NCBI RefSeq assembly: GCF_039536245.1
Contig: NZ_BAAAYN010000079.1
Coordinates: 8,123-66,141, forward strand
Origin: Cryptosporangium minutisporangium
GTDB lineage: Bacteria; Actinomycetota; Actinomycetes; Mycobacteriales; Cryptosporangiaceae
Direction of reading: 5' to 3'
DNA: 58,019 nucleotides
Shown: one piece after another, positions 1 through 58,019 of the stretch
Numbering within the stretch: the stretch's first letter is position 1
How the letters are laid out: every line of letters begins with the position of its first letter
Notes under the pieces: model-generated
Told to the model about the DNA's origin: nothing
What the model saw: the letters and a program-made list of their open reading frames with translations, nothing else
The model's database searches: none
Position numbers and translations under genes: made by a program

Positions 1-2907
1 CGCGCCCGCGTCGAGCACGTCGGTGACGACGCGCGGCGCGGCGAACATCCCCGGCAGCACCAGCGCGGTGGCGACGCCGAGCAGCAGGTACGCGGTGGGC
101 ACGTCGGCGGCGGCGCCGGTCGCGAACGCCAGCGCGACCGACGCGGCGACGCCGGTACCCGCGGCGACCCGGCGCGGGCCGGGCGTCCGGACCAGCACGG
201 TGATCGTCGCGGCACCGGCCAGTACGGTGCCGAGCACGGCGAGCGTCGCGACCTGGTCGGCGAGCGACCAGGCGACGGCGGTCAGACCGGCGAACGCGGT
301 GAGGAGCCCACCGGCGAGGATCGCGCCGCGTCGCCCCGGAGCTCCGGCTTCGTCGGCGGGTCCACCGGGCACGCAGGCGATCGTGGCGCCGGCCGCCGCG
401 AGGGCCAGCAGCACGACGAGCGCGACCGGCCACGGCGCGTGCAGTGCCGGAGCCAGCTCCGCGATCGCCGGCGCCACCGCGGGCAGGCCGAACCGCAGCA
501 CCGTCCGAGGCTCGCGTGGCCACCGCACCCGCAGGAGCACCATCCCGACGGCCCCGAGCACCAGCAGCGCGACCGGGTCCAGCACGGTGCCCGCGAACTC
601 CGTCGACGGGCCGAGCTGCGCCGCGTCCGTCGGAGCGCCGCGCCAGACCGCGGTGACCCACCCGAGCGGCGCGAGCAGCACCGCGGCCACTCCCGGCACC
701 AGCGCCTGAACCGCCACCGCCAGCCCCGGCGCCGCAGCGCCCACAGCGGACCACCGCGCCGCGGCGGGCGGCGTCACAATGCGGGCCGCGAGCGCCGCGA
801 CGACCGCGGCGGCCAGCGCCAGCAGCGCGAGCATCGGCCGGTCGACCGTGCGGACGATCCCGCTGAGCACCAGCGTCCACCCGGCGAGCGCGAGGCCGAG
901 GTACGCCGTGACCCCCGCCAGAATCGCGGCGACGAGCGCGGACAACGGCCGGGACTTCCGGATCCACCCCGCGACGACGAGCGCCACGACGCCGGTCAGC
1001 CCCACCGCGAGGCCTGCCGGGCCCGGCCCACCGGCCCAGCCCGACGCGTCCGCGGTGACCGCGGTCGCCACCGCCGCCCCGAAGCTCGCCAGCGCGCCGA
1101 GTGTGACGCCGGTGAGGTAGCCCTGCCGCCGCGGTGCGCGTGCGAACACGGCGAGCACTCCGGAGAGGACCGTCACTGCGCCGAGCGCGACCAGCGTCGC
1201 GTCCCGGGAGGCGAGCGCGAGGACGACAGCGTGCGCCCCGAGGATCCCGCCGAGCCCGAGCAGCAGCGGCCCCACCGCACTCCGGAGCAGCGCCCCCGCG
1301 ATCGTGGCCCCTGTCGCGACCGCGCCGCTCGCCAGCGCCGCCACCGCGATCGACGACGCCCCCGCGGACGGCACCAGCACCGCCATTCCGGCTGCGGCCA
1401 CCACCCCGGCCACACCGAGCGCGGCCCGCCACGTCACCCGGCCCGATCGTCCCGGGAGGCCCAGCGCCACCGCGAGCACCGCTCCGGTCGCCAGCACGAC
1501 GACGAGCGCGGCCACCGCGTCCCAGGTCGCGCGCGTCCCGGACATCGCCCACACCGGCTGGGTCGCCGAGGACGCACCCCACACCAGGTCCGGATCGGCC
1601 ACCGGCGAGAGCAGCGTGAAGCCGACGGCCGCCGCCGGGACGAGCGCGGCACCACCCGCCAGCGCAGCGGACGCGATCCCGACCCCCTTCCGCCACGGCG
1701 TCCGTGCTCCCAGCGTGACCACCGCACCCACCGCGACGGCCACCGCGAACGCGGTCAGCGCCCAGCCGTCCGGCCCGAACAGCGCCCACTGCAGCAGCGG
1801 CCCGACCAGCGCGACCGGCAGCGCGACCGCGGCCGCCAGCGCACGCGCCACCGGCGGGGAGGTTCGTACGGTCTCGGCCGCCGCGACCACGGCGAGCGCG
1901 AGCCCCAGCAGTACCAGCGTCCCGACCGCCCGCTCCGGGACGCTGGACCGCGACCCCGCCGCCAGCAACCCGGCCAGCAGTCCGAGCACGGCCGCGAGAC
2001 CGCCGCAGACACCCGCCACCCGTCGCAGCACGGAACCGGTGACCCGCCACCGCACGACCAGGTCGCCCGCCACGAGCGCCAGCCCGAGGAACGCCCAGTG
2101 CGCCGCGGCGTCCGCCGTCGAAGCCGTGACGAGCACGGCGGAGAGGTGCGCCAGTACCAGGCCGGTCGGTCGCATGGCGCCCACCGGGACCAGCGCCGGA
2201 TAACCGAGCGCGACGCCTGCGGCCAGGGCGAACACCAACCCGGCATACCCGGTCGGCTCGAGGGTGTCCGGTACCCAGCCGACGTGCCACACCGCGTAGC
2301 CGTCCAACGTGAACAGGACGAGAGCGAGCATCGCCAGCGTCTCCGCGGTCGACGCGAGCCCTTTCCGGACCAGGACGGCCGGGGCGGCGAACAGCACCGC
2401 GGTGATCCCGGCGAGGATCACCGCCCGTCCGCCGATCCCGAACGCGCCCCAGGCGACGACCGTGAACACCACCGCGGCGATCGCCAGCAGGATGCCGCCG
2501 AGCGCGAGCAGCACGGTCTGCACCGACCGGACCGACGTCTCCGGCCGGGGCCCCGGCTCGCCCTCCCGCGGCACCCACGGCGGTGGGCTCACCGGCCGGG
2601 CCGAGGCAGGATCTCCCGACAGCAACGTGTCGAGTGCGGCGGTCTGAGTCGGCCGCATCCCGAGCCGGGGCGACGCGGTGCGCTCGGCCAGCATCCGGGC
2701 TCGGAGCGCCGCGTTGTGCTCGTCGAACAGCCGGGTCCGCAGCGCCGAGATGTGCGCCGCGACGCGCTCCGCTTCGGCCGCGAACTGCTGCGCGTGGTAG
2801 AGCTCGGCCTGCGCGGCCCAGAGCCGCTGGCGCGCGATCTCCAGGTTCCGGTTGGCCTGCTCGGTCGCGAGCACGACGGACGCGTACTCCTGCTCCTCGC
2901 TGGTCAT
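1..2907 (-). CDS. Giant polytopic membrane protein, SCO7613-type (partial, 3' end outside window)
   Basis: An open frame of 969 codons runs from ATG at 2907 through position 1 without a stop, so the C-terminus lies outside the window. The first ~100 residues are charged and helical, probably coiled coil (many A, E, Q, R; e.g. QRLWAAQAELYHAQQF). A proline/arginine linker follows. The rest is almost unbroken Ala/Val/Leu/Gly transmembrane helices, more than 20 by eye. This layout (cytoplasmic coiled-coil head plus dozens of membrane helices, no catalytic motif) fits the actinobacterial SCO7613-type membrane proteins. The family function is unknown to me. The membrane part has extreme GC3, which explains the long shadow frames on the plus strand. 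The neighbour at 2956 reads in the same direction but is a catabolic gene, so no functional link is implied. Confidence 0.72.
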   Translation of the reverse strand, partial: MTSEEQEYASVVLATEQANRNLEIARQRLWAAQAELYHAQQFAAEAERVAAHISALRTRLFDEHNAALRARMLAERTASPRLGMRPTQTAALDTLLSGDPASARPVSPPPWVPREGEPGPRPETSVRSVQTVLLALGGILLAIAAVVFTVVAWGAFGIGGRAVILAGITAVLFAAPAVLVRKGLASTAETLAMLALVLFTLDGYAVWHVGWVPDTLEPTGYAGLVFALAAGVALGYPALVPVGAMRPTGLVLAHLSAVLVTASTADAAAHWAFLGLALVAGDLVVRWRVTGSVLRRVAGVCGGLAAVLGLLAGLLAAGSRSSVPERAVGTLVLLGLALAVVAAAETVRTSPPVARALAAAVALPVALVGPLLQWALFGPDGWALTAFAVAVAVGAVVTLGARTPWRKGVGIASAALAGGAALVPAAAVGFTLLSPVADPDLVWGASSATQPVWAMSGTRATWDAVAALVVVLATGAVLAVALGLPGRSGRVTWRAALGVAGVVAAAGMAVLVPSAGASSIAVAALASGAVATGATIAGALLRSAVGPLLLGLGGILGAHAVVLALASRDATLVALGAVTVLSGVLAVFARAPRRQGYLTGVTLGALASFGAAVATAVTADASGWAGGPGPAGLAVGLTGVVALVVAGWIRKSRPLSALVAAILAGVTAYLGLALAGWTLVLSGIVRTVDRPMLALLALAAAVVAALAARIVTPPAAARWSAVGAAAPGLAVAVQALVPGVAAVLLAPLGWVTAVWRGAPTDAAQLGPSTEFAGTVLDPVALLVLGAVGMVLLRVRWPREPRTVLRFGLPAVAPAIAELAPALHAPWPVALVVLLALAAAGATIACVPGGPADEAGAPGRRGAILAGGLLTAFAGLTAVAWSLADQVATLAVLGTVLAGAATITVLVRTPGPRRVAAGTGVAASVALAFATGAAADVPTAYLLLGVATALVLPGMFAAPRVVTDVLDAGA

Positions 2908-2955
2908 GCGCTCACCTTGGCGTGGGTGCGCATCCCCGGGCAGCGTCCGATCCGC

Positions 2956-4518
2956 CTAGACCTGGTGAGTAGTACTACCCAGTGAGAGCAGCTCTGCGCA
3001 TCTCTCGCCGATCATCATCGTCGTGAGGTTCGGGTTCACCGTGGTCAGCGACGGCATCACCGACGCGTCGGCGATCCGCAGACCACGTACGCCGCGCACC
3101 CGCAGCGCGGTGTCGACGACCGCCAGTGGGTCGTCGTCGCGCCCCATCCGAGCCGTGCAGGACGGGTGGTAGACCGTGTTGTGCGTCTTCCGGGCGTAGT
3201 CCAGCAGCTCGTCGTCGGTGACCGCCTCCGGGCCGGGCGCTAGCTCCCGCGCGATCCATCCGGTCAACGCCGGCTGGGCGGCGATCGTGCGGGCCAGCCG
3301 CAGCCCGGCGAGCATCACCCGCTCGTCCTCGCCGTCCGGGTCGGTGAAGTACCGCGGGTCGACGCGAGCCTTGTCCCGGAAGTCGCGGGACCGCAGCCGC
3401 ACCGTGCCGCGCGATCGTCCCCGGGTCACGTTCGGCGTCAGGCAGAAGCCGTTCTCGGTGGTCGGGTAGCCCCACCGGACCGTGTTGAGGTCGAACGGCA
3501 CCGACCCGTAGTGCATCATCAGGTCCGGCCGGTCCAGCCCTGGCCGGGTCGCGGCGAACAGCCCGATCTCCCACCACTGGGTCGACTCGGTGACCATCGG
3601 CGCGGCGGCTTCCCACATCACCAGGCCCTCGACGTGGTCGTCGAGGTTCGCGCCGACCCCGGGGGAGTCGACCACGACGTCCACCCCCACGTCGCGCAGG
3701 TGAGCGGCGGGCCCGATGCCGGAGAGCATCAGCAGCTTCGGGGTGTCGATCGCGCCGCAGGAGACGACGACCTCACGCCGGGCGGAGACCGTGAGTCGGT
3801 GCACCCGGTCGGCGGCGAGGTACTCCACCCCGGTGGCGCGCCGGTCGGAGAGCAGAACGCGAGACGCCCAGGCGTCGGTGACGACGGTCAGGTTCGGTCG
3901 GGAACCGAGCACGGGGTGCAGGTACGCGTGCGACGACGAGCTGCGGGTCCCGTCCGGCGACGCGTTGATCTGGAACCAGCCCGCACCGTTCACCACGGTC
4001 CGGCCGGTGTTGAACTCCACGGTCGGCAACCCGGCCTGCGCGGCAGCGGCCAGCAGTGCGACGCCGCACGGGTCCTTCGCCGGCACGGTCCGGACGTGCA
4101 CCGGCCCGGATCGTCCGCGGTGCTCGCCGGGGGAGTCGGTGGTCTCCATCCGCTGTAACAGCGGCAGACACTCGTCGAAACTCCAGCCGGGCAGATCCCA
4201 CGCCAGCAGGTCCTCGGGGAGAGGCCAGAACGCGATGCACGAGTTGTGCGACGAGCAGCCGCCGAGTACCCGGGCGCGGCTGTGCCGGAGGAAGCTGTTG
4301 CCCCGCTCCTGCGGCTCGACCAGGTAGTCCCAGTCGTACCCGGACTCGAGCAGGAACATCCAGTCGGTCAGCCGCAGGATCTTCTCGTCGCCGACGTCGG
4401 AGGGCCCGGCCTCGAGCAGGCACACCGACACGTCCGGATCCTCGGAGAGCCGAGCCGCGACGACGCACCCGGCACTCCCACCACCGACGATCACGTAGTC
4501 GAACTCGCGCACGGTCAC
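2956..4518 (-). CDS. betA: Choline dehydrogenase-like GMC flavoprotein
   Basis: A 520-residue glucose-methanol-choline oxidoreductase. It likely oxidises choline to betaine aldehyde, and possibly on to betaine. The N-terminal FAD dinucleotide-binding motif is VIVGGGSAGCVVAARL (residues ~9-24), followed by the second GMC signature region RVLGGCSSHNSC. Near the C-terminus are HPSCTARMG, with the active-site His, and a terminal Asn-containing FAD segment (TTVNPNLTTMMIG). Length is normal for BetA (~520-560). The GTG start at 4518 overlaps the betB stop in a GTGA, so the pair is translationally coupled with betB first. Substrate is inferred from the ALDH partner and from the betaine-degrading cluster at 31-36 kb; another alcohol is possible because GMC enzymes are hard to assign. 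Confidence 0.88.
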   Translation of the reverse strand: MTVREFDYVIVGGGSAGCVVAARLSEDPDVSVCLLEAGPSDVGDEKILRLTDWMFLLESGYDWDYLVEPQERGNSFLRHSRARVLGGCSSHNSCIAFWPLPEDLLAWDLPGWSFDECLPLLQRMETTDSPGEHRGRSGPVHVRTVPAKDPCGVALLAAAAQAGLPTVEFNTGRTVVNGAGWFQINASPDGTRSSSSHAYLHPVLGSRPNLTVVTDAWASRVLLSDRRATGVEYLAADRVHRLTVSARREVVVSCGAIDTPKLLMLSGIGPAAHLRDVGVDVVVDSPGVGANLDDHVEGLVMWEAAAPMVTESTQWWEIGLFAATRPGLDRPDLMMHYGSVPFDLNTVRWGYPTTENGFCLTPNVTRGRSRGTVRLRSRDFRDKARVDPRYFTDPDGEDERVMLAGLRLARTIAAQPALTGWIARELAPGPEAVTDDELLDYARKTHNTVYHPSCTARMGRDDDPLAVVDTALRVRGVRGLRIADASVMPSLTTVNPNLTTMMIGERCAELLSLGSTTHQV

Positions 4519-5981
4519 CCCTTGAACCACCGCAGCGGCGACGGTGCCGTGTTCTGCCAGACGTGCTTCGCTTCGCGGTACTCGGCCAGCCCGGACGGTC
4601 CCAGCTCGCGTCCGTTGCCGGACTGCTTGACCCCGCCCCACTCGGCCTGGGGCACGTACGGGTGGTAGTCGTTGATCCAGACGGTTCCGGCGCGCAGACC
4701 GCGGGCGAACCGCTCCGCCCGGGCGGCATCGAGGGTCCAGACGGCACCGGCCAACCCGTACTCGGTGTCGTTCGCCAACGCCAAGGCCTCCGCCTCGGAC
4801 GAGAACGTCTCGACGGTGAGCAGCGGGCCGAACGTCTCCTCGCGGACGATCCGCATGTCCGCGCGGCACCCGTCGAAGACCGTCGGCCGGTAGAAGAACC
4901 CGTTCGCCAGCGACGGGTCGTCCGGGCGGCGCCCACCGGCGACCAGCTTCGCTCCCTCGGCGAGCCCGGCCGCGACGTACGCCTCGACCTTGTCGCGGTG
5001 CGCGGCCGACACCAGCGGCCCGGTCTCCGACGCCGGATCGAGGCCGTTGCCGACCACGATCCGCTCGGCGCGGGCCGCGACCTCGGCGACCAGCGTGTCG
5101 TGGAGTGGCGCCTCGACCAGTAGCCGGGCTCCCGCGGAGCAGACCTGTCCGGAGTGGAGGAACACCGCGGTGAGCGCGTAGTCCACGACCGTGTCGAAGT
5201 CGCTGTCGGCGAAAACGACGTTCGGATTCTTGCCACCGAGCTCGACCGTCACCCGCTTGACCGTGTCGGCCGCCGCGCGCAGGATCCACTTCCCGGTGGC
5301 GACGCCGCCGGTGAACGACACCAGGTCGACGTCGGGGTGCTCGACCAGCGCGGCACCGACCGGCCCGGCGCCCAGCACCAGGTTCACCACTCCGGCCGGG
5401 ACGCCGGCCTCCACCAGCAGCTCGACCAGCCGGATCGTGGTCAGCGGCGTGACCTCGCTCGGCTTGATCACCACCGTGTTCCCGGCGGCGAGCGCGGGCG
5501 CGACCTTCCAGGAGATCTGCAGCAGGGGGTAGTTCCACGGCGTGATCAGCGCGCAGACACCCACCGGCTCGTACACGATCCGGCTGACCACCGACGCCTG
5601 CCCGGTATCGACCAGACGCCCCGGATCGCTGTCGGCGATCGCGGCGTAGTAGCGGAACACCGCGATCACGTCGTCGACGTCCAGCGCGCTCTCGGCCAGC
5701 GTCTTGCCGGTATCGAGCGTCTCGGTCCGGGCGATCGTCTCCTTGTCCCGGGCGAGCAGGTCGGCGACCCGGGTCAGCACCGCGGCGCGGTCCCGGGCGG
5801 GAGTGTTCGCCCACTCGCCGGCGTCGAACGCCCGCCGGGCGGCGGTGATCGCCGCGTGCACGTCCGCGGCGTCGGCGATGTCGACCTGCGCCACGACGCT
5901 CCGGTCGGCCGGGTTGACGACGTCGTCCGTGCCGCCGCTCGACCCGGAGGTCCAGACTCCGTCGATGAACAGGCCGGGCAC
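4515..5981 (-). CDS. betB: Betaine aldehyde dehydrogenase-like NAD(P)-dependent ALDH
   Basis: Aldehyde dehydrogenase of ~488 residues expected to oxidise betaine aldehyde to glycine betaine. The catalytic Glu lies in VELGGKNPNVVF (~245) and the catalytic Cys in GQVCSAGARL (~280). WNYPLLQ and the C-terminal EWGGVKQSGNGRELG are typical of BADH/aminoaldehyde dehydrogenases. The GTG at 5981 was preferred because a GAGAAGG ribosome site lies 8 nt upstream; the frame is open to an ATG further upstream, which would add 18 residues. It is the first gene of the betB-betA operon and is transcribed divergently from the IclR regulator at 6119, the probable controller. Confidence 0.9.
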   Translation of the reverse strand: MPGLFIDGVWTSGSSGGTDDVVNPADRSVVAQVDIADAADVHAAITAARRAFDAGEWANTPARDRAAVLTRVADLLARDKETIARTETLDTGKTLAESALDVDDVIAVFRYYAAIADSDPGRLVDTGQASVVSRIVYEPVGVCALITPWNYPLLQISWKVAPALAAGNTVVIKPSEVTPLTTIRLVELLVEAGVPAGVVNLVLGAGPVGAALVEHPDVDLVSFTGGVATGKWILRAAADTVKRVTVELGGKNPNVVFADSDFDTVVDYALTAVFLHSGQVCSAGARLLVEAPLHDTLVAEVAARAERIVVGNGLDPASETGPLVSAAHRDKVEAYVAAGLAEGAKLVAGGRRPDDPSLANGFFYRPTVFDGCRADMRIVREETFGPLLTVETFSSEAEALALANDTEYGLAGAVWTLDAARAERFARGLRAGTVWINDYHPYVPQAEWGGVKQSGNGRELGPSGLAEYREAKHVWQNTAPSPLRWFKG

Positions 5982-6106
5982 GACCACCGCCTTCTCGAAT
6001 CGGCACAGCAGCCCGAGTGGGCATCGTTGCGCCACGAGCAGCCGGTTTCTCAGTGGGCAACAGCATGGCCGGACCCAAGATCGGGGTCAAGATTCTTCGG
6101 CGCACC

Positions 6107-6112
6107 TACAGT
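6107..6112 (+). promoter_or_regulatory. Candidate -10 box for a leaderless iclR transcript
   Basis: TACAGT lies exactly 6 nt before the ATG at 6119, and no purine-rich ribosome site precedes that ATG. This geometry is typical of leaderless actinobacterial mRNAs, which start at or next to the A of ATG. The -35 is weak (GGTCAA, 16-nt spacing). The divergent betB promoter must lie in the same ~135-bp interval. Confidence 0.35.
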
Positions 6113-6118
6113 TGCGTC

Positions 6119-6946
6119 ATGCGAAACAGCGAGCGCTTGGCGGACGCCGCCTCGTCTTCGGGGGGCGGGTCTTCGGGGGCCGCCGGGTCCTCCGGTGGGG
6201 TCCAGTCCGTCGATCGAGCGATCACCGTGCTGGAGATCCTCGCCCGCCGCGGCGACGCCGGGGTCAGCGAGGTCGCGGCCGAGCTGTCCGTGCACAAGTC
6301 GACGGCGTTCCGCTTGCTGGAGACGCTCGAGGACCGCGGGATGGTCGAGCAGACCGCCGACCGCGGCAAGTACCGGCTCGGCTTCGGGGTGGTGCGGCTG
6401 GCCGGGGCGGTGTCGGCGCGGCTCGACGTCGTCGCGCAGGGGCGGCAGGCGTGCGAGCGGCTCGCCGCGGAGGTCGGCGAGACCGTGAACCTCGCGGTAC
6501 TGCGCGAGCACTACGCGGTCAACGTCGACCAGGTGCGCGGCCGGGCCACCGTGACCACGCACAACTGGGTCGGCCAGCTCACGCCGCTGCACGCCACGTC
6601 GAGCGGCAAGGTGCTGCTCGCGGCTTTGCCCGCGGCCGGCCGCCGGGCCGCGTACACGGCCGGCGGCCTGCCGGCCTACACGCCTGCCACGCTCGCGTCC
6701 GCGGCGGCGCTCGAAGACCAATTGGCGGACGTCCGGGAGCGCGGCTACGCGGTGACCGTGGAGGAGTACGAGGTCGGGCTCAACGCGGTGGCCGCTCCGG
6801 TCCGGGGCGCCGACGGGGCGGTGCTGGCGGCGATCAGCGTCTCCGGGCCCGCGTACCGGTGCCCGGTCGACCGGCTGCACGAGATCGCGCCGACCGTCGT
6901 CGTCGCGGGCGACGAGATCAGCCGCCGCCTCGGCTGGTTCGGCTGA
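6119..6946 (+). CDS. IclR-family transcriptional regulator
   Basis: A 275-residue regulator. A Gly/Ser-rich N-terminal tail (~25 residues) precedes the winged helix-turn-helix (SVDRAITVLEILARRG ... EVAAELSVHKSTAFRLLETL, ~30-75). A GAF-like IclR effector domain follows, with characteristic GQLTPLHATSSGKVLLA and a C-terminal SVSGPAYRCP. The ATG at 6119 was chosen over upstream in-frame ATGs because it begins the family-like region and has a -10-like box at leaderless distance. It is divergent from betB-betA. IclR proteins commonly control aromatic or quaternary-amine catabolism, so choline/betaine control is the natural inference. Similar regulation could extend to the second betaine cluster near 36.4 kb. 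Confidence 0.9.
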   Translation: MRNSERLADAASSSGGGSSGAAGSSGGVQSVDRAITVLEILARRGDAGVSEVAAELSVHKSTAFRLLETLEDRGMVEQTADRGKYRLGFGVVRLAGAVSARLDVVAQGRQACERLAAEVGETVNLAVLREHYAVNVDQVRGRATVTTHNWVGQLTPLHATSSGKVLLAALPAAGRRAAYTAGGLPAYTPATLASAAALEDQLADVRERGYAVTVEEYEVGLNAVAAPVRGADGAVLAAISVSGPAYRCPVDRLHEIAPTVVVAGDEISRRLGWFG

Positions 6947-6971
6947 GGCGCGGCATGTCCGGCCCCCGCTG

Positions 6972-8165
6972 TCACGAGGGGCGACGCCGCAGCACCGTGT
7001 CCAGGTAGGACCGTAACGCCGCGGTCGTCCCGACGTCCCGCCCGGCGCGCTCGGAGAGGAACCACCGGTGCTCCAGCACCTCGTGGAACACCTCGGCGGG
7101 CGCCAGCCGGCCGGCGAGTTCGGGCGGGACCGCGTCCACGACCGGTTGGTAGACGGTGTTCAGCCAGACGTGCCCCGCGGTGGTCTCCGGCACCGGCCTG
7201 CCGTCCCGCTGCTCCAGGTAGGCGCGGAACGATCGGAGGTCGTTGAGCAGCCGCCGCGCCTGCCCTTCCTGCACCTCCAAGCCGGTCAGCCGGAACAGCT
7301 CCCGCCGATGGTGGCCGATCTCGGCGACCCGGACGTCCACCCGGAGCCGGCTGCCCTCCGGTGACGTCACCAGCTCGACCTCGCCGACGTCGAACCCGAG
7401 CTCGTTGAGCGTGCGCAGCCGCTCGGCCACCCGGTACCGCTGCTCGTCGCGGGTGAACACCTCCTCCCGCGTCACCTCGTGCCAGAGCGCCTCGTACCGC
7501 TCCGGCAAGCTGTCGGCGACGTCGATCGGATCGACGTCCGGCGGCAGCAGTTCCCCGGCCCGCAGGTCGAGCAGCTCGCCGCCGATCCGCTCACCGGCCA
7601 GGTCGACGTCGTACCGGCGCTGGCCGGAGGTGAGCCGCCGGTGCCGCTCGACGGTCTCGGCGTCCACCAGGTAGGCGGCCAGCCGCCCGGCGTCCAGGCG
7701 GAACAGCGTGTTAGACAGCGAACAGTCCCCCCAGAAGATCCCGGCCAGGTGCAACCGGACCAGCAGCTCGACCAGCGGGTCGAGCAGGCGCTCCAGCGAC
7801 AGCGGCCCGCGCGGGCCGGAGAACAGGTAGCGGTAGGACATCGAGTACTCGAGGTACCGGGTCACCAGGATCGCCTCCTGGTCGTCCGGCCGATCGACGC
7901 AGACCCCGAGCGCCGACACCGTCGGCAGCCCTTCCTGCTCGAACGCGGTGAGCAGCGCGTACTCGTGCCGGGCGAGCCGCTCGTTGATCTCCTTGAGCGC
8001 GTACACGCCGTCGGCTTCGGCGACGAACCGGACCACGTGCCGGGAGATGCCCCGCTGCGGGACGTCGAGGAGCAGCTCGGGGGCCCACTCGGCCAGCGGC
8101 TGCTCCCAGGGCAGCGCGAGCAGCCCCGCCGCGTCGGCGGCCGTCGGGCGGAACACGTACCGCAT
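6972..8165 (-). CDS. DUF4032 kinase-like protein
   Basis: A 397-residue protein matching actinobacterial DUF4032 proteins. The N-terminal half has a lipopolysaccharide-kinase-like fold: a beta3-type lysine in YALKEINERLARHEY, a catalytic-loop equivalent GDCSLSNTLF (HxDxxxxN replaced by GDCSxxN) and a metal-binding segment YLVDAET. The C-terminal half (~220-390) is the DUF4032 domain with YEALWHEVTREEVF and HHRRELFRLTGLEVQEGQA. Substrate and biological role are unknown. The ATG at 8165 overlaps the lacI stop by one base (TGATG), so it is translated with the sugar regulator. That pairing suggests a role in carbohydrate or cell-envelope physiology, but this is inference only. Confidence 0.82.
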   Translation of the reverse strand: MRYVFRPTAADAAGLLALPWEQPLAEWAPELLLDVPQRGISRHVVRFVAEADGVYALKEINERLARHEYALLTAFEQEGLPTVSALGVCVDRPDDQEAILVTRYLEYSMSYRYLFSGPRGPLSLERLLDPLVELLVRLHLAGIFWGDCSLSNTLFRLDAGRLAAYLVDAETVERHRRLTSGQRRYDVDLAGERIGGELLDLRAGELLPPDVDPIDVADSLPERYEALWHEVTREEVFTRDEQRYRVAERLRTLNELGFDVGEVELVTSPEGSRLRVDVRVAEIGHHRRELFRLTGLEVQEGQARRLLNDLRSFRAYLEQRDGRPVPETTAGHVWLNTVYQPVVDAVPPELAGRLAPAEVFHEVLEHRWFLSERAGRDVGTTAALRSYLDTVLRRRPS

Positions 8166-9193
8166 CAGCCCTCCCGCGCGGGAGTGGGTGGAGCGGTGCT
8201 CCGCCGGATCACCAGCCGGGTCGGCACCACCACGTGCCGGCCGGTCGGCTGACCGCGGAGCAGCGCGAGGAGCAGGTGGGCGGTGCGGACGCCCTGGTCG
8301 CGGGCGGGCTGGGCGACCGTCGTGAGGTCGGTGAGCTCGGCCAGCGGGTGGTCGTCGATACCGATCACCGAGATGTCCTCCGGTACCCGCAGCCCGGCCC
8401 GGCGGATCGTCCGGACGGCGCCCAGCGCCAGCTCGTCGGAGTGGCAGTAGACGGCGGTCGGCGGGTGGCGGCGGCTGAGAAGCGTCGCCATCGCATCGGC
8501 CGCTGCCACACCACTCCAGTCGATCGTCACGGCCAAGCCGGCGTCCACCGGCAGACCGGCGTCGCGGAGCGCCGCGAAGTACGCGTCGGCCCGGCCGGTC
8601 GTCCCCGTCCGGTCGGCCTCGTCCGGGTCGACCGCGGCGATCATCCCGATCCGCCGGTGGCCGAGGAACAGCAGGTGGTCCATCGCCTGTCGGCCGGCCT
8701 CCCCGTCGTCGATGTGGACGCTCGGGTACACCGCGTTCTGGCCGCCGGCCGCGACGATCAGCACCCCCATCCGCTCCAGGCGGCGCTGTTCGGCCTCGGC
8801 GACCCCGAACGCGACGACGACCACCGCATCCACCTTGCGCCGGGCCGGTAACCGGTGGAAGAAGTCGCGTCGATCGTCGGCGTCACCGACGTGGTAGAGC
8901 AGGACGTCCATCCCGGCGTCGGACAGCTCGGCCTCCAGGCCGCTCACCACCGCACCGAAGAACCACCGGTCGACGTGGGGCACGACCAGCGCCACCCGGC
9001 CCACCGCCCCGCGCGCGAGCCGGGAGGCCTCCGGCGAGACGACGTAGTCGAGCTCCTCGGCGATCCGCAATACGCGGGCGCGAGTGGACGGTGCGACGCC
9101 GTACGCGTTGCTCATCGCGCGCGACGCGGTGGCCAGGGAAACCCCGGCCAGTCGCGCGATGTCGGCCAGACTGCTCCGTCCCGACTGCGGCAC
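8165..9193 (-). CDS. LacI-family sugar-responsive repressor
   Basis: A 342-residue LacI/GalR repressor. The N-terminal HTH is SLADIARLAGVSLATASRAM (~8-27) with hinge YVVSPEASRLARG. The periplasmic-binding-protein-like sugar domain follows (VALVVPHVDRWFFGAVVSGL; VIGIDDHPLAELTDLTTV near the C-terminus). The GTG at 9193 was chosen because the HTH then starts at the usual place. The frame stays open upstream to 9337 but crosses the operators. A palindromic operator sits 16 bp upstream of the start and another lies nearer the divergent lpqY gene, indicating control of the importer plus autoregulation. The inducer is inferred to be trehalose or another alpha-glucoside. Confidence 0.92.
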   Translation of the reverse strand: MPQSGRSSLADIARLAGVSLATASRAMSNAYGVAPSTRARVLRIAEELDYVVSPEASRLARGAVGRVALVVPHVDRWFFGAVVSGLEAELSDAGMDVLLYHVGDADDRRDFFHRLPARRKVDAVVVVAFGVAEAEQRRLERMGVLIVAAGGQNAVYPSVHIDDGEAGRQAMDHLLFLGHRRIGMIAAVDPDEADRTGTTGRADAYFAALRDAGLPVDAGLAVTIDWSGVAAADAMATLLSRRHPPTAVYCHSDELALGAVRTIRRAGLRVPEDISVIGIDDHPLAELTDLTTVAQPARDQGVRTAHLLLALLRGQPTGRHVVVPTRLVIRRSTAPPTPAREG

Positions 9194-9208
9194 GGTCGAG
9201 AAGTTTAT

Positions 9209-9220
9209 GGAAGCGTTTCC
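9209..9220. promoter_or_regulatory. LacI-type operator 1 (lacI-proximal)
   Basis: GGAAGCGTTTCC is an imperfect palindrome with the central CG step typical of LacI/CcpA-class operators. It lies 16 bp upstream of the lacI GTG, suggesting autorepression. It differs by one base from the core of the perfect copy at 9305-9320. Confidence 0.75.
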
Positions 9221-9304
9221 GATCTTGTCGAGAGCGTCCAGGTCGGTTATTCGCCCCGCTTTCGACGCGCCCCTTGACGCCGCGCGGGGGGTGGCTCCAC
9301 GCTT

Positions 9305-9320
9305 CTCGGAAGCGCTTCCG
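9305..9320. promoter_or_regulatory. LacI-type operator 2 (perfect palindrome)
   Basis: TCGGAAGCGCTTCCGA is a perfect 16-bp palindrome in the lacI-lpqY divergent region, 70 bp upstream of the lpqY start. It shares the GGAAGCG core with operator 1, and the two centres are about 98 bp apart, which would allow looping. Confidence 0.82.
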
Positions 9321-9321
9321 A

Positions 9322-9337
9322 AAGTGATCTGGATCAC
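9322..9337. promoter_or_regulatory. CRP-like inverted repeat upstream of importer operon
   Basis: AGTGATCTGGATCACT has arms AGTGATC and GATCACT. Its core GTGA-N6-TCAC matches the general actinobacterial Crp/GlxR half-site pattern. It abuts the perfect LacI operator. This arrangement suggests combined specific and global carbon control of the sugar importer; the binding factor is inferred. Confidence 0.5.
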
Positions 9338-9389
9338 TCCACTTGGTCACTGGCTCGATCTCGGCAACGACGGCGAGAGAGGCGGAACG

Positions 9390-10715
9390 GTGAGACGGAC
9401 AACGCACGTCCGACGGCGCGTACTGGGAAGCCGTGTTCTGGGTGCCCTGGCGGTACTCGGCCTGTTGGCCCCGCTCCTCACCGCCTGCGGTGGTGAGGAA
9501 TCCGGCGGCCCGACCACGTTGACGTTCTACAGCTCCAACCCCAACCAGGTACCGATCGTCGAGAAGTGCGCCGTGGAGTCCGGCGGACGCTACACGCTCG
9601 ACGTTCAGGCGCTCCCGAACACCGCGAGCGGTGCCCGGGAACAGCTGTTACGGCGGCTGGCCGCGGAGGACCGCGGCATGGACATCCTCTCGATCGACCC
9701 GCCGTTCATGGCCGAGTTCGCCAACGCCGGCTTCCTACGGCCGTTCACCGACGCCGAGCGCCGGCACTTCTCGTACGACGTGTTGGCCGGGCCCCTCGAG
9801 CAGGGCATCTTCGAGGACAAGATGTACTCGGCGCCCGCCAACGGGAACACCCAGCTGCTCTGGTACCGCAAGTCGGTGCTGAAGAAGGCCGGTATCGACC
9901 CGAGCGCCGGACCGGTCACCTGGGACCAGCTCATCACCGCCGCCGAGAAGGCCGGGGTGACGTTCGCCGCGCAGGGACGTCGCAACGAGAGCCTGATGGT
10001 GTGGGTCAACGCGCTGGTCGAGTCGGCAGGCGGGACGATCCTGAGTCCGGACTCCGAAGGGAAACCCGCCGACGAGGTGACGTCCGGGCTGGACAGCGAC
10101 GCCGGGCGGCAGGCCGCCCGGATCATGCGGAAGCTGGCCGACTCGCCGGCCGCCTACCCGGGCTTCAGCACCGGCGGCGAGGAGAACTCGCGCGCCGCGT
10201 TCCAGGCCGCGGACGGCGGCTTCATGGTGAACTGGCCGTACATCTGGGCCGCGGCCCAGACCGCGGTCGCGGACGGCTCACTCGCCGAGAGCTTCCTCGA
10301 CGACGTCGGATGGACGCGCTACCCCCGAGTGCTCGCCGACCGCGAGAGCGCACCACCGTCGGGCGGCCTCGGCCTCTCGATCAGCGCGTTCAGCCGGCAC
10401 CAGGACCTGGCCGTCGACGTGATCCGCTGCGTGCTCTCCCCGACGAACCAGAAGGCGTACATGTTCACGGCCGGTGACCCGGCCGTCATCGGCTCGATCT
10501 TCGACGACCCGGAGGTCCGGGAACGGTTCCCGATGGCCGACGCCATCCGGGAAGGCATGGCCGACGCGGGGCCGCGGCCGGTCACCCCCTACTACGGCGA
10601 CGTCACCGCAGCGGTCCAGTCGGGGTTCCACCCGCCGGACGAGGTAACCGAGTCGTCGGCGAAGGAAACCGGCGACCTGCTCGAGGCCGTCCTGTCCAAC
10701 GAGCGGCTGATTTAG
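9390..10715 (+). CDS. lpqY: ABC sugar-binding lipoprotein, LpqY-like
   Basis: A 441-residue extracellular solute-binding protein. It has a basic N-terminus, a hydrophobic signal (VLGALAVLGLLAPLL) and the lipobox LTAC, so it is a lipoprotein. The mature protein resembles mycobacterial LpqY in recalled features: a YSSN start, GGRYTLDVQALPN, EQLLRRLAAEDRGMDILSID, NTQLLWYRKSVL and a C-terminal GPRPVTPYYGD. The GTG at 9390 places a GAGAGAGGCGG ribosome site ~6 nt upstream; longer in-frame versions would cross the operators. It is followed at once by two permeases, an ATPase and a glucosidase. Trehalose or a related alpha-glucoside is the likely ligand by family and context. Confidence 0.85.
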   Translation: MRRTTHVRRRVLGSRVLGALAVLGLLAPLLTACGGEESGGPTTLTFYSSNPNQVPIVEKCAVESGGRYTLDVQALPNTASGAREQLLRRLAAEDRGMDILSIDPPFMAEFANAGFLRPFTDAERRHFSYDVLAGPLEQGIFEDKMYSAPANGNTQLLWYRKSVLKKAGIDPSAGPVTWDQLITAAEKAGVTFAAQGRRNESLMVWVNALVESAGGTILSPDSEGKPADEVTSGLDSDAGRQAARIMRKLADSPAAYPGFSTGGEENSRAAFQAADGGFMVNWPYIWAAAQTAVADGSLAESFLDDVGWTRYPRVLADRESAPPSGGLGLSISAFSRHQDLAVDVIRCVLSPTNQKAYMFTAGDPAVIGSIFDDPEVRERFPMADAIREGMADAGPRPVTPYYGDVTAAVQSGFHPPDEVTESSAKETGDLLEAVLSNERLI

Positions 10716-10723
10716 GAGCGTCG

Positions 10724-11674
10724 ATGAGCACCACGATCCCCGCCGCCCCGCCGGAGGCCGCTCCGGTTCCGCCCCGCCGGGCCCGCCCGGCGATGACCGA
10801 CCGGACCCGCCACGAACGGCGGCTGGGCTGGATGCTGGCCGGCCCCGCCCTGTTCGTGATGGTCGCCGTCACCGGCTATCCGATCCTCAACGCGCTCTGG
10901 CTCTCGCTCTTCGACTACCGGCTCACCGACCCCGACGGCCGCGAGTTCGTCTGGTTCGCCAACTACGCGACGATCTTCACCGACGGTCTGTTCTGGCGGC
11001 AGTTCGGCGTCACCGCCCTGATCACGGTCGTCACGGTCTCGGTGGAACTCGTGCTCGGGTTCGCGCTGGCCATGGTGATGCACCGCGCGCTCTACATGCG
11101 GACGCTGTTGCGCACCGCCATCCTGATCCCGTACGGCATCATCACGGTCGTCTCCGCCTTCTCCTGGCAGTACGCGTTCAGCAACACCTACGGCTTCGTC
11201 AATCCGTGGTTCGGGCTGGGCGATCAGGACTGGTTCGGCAACACCTGGACGGCCCTGTTCGCGATCTGCGTCGCGGAGATCTGGAAGACGACCCCGTTCA
11301 TGTCGCTTCTCCTCCTTGCCGGGCTGGCACAGATCCCGAACGACTACCTGGAGGCGGCGACCGTCGACGGCGCCACGCCGTGGCAGCGGTTCAAGCGGGT
11401 CATCCTGCCGAACATGAAGGCCGCGATCATGGTCGCGCTGCTGTTCCGGACGCTCGACGCGTTCCGCATCTTCGACAATGTCTTCATCATGACCGCTGGT
11501 GCGCAGGGCACCGAGACGCTGTCGTTCCTCGCCTACCGGCAGACGATCAGCCGGGTGATGGTCGGTCTCGGGTCTGCGGTCAGCGTGATCCTCGCGGTGA
11601 TCGTCGTCCTGATCGCGTTCCTGTTCGTCAAGGTCTTCCGCACCGACCTGTCCCAGCAGAAGGGAGGCAACTGA
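10724..11674 (+). CDS. sugA: ABC sugar permease 1 (SugA/UgpA/MalF type)
   Basis: A 316-residue inner-membrane permease with a ~35-residue cytoplasmic N-terminus and about six transmembrane helices (first at LAGPALFVMVAVTGYPIL). The EAA loop that contacts the ATPase is EAATVDGATPWQRFKRVILP (~208-227). It lies 8 nt after lpqY with ribosome site AGGAGCG, and its stop overlaps the next start in TGATG. It forms the translocation pore together with the following permease. Confidence 0.9.
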   Translation: MSTTIPAAPPEAAPVPPRRARPAMTDRTRHERRLGWMLAGPALFVMVAVTGYPILNALWLSLFDYRLTDPDGREFVWFANYATIFTDGLFWRQFGVTALITVVTVSVELVLGFALAMVMHRALYMRTLLRTAILIPYGIITVVSAFSWQYAFSNTYGFVNPWFGLGDQDWFGNTWTALFAICVAEIWKTTPFMSLLLLAGLAQIPNDYLEAATVDGATPWQRFKRVILPNMKAAIMVALLFRTLDAFRIFDNVFIMTAGAQGTETLSFLAYRQTISRVMVGLGSAVSVILAVIVVLIAFLFVKVFRTDLSQQKGGN

Positions 11675-12504
11675 TGAAACCCGGACGCCGGGCCGAGGTC
11701 GCCTGGATCGTCGGCGGGATCGCGGTGGTCCTCTACGCGATCGTGCCGGTCGCCTGGATCGTCTCGCTCTCGTTCAAGGGCGGCGACGACATCACCAACC
11801 AATCGTTCCTCCCCTCGGCCTTCACCTGGGAGAACTACCGGATCGTTTTCGCGTCCGACCTGTTCACGACAGCGCTGCGCAACTCGATCGGGATCACGAT
11901 CATCGCGACCACGATCTCGGTCGTGCTCGCAACGCTCGCCGCCTACGCGGTGGCGCGGCTGGAGTTCCCCGGCAAGCGCCTGATCCTGGGCGTCGCGCTC
12001 GCGATCACGGTGTTCCCGATCATCGCGATCGCCACCCCGCTGTTCAACATGTGGCGGAACATCGGCCTCTACGACACCTGGATCGGGCTGATCATCCCGT
12101 ACCTGTCGTTCTCCCTTCCGCTCTCGGTCTACGTCCTCTCGGCGTTCTTCCGGGAGATCCCGTGGGAGATGGAGCAGGCGGCTCAGGTCGACGGCGCGAC
12201 GAGCTGGCAGGCGTTCCGGAAAGTGATCGTGCCGCTCGCGGCCCCCGGCGTGGCCACCGCCGCGATCCTGACGTTCTTCGCGGTCTGGAACGACTTCATC
12301 TTCGGTATCACGCTCACCTCGAGCGAGAGATCCCGGCCGGTTCCGGCGGCGCTCGCGTTCTTCAGCGGGGAGTCGTCGTTCTCCGAGCCGACCGCGCCGA
12401 TCGCCGCGGCCTCGGTGATCATCACGATCCCGGTGATCGTTCTCGTCCTGTTCTTCCAGCGTCGAATCGTCGCCGGTCTGACCGCCGGTGCGGTCAAGGG
12501 TTAG
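11674..12504 (+). CDS. sugB: ABC sugar permease 2 (SugB/UgpE/MalG type)
   Basis: A 276-residue permease with six predicted helices. The first is IVGGIAVVLYAIVPVAWIVS, and the periplasmic segment FTWENYRIVF is typical of MalG-like partners. The EAA loop is EQAAQVDGATSWQAFRKVIV (~166-185). The ATG overlaps the sugA stop by one base. The C-terminus ends in IVAGLTAGAVKG, a common ending in this subfamily. Confidence 0.9.
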   Translation: MKPGRRAEVAWIVGGIAVVLYAIVPVAWIVSLSFKGGDDITNQSFLPSAFTWENYRIVFASDLFTTALRNSIGITIIATTISVVLATLAAYAVARLEFPGKRLILGVALAITVFPIIAIATPLFNMWRNIGLYDTWIGLIIPYLSFSLPLSVYVLSAFFREIPWEMEQAAQVDGATSWQAFRKVIVPLAAPGVATAAILTFFAVWNDFIFGITLTSSERSRPVPAALAFFSGESSFSEPTAPIAAASVIITIPVIVLVLFFQRRIVAGLTAGAVKG

Positions 12505-12516
12505 GGGAGGGACGCC

Positions 12517-13779
<1,263 letters not shown>

Positions 13780-13808
13780 CGCAGCCGCACACGGGGGAAG
13801 GGGCACGG

Positions 13809-15479
13809 ATGGCCGGCGACGAGTGGTGGCGGAGCGCGGTGATCTACCAGGTCTACATCCGCAGCTTCGCCGACGGGAACGGCGACGGGCTGGGCGACGT
13901 CGCCGGGATCCGGAACCGTCTGCCGTACCTCGCGGACCTGGGCGTCGACGCGATCTGGATCAACCCGTGGTACCCGTCGCCGATGGCCGACGGCGGCTAC
14001 GACGTCAGCGACTACCGGGACGTCGATCCCCGCTTCGGGACGCTCGCCGAGGCGGAGAGCCTGGTGGACGAGGCGCACGCCCACGGGCTGCGGGTGCTTC
14101 TGGACATCGTGCCGAACCACACGTCCGACGCGCACCCGTGGTTCCGGAGTGCGGTGGCGGCCGGCCCCGGTGCGCCGGCCCGCGACCGCTACCTGTTCCG
14201 GCCGGGCCGGGGTGCGGACGGTTCGGTGCCACCCAACGACTGGTCCAGCGTCTTTGGTGGCCCGGCCTGGACCCGGGTGACCGAGCCGGACGGCCGGCCG
14301 GGGCAGTGGTACCTGCACCTGTTCGACCCCTCCCAGCCGGACCTGAACTGGGACCATCCGGCCGTGCGGGCCGAGTTCGTCGCCACGCTCCGGTTCTGGT
14401 TCGACCGTGGTGTCGACGGGTTCCGGATCGACGTCGCGCACTCGCTGATCAAGGAGCCGGGCCTGCCCGACCTGGCGGGCCGGCGGTTCCCGGCTCCCGG
14501 AAGCGCGGACGGACATCGTGGGCCCGGCGTGGAGGCGCACCCGCACTGGGACCGCGAGGAAGTGCACGAGGTCTACCGCGAGTGGCGCGCGGTGGCCGAC
14601 ACCTACGACCCGCCGCGGATCTTCGTGGCCGAGGCCTGGGTGGACGAGCCGGAGCGGCTCTCCCGGTACCTGCGCCCGGACGAACTGCACACCGCGTTCA
14701 ACTTCATCTACCTGATGGCCCCGTGGCGCGCCGCCGACCTGCGCCGCACGATCGTCCGGACCCTCGCGGAGCACCTCGCCGTCGGCGCGGCGCCGACCTG
14801 GGTGCTGTCCAACCACGACGTCGCCCGGCACGTGTCGCGCTATGCCCGTGCCGAGCAGTCCACGCCGACCCGGCAGCTCGACGATCTGCTCGATCGCCCC
14901 GCCGACCTGGCACTCGGTACCCGCCGCGCCCGGGCCGCCCTGCTGCTCACGCTCGCGCTGCCCGGGAGCGTCTACCTGTACCAGGGGGAGGAGCTGGGCC
15001 TGCCCGAGGTGGAGGACCTGCCCGAGGACGTGCTGCAGGACCCGACCTGGCACCGGTCCGGCCACACCGAGCGAGGCCGCGACGGAAGCCGCGTGCCGCT
15101 GCCCTGGAGCGGTAGTTCGCCGCCGTTCGGGTTCGGGCCGGGGCCGACGACCTGGCTGCCCCAGCCGCCGTCGTGGGCGGGGCTGACGGTCGAGGCGCAG
15201 GCCGGCGATCCGGCGTCGATGCTGGAGCTCTACCGAACGGCCCTGCGTACTCGCCGGACGATGCCGACGCTCCCGAGCGCGCCGTTCCGGTTCCGGGACG
15301 AGTTCGGGCCGGACGTCGTCGCGTTCGAGCGGGACGCCGGGTTCCTCTGTGTCGTGAACCTCGGGCGCTCGCCGGTGCTGCTACCGCCGCGGGCGACCGT
15401 CCTGCTGGCCAGCACACCGCCGGAGGAGCAGGTCACGGGCGTCCTGCCCGTGGACGCCGCGGTGTGGCTCGGACCGTGA
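13809..15479 (+). CDS. GH13 alpha-glucosidase
   Basis: A 556-residue alpha-amylase-family hydrolase of the oligo-1,6-glucosidase/alpha-glucosidase/trehalose-hydrolase group. GH13 regions in order: DIVPNHTS (~103), GFRIDVAHS with nucleophile Asp (~200), FVAEAWV with acid/base Glu (~275), SNHDVARH (~337). YQVYIRSFADGNGDGLGD near the N-terminus is characteristic. No signal peptide, so it acts in the cytoplasm on imported sugar. It lies 29 nt after the importer ATPase with ribosome site GGGGAAGGGG. Context suggests it cleaves trehalose or a maltose-type alpha-glucoside; the exact linkage cannot be read from sequence. Confidence 0.92.
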   Translation: MAGDEWWRSAVIYQVYIRSFADGNGDGLGDVAGIRNRLPYLADLGVDAIWINPWYPSPMADGGYDVSDYRDVDPRFGTLAEAESLVDEAHAHGLRVLLDIVPNHTSDAHPWFRSAVAAGPGAPARDRYLFRPGRGADGSVPPNDWSSVFGGPAWTRVTEPDGRPGQWYLHLFDPSQPDLNWDHPAVRAEFVATLRFWFDRGVDGFRIDVAHSLIKEPGLPDLAGRRFPAPGSADGHRGPGVEAHPHWDREEVHEVYREWRAVADTYDPPRIFVAEAWVDEPERLSRYLRPDELHTAFNFIYLMAPWRAADLRRTIVRTLAEHLAVGAAPTWVLSNHDVARHVSRYARAEQSTPTRQLDDLLDRPADLALGTRRARAALLLTLALPGSVYLYQGEELGLPEVEDLPEDVLQDPTWHRSGHTERGRDGSRVPLPWSGSSPPFGFGPGPTTWLPQPPSWAGLTVEAQAGDPASMLELYRTALRTRRTMPTLPSAPFRFRDEFGPDVVAFERDAGFLCVVNLGRSPVLLPPRATVLLASTPPEEQVTGVLPVDAAVWLGP

Positions 15480-15503
15480 GGCACCGCACGCGCTAACTTT
15501 TCT

Positions 15504-15533
15504 TTGCATGTGCCGCTCCTGGTTGTCTAGGGT
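15504..15533 (+). promoter_or_regulatory. Candidate sigma-70-type promoter for leaderless arsR-type gene
   Basis: TTGCAT (15504-15509), an 18-nt spacer and TAGGGT (15528-15533). The -10 ends 6 nt before the GTG at 15540, so transcription would start at the start codon. No Shine-Dalgarno is present in the 12 nt before the GTG, which supports a leaderless message. Confidence 0.5.
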
Positions 15534-15539
15534 GAGTCC

Positions 15540-15881
15540 GTGACGCGCTCACCGCCCACCGGGGACGAACTGGTCGCGGTCCTGTCGACGCTGGCCAACC
15601 CGCACCGGTTGCGGGTGGTCGCGGCGCTGCGCCGGGAGCGGACGTACGTGAGCCGGCTCGCCCGTGAGTTGGGCATCAGCCGGCCGCTGCTCCAGGTGCA
15701 CCTGCGCAAACTGCAGGCCGCCGGCTTGGTCACGTCGCAGCTCGAGCTCTCCGAGGACGGCAAGGCGCTGCGCTACTACCAGGTGACCGAGTTCGCGTAC
15801 CAGCTCACCCCGGACACCATCACGGCCGCGGTGCCGACCCTCAGCACGAACCCACCCGCCGAAGCGACGAAGGGAACCTGA
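15540..15881 (+). CDS. ArsR-type winged-helix regulator
   Basis: A 113-residue helix-turn-helix protein. LSTLANPHRLRVVAALRRE is the usual ArsR helix 1-2 region, and RLARELGISRPLLQVHLRKL (~41-60) is the recognition helix. RYYQVTEFAYQLTPDTI forms the wing and C-terminal helix. No Cys pair for metal sensing is seen. It is 2 nt upstream of a small membrane protein and in line with an MMPL exporter, so it probably represses this operon in response to an exporter substrate. The stop is separated from the next ATG only by CC. Confidence 0.88.
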   Translation: MTRSPPTGDELVAVLSTLANPHRLRVVAALRRERTYVSRLARELGISRPLLQVHLRKLQAAGLVTSQLELSEDGKALRYYQVTEFAYQLTPDTITAAVPTLSTNPPAEATKGT

Positions 15882-15883
15882 CC

Positions 15884-16141
15884 ATGGACGGGCACGAAAT
15901 GGCGGAGGTCGTGGGGACGGTCGGCATCTTCACGTTCATCACGGTCGTCGTCTGGCAGCTGTTCGCCACCTGGCGTGCCAAGGCCGCGCTCGTCCGCGAG
16001 GCCGAGTACCGCGAGCTCGCGGCCCGGCTGGTCACCGGCCAGGAGGAGTCCAACCGGCAGCTGGCCGACCTGTCCGGTCAGCTCTCCGACCTCCGCACCC
16101 GCATGACGCAGTTGGAACGCGTCCTGACCGAGGTGGAGTAA
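15884..16141 (+). CDS. Small membrane-anchored coiled-coil protein
   Basis: An 85-residue protein. One transmembrane helix (VGTVGIFTFITVVVWQLF, ~11-28) is followed by a cytoplasmic amphipathic coiled coil to the C-terminus (SNRQLADLSGQLSDLRTRMT). It is translationally adjacent to the ArsR-type gene and precedes the MMPL exporter. I do not recognise a named family. It could be an accessory or scaffold subunit of the exporter, on operon context only. Confidence 0.75.
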   Translation: MDGHEMAEVVGTVGIFTFITVVVWQLFATWRAKAALVREAEYRELAARLVTGQEESNRQLADLSGQLSDLRTRMTQLERVLTEVE

Positions 16142-16239
16142 CCGCGCCGAAAGCGTGGGCCGTCGAGCGGCAACTCGACGGCCCAGGTGAAGAAGCACTT
16201 CCTCGCCTGCACGGCGAGTTCTACCGAATCGCTCCTCCA

Positions 16240-18510
16240 GTGAAAGGACACCAGGTCATGCTGGGTCTGCGCAACTCTCCCTCCGGCGTGCCCGAAAACC
16301 GGCCGCCGCTCCGGCCGCCGGTCGTGGAGCGGATCGCCGACTGGTCGGCCCGCCACCGGTTCGTCGCGATCGCCGGGTGGCTCGTGGCGGTCCTGCTCGC
16401 GGTCGTCGCCGGCGGCCTGGTACCCGGGCCCGGCGCCCGCAGCGTCGATCCGGGCGAGACCGGCCGCGCGCAGCAGGTGCTCGACGCCCAGGAGGATGCC
16501 CAGGCGATCCAGGAGAGCGTCCTGGTCCAGGCCGCGGACCCGGCCGCGGTGCGGACGGCGGTGGCCGGGCTGGTCGCGGCGTTGCGCGGGGCCGCGGTCG
16601 CCGAGGTGTGGTCACCCCTCGATCCGGGCCGTACCGAGCGGCTGACGCCCGACCGGCGCTCCGCACTCGTCACGTACCAGATCGCCGGGCCGGTCGAGGG
16701 AGCGTCGGTGCGCGCCGACGAGGTGGCCGCGGTGGTCGGCCGCGTCGCGGACGACCACCCCGGCGTCCGGCTCGCCCTCGCCGGTGACCGGAGCCTCGCC
16801 GCGGCGGTCGAGACCGCGATCGGCGACGACGTGCGTCGCTCCGAGCGGATCTCGCTGCCGCTCACCGTGGCGATCCTGCTCGTCGTGTTCGGAGCACTGG
16901 TCGCCGCGAGCATCCCGGTGCTGCTCACCGCGACCGCCGTCGTGACCACGTTCGGTCTGCTGCAGGTCGTCGACCACTGGCTGGCGGTGAACAGCGCGGC
17001 CAACACGATGGTGCTGCTGATCGGCGTCGCGGTCGGCGTCGACTACGCGCTGTTCTCGCTGCGGCGGGTGCGGGAGGAGCGTGCCGCCGGGCAGGACACC
17101 CGGAGCGCGGTGCGGATCGCCGCCCGGACCTCCGGCCGGGTGATCCTGGTGTCCGGTTTGATCGTCATCGTCTGCTTGAGCGGTCTGCTGCTGACCGGGA
17201 TCGGCGTGTTCCGTGGCGCGGCGATCGGGATCGCGCTCGTCGTCGCGGTGGCGATGCTGGGCTCGCTGACCGTCCTGCCCGCGGTGCTCGCCGCGCTCGG
17301 ACACCGGGTCGAGTGGGGGCGCCTGCCCTGGTGGGGCCGGCGTCGTGCGGCCGGACGTCCGTCCAGGGCGTGGGGGCGGCTGGCGTCCGCGGTCACCCGG
17401 CGGCCGGTGGCCTGGGGCGGCGCCGCGGTGGTGGGGCTGCTGCTGATGGCCGTGCCCGCCACCGGCATGCGCTTGCAGGACGCCCCGGTCACCGACAGCC
17501 TGCCGCGGAGCGTTCCGGCGATCGACGCCGGCGTGCGGATGAACGACGCGTTCCCGGGCGCCGCCGCGCCGGCTCGCGTCGTCGTGTGGGCCGACCCGGG
17601 CGTTCCGCTCGACGCCCGGCAGGTGGCCGAGGCGCTGGGCGGGATCGACCGCGTGACGGTAGCGGAGTACGGGGACGCCGTCCTCGCCCGGGTTCCGCTG
17701 CCCGGCTCGGGTACCGACCCGACGTCCACCCGGGCGCTGCGGGACCTGCGCACCCAGGTCCTGCCGGACGCGCTCCACGACCTCGACGGCGTCCACTGGG
17801 CGGTGGCCGGGCGCACCGCGTTCGCCGCCGACTTCGCCGACCAGCTCTCCCGCCGGACGCCGCTGGTGCTCGCGTTCGTCCTCGGGCTGGCGTTCGTGCT
17901 GCTCTTCGCGGTGTTCCGGTCGATCCGGGTCGCGGCGGCGTCGATCGGGCTGAACCTGCTGTCGGTGGGGGCCGCGTACGGCGTCCTGACCTGGGTGTTC
18001 CAGGAGGGGAACCTGAGCGGTCCGCTCGGCTTCACCGCGTACGGAGGCGTCGTCGGCTGGCTACCGCTGTTCCTGTTCGTCCTGCTGTTCGGGTTGAGCA
18101 TGGACTACCACGTGTTCATCCTCAGCCGGATCCGCGAGCGCCGGGCGGCGGACGCGGCGGTCGGCCCCGGTGCGCACCGAGACGCGATCGTCGGCGGGAT
18201 CGCGTCCAGCGCGGGGGTGGTGAGCAGCGCCGCCGTGATCATGACCGCGGCGTTCTCGATCTTCGTGACGCTCAGCGCGGTCGAGTACAAAATGCTCGGT
18301 GTCGGTGCGGCGGTCGCGATCCTGCTCGACGCCACCGTGGTGCGCGGCGTGCTGCTGCCCGCGACGCTGGCGGTGCTGGGCCCCCGTGCCCTAGGACCGC
18401 GCCGTGCCCCCGAACCGCCCCGGTCCACGCTCGACCCCCGATCGGTGGTCGACGAATCGTCCGGTACCCGACATGACGCTGTCCCGAATCCCGCGAATGC
18501 GGATGGATAG
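16240..18510 (+). CDS. MMPL-family RND-type exporter
   Basis: A 756-residue transporter with the two-fold MMPL layout. TM1 is at FVAIAGWLVAVLLAVVAGGL, then an extracytoplasmic domain. The next five helices include NTMVLLIGVAVGVDYALFSL, which carries the proton-relay Asp-Tyr typical of MMPL/SecDF. A second extracytoplasmic domain follows, then the matching GLSMDYHVFILSRIRE block (Asp-Tyr again). The ATG at 16240 follows an apparently weak site; a second ATG at 16258 is possible. Likely exports a lipid, polyketide or toxic hydrophobic compound under the ArsR-type regulator 360 bp upstream. A 98-bp gap separates it from the small membrane protein. Confidence 0.92.
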   Translation: MKGHQVMLGLRNSPSGVPENRPPLRPPVVERIADWSARHRFVAIAGWLVAVLLAVVAGGLVPGPGARSVDPGETGRAQQVLDAQEDAQAIQESVLVQAADPAAVRTAVAGLVAALRGAAVAEVWSPLDPGRTERLTPDRRSALVTYQIAGPVEGASVRADEVAAVVGRVADDHPGVRLALAGDRSLAAAVETAIGDDVRRSERISLPLTVAILLVVFGALVAASIPVLLTATAVVTTFGLLQVVDHWLAVNSAANTMVLLIGVAVGVDYALFSLRRVREERAAGQDTRSAVRIAARTSGRVILVSGLIVIVCLSGLLLTGIGVFRGAAIGIALVVAVAMLGSLTVLPAVLAALGHRVEWGRLPWWGRRRAAGRPSRAWGRLASAVTRRPVAWGGAAVVGLLLMAVPATGMRLQDAPVTDSLPRSVPAIDAGVRMNDAFPGAAAPARVVVWADPGVPLDARQVAEALGGIDRVTVAEYGDAVLARVPLPGSGTDPTSTRALRDLRTQVLPDALHDLDGVHWAVAGRTAFAADFADQLSRRTPLVLAFVLGLAFVLLFAVFRSIRVAAASIGLNLLSVGAAYGVLTWVFQEGNLSGPLGFTAYGGVVGWLPLFLFVLLFGLSMDYHVFILSRIRERRAADAAVGPGAHRDAIVGGIASSAGVVSSAAVIMTAAFSIFVTLSAVEYKMLGVGAAVAILLDATVVRGVLLPATLAVLGPRALGPRRAPEPPRSTLDPRSVVDESSGTRHDAVPNPANADG

Positions 18511-18516
18511 GAGGCG

Positions 18517-18539
18517 CCCGACGGGGTGCAACCGTCGGG
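18517..18539. terminator. Bidirectional hairpin between convergent genes
   Basis: Inverted repeat CCCGACGG - GGTGCAA loop - CCGTCGGG lies just after the MMPL stop and between two converging genes. There is no U-tract, as is common for high-GC actinobacterial terminators. Confidence 0.5.
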
Positions 18540-18594
18540 GTCAGGGGGCCAGGGACGGGCGCCACGGGGGAGCCCGTCTCTGCGAGGCCCCTCG

Positions 18595-21291
18595 TCAGGA
18601 CAGCATCAGCACCGGCTGAGCGTCCAGCTTCTCCGCGGCGTCCAGCACCGCGGCGCCGTCCTCCTTCGATCGCTCCTCGGCGATCGTCATGGCTGCGAAG
18701 TCGCTGGTCGGTCCCTTGTCGACCAGGACGTACACGGTCACGTACGAGCCGCGCAGTGGCGCCGCGAAGGCGTGCTCCACCGCGTACGTGCCGCTCGGCC
18801 CGGCGTCGACCAGCTTCGTCGTCGCCTCGACCGCGATTCCCCTGGTGTCGTAGCGGACGAGTACCGCCCGGACCGACGGCGCCGGCGCGGTGGCCGTCTT
18901 GAATCCACAGGAGACCTGCTGGGTCCCGCCGTAGCTCGAGTTCGTCGCCCAGAAGTCCGGGGCGGTGGGGCTCTGCGCCGAGCCCTGGGTGGTTCCGCTC
19001 CGGCTGGCGGTCGGTGTCCGAGGCTCGTCGTCCGAGCCGCCGACCGCCATCCAGACCACTGCGACGACCACGGCGACGATCAGCACCAGCACGCCGAGCA
19101 CGGCCGCGATCCCGGCGGGGCCCGGCGGCCCGGCGTCGCCCCCCGGCCCGGCGTCGCGCTTCCGGAGGACGGGGGCGAAGAACGCCGCGAGACGGCTCCG
19201 GGTCCGGTGCGCGACCCTCCGGTCGGAGCCGGGCTCGACGTCGGCGTCGGAGGCGTCCGGGCGGGAAGCGTCCGGGCGGGAGCCGTCGGAGCGGGAAGCA
19301 TCGGGGCGGGAGGCGTCGCGCGTGCGCGCCCCGGCGGACTGCGCGCCCCGCTGGGCGGCGGCGAGCTGCTGGCGCGTCGTCGTCAGCTCCTGCCGGGCCG
19401 ACGCCAGCTCCTGCCGCGCCGAGGTCAGCTCGCGATGCTCGTCCTGCCACAGCGGGAGCACCTGGCCGACGAGATCCGCCGTCGTCCTGGTCAGTCGCGG
19501 CAGGCTACCGAGGTCCCGCAGGTGCGCCTCGAGCGTCGTCGACTGGGTGTCGGACACGGCGACCAGCACGTCGCGTTCGTCGTAACCGTGCTGGAGAAGG
19601 CACTCCAGCCCCGCGTCGACGACGATCGTCCGGTCGGACGCCGCGCGGGCCCGGTCCCGCGTGGTCCTGGCGGCGTAGGACGCCATCCGCGCCCACCACT
19701 GCGGCGGCGTCGGTCCCTCGATCTGCCGGTGCGCGGCCGCGTCCGCAGCCTGCTCGTTCACCCAGCCGGTGACCAGGGCGTACAGACGTTCGTCCCACTC
19801 AGCCGGCCGCTCGGAGACGGCCAGCGCGCAGGCGAGGAGACCACCGAACAGCCGGGCGGAGCGGACGTCCAGCTGTTCGGTCACCGCGCGGACCGCACCC
19901 AGTGGGTCGACCGACGTCTCGATCTGCCGCCGCACGTCGTCGCCGACCGCGTCGCGCTGCCGGATGCGGGCAGCGATCCCGGCGGCGTCGAACGGGTACA
20001 GGTCGGGGTGGTCGGCCGGCTGGTACCCCATGGCCTTGAACAGGGGCGCGCAGGCGATCCGCGCCGCCTGGCTGCTCCAGCGCCCGTACCGCGCGGTGAA
20101 CGCCTGGATCAGGGCCCAGTTCTGCTCGTGGTCGAGGCTCTGGTTCACGATCGAACCCAGCCAGGCGAGGTACCCGTCGGACGGTGAACGGTCATCGCTG
20201 GGCAGGCCCAGCGCGTCCGCGACCGCGTCGTCGGTCTGCAGATGGCCGAGAAGCCCCTGGAACAGCAGCACGGCGACCCCGGTCTCCAACGTCGCGCTCC
20301 CGCCGCGGATCAGCCCGGCCGCGGCGTGCGGCGCCGAGGCCGCGTACTGCCGGACCGTGTCCGGCGCGGCGAGCAGCTTGGCCGTGTGTCCCTCGCTCAC
20401 CAGACGCGGGACGTCGAGCGCCGGGCGCTGCCAGGCGGCGTAGGTGCGCTCCAACGCGGTCCGCACCGACTCGGCGTTCGCGGTCTCTTCCGGGTCGGCG
20501 ACGTAACCCTGGGCCAGGCCGCGCGCGACGAGCGTCACCAGGTCGCCGGTGTCCGCGCCGCGCTCCAGCCGACGCCGCTGCCCGCGCATGTTGTCGAGCC
20601 AGAGGTCGACCTCGGCCGCCGCCGACCCGGCGAGCCGGCGCATGGGCGGCGACCACTCGCCGACGACGGCGTTCTGCGCCGCGCGGACGGACTTCGCCGG
20701 CTGCAGCAGGCAGGTGTGCCAACGCAGCGCCCGCGACACCTTCGTCGGAACCACCGCGAGCACCGCGGGCAGCACGTTCGCCATCAGCTCCGGTCCGGCC
20801 GGCACGATCGTCATGCCGGCCGAGCCCAGCAGCGCGGTGAGCAGCTCCGCGGTGGCCTTCTCGAACTCGGCGTCGCCGGTGACCGCGGACGCGACCGCCG
20901 GTACGCTCACCTCCGACCGGCTCCACGGCATCCGGTCGGCGCTGCCGCGGTCCGCGCTGGTCACCAGTGCCGCCGCCGCACGCCAGACGACCGACGCCGG
21001 ATGCCGGCCGTGAGCGAAGGCGAACTGGACGGTGCCCGCCCGGTGCCCGAGGCCGCGGCCCTGCACGGTGAAGCACCAGTGGTCCGCCGAGCCGATCGGA
21101 ACCGAGGACAGGCTCCAGATCGGAATTCCGGTGAGGTCCTGGAGGCTCTCCGGCGGCTGGGGGACCAGCTGGAGCTGGTCGTTCGCGACCGCCCAGTACT
21201 GGTCGGGGACGTTCTCGGTGGACTCCCGCTCCTGCCGCCAGCCCTGGCCGGTGTCGGTCCACCCGACGGTGGTGAAGCCCACGGTCTCCAT
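18595..21291 (-). CDS. Large one-pass membrane protein, GTPase-associated (GAP1-like) candidate
   Basis: An ~898-residue protein, last of a seven-gene operon. The N-terminus (~1-130) contains the segment GRGLGHRAGTVQFAFAH, reminiscent of the GAP1-N type domains described with bacterial TRAFAC GTPases; this is from memory and unconfirmed. The middle (~130-620) is all-helical. A coiled coil with heptads (RQELASARQELTTTRQQL, ~635) and a Ser/Asp/Arg/Pro low-complexity repeat (DASRPDASRSDGSRPDASRP, ~670) follow. One TM helix (IAAVLGVLVLIVAVVVAVVWM, ~745) leads to a ~120-residue extracytoplasmic domain starting SYGGTQQVSCGFKTATAP. The topology suggests a sensor or transducer with a cytoplasmic body and an external head. 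Start is ATG 21291 or GTG 21294; both overlap the stop of the upstream GTPase gene. Confidence 0.8.
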   Translation of the reverse strand: METVGFTTVGWTDTGQGWRQERESTENVPDQYWAVANDQLQLVPQPPESLQDLTGIPIWSLSSVPIGSADHWCFTVQGRGLGHRAGTVQFAFAHGRHPASVVWRAAAALVTSADRGSADRMPWSRSEVSVPAVASAVTGDAEFEKATAELLTALLGSAGMTIVPAGPELMANVLPAVLAVVPTKVSRALRWHTCLLQPAKSVRAAQNAVVGEWSPPMRRLAGSAAAEVDLWLDNMRGQRRRLERGADTGDLVTLVARGLAQGYVADPEETANAESVRTALERTYAAWQRPALDVPRLVSEGHTAKLLAAPDTVRQYAASAPHAAAGLIRGGSATLETGVAVLLFQGLLGHLQTDDAVADALGLPSDDRSPSDGYLAWLGSIVNQSLDHEQNWALIQAFTARYGRWSSQAARIACAPLFKAMGYQPADHPDLYPFDAAGIAARIRQRDAVGDDVRRQIETSVDPLGAVRAVTEQLDVRSARLFGGLLACALAVSERPAEWDERLYALVTGWVNEQAADAAAHRQIEGPTPPQWWARMASYAARTTRDRARAASDRTIVVDAGLECLLQHGYDERDVLVAVSDTQSTTLEAHLRDLGSLPRLTRTTADLVGQVLPLWQDEHRELTSARQELASARQELTTTRQQLAAAQRGAQSAGARTRDASRPDASRSDGSRPDASRPDASDADVEPGSDRRVAHRTRSRLAAFFAPVLRKRDAGPGGDAGPPGPAGIAAVLGVLVLIVAVVVAVVWMAVGGSDDEPRTPTASRSGTTQGSAQSPTAPDFWATNSSYGGTQQVSCGFKTATAPAPSVRAVLVRYDTRGIAVEATTKLVDAGPSGTYAVEHAFAAPLRGSYVTVYVLVDKGPTSDFAAMTIAEERSKEDGAAVLDAAEKLDAQPVLMLS

Positions 21292-23195
21292 CACAGCACT
21301 CCTCGGAGCACGCGCAGCAGCAGCTGGGTCAGGGAGGCGGATCGTTCCTCGGTGTCGGCGAAGTCGACGTCGTCGTCGAGCGGATCCATCGCCGGCCGGT
21401 CCCGGCCCGCGCGCTCCTGCGGCGTCGCCGCGAGCGGCGAGCAGAGGAAGATCCGCAGGTCCGCCCAGGGCATGCTCATCAGTCCGACCATCGCCTCGCC
21501 GTATCCCAGCGCGAAGACCAGGCCGCAGCCCATCGCGGACATCACCAGGTCACGGGTGAGCAGCGGGTCGTCCACACCGGCCCGTCCCGCCTGGTCGGGT
21601 GTTCCCGGCTGGAGCGCGAGGCGCAGATGCTCGCCGATCGACGGGACGTGCAACACCGGCCCGTCGTAGTACGGATCCGCCGGATCGTTGCCGAGCCGCA
21701 CGTCGGCGGCTTGGCCTTCCTCCACGAGCTGCCAGAAGAGGCGGGCGTCCGAGTAGTGGTCGAGCAATGAGTCCGCCAGGTCGGAGAGGCGCTGCTGCAG
21801 CACGTACTCGTCGGCGACCACGCGGACGTCGAGCCGCTTGAGCAGCTCGGCGCAGTCCGGGTCCGGGTGGTAGACCTCGCCGACGTTGCGGGCGACGTGG
21901 TCGAAGTAGTGCACGATCCCGGCCTTGAACGCGCCGCTCCTGCCGATGTCGTCCAGCCGCATCTTCTCCAGCGCCAGCCGGATGACGTCGACCTTGCTGA
22001 CCGCCACCAGCAGCCGGACCCGGCCGAGGTCGTCGGTGAGGAACTCACCCTCGAGCTTCGTGATCCGCTGGGCGATCGTGCGCTGCACCCGGCGACGCTG
22101 CGCCCGGACCGTCCGGGTGAAGTTCTCGGCGTCCGGGTCGTCGCTGGTGGCGCCGGGGCGGAGGCTGCCGCGCAGCAGGCGGTCGTAGGAGCCGGCCTCC
22201 TGGGACTCCAGCGCCTCGCGGGCGAACCGGTCGAACACCGACGCCTCGAGCAGCGGGTCGATCGCCCAGACCAGCGCGTTGTAGCCGCGCAGGGCGGCCC
22301 GCTCGCGGACGGTGCCGACCGCGCTGCGCTCGTCCCGATCCTCGAAGAACTCGCCGGCGAGGTCGACGACACAGGTCCAGCCGTGCCGGCCCGAGGTGCC
22401 GTCGCCGACCCGGGTGCGCAGCATGATCGGCTGCGGCGGCATCGTGCCCCAGCTGGTCTCGTCGACCATCGTCTCGGTGACGGTCTCCTTCAGCAGTTCG
22501 GTCACCGCGTCGTACATCACCGGAGAGACCAGGGTGTTGAGGATCTGGTACGGCGCGAGACTCTGCGCGACCGTGGCACCGATCGGCTGGCCGGTGCTGA
22601 TCGTCGCGTCGTACTGGGTGCGACGCTGGTTGAGCGTGTAGTCCTCGAGCGGAGCTCCGGCGAAGGTCCGGACCGTCACCCGCTCGTCGCGTCGGCCGCC
22701 GGGGAAGTCGCCCACGTGCGTCAAGCTCTGGTCGAGCATGCGGGTGAGCAGGTAAGTCTTGCCGGACGCCACCGGCCCCATCGCGGCGACCGTGTTCCAG
22801 TAGTGGACGCCGAAGTGCTTCTCGTTCTCCCCGAGCGCGGCCGAGTACGGGAAGATGTGCCCGTTGCCGCAGAGGATGTAGGTGTACTCCACCCCGTTCG
22901 GGTGGAACGCCGGCTGGTAGGACTTGCGGGTCGCCGTGCGATTGCCCACTACCGACAGACGCCAGGTGTGCCTGCGGTCCACCGGGCTCCCGACCTCCAG
23001 GCACAGCGCCGGACGCCGCACGTAGAGGTTGTCGGCACCGACCTCCGGCACGTCCCCGAGGACCGCCGCGCAGGCCGGGCACCGATAGCCGTAGCGGGCG
23101 CGGACCTCGGCGAGGACCTCCGGACCGGGCTCCCGTGGCGCGTCGCCCGCGGTCAGCCACTTCTGGTCGAACGGCTCGAACGGCTCGTCGGTCAT
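21291..23195 (-). CDS. Zinc-ribbon TRAFAC-type GTPase (double-GTPase-like)
   Basis: A 634-residue NTPase. It starts with a treble-clef/zinc-ribbon-like region (YRCPACAAVLG ~30-40; LCGNGHIF ~105). Walker A is GPVASGKTYLL (~138), Walker B VVDLAGEF, and the guanine-specificity motif is SKVD in LLVAVSKVDVIRL (~400), a T/NKxD variant. No signal peptide or TM, so it is cytosolic. This matches the TRAFAC-clade GTPases proposed as cores of NTP-dependent conflict/signalling systems, where they partner GAP1 proteins. ATG 23195 overlaps the upstream gene's stop (ATGA) and its own stop overlaps the next start, so stoichiometric expression is likely. The membrane neighbours suggest recruitment to the envelope. 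Confidence 0.8.
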   Translation of the reverse strand: MTDEPFEPFDQKWLTAGDAPREPGPEVLAEVRARYGYRCPACAAVLGDVPEVGADNLYVRRPALCLEVGSPVDRRHTWRLSVVGNRTATRKSYQPAFHPNGVEYTYILCGNGHIFPYSAALGENEKHFGVHYWNTVAAMGPVASGKTYLLTRMLDQSLTHVGDFPGGRRDERVTVRTFAGAPLEDYTLNQRRTQYDATISTGQPIGATVAQSLAPYQILNTLVSPVMYDAVTELLKETVTETMVDETSWGTMPPQPIMLRTRVGDGTSGRHGWTCVVDLAGEFFEDRDERSAVGTVRERAALRGYNALVWAIDPLLEASVFDRFAREALESQEAGSYDRLLRGSLRPGATSDDPDAENFTRTVRAQRRRVQRTIAQRITKLEGEFLTDDLGRVRLLVAVSKVDVIRLALEKMRLDDIGRSGAFKAGIVHYFDHVARNVGEVYHPDPDCAELLKRLDVRVVADEYVLQQRLSDLADSLLDHYSDARLFWQLVEEGQAADVRLGNDPADPYYDGPVLHVPSIGEHLRLALQPGTPDQAGRAGVDDPLLTRDLVMSAMGCGLVFALGYGEAMVGLMSMPWADLRIFLCSPLAATPQERAGRDRPAMDPLDDDVDFADTEERSASLTQLLLRVLRGVL

Positions 23196-23500
23196 CGCAG
23201 CAGGCCGATCACGAGGCAGACGGCGGTGCCGACGATCAGTACCGCGAGTGCGAGGACGCCGCCGGTGCGCAGCCCGGAGACGGTACCGGCGGAGCGGCCG
23301 GCGCGGGCGGCACGGGCGAGGTAGGCGGCGATCGCGGTGTCGACGACGCCTTGGGACGACGCGCGCTTCGACGTCGGCCCGCTCCACTCGCCCAGCTGAT
23401 AGGTGAGCGCGGCGAGCCGCTCGCGCTGCGGCTGGCACGCGCGCCAGACCGCGGCGTCCAGGGCACGGCGTCCGGTGAGGATCTTCAGGAACTCCGACAT
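23192..23500 (-). CDS. Small tail-anchored membrane protein
   Basis: A 102-residue protein in the GTPase/SEDS-PBP operon. The soluble helical N-terminus begins MSEFLKILTGRRALDAAVWR, with a conserved-looking LAALTYQLGEWSGPTSKR segment. A C-terminal TM helix (VLALAVLIVGTAVCLVIGLL) ends two residues from the stop. It overlaps the kinase-like gene by one base and the GTPase gene by four bases. Family unknown to me. By topology it could be a membrane adaptor for the GTPase. Confidence 0.75.
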   Translation of the reverse strand: MSEFLKILTGRRALDAAVWRACQPQRERLAALTYQLGEWSGPTSKRASSQGVVDTAIAAYLARAARAGRSAGTVSGLRTGGVLALAVLIVGTAVCLVIGLLR

Positions 23501-24930
23501 CAGCTCACCAGCTCCCGGAGGATCGTGACGACGAGAAGTAACGCGAACACCGGCAGACCGACCAGCCAGGGCCAGCGCGCCGCCCGGAACTGCCGCCGGG
23601 CGATCTCGCTCCCGACCAGCACGGTCGCGTCCACCACCGCGTCCGGGGCGTCCGGTGGGATGAGCGCGGCCGGGAGGGCGCGGCGCACCTCGTCGATTCC
23701 GGCGCGCTGGGCCTGGATCTGGGCGGTGTCCACCGGCGGCGGGGGCGGGCCGGTGGCGAGGCTCGGCGTTCCCGGAGTGGTTTGGCCGTTGAGGACGTCG
23801 GAGATCCACTGCTCCGCCGACCAGTTGCCGTACTCGTCGAACGGCTCGTCGAACGGCTGCACCAGCGGGTCGATCACCCCGTCCCACTCGGTGCCCCAGG
23901 CGCTGCGGAGCATCACCCGGATCTCGTCGCCGGTGATCGGACTCGGGTCCCGGGCGGCCCGCCCGATCACCGCGTCGGCGGTCGCCGTTCCGGCGACCGC
24001 ACCGAGCGCCACCAGCGCGAACCCGTAGCGGTCGTGCGCCTTGAGCACCTCGGGCGTGATCGGCCGGCACGCGCGGATCGCCGCCGCCAGCTCGGGGTGC
24101 GTGTACGGGAGCGTCAGGCGGATGTCCTGCGGGCGGGAGTCCAGCCGGAGCACCGCGTCCGCATCGATGAGTACGAAGCTCTCGACGGCGCCCACCGAGT
24201 ACGAGCGGACGTTGTCCGGCTTGATGTCGCAGTGCGCGATCCCGGCCTGGTGGCAGGCGTCGATACCGCGGGCGACCGCCTCCAGCTCTTGCAGCCGGTC
24301 CGTCCGGGGCACCGCACCGGCCTCGATGAACGGCATCGGCTCCGGCAGGTACCGGGTCAGCACGAGGAAGCAGTTCTCCGGCTGCGGGTTGTCGTCGCGC
24401 CCGAACCAGCTCCAGAGCCTGGCGTCCGAGGTCTCGAAGATGCCCTCGGCGTCGGCGCCCAGGTGGGTCGTGGCGACCTGCTGGACGCTCTGGTGCGTGA
24501 GGGCGGGAACGACCCAGACCGGCGCGACCGCCCAGGGCGGTCGCAGCGCGGTGCCGTTCAGGGTGGTGTTGGCGTCGAGAACGTCGCTGCTCTGCTGCTT
24601 GAAGTGGCGCATCAGCCAGTGCGCCTCGACCGGGGTCGCGCACCAGTACGCCTTCACGAACCAGTTCTTGAACGGTAACTGCGCCCGCTCGCCCCGCAGG
24701 CCCGCCCGGCCGACCTGCGCGGGAAGCGCCTCGGCGGTCAAGCCGCGGGTGTAGAGGACGTGTGCGCTGATCAGCTGCGCGTCGTGCTCGCCGTCCGCCG
24801 GAATCGGGTACTTGCGGACGACGCTCTGCCGGTTGTCCGGCGGAGCGACGTCGACCGGCAGCGCCCACCCGCCGACCGGCAGGTGGACCCGGTACCAGGG
24901 TGCGGTCTGGAGATCCGGCGCCGCGCTCAT
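23500..24930 (-). CDS. Tail-anchored protein-kinase-like protein
   Basis: A 476-residue protein kinase fold. The beta3 Lys is probably in NWFVKAYW (~91). The catalytic loop is AHCDIKPDNVRS (~229-240; HxD..KPxN complete), the metal-binding Asp is in LIDADAV (DFG replaced by DAD), and an APE-like segment follows in TLPYTHPEL. The N-lobe is long and holds an insert with many aromatics. After the kinase, a proline-rich linker and helical segment end in one TM helix (WPWLVGLPVFALLLVVTIL) a few residues from the stop, so the catalytic domain faces the cytoplasm. There are no PASTA or other external domains, unlike PknB. The key residues suggest it may be active. Likely partners are neighbours in the operon. 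Confidence 0.85.
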   Translation of the reverse strand: MSAAPDLQTAPWYRVHLPVGGWALPVDVAPPDNRQSVVRKYPIPADGEHDAQLISAHVLYTRGLTAEALPAQVGRAGLRGERAQLPFKNWFVKAYWCATPVEAHWLMRHFKQQSSDVLDANTTLNGTALRPPWAVAPVWVVPALTHQSVQQVATTHLGADAEGIFETSDARLWSWFGRDDNPQPENCFLVLTRYLPEPMPFIEAGAVPRTDRLQELEAVARGIDACHQAGIAHCDIKPDNVRSYSVGAVESFVLIDADAVLRLDSRPQDIRLTLPYTHPELAAAIRACRPITPEVLKAHDRYGFALVALGAVAGTATADAVIGRAARDPSPITGDEIRVMLRSAWGTEWDGVIDPLVQPFDEPFDEYGNWSAEQWISDVLNGQTTPGTPSLATGPPPPPVDTAQIQAQRAGIDEVRRALPAALIPPDAPDAVVDATVLVGSEIARRQFRAARWPWLVGLPVFALLLVVTILRELVS

Positions 24931-25967
24931 CAGGCCTCCTCAGCCGAGATCGTGTACTGCAGGACGGACTCGCCGGGCTTGGTGCGGTGTCGCCAGCGCA
25001 GGACGCCGATCCGTGGCAGGGGAACGATGTCGTTCGTCGCCAATTCGAGCGCGTCGAGTGCGATCAGGTAGTCGGGGCGGGCGCCGGTGCGCAGCAGGTG
25101 CGCGCGCCCCTGCCAGTAGCAGAGGAACAGCAGGCGCCCACCGGGGATCGAGCGGAGCAGGCTCAGGTCCATTCCGGCGGCGCCGTCCTCCGCGCCGCCG
25201 ACGCCGCGCCCGACCGGGACCCAGACCGGAGCAGGACGCAGCGTGAACAGCCAGCTCGGCGCGGTGGGCGACGGGGCAGCGCCGTAGCTGAAGCGGATCG
25301 TCCGCTGGCCGGAGAGCGCGCGGGGGGATCGATCCGGGCCGAGCTGGGGGATCGGCGGCAGCGACGCCAGCGCCTCGGCGGCCGGGTCGTGCGGTGCGTC
25401 GGAACTCACGAGCGGCACGGACGCCCGGCCCGGGACCGTCGTGGGCTCCAGCGAGGGCGGCGGCCCGATCGGGTTCGTGGTCGGCTGCGTGAACCGTCGG
25501 CGCGTCGGCGCACCGGGGGACGCCGGAGCGAGCGGGCGTGCGGGCGATCGGGGCACCGTGAAGCGCGAGTCGGCGCTCGCCGGCTCTGCCGCGGGAGGGG
25601 TCGGCGGTTCCGCCGCGGGAGGCGCCGTCGGAGGTGCGGGACGCGTGTCGGGCGGCGGGGCCTCGGAGCTGGTGGCGCCCGGGAGCCGGAGCCGGTATCC
25701 CTTGCCGACCAGCCCGTCCCCGCCGACGACGTCCGCTGCGACGTGCGCGGTACCCAGATTGACCTGGACGATCTGCGCCAGCGCGTCGGCGATGTTCGCG
25801 CGGAAGCGACGGTCGGCGGCCAACTCGTGCTCGGTCTCCACGACGACGCGGATCGGTCCGCCGGCTTCGATCAGCTCGGTGCCGTGCTCGGCGCAGAACT
25901 GGCTCACCTCCGCGAGCACCGCCTCGTACACCTCGGCCGCGTCCTCGCGCCGCTGTCGGTCGCCCAC
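24930..25967 (-). CDS. Orphan cytoplasmic protein with proline-rich linker
   Basis: A 345-residue protein I do not recognise. An N-terminal alpha/beta domain (~1-90; AEVYEAVLAEVSQF..., ELIEAGGPIRVVVETEHEL) is followed by a long low-complexity Pro/Ala/Thr linker (~90-205). A C-terminal beta-rich domain contains WLFTLRPAPVWVPVGRG and GRLLFLCYWQGRAHLL. No TM or signal. GTG 25967 has a strong GAGGAGG site 6 nt upstream. It lies 11 nt after the SEDS-PBP gene and its stop overlaps the kinase-like gene. The Thr/Ser-rich linker next to a kinase makes it a plausible phosphorylation substrate or adaptor, which is inference only. Confidence 0.72.
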   Translation of the reverse strand: MGDRQRREDAAEVYEAVLAEVSQFCAEHGTELIEAGGPIRVVVETEHELAADRRFRANIADALAQIVQVNLGTAHVAADVVGGDGLVGKGYRLRLPGATSSEAPPPDTRPAPPTAPPAAEPPTPPAAEPASADSRFTVPRSPARPLAPASPGAPTRRRFTQPTTNPIGPPPSLEPTTVPGRASVPLVSSDAPHDPAAEALASLPPIPQLGPDRSPRALSGQRTIRFSYGAAPSPTAPSWLFTLRPAPVWVPVGRGVGGAEDGAAGMDLSLLRSIPGGRLLFLCYWQGRAHLLRTGARPDYLIALDALELATNDIVPLPRIGVLRWRHRTKPGESVLQYTISAEEA

Positions 25968-25978
25968 CGGAAACCTCC

Positions 25979-28900
25979 TCATTCGACGGCGTCGATGACC
26001 TGTTGGATGAGCCATCTGGCCCGCTTGCTCCCGGCCACGTCGTCCGGCGCATCCAGGGCGACCGCGAACGACACCGGACCGTCCGCGCCCTGCACGATCC
26101 CGACCAGCCAGGCCGTGCGGCACGCGTAGACGTCGGACGGGCAGGCGTCGTCGGGATGGATCTCGTGCGTGCCGGTCTTCACGAAGAGATCGCCCTCCGC
26201 CGTCAGCGCCTCGGCGGTGCCGTACTCGGCGGTCTTGCTCAGCGCGGCCCGGAGTTCCGCGGCCTCCGCCGGGGTGAGCGCCGACGCCGCCCGCACCGGC
26301 GCCACCTGCGTCGTCACCCCGGTCGCCGGGTCGGTGACGGCGGTGACCAGCAGCGGCCGGACCGGGACGCCGTCGTTCGCGATCGCGGCCATCACCGTGG
26401 CCAGGCCGATCGGAGTGCCCTCGACCTGACCCTCGCCGATCGCGTTGAGTCCCCGGCCGGATCCGGCCTCCGGGTTGGCCGGGATCCGGGTGTCGCTACC
26501 GAGTGTGCGATCGGCGAACTGCTGCGGCTCGGTCGCGCCGTAGCCCACGGTGCCGTCCTCGTTCGTCACGAGCGACTCCACGGTCAACCCGAGCGACGTC
26601 GCCATCCGGCTGATCGCGTCCCAGCCGACCGTGCGGGCGAGCTCCACGAACGCCGTGTTGCACGAGTACGCGAGCGCGTCGGTCAGCGTGATCGTGCCGT
26701 TCTCGGTGGCCGGGCACGCCCCGTCGGAGTAGTTGCGGATCGGTCGGTTGCCGTCCCACGTGGTGGTGGGCGGCGCCGGGATCCGATCCGACGCGTGGTG
26801 GCCCGGCTGGTGCAGGTAGGCGGCGGCCACCACGACCTTGAACGTGGAGCCGAGGCCGAACCGGCGGCCGACCACCCGGTTCACGTCGGTCGACGGCAGG
26901 TCGGTCACGGACTTCCGGCCGCCGACGTACCGGCGCTCGATCTCCTGCTCGGCGGCCTTCCGTGCGGTCTCGCCCTTCGTCGGTTCCTGCAGCCGGTAGT
27001 AGCCGCATCGGCGTCGCTCGTCGGCGTCGCGCTGCCCGACGCCGCAGTCGGTGCCGGGCCGCCCGGTGATCTCCCCGTCGTCGCCGACGACACCGGATCG
27101 CTGGCGGGTCTCCCACTCGGTGACGTCCGGACGCTCGCCGAACGGGGTGTCCGACGTCGGCGACGCGGTGGACGTCGGGGCGGCGCCGCAGGGACCCGGG
27201 CCCGCCGGCTCCGGAACGCTGCTTCCGGCGAGCACGCGCCCGGTGGAGGCGTCCATCACCACGATGCCGCCGGCGAGCGGGCTCCCACCCTCCGGGCTGG
27301 ACCGTCGCATCGCGGTGTTGACGGTCCGCTGCAGGGCCGGGTCGAGACCGAGCGTCAGACCGCCGTCCGGCACGTCCCCGCCGGGCAGCAGCCGGCGGCG
27401 CAGGCTCGATCCCGCGGTCGCGCCACCGCCGATGACGTCGGAGTACGCGACGTCGAGCAGCCCGGACCGTCCGTCGCCGACCCGGAGCAGGCCGCCGAGG
27501 TCCGCCGCGGTGAGCCGGTCGGGGCCGCACGGTCCGGCCCAGCTCCCGGAGGTGCGCGTGGTGGCCAGCACGGTGTCCCCGATCCGCACCTCCAGCCGCG
27601 ACCGATTGGCCGCCACCAGATCGGTCGAGCACTGGGCCGGATCGATCGGGCGGGTCGACGGACCGGCCGATCCGTACGACGGCGTGGGCTCGGACGCGCA
27701 GGCGTACCGGTTCTCGTCGTAGGCCGCCCAGACCGAGGTCAGGCTCGGCCACGGTGCCCGGTACGGGGTCAGCGTCACCAGGACGCCGACGACCAGGCAC
27801 AGCGGAAAGCTCAACCCGATCAGCACCCGCGCCGGTGGCCCGGGCAGCCGGGCCGCCAGACCGGTCGCTGCCACCGGACGCTGTCCTGCGCGACGGATCG
27901 GCGCCCCGGCGGCGCGGGCGGCGTGGAACGTACCGGCGTAACCGGCGACCGCGACCGCGGCGATCGCCAGGATCAGCGCCAGCGAGGCCTGCGGGCCGCG
28001 GGAGAGGAACGGCGCGGTGATGCCGGAGTGCGGGACGGCGCCGAGCGTCGCGGCGAACACGAACACGAACTGGCCGGTGATCAGCGCGGCGAGACCGGTG
28101 CCGAGCAGCGCCGCGACCGTCAGCTGCCTGCGGGTTCCGCGGAACCGCCCGGCCGTGGGCTGCTGCTCGCTGCGGGGAGCGAGGTCCGCCGGGAACTGGA
28201 TCAGCGCCAGCCCGAGGAGCACGATCGCGGCCGCGCACGCCAGCACGGTCAGCCCACCGAGCTTGTTCCACGCCGACGCCAGCACGAAGTCGGTGGATGC
28301 CGCCGCCAGCGGCGGGTCGAGGACGTCGGCGAGCCCTCGGCCCCAGAGGCCACCGTCGTTCACCGCGGCGAGGGCGTGGGCGAGCTGCGACCGTTCGCTC
28401 TCCAGGTCGACGACGCCGAGCCGCTGGCACACCTCGGCGCCGTCGGGAACGCCGGCCGGGGGAGTGGCACCGTCCGGCAGCGGATAACACGGGGCGTTCC
28501 AGCGGTACGCCCACGGATCGCGCCAGATCAAAAAGCGCTCGCTCACGTAGTCGGTGAACGGCGCGACGACGGCGGCCAGCGCGGCCAGTGCGGCGGCGAT
28601 CAAGCCGTACGGCCGGAGATACCGCAGTGCCCCGGACCCGGTCCAGGCCCGCAGCCGGGCGCGCAGGCCGGGCGCCTCGCCCTCCAGCGCGTCGAACGGC
28701 GTCGCCCTCGCTTCGATGCTCAGCGCGGCCCACAGCACGCCCAGCGTGGCGGCGAGCACCGGGATCAGCGTGCCGAAGTCACTGCGCACCGCGCTGCAGA
28801 ACGCGACGGCGCCGACCAGCGCCATCGGGTAGAGAAGGAAGCGCGTCTGCCGCTCGAACGTGCGGAGGCTGCGCCACGGCGTAGTCCGGAGACCGGTCCG

Positions 28901-29764
28901 CAGCTGCCCGATCGCGGTCCGGAGCCCGATCGTCCGGAACACGACCGCCTCGAGGCTGTGACGGCTCACGACGACTGCGAGGACGACGAGGAACAGCGCC
29001 TTGCCGAACTCCGGCGTCGCCACACCGAGGAAGACCAGGTTGTTCCCGGCGATCACCGGCGCGAGGAACGGTGCGGTGACCAGCGCACCGACCCAGAGCC
29101 ACGACCAGACCGGGTTCCGCCGCGCCCGCTGTTTCCAGGCCCGCCGCCACCTGCTCCAATCCGCCCGGGCGTCGCCGGCGACCGTGGTCCGGCGCCGTGC
29201 GTCACCGGGAGCCGGCCGGTCGTCGGCGTCCGCCTGGCCGGTGCGCCGGGCCACCAGCAGCCCGACCGCGAGCAGCACCAGCAGGCCGACGATGGGCAGC
29301 CCCAGCGACTTCAGCCCCGACTCGACGACCGGACCCCGCAGGCCCTCCGCGGCTCCGCTGTCCGGCGTCCGGACCAGATTGAGCCGGATCGTCAGCTGGC
29401 AGCCGAGGTGGAGGAGCGACACGACGAGGACCAGGATCGCCAGGCCCGGCGCCGAGACGTGCACGTCCGAACGCGCCGCGTGCGCGGCCCGCAGCGCCCG
29501 GACGCCGAGGAGCAACGCGGCCAGTAGGCCGGCGCCGACCGCGTACACCCAGACGACGCTGACGCCGCCGCTGAGCCAGACGCCGATCCAGACCAGCGCC
29601 AGGGGGGCGACCAGCCACCACTGGCGTCGGCCGCCCGCGACCGGAACCGCCGCCCACGCACGGTCCCGGCGCCGGAGGAGGTCGGCCGCGAGCACGACCG
29701 CCGTGACCATTCCGGCGAGCACGAGCAGGTTACTGATCGCGCTCACGGAGAAGAATCCACTCAC
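25979..29764 (-). CDS. Natural fusion of SEDS (FtsW/RodA) glycosyltransferase and penicillin-binding transpeptidase
   Basis: A single 1261-residue polypeptide. The N-terminal ~660 residues are polytopic and SEDS-like: TPEFGKALFLV (the ExxK-type TM motif), GGLWGRGLADV followed by STDFVLASAWNKLGGLT (counterpart of the FtsW HTDFIF...E.G loop), and SGITAPFLSRGPQASLAL (counterpart of TGVPLPFISYGG). A last TM helix (VLIGLSFPLCLVVGVLVTL) leads to an extracytoplasmic PBP half: a dimerisation/linker region, then GLDPALQRTVNTAM and the transpeptidase motifs GSTFK (SxxK, ~972), YSCN (SxN, ~1033) and VKTGTHE (KTG, ~1195). It would couple glycan polymerisation and crosslinking in one chain. GTG 29764 follows a GAGAGAGAAC site. 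It sits inside the signalling operon. Confidence 0.93.
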   Translation of the reverse strand: MSGFFSVSAISNLLVLAGMVTAVVLAADLLRRRDRAWAAVPVAGGRRQWWLVAPLALVWIGVWLSGGVSVVWVYAVGAGLLAALLLGVRALRAAHAARSDVHVSAPGLAILVLVVSLLHLGCQLTIRLNLVRTPDSGAAEGLRGPVVESGLKSLGLPIVGLLVLLAVGLLVARRTGQADADDRPAPGDARRRTTVAGDARADWSRWRRAWKQRARRNPVWSWLWVGALVTAPFLAPVIAGNNLVFLGVATPEFGKALFLVVLAVVVSRHSLEAVVFRTIGLRTAIGQLRTGLRTTPWRSLRTFERQTRFLLYPMALVGAVAFCSAVRSDFGTLIPVLAATLGVLWAALSIEARATPFDALEGEAPGLRARLRAWTGSGALRYLRPYGLIAAALAALAAVVAPFTDYVSERFLIWRDPWAYRWNAPCYPLPDGATPPAGVPDGAEVCQRLGVVDLESERSQLAHALAAVNDGGLWGRGLADVLDPPLAAASTDFVLASAWNKLGGLTVLACAAAIVLLGLALIQFPADLAPRSEQQPTAGRFRGTRRQLTVAALLGTGLAALITGQFVFVFAATLGAVPHSGITAPFLSRGPQASLALILAIAAVAVAGYAGTFHAARAAGAPIRRAGQRPVAATGLAARLPGPPARVLIGLSFPLCLVVGVLVTLTPYRAPWPSLTSVWAAYDENRYACASEPTPSYGSAGPSTRPIDPAQCSTDLVAANRSRLEVRIGDTVLATTRTSGSWAGPCGPDRLTAADLGGLLRVGDGRSGLLDVAYSDVIGGGATAGSSLRRRLLPGGDVPDGGLTLGLDPALQRTVNTAMRRSSPEGGSPLAGGIVVMDASTGRVLAGSSVPEPAGPGPCGAAPTSTASPTSDTPFGERPDVTEWETRQRSGVVGDDGEITGRPGTDCGVGQRDADERRRCGYYRLQEPTKGETARKAAEQEIERRYVGGRKSVTDLPSTDVNRVVGRRFGLGSTFKVVVAAAYLHQPGHHASDRIPAPPTTTWDGNRPIRNYSDGACPATENGTITLTDALAYSCNTAFVELARTVGWDAISRMATSLGLTVESLVTNEDGTVGYGATEPQQFADRTLGSDTRIPANPEAGSGRGLNAIGEGQVEGTPIGLATVMAAIANDGVPVRPLLVTAVTDPATGVTTQVAPVRAASALTPAEAAELRAALSKTAEYGTAEALTAEGDLFVKTGTHEIHPDDACPSDVYACRTAWLVGIVQGADGPVSFAVALDAPDDVAGSKRARWLIQQVIDAVE

Positions 29765-29907
29765 CGTTCTCTCTCAGGTCCGGTCGTTCTCGGGCAGCGC
29801 AATTCCGTGCGACGGCTACGCGAAATCGGCCCCTGTTCGGGGGTCGCGGATCCAACGCGGCGCGATTGCGACAGAATCGGTCGGCCGAGTCGCGGAGAAA
29901 TGATCGA

Positions 29908-31065
29908 TCAGGGTCCGAAAAGGGTGGACCCACTAGTGCGCTGGCTCGCCCGATCGAGGCGACGGCGCATTTCCTGTTCACCGAGTTCGGCCGAGAGCTC
30001 GGTCTGTTTTGTCCGTAGCCGGGCGCGGGCGGCCAACTCTTCCTCGCGCGCTTTGCTGGCGTGTTCGATGTGCTGCTCGGCGCTTTTTATCTGATCCTGA
30101 TTGTAGGAAGCCAGCGCCACCTCGTACGGGCCCGGCGCACCCAGCGTCATGAGGAACTTCAACAGGACCGGAAGAACCTCGACCAGCGTGATGAACGCCC
30201 ACAGCACGAGGTAGGTCGCCTGTACGCCGCTGTCCTTCGAGCGCAGCGACGACAGCGCCTCGACCCGCATCAGGAGGCCCTTGTTGCGGCTGATCGTGTC
30301 CGCCGACTCCTGCAGCGCCGCGGCCTGACCGTCCCGCCGGCGCTCGAGCTCCTGCCGGTCCGCGCCGATGTTCTGGTTGCCGACCGTGTGCAGGTGCGTG
30401 ACCGCGGACGCCACGGCCGCGCTGTACTGCCGGCGGCGGGCGTCCCGTTCGTTGCTCGCCGCCTCGACCCGGACGCCGCTGTCCAGAGCCCGCTTGTAGG
30501 CCTGATCCGCCTGGTAGGCGGCGCGCGCGGCGGCCTTGACGTTGGGCTGGTCCTTGACGACCTGGTCGTTGCCGTCTTTGGCGGCGAGGTACGCCTCGTC
30601 GGTGGCGACCTTCTTCTCCCACACCCCGACCTGGTAGCGCGCGAAGATCGCCCGCCGCTCCTGGTCGCGCGTGACGTCGTGCTGGGCGGCGATCTCCTTC
30701 TCGATCTCGTTGTTGAAGACCCGGAGGACCAGCGGCGTGGAGACGACCACGCCGATCAGGAGCGCCATGAGGAGCCGGGGAAGTGCTTGGAGGAAGTTCT
30801 TCCCGACGGTGTCGCGCCGAGGGAACGCCCCGACCAGCCAGCGGTCGAGGTTCGCGATCGCCAGCCCCCAGAACAGTCCTATCGCCACGCACACCACGAT
30901 CGGCGCCTGTAACGCCAGATGGAGCGCCAGGCCCGCGGAGAGCGCGGCCATGACGGCGGTCGTGAGCACCACACCGCCCAGACCTTCGTACTTGCCGGAC
31001 TCTCCCGGTGTTTTCGCGAGGACTTCACGATTAGCGCCGGAAAGCCAGATCAGGAAACGCCCCAC
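29908..31065 (-). CDS. DUF4407 membrane protein
   Basis: A 385-residue protein. Two TM helices near the N-terminus (~32-75), a third at ~97-115 (ALPRLLMALLIGVVVSTPLV), a long soluble helical/coiled-coil region (~118-280, rich in E, K, A, Q) and a fourth TM (LVLWAFITLVEVLPVLLKFL, ~285). It ends in a charged cytoplasmic coiled coil. The order and the GLFWGLAIANLDRWLV motif fit DUF4407 proteins, whose function is unknown. GTG 31065 has a GAGGGGG site and begins at the family-typical RFLIWLSG. It is the first gene of the seven-gene operon, separated by 143 bp from the SEDS-PBP fusion. The extracytoplasmic coiled coil could contact the cell wall synthase. Confidence 0.82.
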   Translation of the reverse strand: MGRFLIWLSGANREVLAKTPGESGKYEGLGGVVLTTAVMAALSAGLALHLALQAPIVVCVAIGLFWGLAIANLDRWLVGAFPRRDTVGKNFLQALPRLLMALLIGVVVSTPLVLRVFNNEIEKEIAAQHDVTRDQERRAIFARYQVGVWEKKVATDEAYLAAKDGNDQVVKDQPNVKAAARAAYQADQAYKRALDSGVRVEAASNERDARRRQYSAAVASAVTHLHTVGNQNIGADRQELERRRDGQAAALQESADTISRNKGLLMRVEALSSLRSKDSGVQATYLVLWAFITLVEVLPVLLKFLMTLGAPGPYEVALASYNQDQIKSAEQHIEHASKAREEELAARARLRTKQTELSAELGEQEMRRRLDRASQRTSGSTLFGP

Positions 31066-31333
31066 GAAAACCCCCTCGAGCCCATCGTCTCCCGCAGACC
31101 TTTGACGCTGGGCGGCGCCGGCAGTTCTTTTTCGCAGTCTAGGGGCGCGACGCAATCCACCACGGTCATCCGGGTCCGAAGTGGACCGCACGGAGTGGGG
31201 TATTGGCCGAACGACGCAGGCGCCGTCTGAACGACGGAGCGGATCGGCTGGACAGCGGAGCGGCGGACGCGGCCAGCATTGTATTCCGGTGGGTCGAGCG
31301 GACGAACGAACCGCCGTCACCGCGCGCGTTCGG

Positions 31334-32440
31334 TCAGTCGATTCGCGACCGCACCCAGTCGTGGAACCCGGCGAGATGGTGCTCGCTCGGCACCAGGACG
31401 CCGCCCCGGGCGTAGACCCGGGAGCTCATCGCCGGCTGAGTGCGCTCGCACGCCGCGAAGTCCTGCTGGTTGACCCGGTGGAACAGCTCCACCGACGCCG
31501 AGACGTCCCGCCCGGCATCGACTACGCCCGGCAGGTAGAGCCAGTCGCACTCGACGACGGTCCGGTCGGCGGCGAGCGGCGTCATCCGGTGCAGGATCAC
31601 GTGGTCGGGCACCAGGTTGACGAACACCTGCGGGCGGACCGTGATCGCGAAGTAGCGCCGGTCCTGCGCGTCCGAGACACCGGGGATCCGGTCGTGGCCG
31701 GCCGAGCCGTTCACGGTGAACCCCTCGATGCCGTCGCCGAACTCCGCGCCGTGCCCCACGTAGTACTGCGCGGCGTATCCGTCCGCGAACTCCGGCAGCA
31801 CCTCGACCAGCTCGGGGTGGATCGTCGCGCAGTGGTAGCACTCCATGAAGTTCTCGACGATCAGCTTCCAGTTCGCCGCCACGTCGTACCGGATCCGGCG
31901 CCCGACCTTCAGCGACGGCAGGTCGTAGGCGTCGATGGCGGCCAGGTCGCCGAGCCGGTCGACGACGGCGCCCTGGACGTCGTCGGCGAAGGACGGTGGC
32001 TCGTCGGCGAGGCACACCCAGACGTAGCCGAGCCACTCGTGGGTGCTCACCGGCACCAGCCCGTAGGCGGTTTTGTCCAGGCCGGGCATGCTCGCCAGGT
32101 TCGGCGCCGCGACCAGCCTGCCGGTCAGGTCGTACGTCCAGGCGTGGTAGGTGCACCGGAACGCCCGGCCGACCGCACCCTGCTCCTCGGTGCAGAGCTG
32201 GGCGCCGCGGTGCCGGCAGACGTTGAGGAAGCCGCGGATCGCCCCGTCCCGGCCGCGGACCAGGACGACGCTCTCCCTGCCGACCCGTGTGGTGCGGAAC
32301 GTGCCGGGTGCGGCCAGGTCGTCGGCCCGGATCGCGGCGAACCACATCCGCTCGAAGATCTGCTCCTGCTCGCGGACGAAGACCGCCGGGTCGGTGTAGT
32401 AGGCGCCGGGCAGCGTGGCGAGCAGGTCGGTCTCGGTCAC
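31334..32440 (-). CDS. Rieske-type glycine betaine (quaternary amine) monooxygenase, oxygenase subunit
   Basis: A 368-residue ring-hydroxylating-type oxygenase. Rieske [2Fe-2S] ligands are CRHRGAQL (CxH) and CTYHAWTYD (CxxH). The mononuclear iron site is [20 protein letters not shown] (two His). The family includes GbcA-type glycine betaine monooxygenase, choline monooxygenase and stachydrine demethylase. With sarcosine oxidase and a dimethylglycine-dehydrogenase-like flavoprotein in the same operon, glycine betaine to dimethylglycine is the likely reaction. GTG 32440 overlaps the upstream stop in GTGA. A cognate flavin reductase was not found in the window; the ferredoxin at 36030 may carry electrons. 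Confidence 0.88.
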
Positions 32441-33588
32441 GGCGTGCTCCCCACCGGAAACGAGCGCGCCGGGTCGAAGAGCGCGATCGGGTGCCGGGTC
32501 GTCCCGTCGATCGCCAGGTCGGCGAGGACCTCGCCGACCACCGGCACGAACTTGAAGCCGTGGCCGGAGAACCCGCAGGCGACCGTCACCCGGGGGTGCT
32601 CCGGGTGGGGCGCGATGACGAAGTGCTCGTCGGGTGTCGTCGTGTACATGCAGGCGGCGCCGCGCAGGAAGGTCCCGGGGAGCGTCGGGAGGTCGCGCCC
32701 GGACCGTTCGGCCATCGCGGCGATCTCCTCGGTGTGCACCTCGCGGTCGAGCGTGTCCGGGTCCGCGTCGGTGCCCTTGCGGAAGAACGCGATCTTGACG
32801 CCGCCGTCCGGCCCGTCGATCGACGGGAACCCGTAGGTCTGGACGCCGCTCCGGTCCTCCCAGATGTAGATCGGGTGCCGCTCCGGCAGGTACGGCTCGA
32901 CGCCACCCACCGGCTGGAACCAGTACTGGACCTGGCGCTCGACCCGGAGCGGCAGGCCGAGGTCGGCGAGGACGCGCGGGGCCCAGGCGCCGGGGGAGAC
33001 GACGAGGTGGCCCGCGGTGTAGGTGCCCCGTGCGGTGGTCACGGCTACTCCGCCGCCGTTCGCCGACCAGTCGAGAACCGGCTCCTCGAAGTGCAGCTCC
33101 GCGCCGAGCCGGCCGGCGACCGCGAGCTGGGCGGCGACCGACGCCTCCGGGCGGACGAACCCGGCCCGGTCCTCGTAGAGGCCCACCTCGTCGTCGCGGG
33201 GGCGCAGCGTCGGGAAGCGGGACCGGATCGCGGCCGCGTCCAGCACCTGGTGCGGCAGGCCCCACTCGCGGGCCGCGGCGAGGCTGCCGGCCACCGTCGT
33301 GCTCTCCGCCGGGCCGAGGTAGAGGCCACCGGTGAGCGTCAGCAGGTCGGCGCCGGACGTCCGCTCCAGGTCTTCCCAGAGCTCGTAGGCGCGCAGCAGC
33401 AGCGGAACGTAGGCCGGGTCCTCGAAGTAGGACTGGCGGATGATCCGGGAACCGCCGTGGCTGGAACCCCGCGCGTGCGCCGGCCCGAACTGCTCCAACC
33501 CGAGGACGCGCTGCCCGCGCGCCGCGAGGTGGTGGGCCGCGGCGCTGCCCATCCCGCCCAGCCCGAGCACGATGACGTCATGAGCCAT
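32437..33588 (-). CDS. solA: Monomeric sarcosine oxidase-like flavoprotein
   Basis: A 383-residue amine oxidase of the MSOX/N-methyltryptophan oxidase family. N-terminal FAD motif [20 protein letters not shown]. The [16 protein letters not shown] block is typical of [22 protein letters not shown] near the C-terminus carries the Cys that binds FAD covalently in MSOX. Expected to oxidise sarcosine to glycine, formaldehyde and H2O2. It sits between the flavoprotein (33616) and the Rieske oxygenase, with a stop/start overlap to the latter. Substrate is inferred from family and operon. Confidence 0.9.
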
Positions 33589-33615
33589 GTCGTTGTCCTC
33601 TCGCCGGGTCGCCCT

Positions 33616-36015
33616 TCATCGTCGGATGCGCAGCATGCCGGGGTCGACCAGGGGCTCGGTGCCGACCGTGGCGGGCAGCCGGGTGCCCAGGTAGTCGATC
33701 GTCACCGCATCGCCGGGCGCCAGCGACGCGGGCAGCCACGCGTACGCGACGCACCGCCCGATCGTGTACCCGTACGCGGCGCTGGTGACGTAACCTGCGG
33801 CGTTTCCGTCGACGTACACCGGCTCCTTGCCGAGCACCACCGCGGCCGGGTCGTCGAGCGTCAGCACGGTCAGGCGGGCGGCCGGTTCGCCGAGGTCGCG
33901 CAGCGCGTCGCGTCCGAGAAAGGCTTTGTCGTTGCGGACCGCGAACCCGAGGCCGGCCGCGTACGGGTCGTGTTCGGTGGTCATGTCGGTACCGGCGAGC
34001 CGATACCCCTTCTCCAGCCGCAGGCTGTTGAACGCGCTGCGGCCGGCCGCGATCACTCCGAGCCGCTGCCCGGCGTCCCAGAGCGTGTCCCACAGCCGTA
34101 ACCCCAGGTCGGCCGAGGTGTAGAGCTCCCAGCCCAGCTCGCCGACGTAGGAGAGGCGCAGCGCGTCGACCGGGACGTCCCCGACGACCAGGTGGCGGGC
34201 CTTGAAGTACCCGAACGCGCCGTGCGAGACGTCGGTCGTGGTGAGCGGCTGGAGCAGGTCGCGGGCGCGCGGCCCCCACAGCCCGACGCAGCAGGTGCCG
34301 CCGGTGACGTCCCGGACGTGCACGTCGTCCGGGGCGTGGCGCAGGAGCCGGTCGAGGTCGAGCGGCCCGTTGACGCCGACCTGGAACCGGTCCGGGGCGA
34401 GCCGGGCGACGGTGAGGTCGCTCCGCACGCCGCCGGCCTCGGTGAGCAGCAGCGTGTACGTGACCGCGCCGGGTGCCTTGTCGAGGTTGTTCGTCGTCAT
34501 CCGCTGGAGGAACGCGAGCGCGCCGGGGCCCGCGACCTCCAGTCGCATCAGCGGGGTCATGTCGTACATCGCGACCCGGTCCCGGGTGACCAGCGCTTCG
34601 GCACCCGCGGTCTTCGACCAGTGCCGGGCCGCCCAGGCGTCGCGGTCCGGGATCCCGGCGGCCTCCGGCAGGGAGTCGTTCGCGCCGAACCAGAGCGGAC
34701 GCTCCCAGCCGCCGCCCTCGGTGAAGACCGCGCCGAGCTCCTGCTGGCGGGGGTGGAACGGGCTGACCCGCAGCGGCCGCGAGGTCGTCGGCGGATCGAG
34801 CGGGTGCAGGATGTCGTACACCTCGACGAAGTTGCGGATCGCGCGTTCCCGCACGTAGGACTCGGTGAGCTGCACCGGGTCGAACCGGTACAGGTCGCAT
34901 TCGTGGACGTCGATCCCCGGGTCACCGTCCACGATCCACCGCGCGACCGCCCGCGCGACGCCCGCCGAGTGGGTCACCCAGACGGCCTCGGCGACCCACA
35001 GGCCGGGCAGGTCGCGGTGCTCGCCGAGCAGTGGGAAACCGTCGGCGGTGAACGAGAAGATCCCGTTGATGCCGTCGGCGACCTTCGTCTCGGCCAGCGC
35101 GGGCAGCAGCGCGACCGCGTCGTCCCAGGACGGATCGAAGTCGTCTGGGGTGAACTTCTGCACCGACGGCATCACCGACGCCTCGGCGTGCGTCCGGATC
35201 TCGGTGACCGGCATCGGACGGTGGGCGTAGGAGCCGATGCCGACGCGGTCGCCGTGCTCGCGGAAGTAGAGGTCGGCGTCCTGGTGGCGGAGGATCGGCG
35301 CGGTCGCGTCGCTCTCGGCGCCGGCGAGAGCGGCGAGCGGTCCGGTCGTGACGTACTGGTGGGCCAGCGGCAGCAGCGGTACCGGTAGCCCGACGAGCGC
35401 CCCGAACCGCGGCCCCCAGAAGCCCGCGGCGCCGATCACGATCCCCGCGTCGAAGCGTCCCCGGTCGGTCTCGACCCCCGCCACCCGGCCGTCCGGTCCG
35501 CGGAGCACCGCGGTCACGGTGTGGCCGCCGAGGAAGCGAGCGCCGTGCCCGATCGCGCGCTCCGCCTGGGCGGTGACCGCGTTCACCGCGTGGACCAGCC
35601 CGTCGGTCGGGGTGTGGTAGCCGCCCAGGATGCGGTCGGCGTGCAGCAGCGGGTGCAGGGACGCGGTCTGCTCCGGGTCGAGCACCCGGCCGGGAAGGCC
35701 CCAGGACGCCGCGAACCCGGCCCGGCGATGCAGTTCGATGAGGCGGGCCGGGGTCGTCGCGACCTCCAGGCCGCCGACCGGAAGGAAGACGTCCGCGCCG
35801 AAGCCCTGGAGCTTCTCCACCGTGTACTGGGCGAAGTTCGTCATGGTCTTGCTCGGGTTGGTCTGGAAGACCAGGCCCGGAGCGTGCGAACTCGATCCGC
35901 CGGTGGCGTAGAGCGGTCCCTGGTCGAGGACGAGGACGTCGGTCCAGCCGCGCTGGGTGAGCTCGTCGGCGATCGCGCTACCGACGACGCCCGCGCCGAC
36001 GATGATCACTCGCAT
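33616..36015 (-). CDS. Dimethylglycine dehydrogenase-like FAD/GcvT flavoprotein
   Basis: A 799-residue two-domain enzyme. N-terminal DAO-type FAD domain (VIIVGAGVVGSAIADEL; GGSSSHAPGLVFQ with the His region used for covalent FAD in DMGDH/SARDH). A middle FAD-oxidoreductase domain is followed by a C-terminal GcvT/aminomethyltransferase folate-binding domain (~430-799; TPLMRLEVAGPGALAFLQRM, ELGWELYTSADLGLRLWD, PFLDP-like ending). Such enzymes demethylate dimethylglycine (or sarcosine) and pass the methyl to tetrahydrofolate. The context suggests dimethylglycine to sarcosine. ATG 36015; 14 nt after the Rieske ferredoxin stop. Confidence 0.9.
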   Translation of the reverse strand: MRVIIVGAGVVGSAIADELTQRGWTDVLVLDQGPLYATGGSSSHAPGLVFQTNPSKTMTNFAQYTVEKLQGFGADVFLPVGGLEVATTPARLIELHRRAGFAASWGLPGRVLDPEQTASLHPLLHADRILGGYHTPTDGLVHAVNAVTAQAERAIGHGARFLGGHTVTAVLRGPDGRVAGVETDRGRFDAGIVIGAAGFWGPRFGALVGLPVPLLPLAHQYVTTGPLAALAGAESDATAPILRHQDADLYFREHGDRVGIGSYAHRPMPVTEIRTHAEASVMPSVQKFTPDDFDPSWDDAVALLPALAETKVADGINGIFSFTADGFPLLGEHRDLPGLWVAEAVWVTHSAGVARAVARWIVDGDPGIDVHECDLYRFDPVQLTESYVRERAIRNFVEVYDILHPLDPPTTSRPLRVSPFHPRQQELGAVFTEGGGWERPLWFGANDSLPEAAGIPDRDAWAARHWSKTAGAEALVTRDRVAMYDMTPLMRLEVAGPGALAFLQRMTTNNLDKAPGAVTYTLLLTEAGGVRSDLTVARLAPDRFQVGVNGPLDLDRLLRHAPDDVHVRDVTGGTCCVGLWGPRARDLLQPLTTTDVSHGAFGYFKARHLVVGDVPVDALRLSYVGELGWELYTSADLGLRLWDTLWDAGQRLGVIAAGRSAFNSLRLEKGYRLAGTDMTTEHDPYAAGLGFAVRNDKAFLGRDALRDLGEPAARLTVLTLDDPAAVVLGKEPVYVDGNAAGYVTSAAYGYTIGRCVAYAWLPASLAPGDAVTIDYLGTRLPATVGTEPLVDPGMLRIRR

Positions 36016-36029
36016 GTGCTACCTCCGGG

Positions 36030-36383
36030 CTACTGGTGGACGCCGGGAAGCCGAGCGCCCGGTGGCAGGGGCGGAGCGGGGGTGGACGGGACGACGTGGA
36101 TCGTGCCGTCCACGACCAGCACCTCGTGGGTGCGCACCGGGACCTTCGCCGGCAGGCCCTCCGGCGCGCCGGTCCGCAGGTCGAAGCGGGAGGCGTGCAG
36201 TGGGCACTCCACCGCGCAGCCCTCGATCCAGCCGTCGGCCAGCGACGCGTCCTGGTGGGTGCAGGTGTCGTCGAGGGCGTACAGCTCGCCGTCCTCGGTG
36301 TGGAAGACGCTGATCGGCGGTGTCAGCTCCAGGCGATGGCTCTCCCCGCGGGGCAGCTCGGCCAGTCGGCAGACCGGGATCAT
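36030..36383 (-). CDS. Rieske [2Fe-2S] ferredoxin
   Basis: A 117-residue soluble Rieske protein with ligands CTHQDASL (here CxH followed by Gln) and CPLHASRFD (CxxH). FHTEDGELYALDDTC is typical of bifunctional/aromatic-dioxygenase ferredoxins. It is first in the betaine-catabolic operon and probably passes electrons to the Rieske oxygenase at 31334 or accepts them from a flavoprotein. The proline-rich C-terminal tail is unremarkable. Confidence 0.9.
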   Translation of the reverse strand: MIPVCRLAELPRGESHRLELTPPISVFHTEDGELYALDDTCTHQDASLADGWIEGCAVECPLHASRFDLRTGAPEGLPAKVPVRTHEVLVVDGTIHVVPSTPAPPLPPGARLPGVHQ

Positions 36384-36463
36384 CGCGGCACCTCGTCTCC
36401 TCGGGCGGAAGCCGACGCAGCAGTCGGCGGGCGTCCGCGCCGCTGCGGAGGATCATTCGGTGG

Positions 36464-36495
36464 TGCGTGATACAGAACATGGTGCGTTCTACGCA
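36464..36495. promoter_or_regulatory. Candidate regulator-binding repeats upstream of betaine operon
   Basis: Two related elements sit 80-110 bp upstream of the ferredoxin start: TGCGTGATACAGAAC (36464-36478) and TGCGTTCTACGCA (36483-36495). The second is an inverted repeat with arms TGCGT/ACGCA. TGCGT recurs 19 bp apart, i.e. on nearly the same face of the helix. The short A/T-containing elements stand out from the GC-rich background and are a plausible IclR-type operator. Confidence 0.45.
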
Positions 36496-36579
36496 ACAAG
36501 ATCGGTTGCCGGGGGCGCCGTGTCAAGAGCCCCGCGGAGCCGGGGATGCTGGTGGGGTGGGTGAGCGTTAGAGCCGGTG

Positions 36580-37014
36580 ATGAGTGTTGAACGAGGTGAG
36601 CCGCCGGTGGCCTCCGACGGTGCGGGTCGGGCCGCGCCGCCGGGGGCCACCGACGGAGCGGGGAGGGCCGATCGGCTGGCGGCGCGGATCGCGCGGGACG
36701 GTGCGGCGTGCGTGTGGTGCGGCCGTGCGTTCGGCCGGCTGGTGCGTGCGACCACCGATCACCTGGTGCCGCGGGTCCGGGGCGGGCCGTCCTGGTTGGA
36801 GAACGAGGTCGCCGCCTGCGGGCGCTGCAACCGGGCGCGCGGTCACCGGGGCGCCGCCGACTGGGCGGATGAGTGCGAGCGCGTCGGTTGGCCCGTCGAC
36901 CGGGCTCGGCTCGTGCGGACGCTCCGCGAGCTGGACGAGGCGATTGACCGCCGCGGCGGTCAACGCCGCGCCCGCGCCCAGATCGCGGCCCAACTCCGCC
37001 GCCTCGACGCCTGA
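36580..37014 (+). CDS. HNH endonuclease
   Basis: A 144-residue HNH protein. A Cys4 zinc frame (CVWCGR and CGRCNRARG) brackets the catalytic core TTDHLVPRVRGGPSWLENEV, with His of DH and Asn of EN. The N-terminal ~30 residues are a low-complexity Gly/Ala tail. A GTG 3 nt upstream could also start it. No neighbouring methyltransferase is seen, so a restriction role cannot be claimed; such genes are common in actinobacterial variable regions. It lies at the edge of the lower-GC region that follows. Confidence 0.8.
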   Translation: MSVERGEPPVASDGAGRAAPPGATDGAGRADRLAARIARDGAACVWCGRAFGRLVRATTDHLVPRVRGGPSWLENEVAACGRCNRARGHRGAADWADECERVGWPVDRARLVRTLRELDEAIDRRGGQRRARAQIAAQLRRLDA

Positions 37015-37048
37015 CGAGCGCGCGCCGCCAAGCGTTGCACATTCGTGT

Positions 37049-37060
37049 CCCCCATGGGGG
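37049..37060. repeat. Perfect palindrome CCCCCATGGGGG
   Basis: A 12-bp perfect palindrome in the gap between the HNH gene and the broken recombinase. It may be part of a convergent terminator or a recombination remnant. Confidence 0.5.
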
Positions 37061-37099
37061 TGCTGCCAGCATGTGCACGGCGTTCCCGCTGGTCAATCG

Positions 37100-37692
37100 T
37101 CCCGACGTCCGCCCGCCGGGCAACTACCCCCATTCGGGCGGGTAGTTGTCCGGCGGTGTCGCTGGTCAGGGTGATGCGGATGGTGGCGTGGGTCTTGCTC
37201 GTGAGGTGGACTTCGAGCCGGAGCGCGTCGTAGATCCGGCGGAGGGTGTCGGTGGGAAGTCGGCGGAGCTCGACGGCCATCCGGGGGAAGCTGGTTGAGG
37301 AGGTCGGGCTCCCCGGTGGGTTTGGGCGCCTGGGTGCGTAGCTGGTCGAGGTGACGTTGCGCTTCGGTGTAGTCGGCGGCGAGTTCGGTGTAGCGGTTGC
37401 GGATGCGGGCGCGCCAGGCGGCGTGGGTGACGTGGTCGGTGTCGTCGAGTTCGGCGAGCAGGCTGGTTTGCCGGGTCTCGATTTGGTGGAGACGTTGTTC
37501 GGCGGCTCGGATCGCGGCGTCGTGGTCTGCGGTCGCGCGGTTGGGTGCGGCGGCGAGTTGCCGGGCGAGCAGGTCGGTGCGGTAGGCGCCGAAGACGCGG
37601 GTGGCGATGACGGTGTGGATGGCTTCCAGTAGTGGTTCTTCCTGGATGTAGAAGGCGGCGGGGTGCTCGGGCATGCGGGCCTGGTTGGGGCC
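37100..37692 (-). pseudogene. Frameshifted C-terminal fragment of a large serine recombinase
   Basis: One frame encodes MPEHPAAFYIQEEPLLEAIH ... FGAYRTDLLARQLAAAP and a coiled coil (AAEQRLHQIETRQTSLLAEL) up to DLLNQLP. The continuation MAVELRRLPTDTLRRIYDAL...VHLTSKTHATIRITLTSDT is in another frame. The switch falls at a run of five G/C bases (37283-37287). These blocks match the zinc-ribbon-distal C-terminal part of actinobacterial serine recombinases. The N-terminal resolvase domain is absent; a SnoaL gene begins where it should be. It is a relic of an integrated element. Confidence 0.78.
37116..37153. repeat. Inverted repeat (14-bp arms) at recombinase remnant 3' end
   Basis: Arms CCGGGCAACTACCC and GGGTAGTTGTCCGG pair except for one G-T position, with a 10-nt loop. 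It lies where the recombinase remnant ends, converging with the HNH gene. It could terminate transcription or mark a recombination site. Confidence 0.55.
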
Positions 37693-37696
37693 GGTG

Positions 37697-38158
37697 TTAC
37701 TGATGGGCCGGTCCGTTGGGGCCGGCGATCGCTCCGAGTTGGGCAAGGCCGTCCAGGACGTCGGTACAGGTCCAGTACTCGACGAACTTTCCGCCGGATA
37801 CGCGCAGGATGTCGTGGCCACTGAACGCAATCTCGGTGCCGATCGGCGCGGTCGCCTGCGGAAGGCCTCCCGCGTAGGTGGCGCGCATGGTCCACCGCGC
37901 GGAGATCAGGTCGTCCTCGACGATCGGTCCGACGTCGACGGTGATGGTGATGTCGCCGAACGCTGCCCTCGTCTGCTCGATCTCGGGGAGCAGCCGTGCG
38001 GGGCCGGTCGTCACTTCGGAGTCGGTGCCGTCCGGCCGCGCCTGGTGCACGACGAAGTCGCGGTCGAGAACCTCGTCGGCATGGCTGAAGTCGCCTCGCC
38101 ACATCTCGGCCCAGCGGCCGTACAGGTCGCGGAGCTGGGCGTCAGACGGGGTGTTCAC
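37697..38158 (-). CDS. SnoaL-like / NTF2-fold protein
   Basis: A 153-residue SnoaL-like polyketide-cyclase-family protein. LYGRWAEMWRGDFSHADEVL opens the fold, FVVHQARPDGTDS and ARWTMRATYAGG provide the barrel strands, and SGHDILRVSGGKFVEYWTCT is the family ending (GKI.E.W). Probably a small enzyme or ligand-binding protein; substrate unknown. It is divergent from a MarR regulator with repeat elements between them, so it is probably the regulated target. Confidence 0.85.
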   Translation of the reverse strand: MNTPSDAQLRDLYGRWAEMWRGDFSHADEVLDRDFVVHQARPDGTDSEVTTGPARLLPEIEQTRAAFGDITITVDVGPIVEDDLISARWTMRATYAGGLPQATAPIGTEIAFSGHDILRVSGGKFVEYWTCTDVLDGLAQLGAIAGPNGPAHQ

Positions 38159-38182
38159 AATGATCTCCTATCGTCTAGCTTA

Positions 38183-38213
38183 TATCTGCGCCACGCATTA
38201 TCTGCGCGACGCA
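38183..38213. promoter_or_regulatory. Tandem operator in SnoaL-MarR divergent region
   Basis: Two direct 15-bp copies, TATCTGCGCCACGCA (38183-38197) and TATCTGCGCGACGCA (38199-38213), differ at one base. The second contains the palindrome CTGCG-CGA-CGCAG. They are the only AT-containing spots in the 81-bp divergent promoter region and are the natural binding sites for the MarR protein. Confidence 0.72.
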
Positions 38214-38239
38214 GCTAATGTAGGGATGGAGGTCGCGTC

Positions 38240-38707
38240 GTGTCAACGCATAGCCGCGCGCAACTGCTTTCGGCCGTCACCACGGCCGCTCGGCGGCACC
38301 ATGCCGCCTACACCCTGTTCAATCAGGCCCTTGCTGACCGACTTGGGCTGCATCCGACGGATTTGCAGTGCGTCAGCCTGCTCGCCCTCGAACCGGAACC
38401 GCTGACCACCGGCGAGATCGCGAAGTTGACCGGTTTGACCTCCGGATCGGCCACCCGGCTGGTCGATCGGCTGGAGCGGGCCCACCTCGTCGAAAGAAGA
38501 CCGGACCCGCAGGACCGCAGGAAGGCGCGGGTCTCGCTGACCACACAGCGCGACGCAGAACTGGAGGCGGCATGGCACGTGCCTGGCAGCGCCTTCGTTC
38601 AAGCACTTGAAGGCTTCACCGACGAGGAGCTCGCGGTGATCGAGCGATACCTGCGGCACACCACGGAGGTCGGCAGTCAGCAGACAGAGTCGCTGCTCAC
38701 GAAATAG
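38240..38707 (+). CDS. MarR-family regulator
   Basis: A 155-residue winged-helix protein. DRLGLHPTDLQCVSLLALE, recognition region TGEIAKLTGLTSGSATRLVDRLE (split here: ~55-78) and wing RRPDPQDRRKARVSL are classic MarR. A C-terminal dimerisation helix has EELAVIERYLRHTTE. GTG 38240 follows the sequence GATGGAGG. It is divergent from the SnoaL-like gene; the direct repeats between them suggest autoregulation and control of the SnoaL gene. Confidence 0.92.
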   Translation: MSTHSRAQLLSAVTTAARRHHAAYTLFNQALADRLGLHPTDLQCVSLLALEPEPLTTGEIAKLTGLTSGSATRLVDRLERAHLVERRPDPQDRRKARVSLTTQRDAELEAAWHVPGSAFVQALEGFTDEELAVIERYLRHTTEVGSQQTESLLTK

Positions 38708-39423
38708 CCCATGGCCAGGACCCGCCTGCGAACACTACGCGTCGACGATGCTGAGTAGCGGTGAGTTGTCCGCCATCGCGATGCCCACTGGATCGAGTTG
38801 CGGGCCTGGCCGGCGGACGCAACCCTGAGAGTCTGCGTACAGGTCTCGTGCGCTTCGACGACCCCTGGAATTATCCGGAGCTTCTTCTCGCGCCACCGGA
38901 GCGGCGAGTAAGAGGGACTGTGCTGGGACTTATCGCAGATGAGCACCTCTACGGAGGTTCCCTCCGGTGGCCGGGCGCGGTTGCCGCAACCCACACTCGG
39001 TTCTGCCCGTGCAATACGCATACCCGACCGACGCACGCACGCACGCACGATACGTGTGTTGCGGCGACCGCTCATCGGCTTCCTGCGGATGTCGGCTCGA
39101 CATCGGTCACACAGCCCGCCGCCTCCCACCAAGTCCCCACTGACACGGGCTGAACGCCGCACGCCAAATAGCCTTCCGGCCGGCGCGCGGATCGCGGCAC
39201 GAGAGGATGCTCGAAACGGGCCCCGAACGTGGCCGATCGACATGCAGTAGCCGTAGTCGTTGACCCATGTCCCCGAGTCGCACACGCCGTGCGCGGCAGG
39301 AGAGGTCGATTCGGCCAGCCACCCCTCAGAGCGAAGACGAGGAAATATGCGCTCGCGGCGGCAGGCAGCTGGGACACTTGGACGGTACCTCTGGTGTCCA
39401 TCCGTCGACGGGGGTTCGATGCC
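38708..39423. other. 716-bp non-coding or decayed stretch
   Basis: No convincing gene. Reading frames on both strands lack codon bias and conserved motifs. GC is lower than in the flanking core genes. It contains a (ACGC)n microsatellite at 39031-39049. It probably includes the promoter of the NACHT gene plus decayed mobile DNA. Confidence 0.5.
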
Positions 39424-42400
39424 GTGGAGGCCGTGATTCTCCGGGTGGGCGGTGCTGTTGTCGGGTCCGCAGTCAGGGCATGGCTGACCGATCGAAAAAG
39501 CCATCGTGAGCGATCGATGGGTCTATCTGAGTTGATGAACGTCCGCCTCGGCGATGACTTCCGGCGCAGGCGATTCAATCGCGAGGTGGAGGCAATGGCG
39601 GACGCCGTAGCGCAGCGTCTGCTGCCGTTGTGGAGCCAGGAGTTGGGTGACCTCGACGTCGGTGAACGCAGGGCCGCGCTCGACGCTGTGGCGGCGGGGT
39701 TCGAAGCGACCGACCTGTCGGACGCTTCGCTCTTCGCGATGGATGTCGATGCGAAGAACCTTGCCCAGAGACTACGGGCTCGTTTACCGGACGCAACCGA
39801 AAGGGCCGGGCTGAGCGCGGCTGGAAGCAAATTCCACGACGTTGTCCTCGACGAGTGTTGCGCTTGCTATGTCGAGTTGGTTGTTCATCTGCCGCCCTTC
39901 ACCGCACGCGCCACGGCGGAGGCGCTCGGCCGCATGTCCAGGCTCGCCGACCAGGTGAACCTAGCGCTGCAGCGGCTACCGGCTCGAACGCTCACGGCGC
40001 CGCACGGCACAGCACACGACGAGGAATTCCGGCTTCGGTACCTCCGCCTGGTCAGCGCAACTCTGGACGATATGGAACTGTTCGGGGTCGACATCCGCAG
40101 CTACCGCCCGACAACGACTTTGAGTGTCGCCTACATCAGTTTGTCCGCCACGACCCGGATGCTGGGTCGACGCACCGGTCGGACGAGACCGTACGATTCC
40201 GCTCAATGGCTTGCCGACGCCGCCGCGCCGCCGCGTGACACCACGGTGCGTATCGAGCAAGCATTGGGCAGTTCCAGGCGCATCCTGGTTCGCGGTGACG
40301 CCGGATCGGGAAAATCAACCCTGCTCAAATGGCTCGCCATCAATTCGGCTCGAGGCACCTTCAGTGCTGATCTCGCGCACCTCAATGGGCACACTCCGTT
40401 CCTGATCAAACTTCGGAGCTACGCGGGTCGGCAGATGCCCAAACCCGAGGAGTTCCTCGATGACCTAGCAGATCCGCTCACCGCGTTGATGCCAGCCGGG
40501 TTCGCGCATCGCCGCATGGAATCAGGCACCGCGCTCGTACTCGTCGACGGTATTGATGAGCTGCCGGCCGATGAGCGTCGCCGAGTCCGCGACTGGCTGC
40601 GTAAGCTGGTAAGCAGCTTTCCTGATAGCCACATTGTGGCTACCTCCCGGCCCGCTGCCGCTGCTGCGTCATGGCTGGAGCCTGAAGGTTTCGTTTCGGC
40701 ATTCCTCGAGCGAATCAGCTCCGGCGACGTCCGGACGCTCATTCGGCGTTGGCACGACGCAGTGCGCGAGGCCGATAGCCTGCCGTGTGACCCACGGGAC
40801 TTGCCGCGGTACGAGGCCGCATTGCTCGGCAGGCTCGAAGGAAGCGCCGATCTGAGAGCCCTCGCGACAATTCCGCTACTGTGCGCAATGCTCTGTGCGC
40901 TCAACCTTGACCGGCGTACATACTTACCCAAGGATCGGATTTCCATCTATCAGGCGGCCCTCACCCTGCTGCTGGACAGGCGTGATGCAGAGCGGCAAAT
41001 TCCTAGTGCTCGAACGACGCACCTCGGCGTGGATGACAAGCGGCAAATACTGCGGCATCTTGCGTGGCGGCTGACGATCAACGGTCGCTCGGAACTCTCG
41101 CGAACCGAGGCCATCCAACGGATCACCGACAAGTTGACCTCCATGCCTCACCTAAGCGGCGACGCCAGCGAGGCCCTCGAACACCTAATTCACCGCAGCG
41201 GCGTCCTGCGAGAACCGGCCGCAGACCGCATCGATTTCGTGCATCGAACCTTCCAAGAATACCTGACTGCGGAGGAAGCCGCTGATCAGGGTGATATCGG
41301 CCTCCTCATTCACAACGCCCACCTGGATCACTGGCGCGATGTCGTTGTCATGGCTGCCGGTCTCGCGAATTCGCCGTTGCGCCATGAACTCATCATAGGC
41401 ATACTCGACCGCGCTGAAGCTGAGCCGCGGAATCGCCGTCGGTTAAGACTGCTCGCAGCGTCGTGCCTGGAGACGGCTCCAAGCCTCGCCCGCGAATTGG
41501 CTAATCGCGTTGAGACATGCATGGCGGGGCTCCTACCCCCACGTGGGACGGCTGAAGCGCGTTCCCTGGCCTCCGTCGGCGCCAGCCTGCTGCCGAGAAT
41601 GCTCGTGGAGCCCGGAGATTTGAGCGAAGCCGCCGCCGCAGCCACAGTCCGTACGGCTGCCTTGATAAACGGGTCGGAGGCGTGGCCCGTATTGGAACGG
41701 TTCGCCGCGGACCCGCGGCATCGTGTTCAACGTGAACTAATCGCCGTCTGGGAGTACTTCGACCCCGACGAATATGCCGACCGGATATTGGCCGATGCGC
41801 CTCTGATCAACGGCTCCGTAACAATTGTCAATCAAAACCTACTGGCGAGTCTTACCCGACTACGTCGGCTTGCTGAGCTCGAAGTCCGATTGAACGATGT
41901 AACAGATCTTGATTGTCTGGTCGGGTTGCCGCGCCTGAAAATGCTTTCCATTGATGGTGACTTCCAGGATTTGGCACCATTGGCTCCGCACGCGGAACTG
42001 GAAAACGTCCTGCTGGCGACGAGAAGCCAGCTAGACCCAGGGCCTCTCACGCTCCTGCCGAAGTTAGCTCGCCTGTTTTATTATCCGGGGAAGGTCGCCG
42101 ATCTCAATTTCATCCGATCGATGTCCCTGGCTGACCTTGCGGTCAACGGAATACACGAGGTGGCTGACTTTTCCGCGCTCGGGACGCAACAGCGGCTCAC
42201 GTCCCTCGCCCTGTATGATTATGCAGAAGATGCCGACCTCAGCGCGCTTCGCGACCTACCGATTCTACGAAGCCTCGACGTCGGCCGCATAAGACCAACA
42301 ACGCATCTCAATGCGGTGTCACGTCCAGGGATTGCTCGACTCGCCGCTCTGGCGCCAGGGCTCACTCAACTCGGCTTCCTTCAAGTATCGATGTCCTCCG

Positions 42401-42726
42401 AGCTTCCTGAGTTGGCAAGATTTGGGCAACTGGATTCCCTGTCCATTCGCTCCTGCGACGTATCCGATCTTTCTCCGCTATCGAGCGTTCCCTCGCTCAC
42501 GAAATTGGAAATAGCTCCATCAGATGGCGATCTCTCGTTTCTTGCTGGGTTACGGTCCGTGGACCGACTGGCCGAGCTCACGATTCTGTCGGATAAAGAC
42601 GATACCTGGACAGTCGACCTGTCCCTGCTCGGCGATCGACCCTTGATAGTCCGCCTCTATCGCGACCGCCACCGAATCATCGGAGCGGGTAGGGGTATAC
42701 GCGTGAAGCGGATAGACTATCAATAG
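39424..42726 (+). CDS. NACHT-LRR protein (bacterial NLR-like defence ATPase)
   Basis: An ~1100-residue STAND NTPase. A helical N-terminal domain (~1-250; VEAVILRVGGAVVGSAVRAW resembles NNH-type NACHT N-terminal helical domains) precedes the NACHT module: Walker A GDAGSGKSTLLKWL (~290), Walker B ALVLVDGIDELP (~370) and sensor ATSRPAA. A winged-helix end has FVHRTFQEYLTAEEA, a NACHT hallmark. A helical middle follows, then leucine-rich repeats from ~805 to ~1080 (LTRLRRLAELEVRLNDVTDL; LRDLPILRSLDVGRI; LSSVPSLTKLEIAP). This is the animal-NLR order. bNACHT proteins of this class protect against phage. GTG 39424 has GGGGG 9 nt upstream; the frame is open farther upstream. Codon use is less GC-biased than in core genes. 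Confidence 0.9.
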   Translation: MEAVILRVGGAVVGSAVRAWLTDRKSHRERSMGLSELMNVRLGDDFRRRRFNREVEAMADAVAQRLLPLWSQELGDLDVGERRAALDAVAAGFEATDLSDASLFAMDVDAKNLAQRLRARLPDATERAGLSAAGSKFHDVVLDECCACYVELVVHLPPFTARATAEALGRMSRLADQVNLALQRLPARTLTAPHGTAHDEEFRLRYLRLVSATLDDMELFGVDIRSYRPTTTLSVAYISLSATTRMLGRRTGRTRPYDSAQWLADAAAPPRDTTVRIEQALGSSRRILVRGDAGSGKSTLLKWLAINSARGTFSADLAHLNGHTPFLIKLRSYAGRQMPKPEEFLDDLADPLTALMPAGFAHRRMESGTALVLVDGIDELPADERRRVRDWLRKLVSSFPDSHIVATSRPAAAAASWLEPEGFVSAFLERISSGDVRTLIRRWHDAVREADSLPCDPRDLPRYEAALLGRLEGSADLRALATIPLLCAMLCALNLDRRTYLPKDRISIYQAALTLLLDRRDAERQIPSARTTHLGVDDKRQILRHLAWRLTINGRSELSRTEAIQRITDKLTSMPHLSGDASEALEHLIHRSGVLREPAADRIDFVHRTFQEYLTAEEAADQGDIGLLIHNAHLDHWRDVVVMAAGLANSPLRHELIIGILDRAEAEPRNRRRLRLLAASCLETAPSLARELANRVETCMAGLLPPRGTAEARSLASVGASLLPRMLVEPGDLSEAAAAATVRTAALINGSEAWPVLERFAADPRHRVQRELIAVWEYFDPDEYADRILADAPLINGSVTIVNQNLLASLTRLRRLAELEVRLNDVTDLDCLVGLPRLKMLSIDGDFQDLAPLAPHAELENVLLATRSQLDPGPLTLLPKLARLFYYPGKVADLNFIRSMSLADLAVNGIHEVADFSALGTQQRLTSLALYDYAEDADLSALRDLPILRSLDVGRIRPTTHLNAVSRPGIARLAALAPGLTQLGFLQVSMSSELPELARFGQLDSLSIRSCDVSDLSPLSSVPSLTKLEIAPSDGDLSFLAGLRSVDRLAELTILSDKDDTWTVDLSLLGDRPLIVRLYRDRHRIIGAGRGIRVKRIDYQ

Positions 42727-43062
42727 CGCGGTGTGTTCGTTCGGCTGGCGTTCGGGTTCTCACCAGAGTTGGATCCCAGGTGCACAAGACGGCAGGTTCG
42801 GACGTTCCGGGTCCCGCTCCAGCCAAACTCGGGACTGCATTCGTGGCCTCTCGCCGTCCGCTCGACCACGAGCGCCGACTGCCGCTGAATCGTTCACCGC
42901 TCCCGGTCGCCGCCGTTCGCACGGTGATTCCGCGATTCGGCCACGAACTCGGCTCAATCGGCGCCTGATGGTGCCGACTTCATGGCTGATCGGCGGCGCG
43001 CGCCCCGGGCGGCCCGTCCGGTGGCCGGAACATCCGCTCATCGGCAAGGTCGCGTGTTGTCG
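42727..43062. other. Intergenic stretch, no gene recognised
   Basis: 336 bp between the NACHT-LRR stop and the integrase remnant. Frames show no codon bias or motif. Nothing supportable seen. Confidence 0.5.
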
Positions 43063-43961
43063 TTACGTCCCGGAGGCCATGTAGGCGGCGAGGACACAGT
43101 TGGGGTGGCGGTCGAGGTTCTTGCGTGCCCGGTCGTAACGCATCGTCGTCCGTGGGTCAGCGCGCCGAGCGGCGATCTGGGTGTCGCGGAGGCTGACGCC
43201 GGCGTCGAGCATCGTCGTGACGAGTGTGTGTCGGAGCATGTGCGGGTGCATCCGAGGCATCCGGATCCCGGCGGTCCCGGCCATATTCTTGAGCTGGCGG
43301 GTCGCGGCGTGTCGGTCCATCCGAGCGCCGCGGTGTTGCGCAGGATCGGCCCGCCGGTTCGCTCGTCGACGGCGCGGTCGAGCGCGCGGCCTACCGCCGG
43401 TGGGAGCGGTACGAGGACGACCTTGCCGCCTTTGCCGCGCACCCGTAGGACGCGGTGGCCGTGCTCCTCGCCGAGATCAGCGATGGTCGCGCCGGTGGCT
43501 TCGAAGATGCGTAACCCGAGCAGGCCGAGCATCGCGATCAGAGCGAAGTCGTTCAGGTTCGCCGACAGGCGGGCCGTGGTCAGCAGTGCCTCGAACTGCA
43601 GGTGTCCGAGCCCCAGCGTGGGTGATTCGGGCGAGACGAGCGGCCGGCGGACGTAGTCGGCCGGTGACTGGGTCAAGACCTGGTCGATGACGCAGACCCG
43701 GTAGAAGCCGACCACGACCGATAGCCGCCGGGACACCGTGGACGGCTGATAGCAGCGGACGTCCTGGAGCCAGCGGACGTAGCGTTCGACGTCGGCGCGT
43801 GTCACCGTCAGCGGATCGAGGCGCTCGTCGGTGCACCAGCGCAGGTAGACACGCAGGTCGGACTCGTTGTGCAGGCGGGAGGTTCCGCGGTACTGGCCGA
43901 GGTAGGCGGCGACGGCCAGATCGAAGAGACCAGCGTCGGGGGCAGATGCGGTGGTAGTCAT
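43063..43961 (-). pseudogene. Frameshifted tyrosine recombinase/integrase
   Basis: The N-terminal core-binding domain (AYLGQYRGTSRLHNESDLRV...) and the catalytic Arg block LLGLRIFEATG are in one frame from ATG 43961. The catalytic HxLRH block HPHMLRHTLVTTMLDAGVSL and the Tyr block TTMRYDRARKNLDRHP are in another frame starting near 43320. The switch lies around 43320-43330 (TAALG|MDRHAATRQ). Total length 899 nt is one base short of a multiple of three, consistent with a single deletion. All catalytic residues are otherwise present, so the loss is recent or is a sequencing error. Confidence 0.85.
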
Positions 43962-44081
43962 ACCTCACGGTCAGCCCAGGATCAGCGCAGCGCTACGGCT
44001 CCCTGGCGGCGGCAGAGTAGTGCGTTGCGCTGACCGGACCGCCGATGGTCGCTGGCGCTCGTGGGTGGCTAGGTTTCGCCC

Positions 44082-44314
44082 ATGTCTCCGTACGGCCGCG
44101 AGGATGACGAGTGGGACCGCCTGGTCGACGTTGGGCTGGGGTTCCTCGTCGAACGGGCGCGTGCGCAGCGCCCCTGCACGTACACCGATCTGAACCTCAC
44201 GCTCGTTGAGCAGACAGGTGCTGTCAGCTTTTCGGCCTACTTAATCCGTCCGAGGATCAGACGGAGTTCTGGATCAGGCAGCTCAACGGGCTGTACGAAC
44301 TGCATCGCCGGTAG
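44082..44314 (+). pseudogene. Internally deleted actinobacterial hypothetical gene
   Basis: ATG 44082 begins MSPYGREDDEWDRLVDVGLG and FLVERARAQRPCTYTDLNLT, an N-terminus I recognise from a family of ~150-residue actinobacterial hypothetical proteins. After VEQTGAVSF the frame fails. A different frame then gives NPSEDQTEFWIRQLNGLYEL followed by HRR and a stop at 44314, which looks like the normal C-terminus. The middle (~60-100 residues) is missing, so this looks like an internal deletion. Confidence 0.6.
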
Positions 44315-44462
44315 GGCCAGTAAATCTGTCTTGGCGTCTGCTCGCGGCAGGAGCGTGAGTTAGGATCCCAATCGAGGTCGGCGACGGCGTCGACCGCAAT
44401 AATTGACACTACTAGGGCGGTCCGGCTGGCTATCTAGTCCTAGGCTGGAGTCGCCCGGGCAG

Positions 44463-45029
44463 TCATGTGGCTGCCGTGTTGCGCCAGTTCGTGGATGGTG
44501 GCTGCCCAGGAGCGCGGTCCCGGCTGAGCCAAAGCGTCGCCTCGAAACTCGATCCGAATTCCGCGTCGGCGCGTGAGTATTCGAATGACCCCCGCACGAC
44601 GACATCTCGCCCTGCCGCTATCCAATCCTGCATCTGAGGGAACCGCTTGAGGCTGATCGGGTAGTTGCCATCCTCCAGCGGCATGAGCACCTTGCGGTTC
44701 TGCTCCTGCCACGAGATCGGATTGGGAGGCTCATCATGAGGCCGGTCTCGGGGCTCGAGGGTCACGCTGAGCCGGGCGTGCTGGGCCGGAATGGGGCCGA
44801 AGTTGCGGAGAAGAAGGCAGAGCGTTGGTCCGTCGTCGCCGTCGAGCCCTTTGATGGCGAAGTCAAAGACTCCGACCCAAGGTCGCATCCTTGCCGCTAT
44901 CTCAGCCTGGGCGGCGTGTCGATTCGCCTTCGACTCCCGTAAGTTCAACCAAGCGAAGATGACTGCTAACACGGCCATGGCGGTTGCCAGCGCCTCGACT
45001 GTCGCAGGATTGTTACCCCACTCATCCAT
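44463..45029 (-). CDS. Hypothetical membrane-anchored protein
   Basis: A 188-residue protein. One N-terminal TM helix (ALATAMAVLAVIFAWLNL, ~12-29), then a basic/amphipathic segment (RESKANRHAAQAEIAARMRP) and a beta-rich cytoplasmic domain (PTLCLLLRNFGPIPAQHARL; VVVRGSFEYSRADAEFGSSF). ATG 45029 was chosen over 45086 because AAGGA lies ~9 nt upstream. The type is common in actinobacterial accessory regions; function unknown. A short upstream ORF ends 4 nt before its start. Confidence 0.7.
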   Translation of the reverse strand: MDEWGNNPATVEALATAMAVLAVIFAWLNLRESKANRHAAQAEIAARMRPWVGVFDFAIKGLDGDDGPTLCLLLRNFGPIPAQHARLSVTLEPRDRPHDEPPNPISWQEQNRKVLMPLEDGNYPISLKRFPQMQDWIAAGRDVVVRGSFEYSRADAEFGSSFEATLWLSRDRAPGQPPSTNWRNTAAT

Positions 45030-45033
45030 CCAG

Positions 45034-45252
45034 CTAGGTCCTTCCAGGGCGCCGCTCGGCGGCATCGGCGTCTGCTGTCGCGCCATACTCTAGAGCGGGC
45101 GTTCGACGATGGTCCTGGCGCTCCGGCCCCATCGGACTACGTAACCGACTCAGGGAGGCGTAGGCAAACAGCAGCACCGCCCAGCCGAACGTCAGGACCG
45201 CCGCTAGGGACGGTGTCCCGGCCGGGACACCGAGCGGAATGGCTCCACGCAC
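45034..45252 (-). CDS. Possible 72-residue membrane peptide
   Basis: GTG 45252 opens a 72-codon frame with one likely TM helix (AAVLTFGWAVLLFAYASL) and moderate GC3. Its stop is 4 nt upstream of the 188-residue protein start, as in coupled pairs. There is no Shine-Dalgarno and no recognised family, and the palindrome at 45212-45231 lies inside it, so it may be chance. Confidence 0.3.
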   Translation of the reverse strand: MRGAIPLGVPAGTPSLAAVLTFGWAVLLFAYASLSRLRSPMGPERQDHRRTPALEYGATADADAAERRPGRT

Positions 45253-45426
45253 TCAGCAAGAGCGGAAAGTGCCATCGGCGCGGCAGTCGAACCTCAGGAC
45301 CACCCGACCGGGCCACCATTCGGCTCTCACGTACGCTTCGGCGCTGCCGCTCCCGCTCTGCCTCGCGATAATACGGGCAGCTCTCATAGCGCTACCCCGA
45401 TGTGCCGCTCTCGACCGGAGGCAGCA
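45087..45426. other. 340-bp divergent interval
   Basis: Region between two divergently oriented hypothetical membrane protein genes. It contains the 20-bp palindrome at 45212-45231 and the possible short membrane ORF on the minus strand. No other feature is supported. Confidence 0.5.
45212..45231. promoter_or_regulatory. Perfect 20-bp palindrome GGTGTCCCGGCCGGGACACC
   Basis: A perfect 20-bp palindrome without loop lies in the interval between two divergent hypothetical genes. Perfect palindromes of this length are rarely accidental; it is a candidate operator for an unlinked regulator, or a recombination site. Confidence 0.55.
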
Positions 45427-45969
45427 ATGGACGCGACTCAGACTGCGCTGATCGGCGCCGCGATTGGAGCTGCTACGGCTATCAGCGCCGCCGCGCTCAC
45501 CTCATACGTCACCCTTCGAAGTGAGCGGATTCGTCAGGAGCAAGCTCGGCGGGCAGTCAGAACCCAGACTCTGCGGCAGCATGCAGCGGACGTGTTCGGC
45601 GCAATCTTCCGGATCAGCTATGCGATCAGCTGGATCACCTGGTACGCCACGCATCACGAAGCCTCGTTAACGGAGGATGAGGTCGCGTCTTACGACGATG
45701 CCCTACGAGGGGCGTATCCGGATTTACTTAGTTCATCGGCAGCAGTGGCAGCAATCGATCTCGCAACATACGAGGCCTTAACGAATATTTTCGAGCCAGT
45801 GTTCGAACTCGAGGAAGGCACTTCTCAAGCCCTCTACCGCTTGGCCACTAACCGGGAGCGAGGCTTAGAGGAACTTAGATCCTATAGGGCAAGCGCGTTG
45901 GATGTGAATGAGAAGATTCCACGGGAAATCGCGCGCGTCATGCAACTCGCGGAAGACCGCGTGCACTGA
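45427..45969 (+). CDS. Hypothetical membrane-anchored protein
   Basis: A 180-residue protein. N-terminal TM helix (ALIGAAIGAATAISAAALTS, ~7-26), then an all-helical cytoplasmic region (LRSERIRQEQARRAVRTQTL ... MQLAEDRVH) likely to form a helical bundle or coiled coil. ATG 45427 has GGAGG 6 nt upstream. Codon use is notably less GC-biased than in core genes, suggesting acquisition. Similar small TM plus helical proteins are frequent in actinobacterial genomic islands. Function unknown. Confidence 0.75.
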   Translation: MDATQTALIGAAIGAATAISAAALTSYVTLRSERIRQEQARRAVRTQTLRQHAADVFGAIFRISYAISWITWYATHHEASLTEDEVASYDDALRGAYPDLLSSSAAVAAIDLATYEALTNIFEPVFELEEGTSQALYRLATNRERGLEELRSYRASALDVNEKIPREIARVMQLAEDRVH

Positions 45970-46445
45970 CCGTAGCCGTCTCGCCGAAAGTAACTCACAT
46001 CGGCACGACAGGTCGCCTCCGCGCTCACTGATTGCTCTGGGCAGAACATCCGACTCTCGGCAGTTGCGGATGTCAGCGCGCCGCTGCGATCAGCTCCCCA
46101 GAGTTGTTGCTGGGTCATGCCCGGCGGCCGTAGGCCGTCCGTAGCTGCTTCGGGCTGCCATCGGCGGCATCACCAGCTGAAAACCGCGCCTCAGATTGCC
46201 TGCCCGGTGTCAAGGCCGTCAGCGCTATCGAATCTGATCGACATCGACATGTCGCGAGAGATCGCGCTGTCACGTCTGATCGACACCCGCTGCTGGGTCC
46301 CATCGACAAAGCCACTGAGGCGAGTGGCTTCCGCTGCCGCCCGGGTGCTCGGGGTCGTGGCTGGCGTTTGCCGGGGTGGCGGACGGCAAAGGCCGCGCGG
46401 CCCGGGTGGGTTCCCACCCCCGGTGTTTCTGACGCGGATGGTTCT
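45970..46445. other. Decayed stretch upstream of methyltransferase fragment
   Basis: 476 bp with no intact gene. It presumably held the 5' part (SAM-binding Rossmann region) of the methyltransferase whose C-terminus starts at 46446, but I cannot read that part in any frame. Confidence 0.45.
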
Positions 46446-46976
46446 ATGAACAAGGCACTGATGGAATTCCACCGCGTGCTACTGCCCGGTGGCCGGATCG
46501 CCATGTCCGAAATGATCAAGGCGACCGACGCGTCACCGGCTAAGAGGCCGTTCCCCCAGGCCCGCGAGCCCATGACGGCGGACCAATGGATCAAGGAGTT
46601 CGAGGCCGCGGGCTTTCTCGTCGAGGAGTTGATCCACTGTGGCCCCCGCAGGTACGTCAACAGCGGCAAGCACCTGCTCAACCGCCACGAGGAAGTGAGC
46701 GGTCTTCTCGTGGACCAGTTCGGCGAGAAAGTGACCGCCGAGATCAGGGACGGTATGCAGGAGGCATTCCACCTAGGCCCGGAGCACGTGAACTACCTGA
46801 TCCTCTGTGCCCGGAAGCGATGGTTTGACCGGTGCGTATTGGCGTGGCCGGTCGAAGATCTCCAGGCCACGCCGGCCTCGGATCTCCGGCCTGGCGACAG
46901 GTCCCGCCCCGACCGAACCCCCGTGGTCGAAAAATATCCGGGAGGTGGTGTCGGATCGGGGCTGGGACGTTCGTAG
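46446..46976 (+). pseudogene. Truncated SAM-dependent methyltransferase C-terminus
   Basis: MNKALMEFHRVLLPGGRIAM matches the motif-III region (EFxRVLxPGG) of UbiE-type class I methyltransferases. It continues through the normal C-terminal half to NYLILCARKR. The N-terminal SAM-binding GxGxG half is missing. After CARKR the frame runs on over ~45 unrelated residues into the downstream promoter, so the natural stop is also lost. Probably a remnant rather than a functional protein. Confidence 0.65.
46949..46976 (+). promoter_or_regulatory. ECF42-type promoter upstream of MFS exporter
   Basis: TGTCGG (46949-46954), 17-nt spacer, CGTAG (46972-46976). It matches my recollection of ECF42 target promoters (TGTCGA-like -35). 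The whole stretch is almost identical to the one at 48676-48703 before the YCII-sigma operon, a two-copy match that is unlikely by chance. Transcription would start shortly before the MFS ATG at 47031. Confidence 0.78.
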
Positions 46977-47030
46977 CGGGGGTGAGCGGCGCCATGAGGG
47001 GGCCCCGCATGCCGACGACAGGATCAGAAC

Positions 47031-48626
47031 ATGACCACTGCAGACACGACGCCCCAAGCCGGGCGGCGGGAATGGGTCGCGCTGGCTGTGCTCGCCCTTC
47101 CTACGTTCCTCGTCACGATGGACTTCTCGGTGCTCTACTTGGCCGTTCCGCACCTGACTGTCGCTCTTGACCCGACCGGCGTCGAGCAGTTGTGGATCGT
47201 GGACATCTACGGCTTCATGATCGCGGGATTCCTGGTCATGATGGGCACCGTCGGTGACCGGATCGGCCGCAAGAAACTGTTGCTCATCGGCGCCGTCGTG
47301 TTCAGCCTCGCCTCGGCGGCGGCGGCGTTCTCCACCAGCCCGGAGATGCTGATCGCCAGCCGCGCCCTGCTCGGTGTGGCGGGTGCCGCGGTCATGCCGT
47401 CGGTGCTGGCCCTGATCACCGCCATGTTCACCGACCCGAAGCAACGCGGTCGCGCCATCACCATCTACCTGACGTGCTTCATGGCGGGGCTGACGCTCGG
47501 TCCGCTCGTCGGTGGCGCGCTCCTCGAGTACTTCTGGTGGGGTTCGGTGTTCCTGGTGGCCGTGCCGGGAATCCTGGTGCTGCTGGTGTTCGGTCCCGCG
47601 GTGCTCCCCGACCAGAAGTCACCGCAGCCGGGCAGGCTCGACCCGTTGAGCGTCCTGCTGTCGCTCGCGGCGATGCTGCCGTTCGTGTATGGGCTCAAAG
47701 GGCTGGTCCGCTACGGCTGGGATTGGTTCGCGCCTGTAGCGCTGGTGTTCGGCATCGCGATGGGTGTGGTGTTCGTCCAGCGGCAGCGGAGCCTGGAGCA
47801 CCCGCTGCTCGACCTGCGCATGTTCGGCAACCGCACGTTCACGTCCGCGCTGGCCCTGACCTTCGCGACCAGCGTGGTGGGCACCGGCACCCTCCTGCTC
47901 GTCACGCTGTACCTGCAGAACGTCACCGACCTCACCCCGTTGGCGGCCGGCCTGCTGCTGATCATGCCCAACGTGCTGATGATCATCGGTAGCCTGGCCA
48001 GCCCACCGCTGTCGGACTACATCCCCACCATGTACATGATCATGGGCGGGCTGCTCATCGCGGGCGTCGGCTACACGATGTTCACCCTGGCCGGCTCGGC
48101 ATCCGGTCCCGAGATGATCATCATCGCGATGTGCGTGGCCATGCTCGGCACCGGGCCGCTGGCCGCGTTCTGCAACCAGCTCGCCATGGGAGCGGTGCCG
48201 GCGGAGAAGGCCGGCTCGGGGGCCTCGATCCTGCAGACGACCAACGAACTCGGGCTCGGGCTCGGCATCGCCACACTCGCCACGCTGGGAACCGTTGTGT
48301 ACCGGAGCAACATGGAGGGCGCGCTCGACGACGTGCCACCCGACGCGGCGGCCGCCGCCCGGGAGAGCGTCGACCGGGCGGTCGACGTGGCCGGTCAACT
48401 GCCTCCGGAGCAGGGCCTTGCCCTGCTGGCCGCAGCCCGCGACGCGTTCACCTCCGGCGTGCACACGGTCGGCATCGTGAGCGCCATCCTCTACGCCGGC
48501 CTGGCCGTCCTCGCACTGCGGGCGTTCCGGCACCTGCGGACCACGAAGAGCGCCGACCTACCCACCCCGGCGAAGGACCCGGAGGCCAACCCGGTCCCCG
48601 AAGCCACGTCGGCCACCACAGCCTGA
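47031..48626 (+). CDS. MFS multidrug exporter (DHA2, 14-TM, EmrB/QacA type)
   Basis: A 531-residue drug:H+ antiporter. TM1 motif D1-like LPTFLVTMDFSVLYLAVPHL (with the membrane Asp of DHA2), motif A GTVGDRIGRKK after TM2, motif C GLTLGPLVGGALLEY in TM5. About 14 helices; an extended loop near the end (PPDAAAAARESVDRAVDVAG) lies before the last TM, as usual for this family. Ribosome site AGGA ~6 nt upstream. The ECF42-type promoter shared with the next operon suggests it is the effector gene of that sigma factor. Confidence 0.93.
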   Translation: MTTADTTPQAGRREWVALAVLALPTFLVTMDFSVLYLAVPHLTVALDPTGVEQLWIVDIYGFMIAGFLVMMGTVGDRIGRKKLLLIGAVVFSLASAAAAFSTSPEMLIASRALLGVAGAAVMPSVLALITAMFTDPKQRGRAITIYLTCFMAGLTLGPLVGGALLEYFWWGSVFLVAVPGILVLLVFGPAVLPDQKSPQPGRLDPLSVLLSLAAMLPFVYGLKGLVRYGWDWFAPVALVFGIAMGVVFVQRQRSLEHPLLDLRMFGNRTFTSALALTFATSVVGTGTLLLVTLYLQNVTDLTPLAAGLLLIMPNVLMIIGSLASPPLSDYIPTMYMIMGGLLIAGVGYTMFTLAGSASGPEMIIIAMCVAMLGTGPLAAFCNQLAMGAVPAEKAGSGASILQTTNELGLGLGIATLATLGTVVYRSNMEGALDDVPPDAAAAARESVDRAVDVAGQLPPEQGLALLAAARDAFTSGVHTVGIVSAILYAGLAVLALRAFRHLRTTKSADLPTPAKDPEANPVPEATSATTA

Positions 48627-48675
48627 GGCCGTCGACAATGGACCAGAGTGTTTTGGAAAGAAAGCCGCGAGACGG

Positions 48676-48703
48676 TGTCGGATCGGGGTAGGGCCGTTCG
48701 TAG
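48676..48703 (+). promoter_or_regulatory. ECF42-type promoter upstream of YCII-sigma operon
   Basis: TGTCGG (48676-48681), 17-nt spacer, CGTAG (48699-48703). Followed by ..GTGAGCGGC as in the first copy. Predicts autoregulation of the sigma gene. Confidence 0.78.
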
Positions 48704-48757
48704 CAAGAGTGAGCGGCCGTCCACCGGGCGCCACCGACGTCATTGGAGACTACCGAG

Positions 48758-49087
48758 ATGCAGTACCTAATTTCTGTGATTGACGACGAGACCACCTCTC
48801 CCACCCCGGCCGAGCTGGCCGCCGCCGGCGCGTTCAACGACCGGCTCAAGACCGAGGGACACTTCGTCTTCGCCGGCGGCCTCGCAGCGCTGAGCACGGC
48901 CACCGTCATCGACAACCGGAACGGCGAACCGGTGTTCACCGACGGTCCCTTCCTGGAGTCAAAGGAGTACTTCGGCGGGCTCTGGATCATCGAGGCCCCC
49001 GACCTCGACGTGGCGATCAAGCTCGCTGCCGAGGGATCCAGGCAGTGCAACCGGCGGGTCGAGGTGCGGCCGTTCCACAGCGAGTGA
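48758..49087 (+). CDS. YCII/DGPF-domain protein
   Basis: A 109-residue YCII-related protein. MQYLISVIDDETTSPTPAEL opens the fold and the DGPF signature is FTDGPFLESKEYFGGLWIIE. Typical partner of ECF42 sigma factors, where its role is unresolved (possibly an enzyme or sensor). ATG 48758 has GGAGA ~8 nt upstream. Its stop overlaps the sigma gene start in GTGA. Confidence 0.92.
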   Translation: MQYLISVIDDETTSPTPAELAAAGAFNDRLKTEGHFVFAGGLAALSTATVIDNRNGEPVFTDGPFLESKEYFGGLWIIEAPDLDVAIKLAAEGSRQCNRRVEVRPFHSE

Positions 49088-50325
49088 ACGCGATCGACGT
49101 CCGAGAGGCGATCACCCGCGCCCACCGCGAAGAGTGGGCCCGGGTGGTCGCCGTACTGACCCGACGTTTCGGTGACCTCGACATCGCCGAGGAGGCGGCC
49201 GCCGAGGCATTCGCCACCGCCGTCGAGCGGTGGCCCACCGTCGGCGTACCCCCCAATCCCGGCGCCTGGCTGACCACCACCGCCAGCCGCAAGGCCATCG
49301 ACCGGATCCGGCGCGAGAACAAGCGCGACGAGAAGCAGAGGGAGGCTCACATGTTGTCCGCCGACAACCCGCCCGAGCCTCCCGGCGCCATCGACGACGA
49401 GCGGCTCCGGTTGCTCTTCACCTGCTGTCACCCGGCGCTTGCGATGGAGATCCGTGTGGCACTCACCCTGCGCATGGTCGGCGGTCTGACCGTGCCCGAG
49501 ATCGCCCGTGCCTTCCTGGTGCAGGAGAGCACGATGGAGCGGCGGATCACCCGCGCGAAGGCCAAAATCAAGGCGGCTCGCATCCCCTATCGGGTGCCGT
49601 CCCCGGAGGATCTCCCGGCCCGCGTCTTCGGCGTCCTCGCCGTCCTGTTCCTCGTGTTCAACGAGGGCTACCTGGCGACCGGCTCGGACACCGACCCGAT
49701 CCGTCAGGACCTGACCGCCGAGGCGATCCGGCTCACTCGCCTGCTCCGGGCCCTCATGCCGCAGGACGGCGAGGTGGCCGGGCTCCTCGCGTTGATGCTG
49801 TTCATCGAGGCCCGCCGCACCGCCCGCGTTTCGGCCAGCGGCGAACTGGTCACCCTCGACGAACAGGACCGAGCGACCTGGGACGCGACGCTTCTCGCCG
49901 AGGGGCATCAGCTGGTCCGCGAACGCCTCGCCGCCGCGGCCGCCGGGGTGGCCCCGGGGCGCTACCAGATCCTCGCGGCGATCAACGCCGTCCACACCTG
50001 CGTCCGCGACGCGCGCGACACCGACTGGGCGCAGGTCGTCACCCTCTACGACCAGCTCGTCCGCCTCGACCCCTCGCCGATCATCGCCCTCAACCGGGCC
50101 ATCGCGGTCGCCGAGCTCGACGGCCCGCACGTGGCACTGGCAGCCGTCGAACGACTCGAGGACGAGCTGGCCGGCTACCACCCCTACCAGGCCACCCGCG
50201 CCGAACTCCTGCGCCGGCTGGGCCACAGCCAGCAGGCGCGCGCGGCCTACGACAAAGCCATCGGACTGGCCGGCAACACCGCCGAGATCGCCCACCTGAG
50301 GCGCCGCCGCGACCAGCTGGGATAG
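49084..50325 (+). CDS. ECF42-group RNA polymerase sigma factor with C-terminal TPR-like extension
   Basis: A 413-residue sigma factor. Region 2 (~1-75): REAITRAHREEWARVVAVLT, DIAEEAAAEAFATAVERWP, WLTTTASRKAIDRIRR. The linker carries LRLLFTCCHPALAMEIRVAL, characteristic of ECF42. Region 4 (~120-170): LTVPEIARAFLVQESTMERR. The ~240-residue helical extension contains tandem helical repeats (HTCVRDARDTDWAQVVTLYD; LDPSPIIALNRAIAVAELDG). ECF42 members lack a classical anti-sigma and are thought to be controlled by this extension. Likely directs the two TGTCGG-N17-CGTAG promoters here. Confidence 0.93.
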   Translation: MNAIDVREAITRAHREEWARVVAVLTRRFGDLDIAEEAAAEAFATAVERWPTVGVPPNPGAWLTTTASRKAIDRIRRENKRDEKQREAHMLSADNPPEPPGAIDDERLRLLFTCCHPALAMEIRVALTLRMVGGLTVPEIARAFLVQESTMERRITRAKAKIKAARIPYRVPSPEDLPARVFGVLAVLFLVFNEGYLATGSDTDPIRQDLTAEAIRLTRLLRALMPQDGEVAGLLALMLFIEARRTARVSASGELVTLDEQDRATWDATLLAEGHQLVRERLAAAAAGVAPGRYQILAAINAVHTCVRDARDTDWAQVVTLYDQLVRLDPSPIIALNRAIAVAELDGPHVALAAVERLEDELAGYHPYQATRAELLRRLGHSQQARAAYDKAIGLAGNTAEIAHLRRRRDQLG

Positions 50326-50345
50326 GGCGGCGGCGCTTCAGGTGG

Positions 50346-50660
50346 TCACCCTCGCGGCTTCACCACCGGCACCGCCTCTGCGGCAAAGGCCGGCCGGACG
50401 TCCGCCAGCAGCTTGGCGATCACCACTTCGTTCACCCAGGCCCCGCCGGTCCGGTGAGCGACACCCAGCCAATCCCCGATGTCCCATATCTCCCGGCAGG
50501 CGGCCAGGACGGGCAGGCCGGCCACCTCGCTCCGGCTCAGCGGACGGACCTGCTGGTAGCCGGTGAGGACCGCTGCCCAGCGTTCGCGATCCTCACCGGC
50601 GAGTCGGGCCCGCGATAGAGAGCGACCAGGTCGTACGCGCGTAGCCCGAACCCGCGGCAG
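50346..50660 (-). pseudogene. C-terminal remnant of a phosphotransferase (APH/homoserine-kinase-II-like)
   Basis: In the frame ending at TGA 50346-50348 the translation reads ...WAAVLTGYQQVRPLSRSEVA..., ...REIWDIGDWLGVAHRTGGAW... and VNEVVIAKLLADVRP. These fit the C-terminal helices of aminoglycoside-phosphotransferase-family kinases. A little upstream, in a different frame, is GFGLRAYDLVALYRG, their usual DFDDxGxGxxxYDL segment. Active-site parts are missing. The TIR gene at 50593 reads into this remnant. Confidence 0.6.
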
Positions 50661-51135
50661 CCGCTACCGCCACGCCACCGGGGAGACCCGGCCGCCGCTC
50701 CGGTTTGGCCCGCCCGCCCGCCGCCGCGAGCTTCGCCACTAGGAACTCTTCCGCCTCGCGCTCATTCCGATCGGTCAGATCGATCCACGTCAACCCGCCC
50801 AGCACACCCGGTAACTCACACGGCCGCACGATCACCGGGATCAACCGCCGCGACTCCCCGCGCGGATCGGCCCGGAACGCCATCTGCCACTCCACCGACC
50901 GATACGTCGAGGACGACAGATACGACGGGGAACACACCGCCAGGGTCCGGGCCGAATCCCGCACGGCCTCGTCCATCTTCGACACCCACGCCGTGCCCGG
51001 CACAAAATCCCAAACCTGCACCACCACCCGCAACCCGGCGTCTTCCAGCACCCAGGCGATCCACTCCGCCCACTTCCGGTCCGCCGACGTGTAAGACACG
51101 AACACGTCCCAGCCCGGCGCCACCCCCGACCCCAT
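50593..51135 (-). CDS. TIR-domain protein (C-terminus replaced by foreign sequence)
   Basis: 180 residues. The TIR fold starts at WDVFVSYTSADRKWAEWIAW and continues VLEDAGLRVVVQVWDFVPGT (box-2-like) and SYLSSSTYRSVEWQMAF, where the Glu of SVEW matches the TIR NADase catalytic Glu position. It ends in DLTDRNEREAEEFLVAKLAA. After ~150 residues the frame enters a kinase remnant in the wrong phase (GSGYARTTWSLSIAGPTRR). Longer TIR-NB-ARC/TPR proteins are common in actinobacteria, so this is probably a truncated STAND protein or an isolated TIR effector. ATG 51135; no clear ribosome site. Confidence 0.65.
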   Translation of the reverse strand: MGSGVAPGWDVFVSYTSADRKWAEWIAWVLEDAGLRVVVQVWDFVPGTAWVSKMDEAVRDSARTLAVCSPSYLSSSTYRSVEWQMAFRADPRGESRRLIPVIVRPCELPGVLGGLTWIDLTDRNEREAEEFLVAKLAAAGGRAKPERRPGLPGGVAVAAAAGSGYARTTWSLSIAGPTRR

Positions 51136-51542
51136 CCATACATCACAGTGTGTCAACCATCGACCACACCAGTACAGACTCCGCCGATCCGAGCCCGGGG
51201 AGAAATACACCAGCCAACCCGCCAAAGGAGCACCTACCCGAGCCGACCCGATGATCGCAGAGAAGCTGGCCATCGCCGAACCCACCAAACACCAAGCCAG
51301 CCAGCCCGTTCGACCAGCCACAGCCTCAACCGGCAACGGAAGACGGCAGCTCCATGCAGAGCCGCCGCCCCCAGGACGTCCGGACGGCCGAGCGCGTCAA
51401 GAGCAGCGGTCACAGGACAGGCCCCTCAGAGACAGGGCCCGGCCGAGTAGCGATCAGCTCTTGGCGCGCCAGGAACACCGCCGGCCAGAGACGACCAACC
51501 AACTGTGGACGAGCGCCGACCGGCGTTGCACGGTTGTGGCCG
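51136..51542. other. 407-bp stretch without a recognised gene
   Basis: Lower GC than surroundings. Long frames exist on both strands but lack codon bias and conserved motifs. It holds whatever promoter drives the TIR gene. No repeat or RNA gene was recognised. Confidence 0.5.
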
Positions 51543-52244
51543 TTATCGGGGAGAGGAACGTGCAACGTTCAGGGGGCCGCGGAGGGCGGCCCACTGGAGA
51601 AGCATGATCGTCTTCGCGTCGGTGATCTCGCCGCTCTCGATCGCGGCGAGGGCCTCCTCGAACGGCAGCTCGACGACCTCGATGTCCTCGCCTTCCTGCG
51701 CGACCCCGCCGCCCGCCGACGTCCGGCTCTCCGCGCTGTACGGCGCCGCGTAGAAACTCAGCCGCTCGGTCACCGAGCCGGGGCTCATGTAGGCGTCGAA
51801 GACGTGCTCGACCTCGCCGATCGTGTGGCCGGTCTCCTCCGCGGCCTCGCGCCGGATCGCGGTCTCCGGGTCGTCGCCGTCCAGCAGTCCCGCCGCGGTC
51901 TCCAGCAGCATCCCGTCCGGATGACCGTTGACGTAGGCAGGGAAGCGGAACTGCCTGGTCAGCAGCACGGTCCGGCGCGAGACGTCGTAGAGCAGGATCG
52001 TCGCGCCGTTGCCTCGGTCGTACGTCTCGCGCGATTCGGTCGTCACCCGCCCGTCGCGGTGGCGATAGGTGAAGACGTTCCGGCGCAGCACGTACCAGCT
52101 CGACGAGAGCAGCTCCACGTCGAGAACCTCGACGTCGGGGTTGCGCCGCAGGTCCCGCCCGGTCAGGTGGAGCCCGGTCCGACCGCGGCCGTCGGGCACG
52201 TCGACTCCGGGCGTGCCGGTGGTTTCTGCTGGCATCGGCGTCAT
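51543..52244 (-). CDS. Nudix hydrolase (ADP-sugar/GDP-mannose pyrophosphatase type)
   Basis: A 233-residue Nudix protein of the NudK/AdpP/YffH type. The Nudix box is GLLDGDDPETAIRREAAEE followed by TGH (GX5EX7REUXEEXGU complete). LLTRQFRFPAYVNGHPDGML upstream and FDAYMSPGSVTERLSFYAAP downstream are the family-specific blocks. Probably cleaves a nucleotide sugar or ADP-ribose; no signal, cytosolic. A second ATG at 52235 has better spacing to AGGA, so the true start may be three codons later. Confidence 0.9.
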   Translation of the reverse strand: MTPMPAETTGTPGVDVPDGRGRTGLHLTGRDLRRNPDVEVLDVELLSSSWYVLRRNVFTYRHRDGRVTTESRETYDRGNGATILLYDVSRRTVLLTRQFRFPAYVNGHPDGMLLETAAGLLDGDDPETAIRREAAEETGHTIGEVEHVFDAYMSPGSVTERLSFYAAPYSAESRTSAGGGVAQEGEDIEVVELPFEEALAAIESGEITDAKTIMLLQWAALRGPLNVARSSPR

Positions 52245-52398
52245 GTCCTGATCATCTCGCGTACTTGTGGGGCTTCTGTGCTCGGTGTCGGTTTTCAGAC
52301 CTGCGTCGGAGGCCGACTCTTCTGTGGACGGTTCACGATCGGCTCCGGAGTGGTTACCTGGAAATCGGAAGCAACCGAGCATCCGGGCGGAGGGTGAG

Positions 52399-52872
52399 AT
52401 GTCGGACGTCGACTGGAACGCGCTGCGGGACCAGTACCAGGCCGGATACGACACCGGGGTGGCGGAACTCCGGGCGGCGGCGTCCCGGTTCCGGCAGGCG
52501 GCCGAGCTGGACGGCCACGCTGATTCGAACGGCTTCGCCGATGGGCCGGTCGATCTCAACGACAAGGATCTCCGCGTCGCGCTGGCCGATCTGTTCGCAG
52601 GCCTGGCCGACGACGCCGAGACCACCGGCCCCGACCCGCGCGCGTTGTCGGTGGCCCGCTCGCTGGCCGCGCTCGCGCCCCGCCCCTCGCTGCGGCAGCT
52701 CGAGCCGTTCCGCCCGGTGCCGGAGTCCGAGCCGGTTCCGGTGGTCGCCTCGGCGGTGGCGCACGGGCGCCCTGCGACCCGTGCCGACGTGGTGATCGCC
52801 CGGGTCGCGGTGGCCGCCGCGTCGGTCTGGCACCGCCTGCGCGGACGCGCTGAGCCGCCTCGCCGCCTGTGA
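52399..52872 (+). CDS. Hypothetical protein
   Basis: A 157-residue protein I do not recognise. Helical throughout (DWNALRDQYQAGYDTGVAEL; DLRVALADLFAGLADDAETT), with a proline-rich segment (PVPESEPVPVV) and a basic C-terminus WHRLRGRAEPPRRL. Strong ribosome site GGAGGGTGAG just before ATG 52399. Divergent from the Nudix gene; codon bias is strong, so it is probably real. Confidence 0.75.
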   Translation: MSDVDWNALRDQYQAGYDTGVAELRAAASRFRQAAELDGHADSNGFADGPVDLNDKDLRVALADLFAGLADDAETTGPDPRALSVARSLAALAPRPSLRQLEPFRPVPESEPVPVVASAVAHGRPATRADVVIARVAVAAASVWHRLRGRAEPPRRL

Positions 52873-52891
52873 CCCAGCGCTGCCTCAGACG

Positions 52892-52936
52892 CCCCAGCCG
52901 CCGCGCCGCCCCAGCCGCCGCGCCGCCCCAGCCGCC
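52892..52936. repeat. 17-bp tandem repeat, ~2.6 copies
   Basis: Unit CCCCAGCCGCCGCGCCG is repeated exactly at 52892 and 52909, then partly at 52926. It lies just after the hypothetical gene stop. A slippage-prone variable-number repeat. Confidence 0.75.
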
Positions 52937-53053
52937 CCGCTGCCCGAGCCGCGACGCTCCGACGCGTGGGTGTGACGCTGCCGGGTACCGCCTGCGGGTT
53001 AGCGTTTACCGGCGCGTTGCGTAGTTGCATGATCACGCAGAGGGAGGCGGCTA

Positions 53054-54082
53054 ATGATCGGGCGGAGGAGGGCGGCGACTCTCGCACTGGTCGTACTCGG
53101 CGCGGGGCTACTCGCCGGGTGCAGCGACGACACGGCCCCCGAGGGCAAGCCGGTGGCCGAGACGTCCCCCAGCGTGTCGGTGGCGCCGACCGGAGCGTCG
53201 ATCCCGGACGTGGTGGAGGTCGTCGAACCGAGCGTGGTCACCGTGACCGCGGGCGAGTCGCAGGGCAGCGGCGTCGTCTACCGCAAGGACGTCGTCGTCA
53301 CGAACCAGCACGTGGTCGGCAGCGCGCGGGCCGTCACACTGACGCTGGCCGACGGCGCCACCGTGCGCGGAACGGTGGTCGGCACCGACGAGATCGCCGA
53401 CCTCGCGGTGATCCGGGCGGCGCGGACGAACCTGCCCGCGGCCGCGATCCGGTCCGATCTGCCCCGCGCCGGTGAGGTGGCGCTCGCGGTCGGCAGTCCG
53501 CTCGGCTTCGAGAACACGGTCACCCAGGGCATCATCTCCGGCGTCGGACGGCAGATCCCCTCCGAGCAGACCGGCGGACGGCCGCTCGTCGACTTGATCC
53601 AGACCGACGCCGCGATCTCACCCGGCAACTCCGGCGGTGGACTGTTCGACGCGCAGGGCCGGCTGGTCGGCATCAACGAGGCGTACATCCCGCCGGCGGC
53701 CGGCGCGGTCTCGCTCGGGTTCGCGATCCCCAGCGCCACCGTCGTCGACGTCGCCGACCAGTTGCTCACCAGCGGTAAGGCCACCCACCCCTACCTGGGC
53801 GTGTCGCTGACCGAGCTCACCGACGCGGTCCGCAACGCGCTCGGCGTCGACGCCGAGAAGGGCGCGGTCGTGGTGCGGGTGGCGGCCGGGTCGCCGGCCG
53901 CGGCGGGCGGCCTCCGGGCCGGTGACGTGATCACGATGCTCGGCGCCGAGACCGTCGAGGCGGTGGAGGACGTGTACGCCGCGCTGCGGACCGTCGACCC
54001 CGGCGACCGGGTGGACGTCGTGGTCCAGCGCGGCGGCGACGCCACCACGGCCTCGGTGACGCTGGGCCGGATCACCGGCTGA
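53054..54082 (+). CDS. HtrA/DegP-like serine protease lipoprotein with PDZ domain
   Basis: A 342-residue exported protease. Signal LALVVLGAGLLAGC gives a lipobox LAGC, so it is membrane-tethered outside the cell. Trypsin-like triad: His in VVTNQHVVG (~88), Asp in DEIADLAVI (~112), Ser in SPGNSGGGLF (~191). The C-terminal PDZ domain (~240-335) carries YLGVSL and GSPAAAGGLRAGDVITMLG. Likely an envelope quality-control protease. Ribosome site GGAGG 6 nt upstream of the ATG. No chaperone or two-component partner nearby. Confidence 0.92.
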   Translation: MIGRRRAATLALVVLGAGLLAGCSDDTAPEGKPVAETSPSVSVAPTGASIPDVVEVVEPSVVTVTAGESQGSGVVYRKDVVVTNQHVVGSARAVTLTLADGATVRGTVVGTDEIADLAVIRAARTNLPAAAIRSDLPRAGEVALAVGSPLGFENTVTQGIISGVGRQIPSEQTGGRPLVDLIQTDAAISPGNSGGGLFDAQGRLVGINEAYIPPAAGAVSLGFAIPSATVVDVADQLLTSGKATHPYLGVSLTELTDAVRNALGVDAEKGAVVVRVAAGSPAAAGGLRAGDVITMLGAETVEAVEDVYAALRTVDPGDRVDVVVQRGGDATTASVTLGRITG

Positions 54083-54187
54083 GGCGTCCAACGGGTCGCC
54101 GGTGGGGAGTGCCATCGTCGGCGCCCGAAGGTCTCATGTGGAAAAGTGGCGAGTATCGCCTGATGCAGGCGCGATGCGCCGACTAGT

Positions 54188-55159
54188 TCAGAGCGGTGGT
54201 TGCAACTGGATCTCTGCAGCGGCTTCCCAGAGTCCGTCGAAAGTTCGCCGTAACTCGTGCACGCGGGCAGGTGACGTGTGCAAGGTCGCCCTCACCAATT
54301 TGGTGCCCGCGACACCCGGAACCAGGCTCTCGACGTGGCCGATCGAGTCGTCGAAAAGAACAAAGTCGGGTATCGACCCGATGTCGACGTCAGCCGTCAT
54401 TTCGGCCGTCAAGACCTTGACGCTGATGTGATTGTCGTGCTGTGCCGAACAGATTTGCAGGAACGTTTCGTCCGCCGCGAGTTGCGGGTCGTCGAAGATG
54501 AAGATCCGGCGCACCACTACACCACGTGCAACCGCCGCACGAAGGGTCTGCAGATAGATCGTCGCCATCGGAGTGTGCCAGAAACTTCCGTCGAGAGGGC
54601 CGTCGATGCTGGGCACGCTAGTCGCATCGATACTCACGTTGGCGGCAGCGCTCAGTGTGAGCAGCCAATCCGGGGTCTCCCCTTGGAAGACAGCTTCGCC
54701 CTGTTCGAGCTGATTGTGCAATCGATCGGTGATCGAGCGGGTGGCGCGAGTGAATCGGTCGATGATCGATTGATCCGGCGAGAATCTGGTGCGCGGGAGT
54801 CGGTGAATGAACTTCGCGCTCGGCATAATCCCCCCGCGAACGTCCTCGTAGTGCAAGCCGGCGGTGAGGAAGGGCGTTCGGCATTCTTCCAGTAGCAGGG
54901 GAACTATTTCTTTTCCTTGGGCATCGGCGTAGTGAAGCTCCCTCTGCACCCATTTAGAATCCACCGAACTCGTACTCAATAGTACGATGAATGCTGCGCT
55001 GGCTTCGATCCGAGTTTCTATTTCGTTGACGAAGCGGTCACCAGCGCGTAGCTCGAAGTCCCACCAGACTTCCACGCCCGCTGCTTCGAGGAACGCGGCG
55101 AGCTTTTCGGCGTAGAGACGGTCGGCCCGGCTGTAGCTGAGAAAGACTGCCTCGGACAC
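54188..55159 (-). CDS. TIR-domain protein with uncharacterised C-terminal domain
   Basis: A 323-residue protein. N-terminal TIR (~1-135): VFLSYSRADRLYAEKLAAFL, VWWDFELRAGDRF, and SKWVQRELHYADAQGKEIVP with the Glu expected for NADase activity. The ~180-residue C-terminal domain is alpha/beta: FWHTPMATIYLQTLRAAVAR, VVVRRIFIFDDPQLAADETF, IPDFVLFDDSIGHVESLVPG, ending VHELRRTFDGLWEAAAEIQL. It resembles a degenerate phospholipase-D-like or ligand-sensing fold but I cannot name it. GTG 55159 with GGGGAGGGG upstream. A likely defence effector: the sensor domain could trigger NAD depletion by TIR. GC is lower than in the flanking core genes. Confidence 0.82.
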   Translation of the reverse strand: MSEAVFLSYSRADRLYAEKLAAFLEAAGVEVWWDFELRAGDRFVNEIETRIEASAAFIVLLSTSSVDSKWVQRELHYADAQGKEIVPLLLEECRTPFLTAGLHYEDVRGGIMPSAKFIHRLPRTRFSPDQSIIDRFTRATRSITDRLHNQLEQGEAVFQGETPDWLLTLSAAANVSIDATSVPSIDGPLDGSFWHTPMATIYLQTLRAAVARGVVVRRIFIFDDPQLAADETFLQICSAQHDNHISVKVLTAEMTADVDIGSIPDFVLFDDSIGHVESLVPGVAGTKLVRATLHTSPARVHELRRTFDGLWEAAAEIQLQPPL

Positions 55160-55450
55160 GGCCCCTCCCCGACGCGGTGTCGCGCTGACGGGTCCATTCT
55201 CCCCGTCTGAACACGTTCACACGCGACGTACAGCAGTTCTGCGACCTCGCTGTCGCACTCCCCACCTCGCGCGACGCCTGCCGTCCTGCCCGGCAAGGTG
55301 CGCCGGCGCGACCACGAACGGCAGCGGTGTGGTTGTGTGCTCCGCGTCGGCGGTACGGCGGGCCGTCCGGTGAGCGAGCCGTGCAACAGATTGCAGGCCC
55401 CGTGCGTCCTGGGGACGATCGCGTTCACAGGACGAAGGGGAAGGCGGACC

Positions 55451-55984
55451 ATGCCGGAGCCCGATGGCTTCGAAGAGTTCGTGTCCGAGCGCTCCGCTGC
55501 GCTGACCCGCTACGGCTTCGTCCTCACCGGAAATCCGCACGACGCCGCCGACCTGGTCCAGGAGGCACTGATCCGGCTGCGCGGCGCGTGGGGACGGGTG
55601 CGCCGCCGGGACGACCCGGAGGGGTACGTCCGGACGACGATGGCCCGGCTGCACGTCAGCTGGTGGCGCAAGCGTCGGCGGGAGCGGCTGGTCGAGGCGG
55701 TGCCGGAGGGCTGGGCACCGGACCCCGGCATCGCTCGGGCCGAGGCGGACATCGGGCTCTGGCGCGCACTCGCCGCGGTGCCGCCGCGCCAGCGCGCCGT
55801 GCTGGTACTGCGCTACTACGAAGGGCTCGCCGACGACACGATCGCCGAGCGGCTGCGGATCAGCCGGGCGACCGTCCGCAGCCAGGCCCAGCGCGGCTTA
55901 CGGACGCTACGCGCGCAGCTCACGCCCGACGACGCCCCGCCGCAGCCCGAGATCCTCACGACCGAGCGGAGGCGCCATGCTTGA
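55451..55984 (+). CDS. SigE-family ECF sigma factor
   Basis: A 177-residue ECF sigma. Region 2: FVSERSAALTRYGFVLTGNP and DAADLVQEALIRLRGAWGRV, then GYVRTTMARLHVSWWRKRRR. Region 4: LAAVPPRQRAVLVLRYYEGL, IAERLRISRATVRSQAQRGL. This is the actinobacteria-typical SigE-like group (SigE-family annotation, not the M. tuberculosis SigE regulon). ATG 55451 has GAAGGGGAAGGC upstream. Its 3' end overlaps the next gene by 8 bp, a common sigma/anti-sigma arrangement. Confidence 0.92.
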   Translation: MPEPDGFEEFVSERSAALTRYGFVLTGNPHDAADLVQEALIRLRGAWGRVRRRDDPEGYVRTTMARLHVSWWRKRRRERLVEAVPEGWAPDPGIARAEADIGLWRALAAVPPRQRAVLVLRYYEGLADDTIAERLRISRATVRSQAQRGLRTLRAQLTPDDAPPQPEILTTERRRHA

Positions 55985-57170
55985 CGACCACGACGGCGCG
56001 CTGGACGACGTCCTCACCCGGACGCTGAGCCGGGCCGCCGACGCCGCACCACTACCCCCGCCGGACCTGTACCGGACCGTCACGCGCGGCCACGCGCGGC
56101 GGCGCGCCACGCTCGTGGCGGCCACCGCCGCGATCACCGTGTTCGCCCTGCTGATAGGTGTCGCCGGATGGCTGAAGGTCACCCGCTCCGACCCCGCGCC
56201 GGTCACCCCGGCCACGGCCGAGGCGCTCTGGCCGGACGCGATCCGGACGCTGCCCGCGACGCTGCACGGTCGCGAGTACTCGGTGGACGCCGTGCTGCCG
56301 GACGGCACGGTGGTCGTCCACACGGTCGACGCCGGAGCGGCGCAAATCCGGTCTGTCCGGGGCGATGCCCGCACCTGGACGTCGCGGCTGCTGGCGTCGT
56401 ACCCGGAGGCGGCAAGTCCGCCCCTCGTCACGAACGTGCGGGCGAGCGCGAGCTGGCTGGTGTGGCAGGTCGACGACGAGATCTGGAGCCTGCGGTGGGA
56501 CGGTGGGCAGCCGCAGCGGATCGTTGCCGGGCTGAAGCGGATGCTCGGAGGGTTCTCACTGGCCATCGACGGCGACCGGATCGTCTACGGCCCGACGTCC
56601 GAGGGCGTCCGGATCATTCCGGCGGCCGGCGGCACGCCGACGCTGCTCCCCGGCACCGCGAAGTACTTCACCCTGCACTGGCCGTGGCTCGTCCACGACG
56701 GGAAGGCCCCCCACCACCCGTCCGGTACGCCGCCGACGCTGTGGAACGTCCGCACCGGCGAGCGCCGTGAGGCGGTGTTCACCGCGGTGACGTACCGGGA
56801 CACCTGCACGCCGGTGTGGTGCGTGGCGGTGGGCGACGACGGTAAGCCGCCGCTCGGCGGCGGTGACGACCCGATCACGACCGTCCGCGTCGACGGCACC
56901 GATCGGAAAGCGTGGCCGGGCTACCGGACGGAGTTCTTGTACGTGAAGCCGCTCCGCGACCGCTATCTGCCGCTCATCCGGATCGAGCGGGCGGCCGACG
57001 GGAACCAGGTGATCGACGTGATCGACCTGGTCGACGACCGGACCGTCGAACTCGGCCGGATGCGGAACGACCCGAGCGCGCTGATGAGGATCGGCTCCGG
57101 AGACGGTGTCTTCTCCTGGCTCGACGTCGACGGGAGCGTGAAGGTGTTCGATCCGCAGCGAATCCGGTGA
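55977..57170 (+). CDS. Candidate membrane anti-sigma partner with beta-propeller-like exterior
   Basis: A 397-residue protein. Cytoplasmic N-terminus (~1-41; LDDVLTRTLSRAADAAPLPP and LYRTVTRGHARRR), one TM helix (LVAATAAITVFALLIGVAGWL, ~46-66), then ~330 extracytoplasmic residues with repeated Trp/Asp-containing blades (WLVWQVDDEIWSLRWDGGQP; IPAAGGTPTLLPGTAKYFTL; SWLDVDGSVKVFDPQ). No Cys-His zinc anti-sigma motif. By overlap with the sigma gene and topology it is a probable anti-sigma or sensor for the upstream sigma; the short N-terminus would bind sigma. Confidence 0.78.
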   Translation: MLDDHDGALDDVLTRTLSRAADAAPLPPPDLYRTVTRGHARRRATLVAATAAITVFALLIGVAGWLKVTRSDPAPVTPATAEALWPDAIRTLPATLHGREYSVDAVLPDGTVVVHTVDAGAAQIRSVRGDARTWTSRLLASYPEAASPPLVTNVRASASWLVWQVDDEIWSLRWDGGQPQRIVAGLKRMLGGFSLAIDGDRIVYGPTSEGVRIIPAAGGTPTLLPGTAKYFTLHWPWLVHDGKAPHHPSGTPPTLWNVRTGERREAVFTAVTYRDTCTPVWCVAVGDDGKPPLGGGDDPITTVRVDGTDRKAWPGYRTEFLYVKPLRDRYLPLIRIERAADGNQVIDVIDLVDDRTVELGRMRNDPSALMRIGSGDGVFSWLDVDGSVKVFDPQRIR

Positions 57171-57210
57171 GGACGGGAACGCGCGCGGGGCCGCCCGGGT
57201 TGGCGTGAGT

Positions 57211-57984
57211 ATGACCTCGGAGACCGAAGAGAAGGCGCACGCACGGGGACGGGTCCGGCTGGAGCCCGGGCTGAAGCGAGTCCGAGCGTTGGTCGGCGGC
57301 CGGACGGTCGCCGACACCCGACACCCGGTGCTCGTCTGGGAGAAGCCCTACTACCCGACCTACTACGTCCCGCGGGACGACGTCCAGGCCGAGCTCGTAC
57401 CGACCGGGGAGACCAGCCGGTCGCCGAGCCGGGGGGACGGCATCGTCCACGACGTGGTGCTCGCCGGGCGGACGCTCGGCGGTGCCGCGCTGACGTTCCC
57501 GGACTCCCCGCTGCCGGAGTTGCGCAGCCTGGTGCGGCTGGAGTGGGCGGCGATGGACGAGTGGCTGGAGGAGGACGAACCGATCTACGTCCATCCGCGC
57601 GACCCGTACAAGCGGGTGGACATCTTGAACAGCAGCAGGCACGTCCAGGTCAGCGTCGACGGTGTCGTGGTCGCCGACTCGCACCAGCCGCGGATCCTGT
57701 TCGAGACCAGCCTGCCGCCGCGTTACTACCTGCCGATCACCGACGTCCGGATCGACCTGCTCCGTCCGTCGGCGCTGGTGACGCACTGCCCGTACAAGGG
57801 CGCGGCGACGTATTGGGACGTCGTCCTGGAGTCCGGCGCCGTGCACGAGAACATCGTCTGGACCTACCGGTCGCCGCTGGCGGAGAGCCAGAAGGTGGCC
57901 GGGCTCGTCGCGTTCTACGACGAGAAGGTGGACGTCACGATCGACGGCGTGCCGCAGGGGCGCCCGCGGACACCGTTCTCCTGA
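57211..57984 (+). CDS. Tandem DUF427 protein
   Basis: A 257-residue protein with two copies of the small beta-rich DUF427 fold. Copy 1 (~15-110): VRALVGGRTVADTRHPVLVWE and YYPTYYVPRDDVQAELV. Copy 2 (~140-240): VQVSVDGVVVADSHQPRILFE and PPRYYLPITDVRIDLLRP, THCPYKGAATYWDVVL, VAFYDEKVDVTIDGV. Probably a single-polypeptide pseudodimer; enzymatic role unknown. ATG 57211 chosen; a GTG at 57205 is equally possible as neither has a strong ribosome site. Confidence 0.9.
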   Translation: MTSETEEKAHARGRVRLEPGLKRVRALVGGRTVADTRHPVLVWEKPYYPTYYVPRDDVQAELVPTGETSRSPSRGDGIVHDVVLAGRTLGGAALTFPDSPLPELRSLVRLEWAAMDEWLEEDEPIYVHPRDPYKRVDILNSSRHVQVSVDGVVVADSHQPRILFETSLPPRYYLPITDVRIDLLRPSALVTHCPYKGAATYWDVVLESGAVHENIVWTYRSPLAESQKVAGLVAFYDEKVDVTIDGVPQGRPRTPFS

Positions 57985-57995
57985 CGGCGGGGGGC

Positions 57996-58019
57996 GGGGG
58001 CGCCCGGGCCCGGGCCCCC
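57996..58019. terminator. Possible GC-hairpin after DUF427 gene (window edge)
   Basis: GGGGGC ... GCCCCC arms enclose a CCCGGGCCCGGG palindrome, starting 11 nt after the stop. The window ends here, so the full structure is not visible. Confidence 0.35.

Follow-up and report, generated by a model that had tools for sequence, protein, structure and literature searches.

The locus described here places a cell-wall synthase gene next to genes for a kinase-like protein and a zinc-ribbon GTPase, which raises the question as to whether these genes form one system and, if so, what a GTPase/kinase switch would control. The window (the whole stretch of DNA analysed, 58,019 nucleotides from Cryptosporangium minutisporangium) carries seven minus-strand genes at 18595-31065 according to its ORF and Pfam reading (Table 1). 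The first-pass annotation had described a seven-gene operon with short stop-start overlaps. The seven genes are present, and the overlaps can be read from the window sequence: TGATG at the linker/kinase and kinase/small protein junctions, ATGA at small protein/GTPase and GTGATG at GTPase/last protein, with an alternative ATG start for the linker overlapping the SEDS-PBP stop as ATGA. Operon membership of the seventh gene, DUF4407, is doubtful, because 143 bp separate it from the SEDS-PBP gene downstream. Six of the genes make up the cassette itself (18595-29764, minus strand), with DUF4407 outside it; in order they encode a RodA/PbpA-type SEDS-PBP fusion, a linker, a kinase anchored in the membrane, a small anchored protein, a zinc-ribbon GTPase and an anchored last protein. 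Hydropathy places a membrane segment in each of the kinase, the small protein and the last protein of the window.

Table 1 Genes of the cassette and the neighbouring DUF4407 gene, in window coordinates.
Gene product	Position	Strand	Remarks
SEDS-PBP fusion	25979-29764	-	1261 aa; RodA-like glycan polymerase followed by PbpA-like transpeptidase
Linker	24930-25967	-	GTG start behind GAGGAGG; no known family
Kinase	23500-24930	-	476 aa; Pfam Pkinase below cut-off; C-terminal membrane anchor
Small protein	23192-23500	-	102 aa; one C-terminal membrane segment
Zinc-ribbon GTPase, DO-GTPase2 kind	21291-23195	-	634 aa; assigned from hhalign and invariant residues
Last protein, possibly GAP1-like	18595-21294	-	899 aa; gene after GTPase
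DUF4407 membrane coiled-coil protein	29908-31065	-	385 aa; GTG at 31065; Pfam 1.5e-63; neighbour, membership doubtful

Co-location in other genomes had been named beforehand as the refuting test for this grouping. Profile searches of 297 Pseudonocardiaceae genomes, resting on the best 4-5 candidates per genome, found the GTPase and the kinase in the identical 12 genomes, with one match each; the window and one congener bring the number of loci to 14. Soil actinomycetes of the genera Actinokineospora and Lentzea are among the carriers. The window and 13/13 further loci share the order SEDS-PBP, linker/kinase, small protein, GTPase, last protein, with two exceptions in detail: in G670 the SEDS-PBP gene stops at the contig end, and in G787 the small gene was not detected, its homologue lying at the same place in the other 12 of the 13. 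The order is kept even where GTPase identity between loci is as low as 31-34%. In scans of genome contigs, a single-sequence query found no loci and an alignment-based one found four. These data support the view that the six core genes belong together, in an order that is more than chance. Chance neighbours, or several transcription units without joint function, would fit the spacing of DUF4407 and its distribution, but given the shared order and the identical 12-genome set of GTPase and kinase we consider this explanation very improbable for the six core genes. DUF4407 adjoins the cassette in the congener (G036, 63% identity) and is absent from 12/12 Pseudonocardiaceae loci in a profile search covering 8-22 kb each, in which two contigs (L013 and L014) end within the SEDS-PBP gene or a short way from it and the one match is at chance level (E 0.91). 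By this comparison DUF4407 appears to be part of the cassette surroundings only in the genus of the window, and the earlier idea of DUF4407 as the sensor of the system loses its footing, given the gap and its absence from the 12 loci of the other family.

In the 12 Pseudonocardiaceae the cassette is followed by three unknown genes, X1-X3 (one locus is incomplete), which a profile search did not find next to the cassette in the genus of the window, so that the system there either does without them or relies on other proteins. One weak hit of the X3 profile at 15863-16135 of the window (plus strand, E 0.013) was judged to be chance, and DUF4407 has no similarity to X1 (0.29). We also considered X1 as a ZorA of the Zorya system. 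ZorA models match 5/6 members (best 5e-5), yet the matches fall in the coiled-coil tail (profile positions 416-624 in one member, alongside other, unrelated coiled-coil families), the MotA/ExbB-type channel part is not matched, and the search for solved relatives gave nothing useful (myosin at 0.0022 and other coiled coils). A ZorAB/MotAB-like role for X2 was likewise rejected, as nine members gave chance-level Pfam matches only.

Class B PBPs carry the motifs SxxK, SxN and KTG. The cassette synthase is a single ORF with Pfam matches to Transpeptidase (1.5e-27) and FTSW_RODA_SPOVE (1.1e-8), and STFK 973-976, SCN 1034-1036 and KTG 1196-1198 are invariant in 13/13 full-length copies, the window's included, as is SEDS Asp492, which aligns with the STDF motif of the canonical RodA of the same genome. 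The catalytic aspartate of SEDS proteins lies in periplasmic loop 4 (Asp262 in E. coli RodA). With the catalytic residues of both halves kept, the earlier identification as a wall synthase stands. One position gives reason for caution: five residues before the aspartate the window copy has Ala, whereas 12/12 other copies have Pro, and in E. coli RodA a change to Ala of the corresponding proline, Pro257, five before Asp262, led to loss of activity (PMC10449877). The polymerase of the window copy might for this reason be weak or inactive, as judged from the alignment; the canonical RodA of the same genome likewise has no proline at this position. The RodA-PBP2 synthase combines the same two activities (PMC10449877, PMC6207328), and single-ORF SEDS-PBP fusions are stated to exist (PMC10449877); the cassette protein differs from RodA-PBP2 in its divergent SEDS half and in being tied to a GTPase/kinase cassette. 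Control of a fused synthase is mechanistically plausible, since in a RodA-PBP2 fusion the SEDS partner is stimulated by bPBP changes (PMC6207328).

The genome has a canonical fhaA-fhaB-pstP-rodA-pbpA-pknB locus at a separate place, and a further SEDS gene that is probably ftsW. The cassette resembles the canonical locus in having a RodA-type SEDS, a PbpA-type transpeptidase and a membrane kinase next to each other, and differs in that SEDS and PBP are fused, a GTPase pair is added, and Pfam finds no FHA, PP2C or PASTA match. This raises the possibility that the cassette is a duplicated and remodelled rodA-pbpA-kinase locus serving development (spore or sporangium wall), in which the GTPase pair would be a morphogenetic switch and not a stress device. 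Such an origin would agree with the best solved relative of the PBP half, 'Penicillin-binding protein A' (3lo7, 1.3e-34), with the order of the genes, and with a SEDS-PBP profile that favours canonical RodA (8e-11) and PbpA (1.9e-31) over the other SEDS (2.9e-5) and PBP (3.3e-13) fetched from the same genome. The PBP is divergent, its active-site motifs are intact, and a canonical set is encoded separately, which could also suggest a spare, drug-insensitive synthase, with the switch serving antibiotic tolerance; the sequence gives no sign of lower beta-lactam affinity, and we regard this idea as improbable.

The linker and the kinase bear on the developmental explanation. Linker and kinase are one protein in the 12 Pseudonocardiaceae loci and split in the window and its congener; the C-terminal domain of the linker corresponds to the domain fused before the kinase (hhalign of 2 split linkers vs 12 fused proteins: probability 96.2, E 2.6e-9, 101 columns). 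The linker has no Pfam match, and a search for solved relatives of the fused domain gave none up to E 10. A relationship to FhaA (PF12401 plus FHA) was rejected, with hhalign values of 0.18 (4 fused), 0.26 (2 linkers) and 0.36 (12 fused). The kinase matches Pfam Pkinase at 4.5e-5, with 23.4 bits against a cut-off of 31.7. Lys93, His233-x-Asp235, Lys237, Asn240 and Asp256 are invariant in 14/14 sequences, and we take K93, D235, N240 and D256 to be the catalytic Lys, the HxD Asp, the Asn and the DFG-type Asp; the usual glycine loop was not seen on inspection by eye. The membrane anchor lies around residue 453 by hydropathy. The missing FhaA similarity, together with the absence of PASTA matches in the kinase and of PP2C in the window cassette, speaks against a remodelled canonical locus, and so does the distribution: the cassette is carried by only 12 of the 297 Pseudonocardiaceae and, in the window's genus, by 2 of the 4 genomes searched (its own included), and trees disagree with genus, unlike what is expected for a core developmental locus. 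We consider a developmental device possible but doubtful.

The GTPase copies of the window, L006 and L008 have no Pfam match, two relatives have sub-threshold DO-GTPase2 matches only (0.018 and 0.03), and the profile finds solved structures only at E 1 or worse. Profile-profile comparison of 14 homologues with 23 DO-GTPase ORFs (18 different genes) gives a probability of 96.8 and E 2.1e-10, against 0.057 for the reversed control (hhalign). CPxC 39-42, C109-G-x-G-H113 and D278-L-x-G-E282 are invariant in 14/14 sequences, so that the zinc ribbon and the Walker B glutamate are both present, as are the P-loop G140...GK146 and K401-x-D403. DO-GTPase2 proteins are described as having a glutamate in Walker B and an N-terminal zinc ribbon, and as belonging to the TRAFAC clade (PMC7159879). 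On the strength of profile and motifs we assign the protein as a remote DO-GTPase2 (PF19993), which bears out the TRAFAC assignment of the first-pass annotation.

In the window and 13/13 other loci the gene immediately after that for the GTPase encodes the last protein, a candidate GAP1-type partner on suggestive grounds. Pfam gives no match in the three members scanned (GAP1 families PF20013, PF20014, PF20052), and whole-length hhalign comparison with GAP1 gives 0.74 with 5 sequences and 0.0097 with 14. By part, the N stretch gives 0.22 and the M stretch 2.7e-4, the controls for GAP1-M being 0.023 and 0.046 (reversed) and 0.0099 and 0.02 (lowest of 29 unrelated pieces). The single GAP1-M stretch is suggestive of a GAP1 partner of the GTPase, while the GAP1-N2 part was detected neither by hhalign nor by Pfam. 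No solved structure related to the last protein was found up to E 10. In the window copy hydropathy indicates a single membrane segment at about residue 729, with an external tail of ~150 aa; in the 12 Pseudonocardiaceae the protein ends shortly past the membrane segment. The window's tail has no similarity to X2 (0.51) or X3 (0.073). The small protein has a chance-level Pfam match only (0.078).

How does this cassette compare with known GTPase systems? The description of DO-GTPase/GAP1 systems comes from sequence analysis, and those with GAP1-N2 are predicted to act in conflicts near the membrane (PMC7159879); we found no experimental work on them in the literature examined. The likeness to the published kinase theme lies in a zinc-ribbon DO-GTPase followed by a partner, often membrane-anchored, in actinobacteria, and in a kinase that keeps its catalytic residues and has a membrane helix (PMC7159879). 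The cassette differs in having a peptidoglycan synthase as a fixed component (SEDS, FtsW, RodA, transpeptidase and penicillin are absent from the main text of PMC7159879), in the lack of FNIII, PP2C or vWA matches in the window cassette genes (Pfam), and in a GTPase under the Pfam cut-off with an only suggestive GAP1. Conservons (cvn) are also actinobacterial operons that pair a kinase-like protein with a GTPase; as described in PMC13343842 they comprise a histidine-kinase-like CvnA, a roadblock CvnB, CvnC and a Ras-like GTPase, none of which appear in the Pfam scan of the cassette. The kinship with DO-GTPase2, the predicted conflict role of the GAP1-N2 systems (PMC7159879) and the sporadic, genus-crossing distribution among scattered soil actinomycetes could suggest an anti-phage or conflict system in the DO-GTPase/GAP1 sense, whose effector, wall synthesis or its deregulation, would block entry, or seal or kill the cell. 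We consider this unlikely. Even for the known family a conflict role is only predicted, PADLOC matches only the kinase among the seven window proteins, by generic kinase models (best MkoA 9e-8, PD-T4-6 2.7e-7), and the ZorA matches of X1 fall in its coiled-coil tail. Viral contigs contain no GTPase homologue, which is uninformative for a host system.

Taken together, we propose, with a probability of roughly 55%, that the cassette encodes an accessory peptidoglycan synthase, membrane-bound and self-contained, whose activity is controlled by a switch. The DO-GTPase2-type GTPase and the GAP1-like, membrane-anchored last protein would form a nucleotide switch at the membrane, joined by the small anchored protein and by the kinase, itself membrane-anchored, for which the linker domain would act as adaptor. 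The six proteins may form one complex which, upon a signal, would turn on the SEDS-PBP fusion, thus placing the synthase under the control of the GTPase switch. The fusion alone would polymerise and cross-link glycan, and would be self-sufficient because both activities sit in one chain. The output is predicted to be local or emergency wall synthesis, and the system could be inducible or have a role in stress, development or phage defence. More tentatively, a conflict- or stress-type GTPase switch may call a private peptidoglycan synthase to sites of envelope damage or attack, apart from the elongation and division machines. The cassette would represent a version of the DO-GTPase/GAP1 systems with a companion enzyme that has an assayable product (polymerised, cross-linked glycan), which makes the question of what the GTPase switch controls directly testable. 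If true, it would also provide an example of peptidoglycan synthesis governed by a GTPase/kinase switch that is separate from the usual elongation and division loci.

Six tightly packed genes, encoding in order a SEDS-PBP fusion, a linker, a kinase, a small protein, a GTPase and a last protein, form a cassette in the 9.2 Mb assembly of this actinomycete, and their G+C content (72-75%) is similar to that of the near surroundings. The short overlaps described in the first-pass annotation are borne out by the sequence, with TGATG at the linker/kinase and kinase/small junctions and ATGA at small/GTPase; GTPase and last gene meet at GTGATG, and the SEDS-PBP and linker genes either overlap by ATGA or, if the linker starts at GTG 25967 behind GAGGAGG, stand 11 nt apart. 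That annotation had proposed seven same-strand genes, and all seven do lie on the minus strand, but the DUF4407 gene stands 143 bp off and its profile, present in the window and in the congener's locus (L006), has no match in the 12 Pseudonocardiaceae loci, of which L013 has short upstream sequence and L014 none.

Positions of the cassette, its neighbours and further features of the window and of the Pseudonocardiaceae loci
Feature	Position	Strand	Remarks
Six cassette genes	18595-29764	minus	from sequence reading
DUF4407	29908-31065	minus	upstream of cassette
NACHT gene	39229-42726	plus	
Integrase-like gene	43038-43961	minus	beside NACHT gene
848-aa ORF	439-2985		
X1	3' of last gene in L012, L013, L015, L079-L086; start in L014		two membrane segments (three members checked), coiled coil
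X2	3' of last gene, loci as X1 minus L014		one membrane segment, small external part
X3	3' of last gene, same 11 loci as X2		soluble

The cassette is real and conserved. Among 150 genomes from the order, a search with the single GTPase was positive in 4 (the window's own, its congener G036, G014 and G131), and at class level in 2 of 394; within the genus, two of the four genomes searched carry the GTPase, own included. Scoring the best 4-5 candidates per genome at limits of E 1e-3 and 1e-20, the GTPase profile found 12 of 297 genomes in the Pseudonocardiaceae, spread over 3 of 46 genera (Actinokineospora and Lentzea among them), and the kinase profile found the identical 12, with one match per genome. 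The gene-neighbourhood check proposed earlier found the core genes co-located elsewhere: SEDS-PBP, linker/kinase, GTPase and last protein share a common order at all 13 other loci read, although a contig end cuts the SEDS-PBP in G670. The small gene has a profile match in 12 of these, the exception being G787, where ~320 bp are left at its place. The linker is fused ahead of the kinase in all 12 Pseudonocardiaceae, and in a profile comparison this fused part corresponds to the separate linker found in the window's genus (E 2.6e-9); the comparisons made rule against the linker being FhaA.

The GTPases of the window, L006 and L008 have no Pfam match, and those of two relatives give sub-threshold DO-GTPase2 matches (0.018 and 0.03); among 150 of 161 candidates scored in the window's genome none exceeds the DO-GTPase2 cut-off, the cassette GTPase also falling below. 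Since a profile of 14 homologues matches one of 23 DO-GTPase ORFs (18 different genes) at 96.8% and E 2.1e-10 (reversed control 0.057), and the residues of zinc ribbon, P-loop, DLxGE and KxD do not vary, the cassette GTPase is, judged by sequence, a divergent DO-GTPase2. The last protein has no match in Pfam. Compared over its whole length with 13 GAP1 ORFs (12 different genes) it gives 0.0097, against 0.55 for the reversed control and values as low as 0.04 for unrelated whole profiles. Its middle part alone gives 2.7e-4 at the expected place, against 0.023 and 0.046 for reversed controls and lowest values of 0.0099 and 0.02 among 29 unrelated profile pieces; the N-terminal part shows no similarity to GAP1 (0.22), and reversed controls for both parts together give 0.068 and 0.11. 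These values are suggestive of a GAP1-like protein.

The SEDS part and transpeptidase lie in a single frame of a 1261-aa protein (Pfam), and the nearest solved structure to the PBP half is 'Penicillin-binding protein A' (3lo7, 1.3e-34). SEDS-PBP fusions in a single ORF are already mentioned in PMC10449877, so there is no novelty in the fusion as such. The SEDS aspartate, STFK, SCN and KTG are invariant in all 13 copies compared, with the contig-cut copy L014 omitted. Five residues ahead of the catalytic aspartate the window's copy has Ala, and the 12 others have Pro; PMC10449877 reports that E. coli RodA activity is abolished by Pro257Ala (five before Asp262) and not by Glu258Ala or His260Ala, so by analogy the window's SEDS copy may be weak as a polymerase. 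Yet the canonical RodA of this genome likewise lacks a proline there. Kinase residues Lys93, Asp235, Asn240 and Asp256 are kept in 14 of 14 sequences. By hydropathy, the kinase ends in a C-terminal membrane helix, the small and last proteins have one membrane segment each, and the GTPase and linker have none.

In the window's genome the canonical fhaA-fhaB-pstP-rodA-pbpA-pknB locus sits on contig C44, a second SEDS gene, probably ftsW, is on C26, and the third SEDS match is in the cassette. Trees of the GTPase and last protein (14 rows; two long branches in the former, one row of unusual letter make-up in the latter) concur in their main groups and conflict with genus: G736 (genus g15) pairs with G787 (g42), and G789 (g191) with G791 (g42), at 92% GTPase identity. 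Genus labels need 5 changes, against a minimum of 3 and an average of 7.3 for shuffled labels. Horizontal transfer would explain this conflict, as would old duplicates with loss; the near-alike cassettes of the latter pair (L083 and L084) in two genera point to transfer. Downstream, X1 occurs in all 12 Pseudonocardiaceae loci (one truncated) and X2, whose GWLFAEL stretch is unchanged in all 9 aligned copies, in all 11 reaching far enough. Members of X1-X3 scanned have no Pfam family; X1 and X2 have no match in the window or L006/L007, and an X3 match in the window at E 0.013 (profile) was set aside.

Elsewhere in the window, ~8 kb from DUF4407, an NLR-like gene in a lower-G+C stretch (61-66%) encodes a NACHT protein carrying the NNH1 helical domain as well as an LRR match (Pfam 1.3e-49, 9.7e-20, 1.2e-6); it is of a kind known as anti-phage in bacteria. 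The adjacent gene in this stretch, with a Phage integrase N-terminal SAM-like domain (Pfam 2e-5), may mark an acquired island. Positions 1-2000 have a strong AT skew (0.41) at 78.6% G+C, and no Pfam family matches the 848-aa ORF at E 0.001.

As far as searched, the cassette is undescribed: the literature searches, limited to open-licence papers, brought up no title or abstract start describing it. PMC7159879 presents DO-GTPase/GAP1-N2 systems, with their tubulin, HSP70 and kinase themes, as predicted conflict systems, and its main text contains none of the words SEDS, FtsW, RodA, transpeptidase and penicillin. For a fused RodA-PBP2, PMC6207328 documents that an altered bPBP can activate its SEDS partner. 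The sequence data establish the parts, their order, their co-occurrence and their intact residues; the function, and with it the complex, the direction of control, the signal and the local action, is inferred. In the most economical reading, the GTPase, its partner and the kinase would, in a membrane complex, switch on a private SEDS-PBP.
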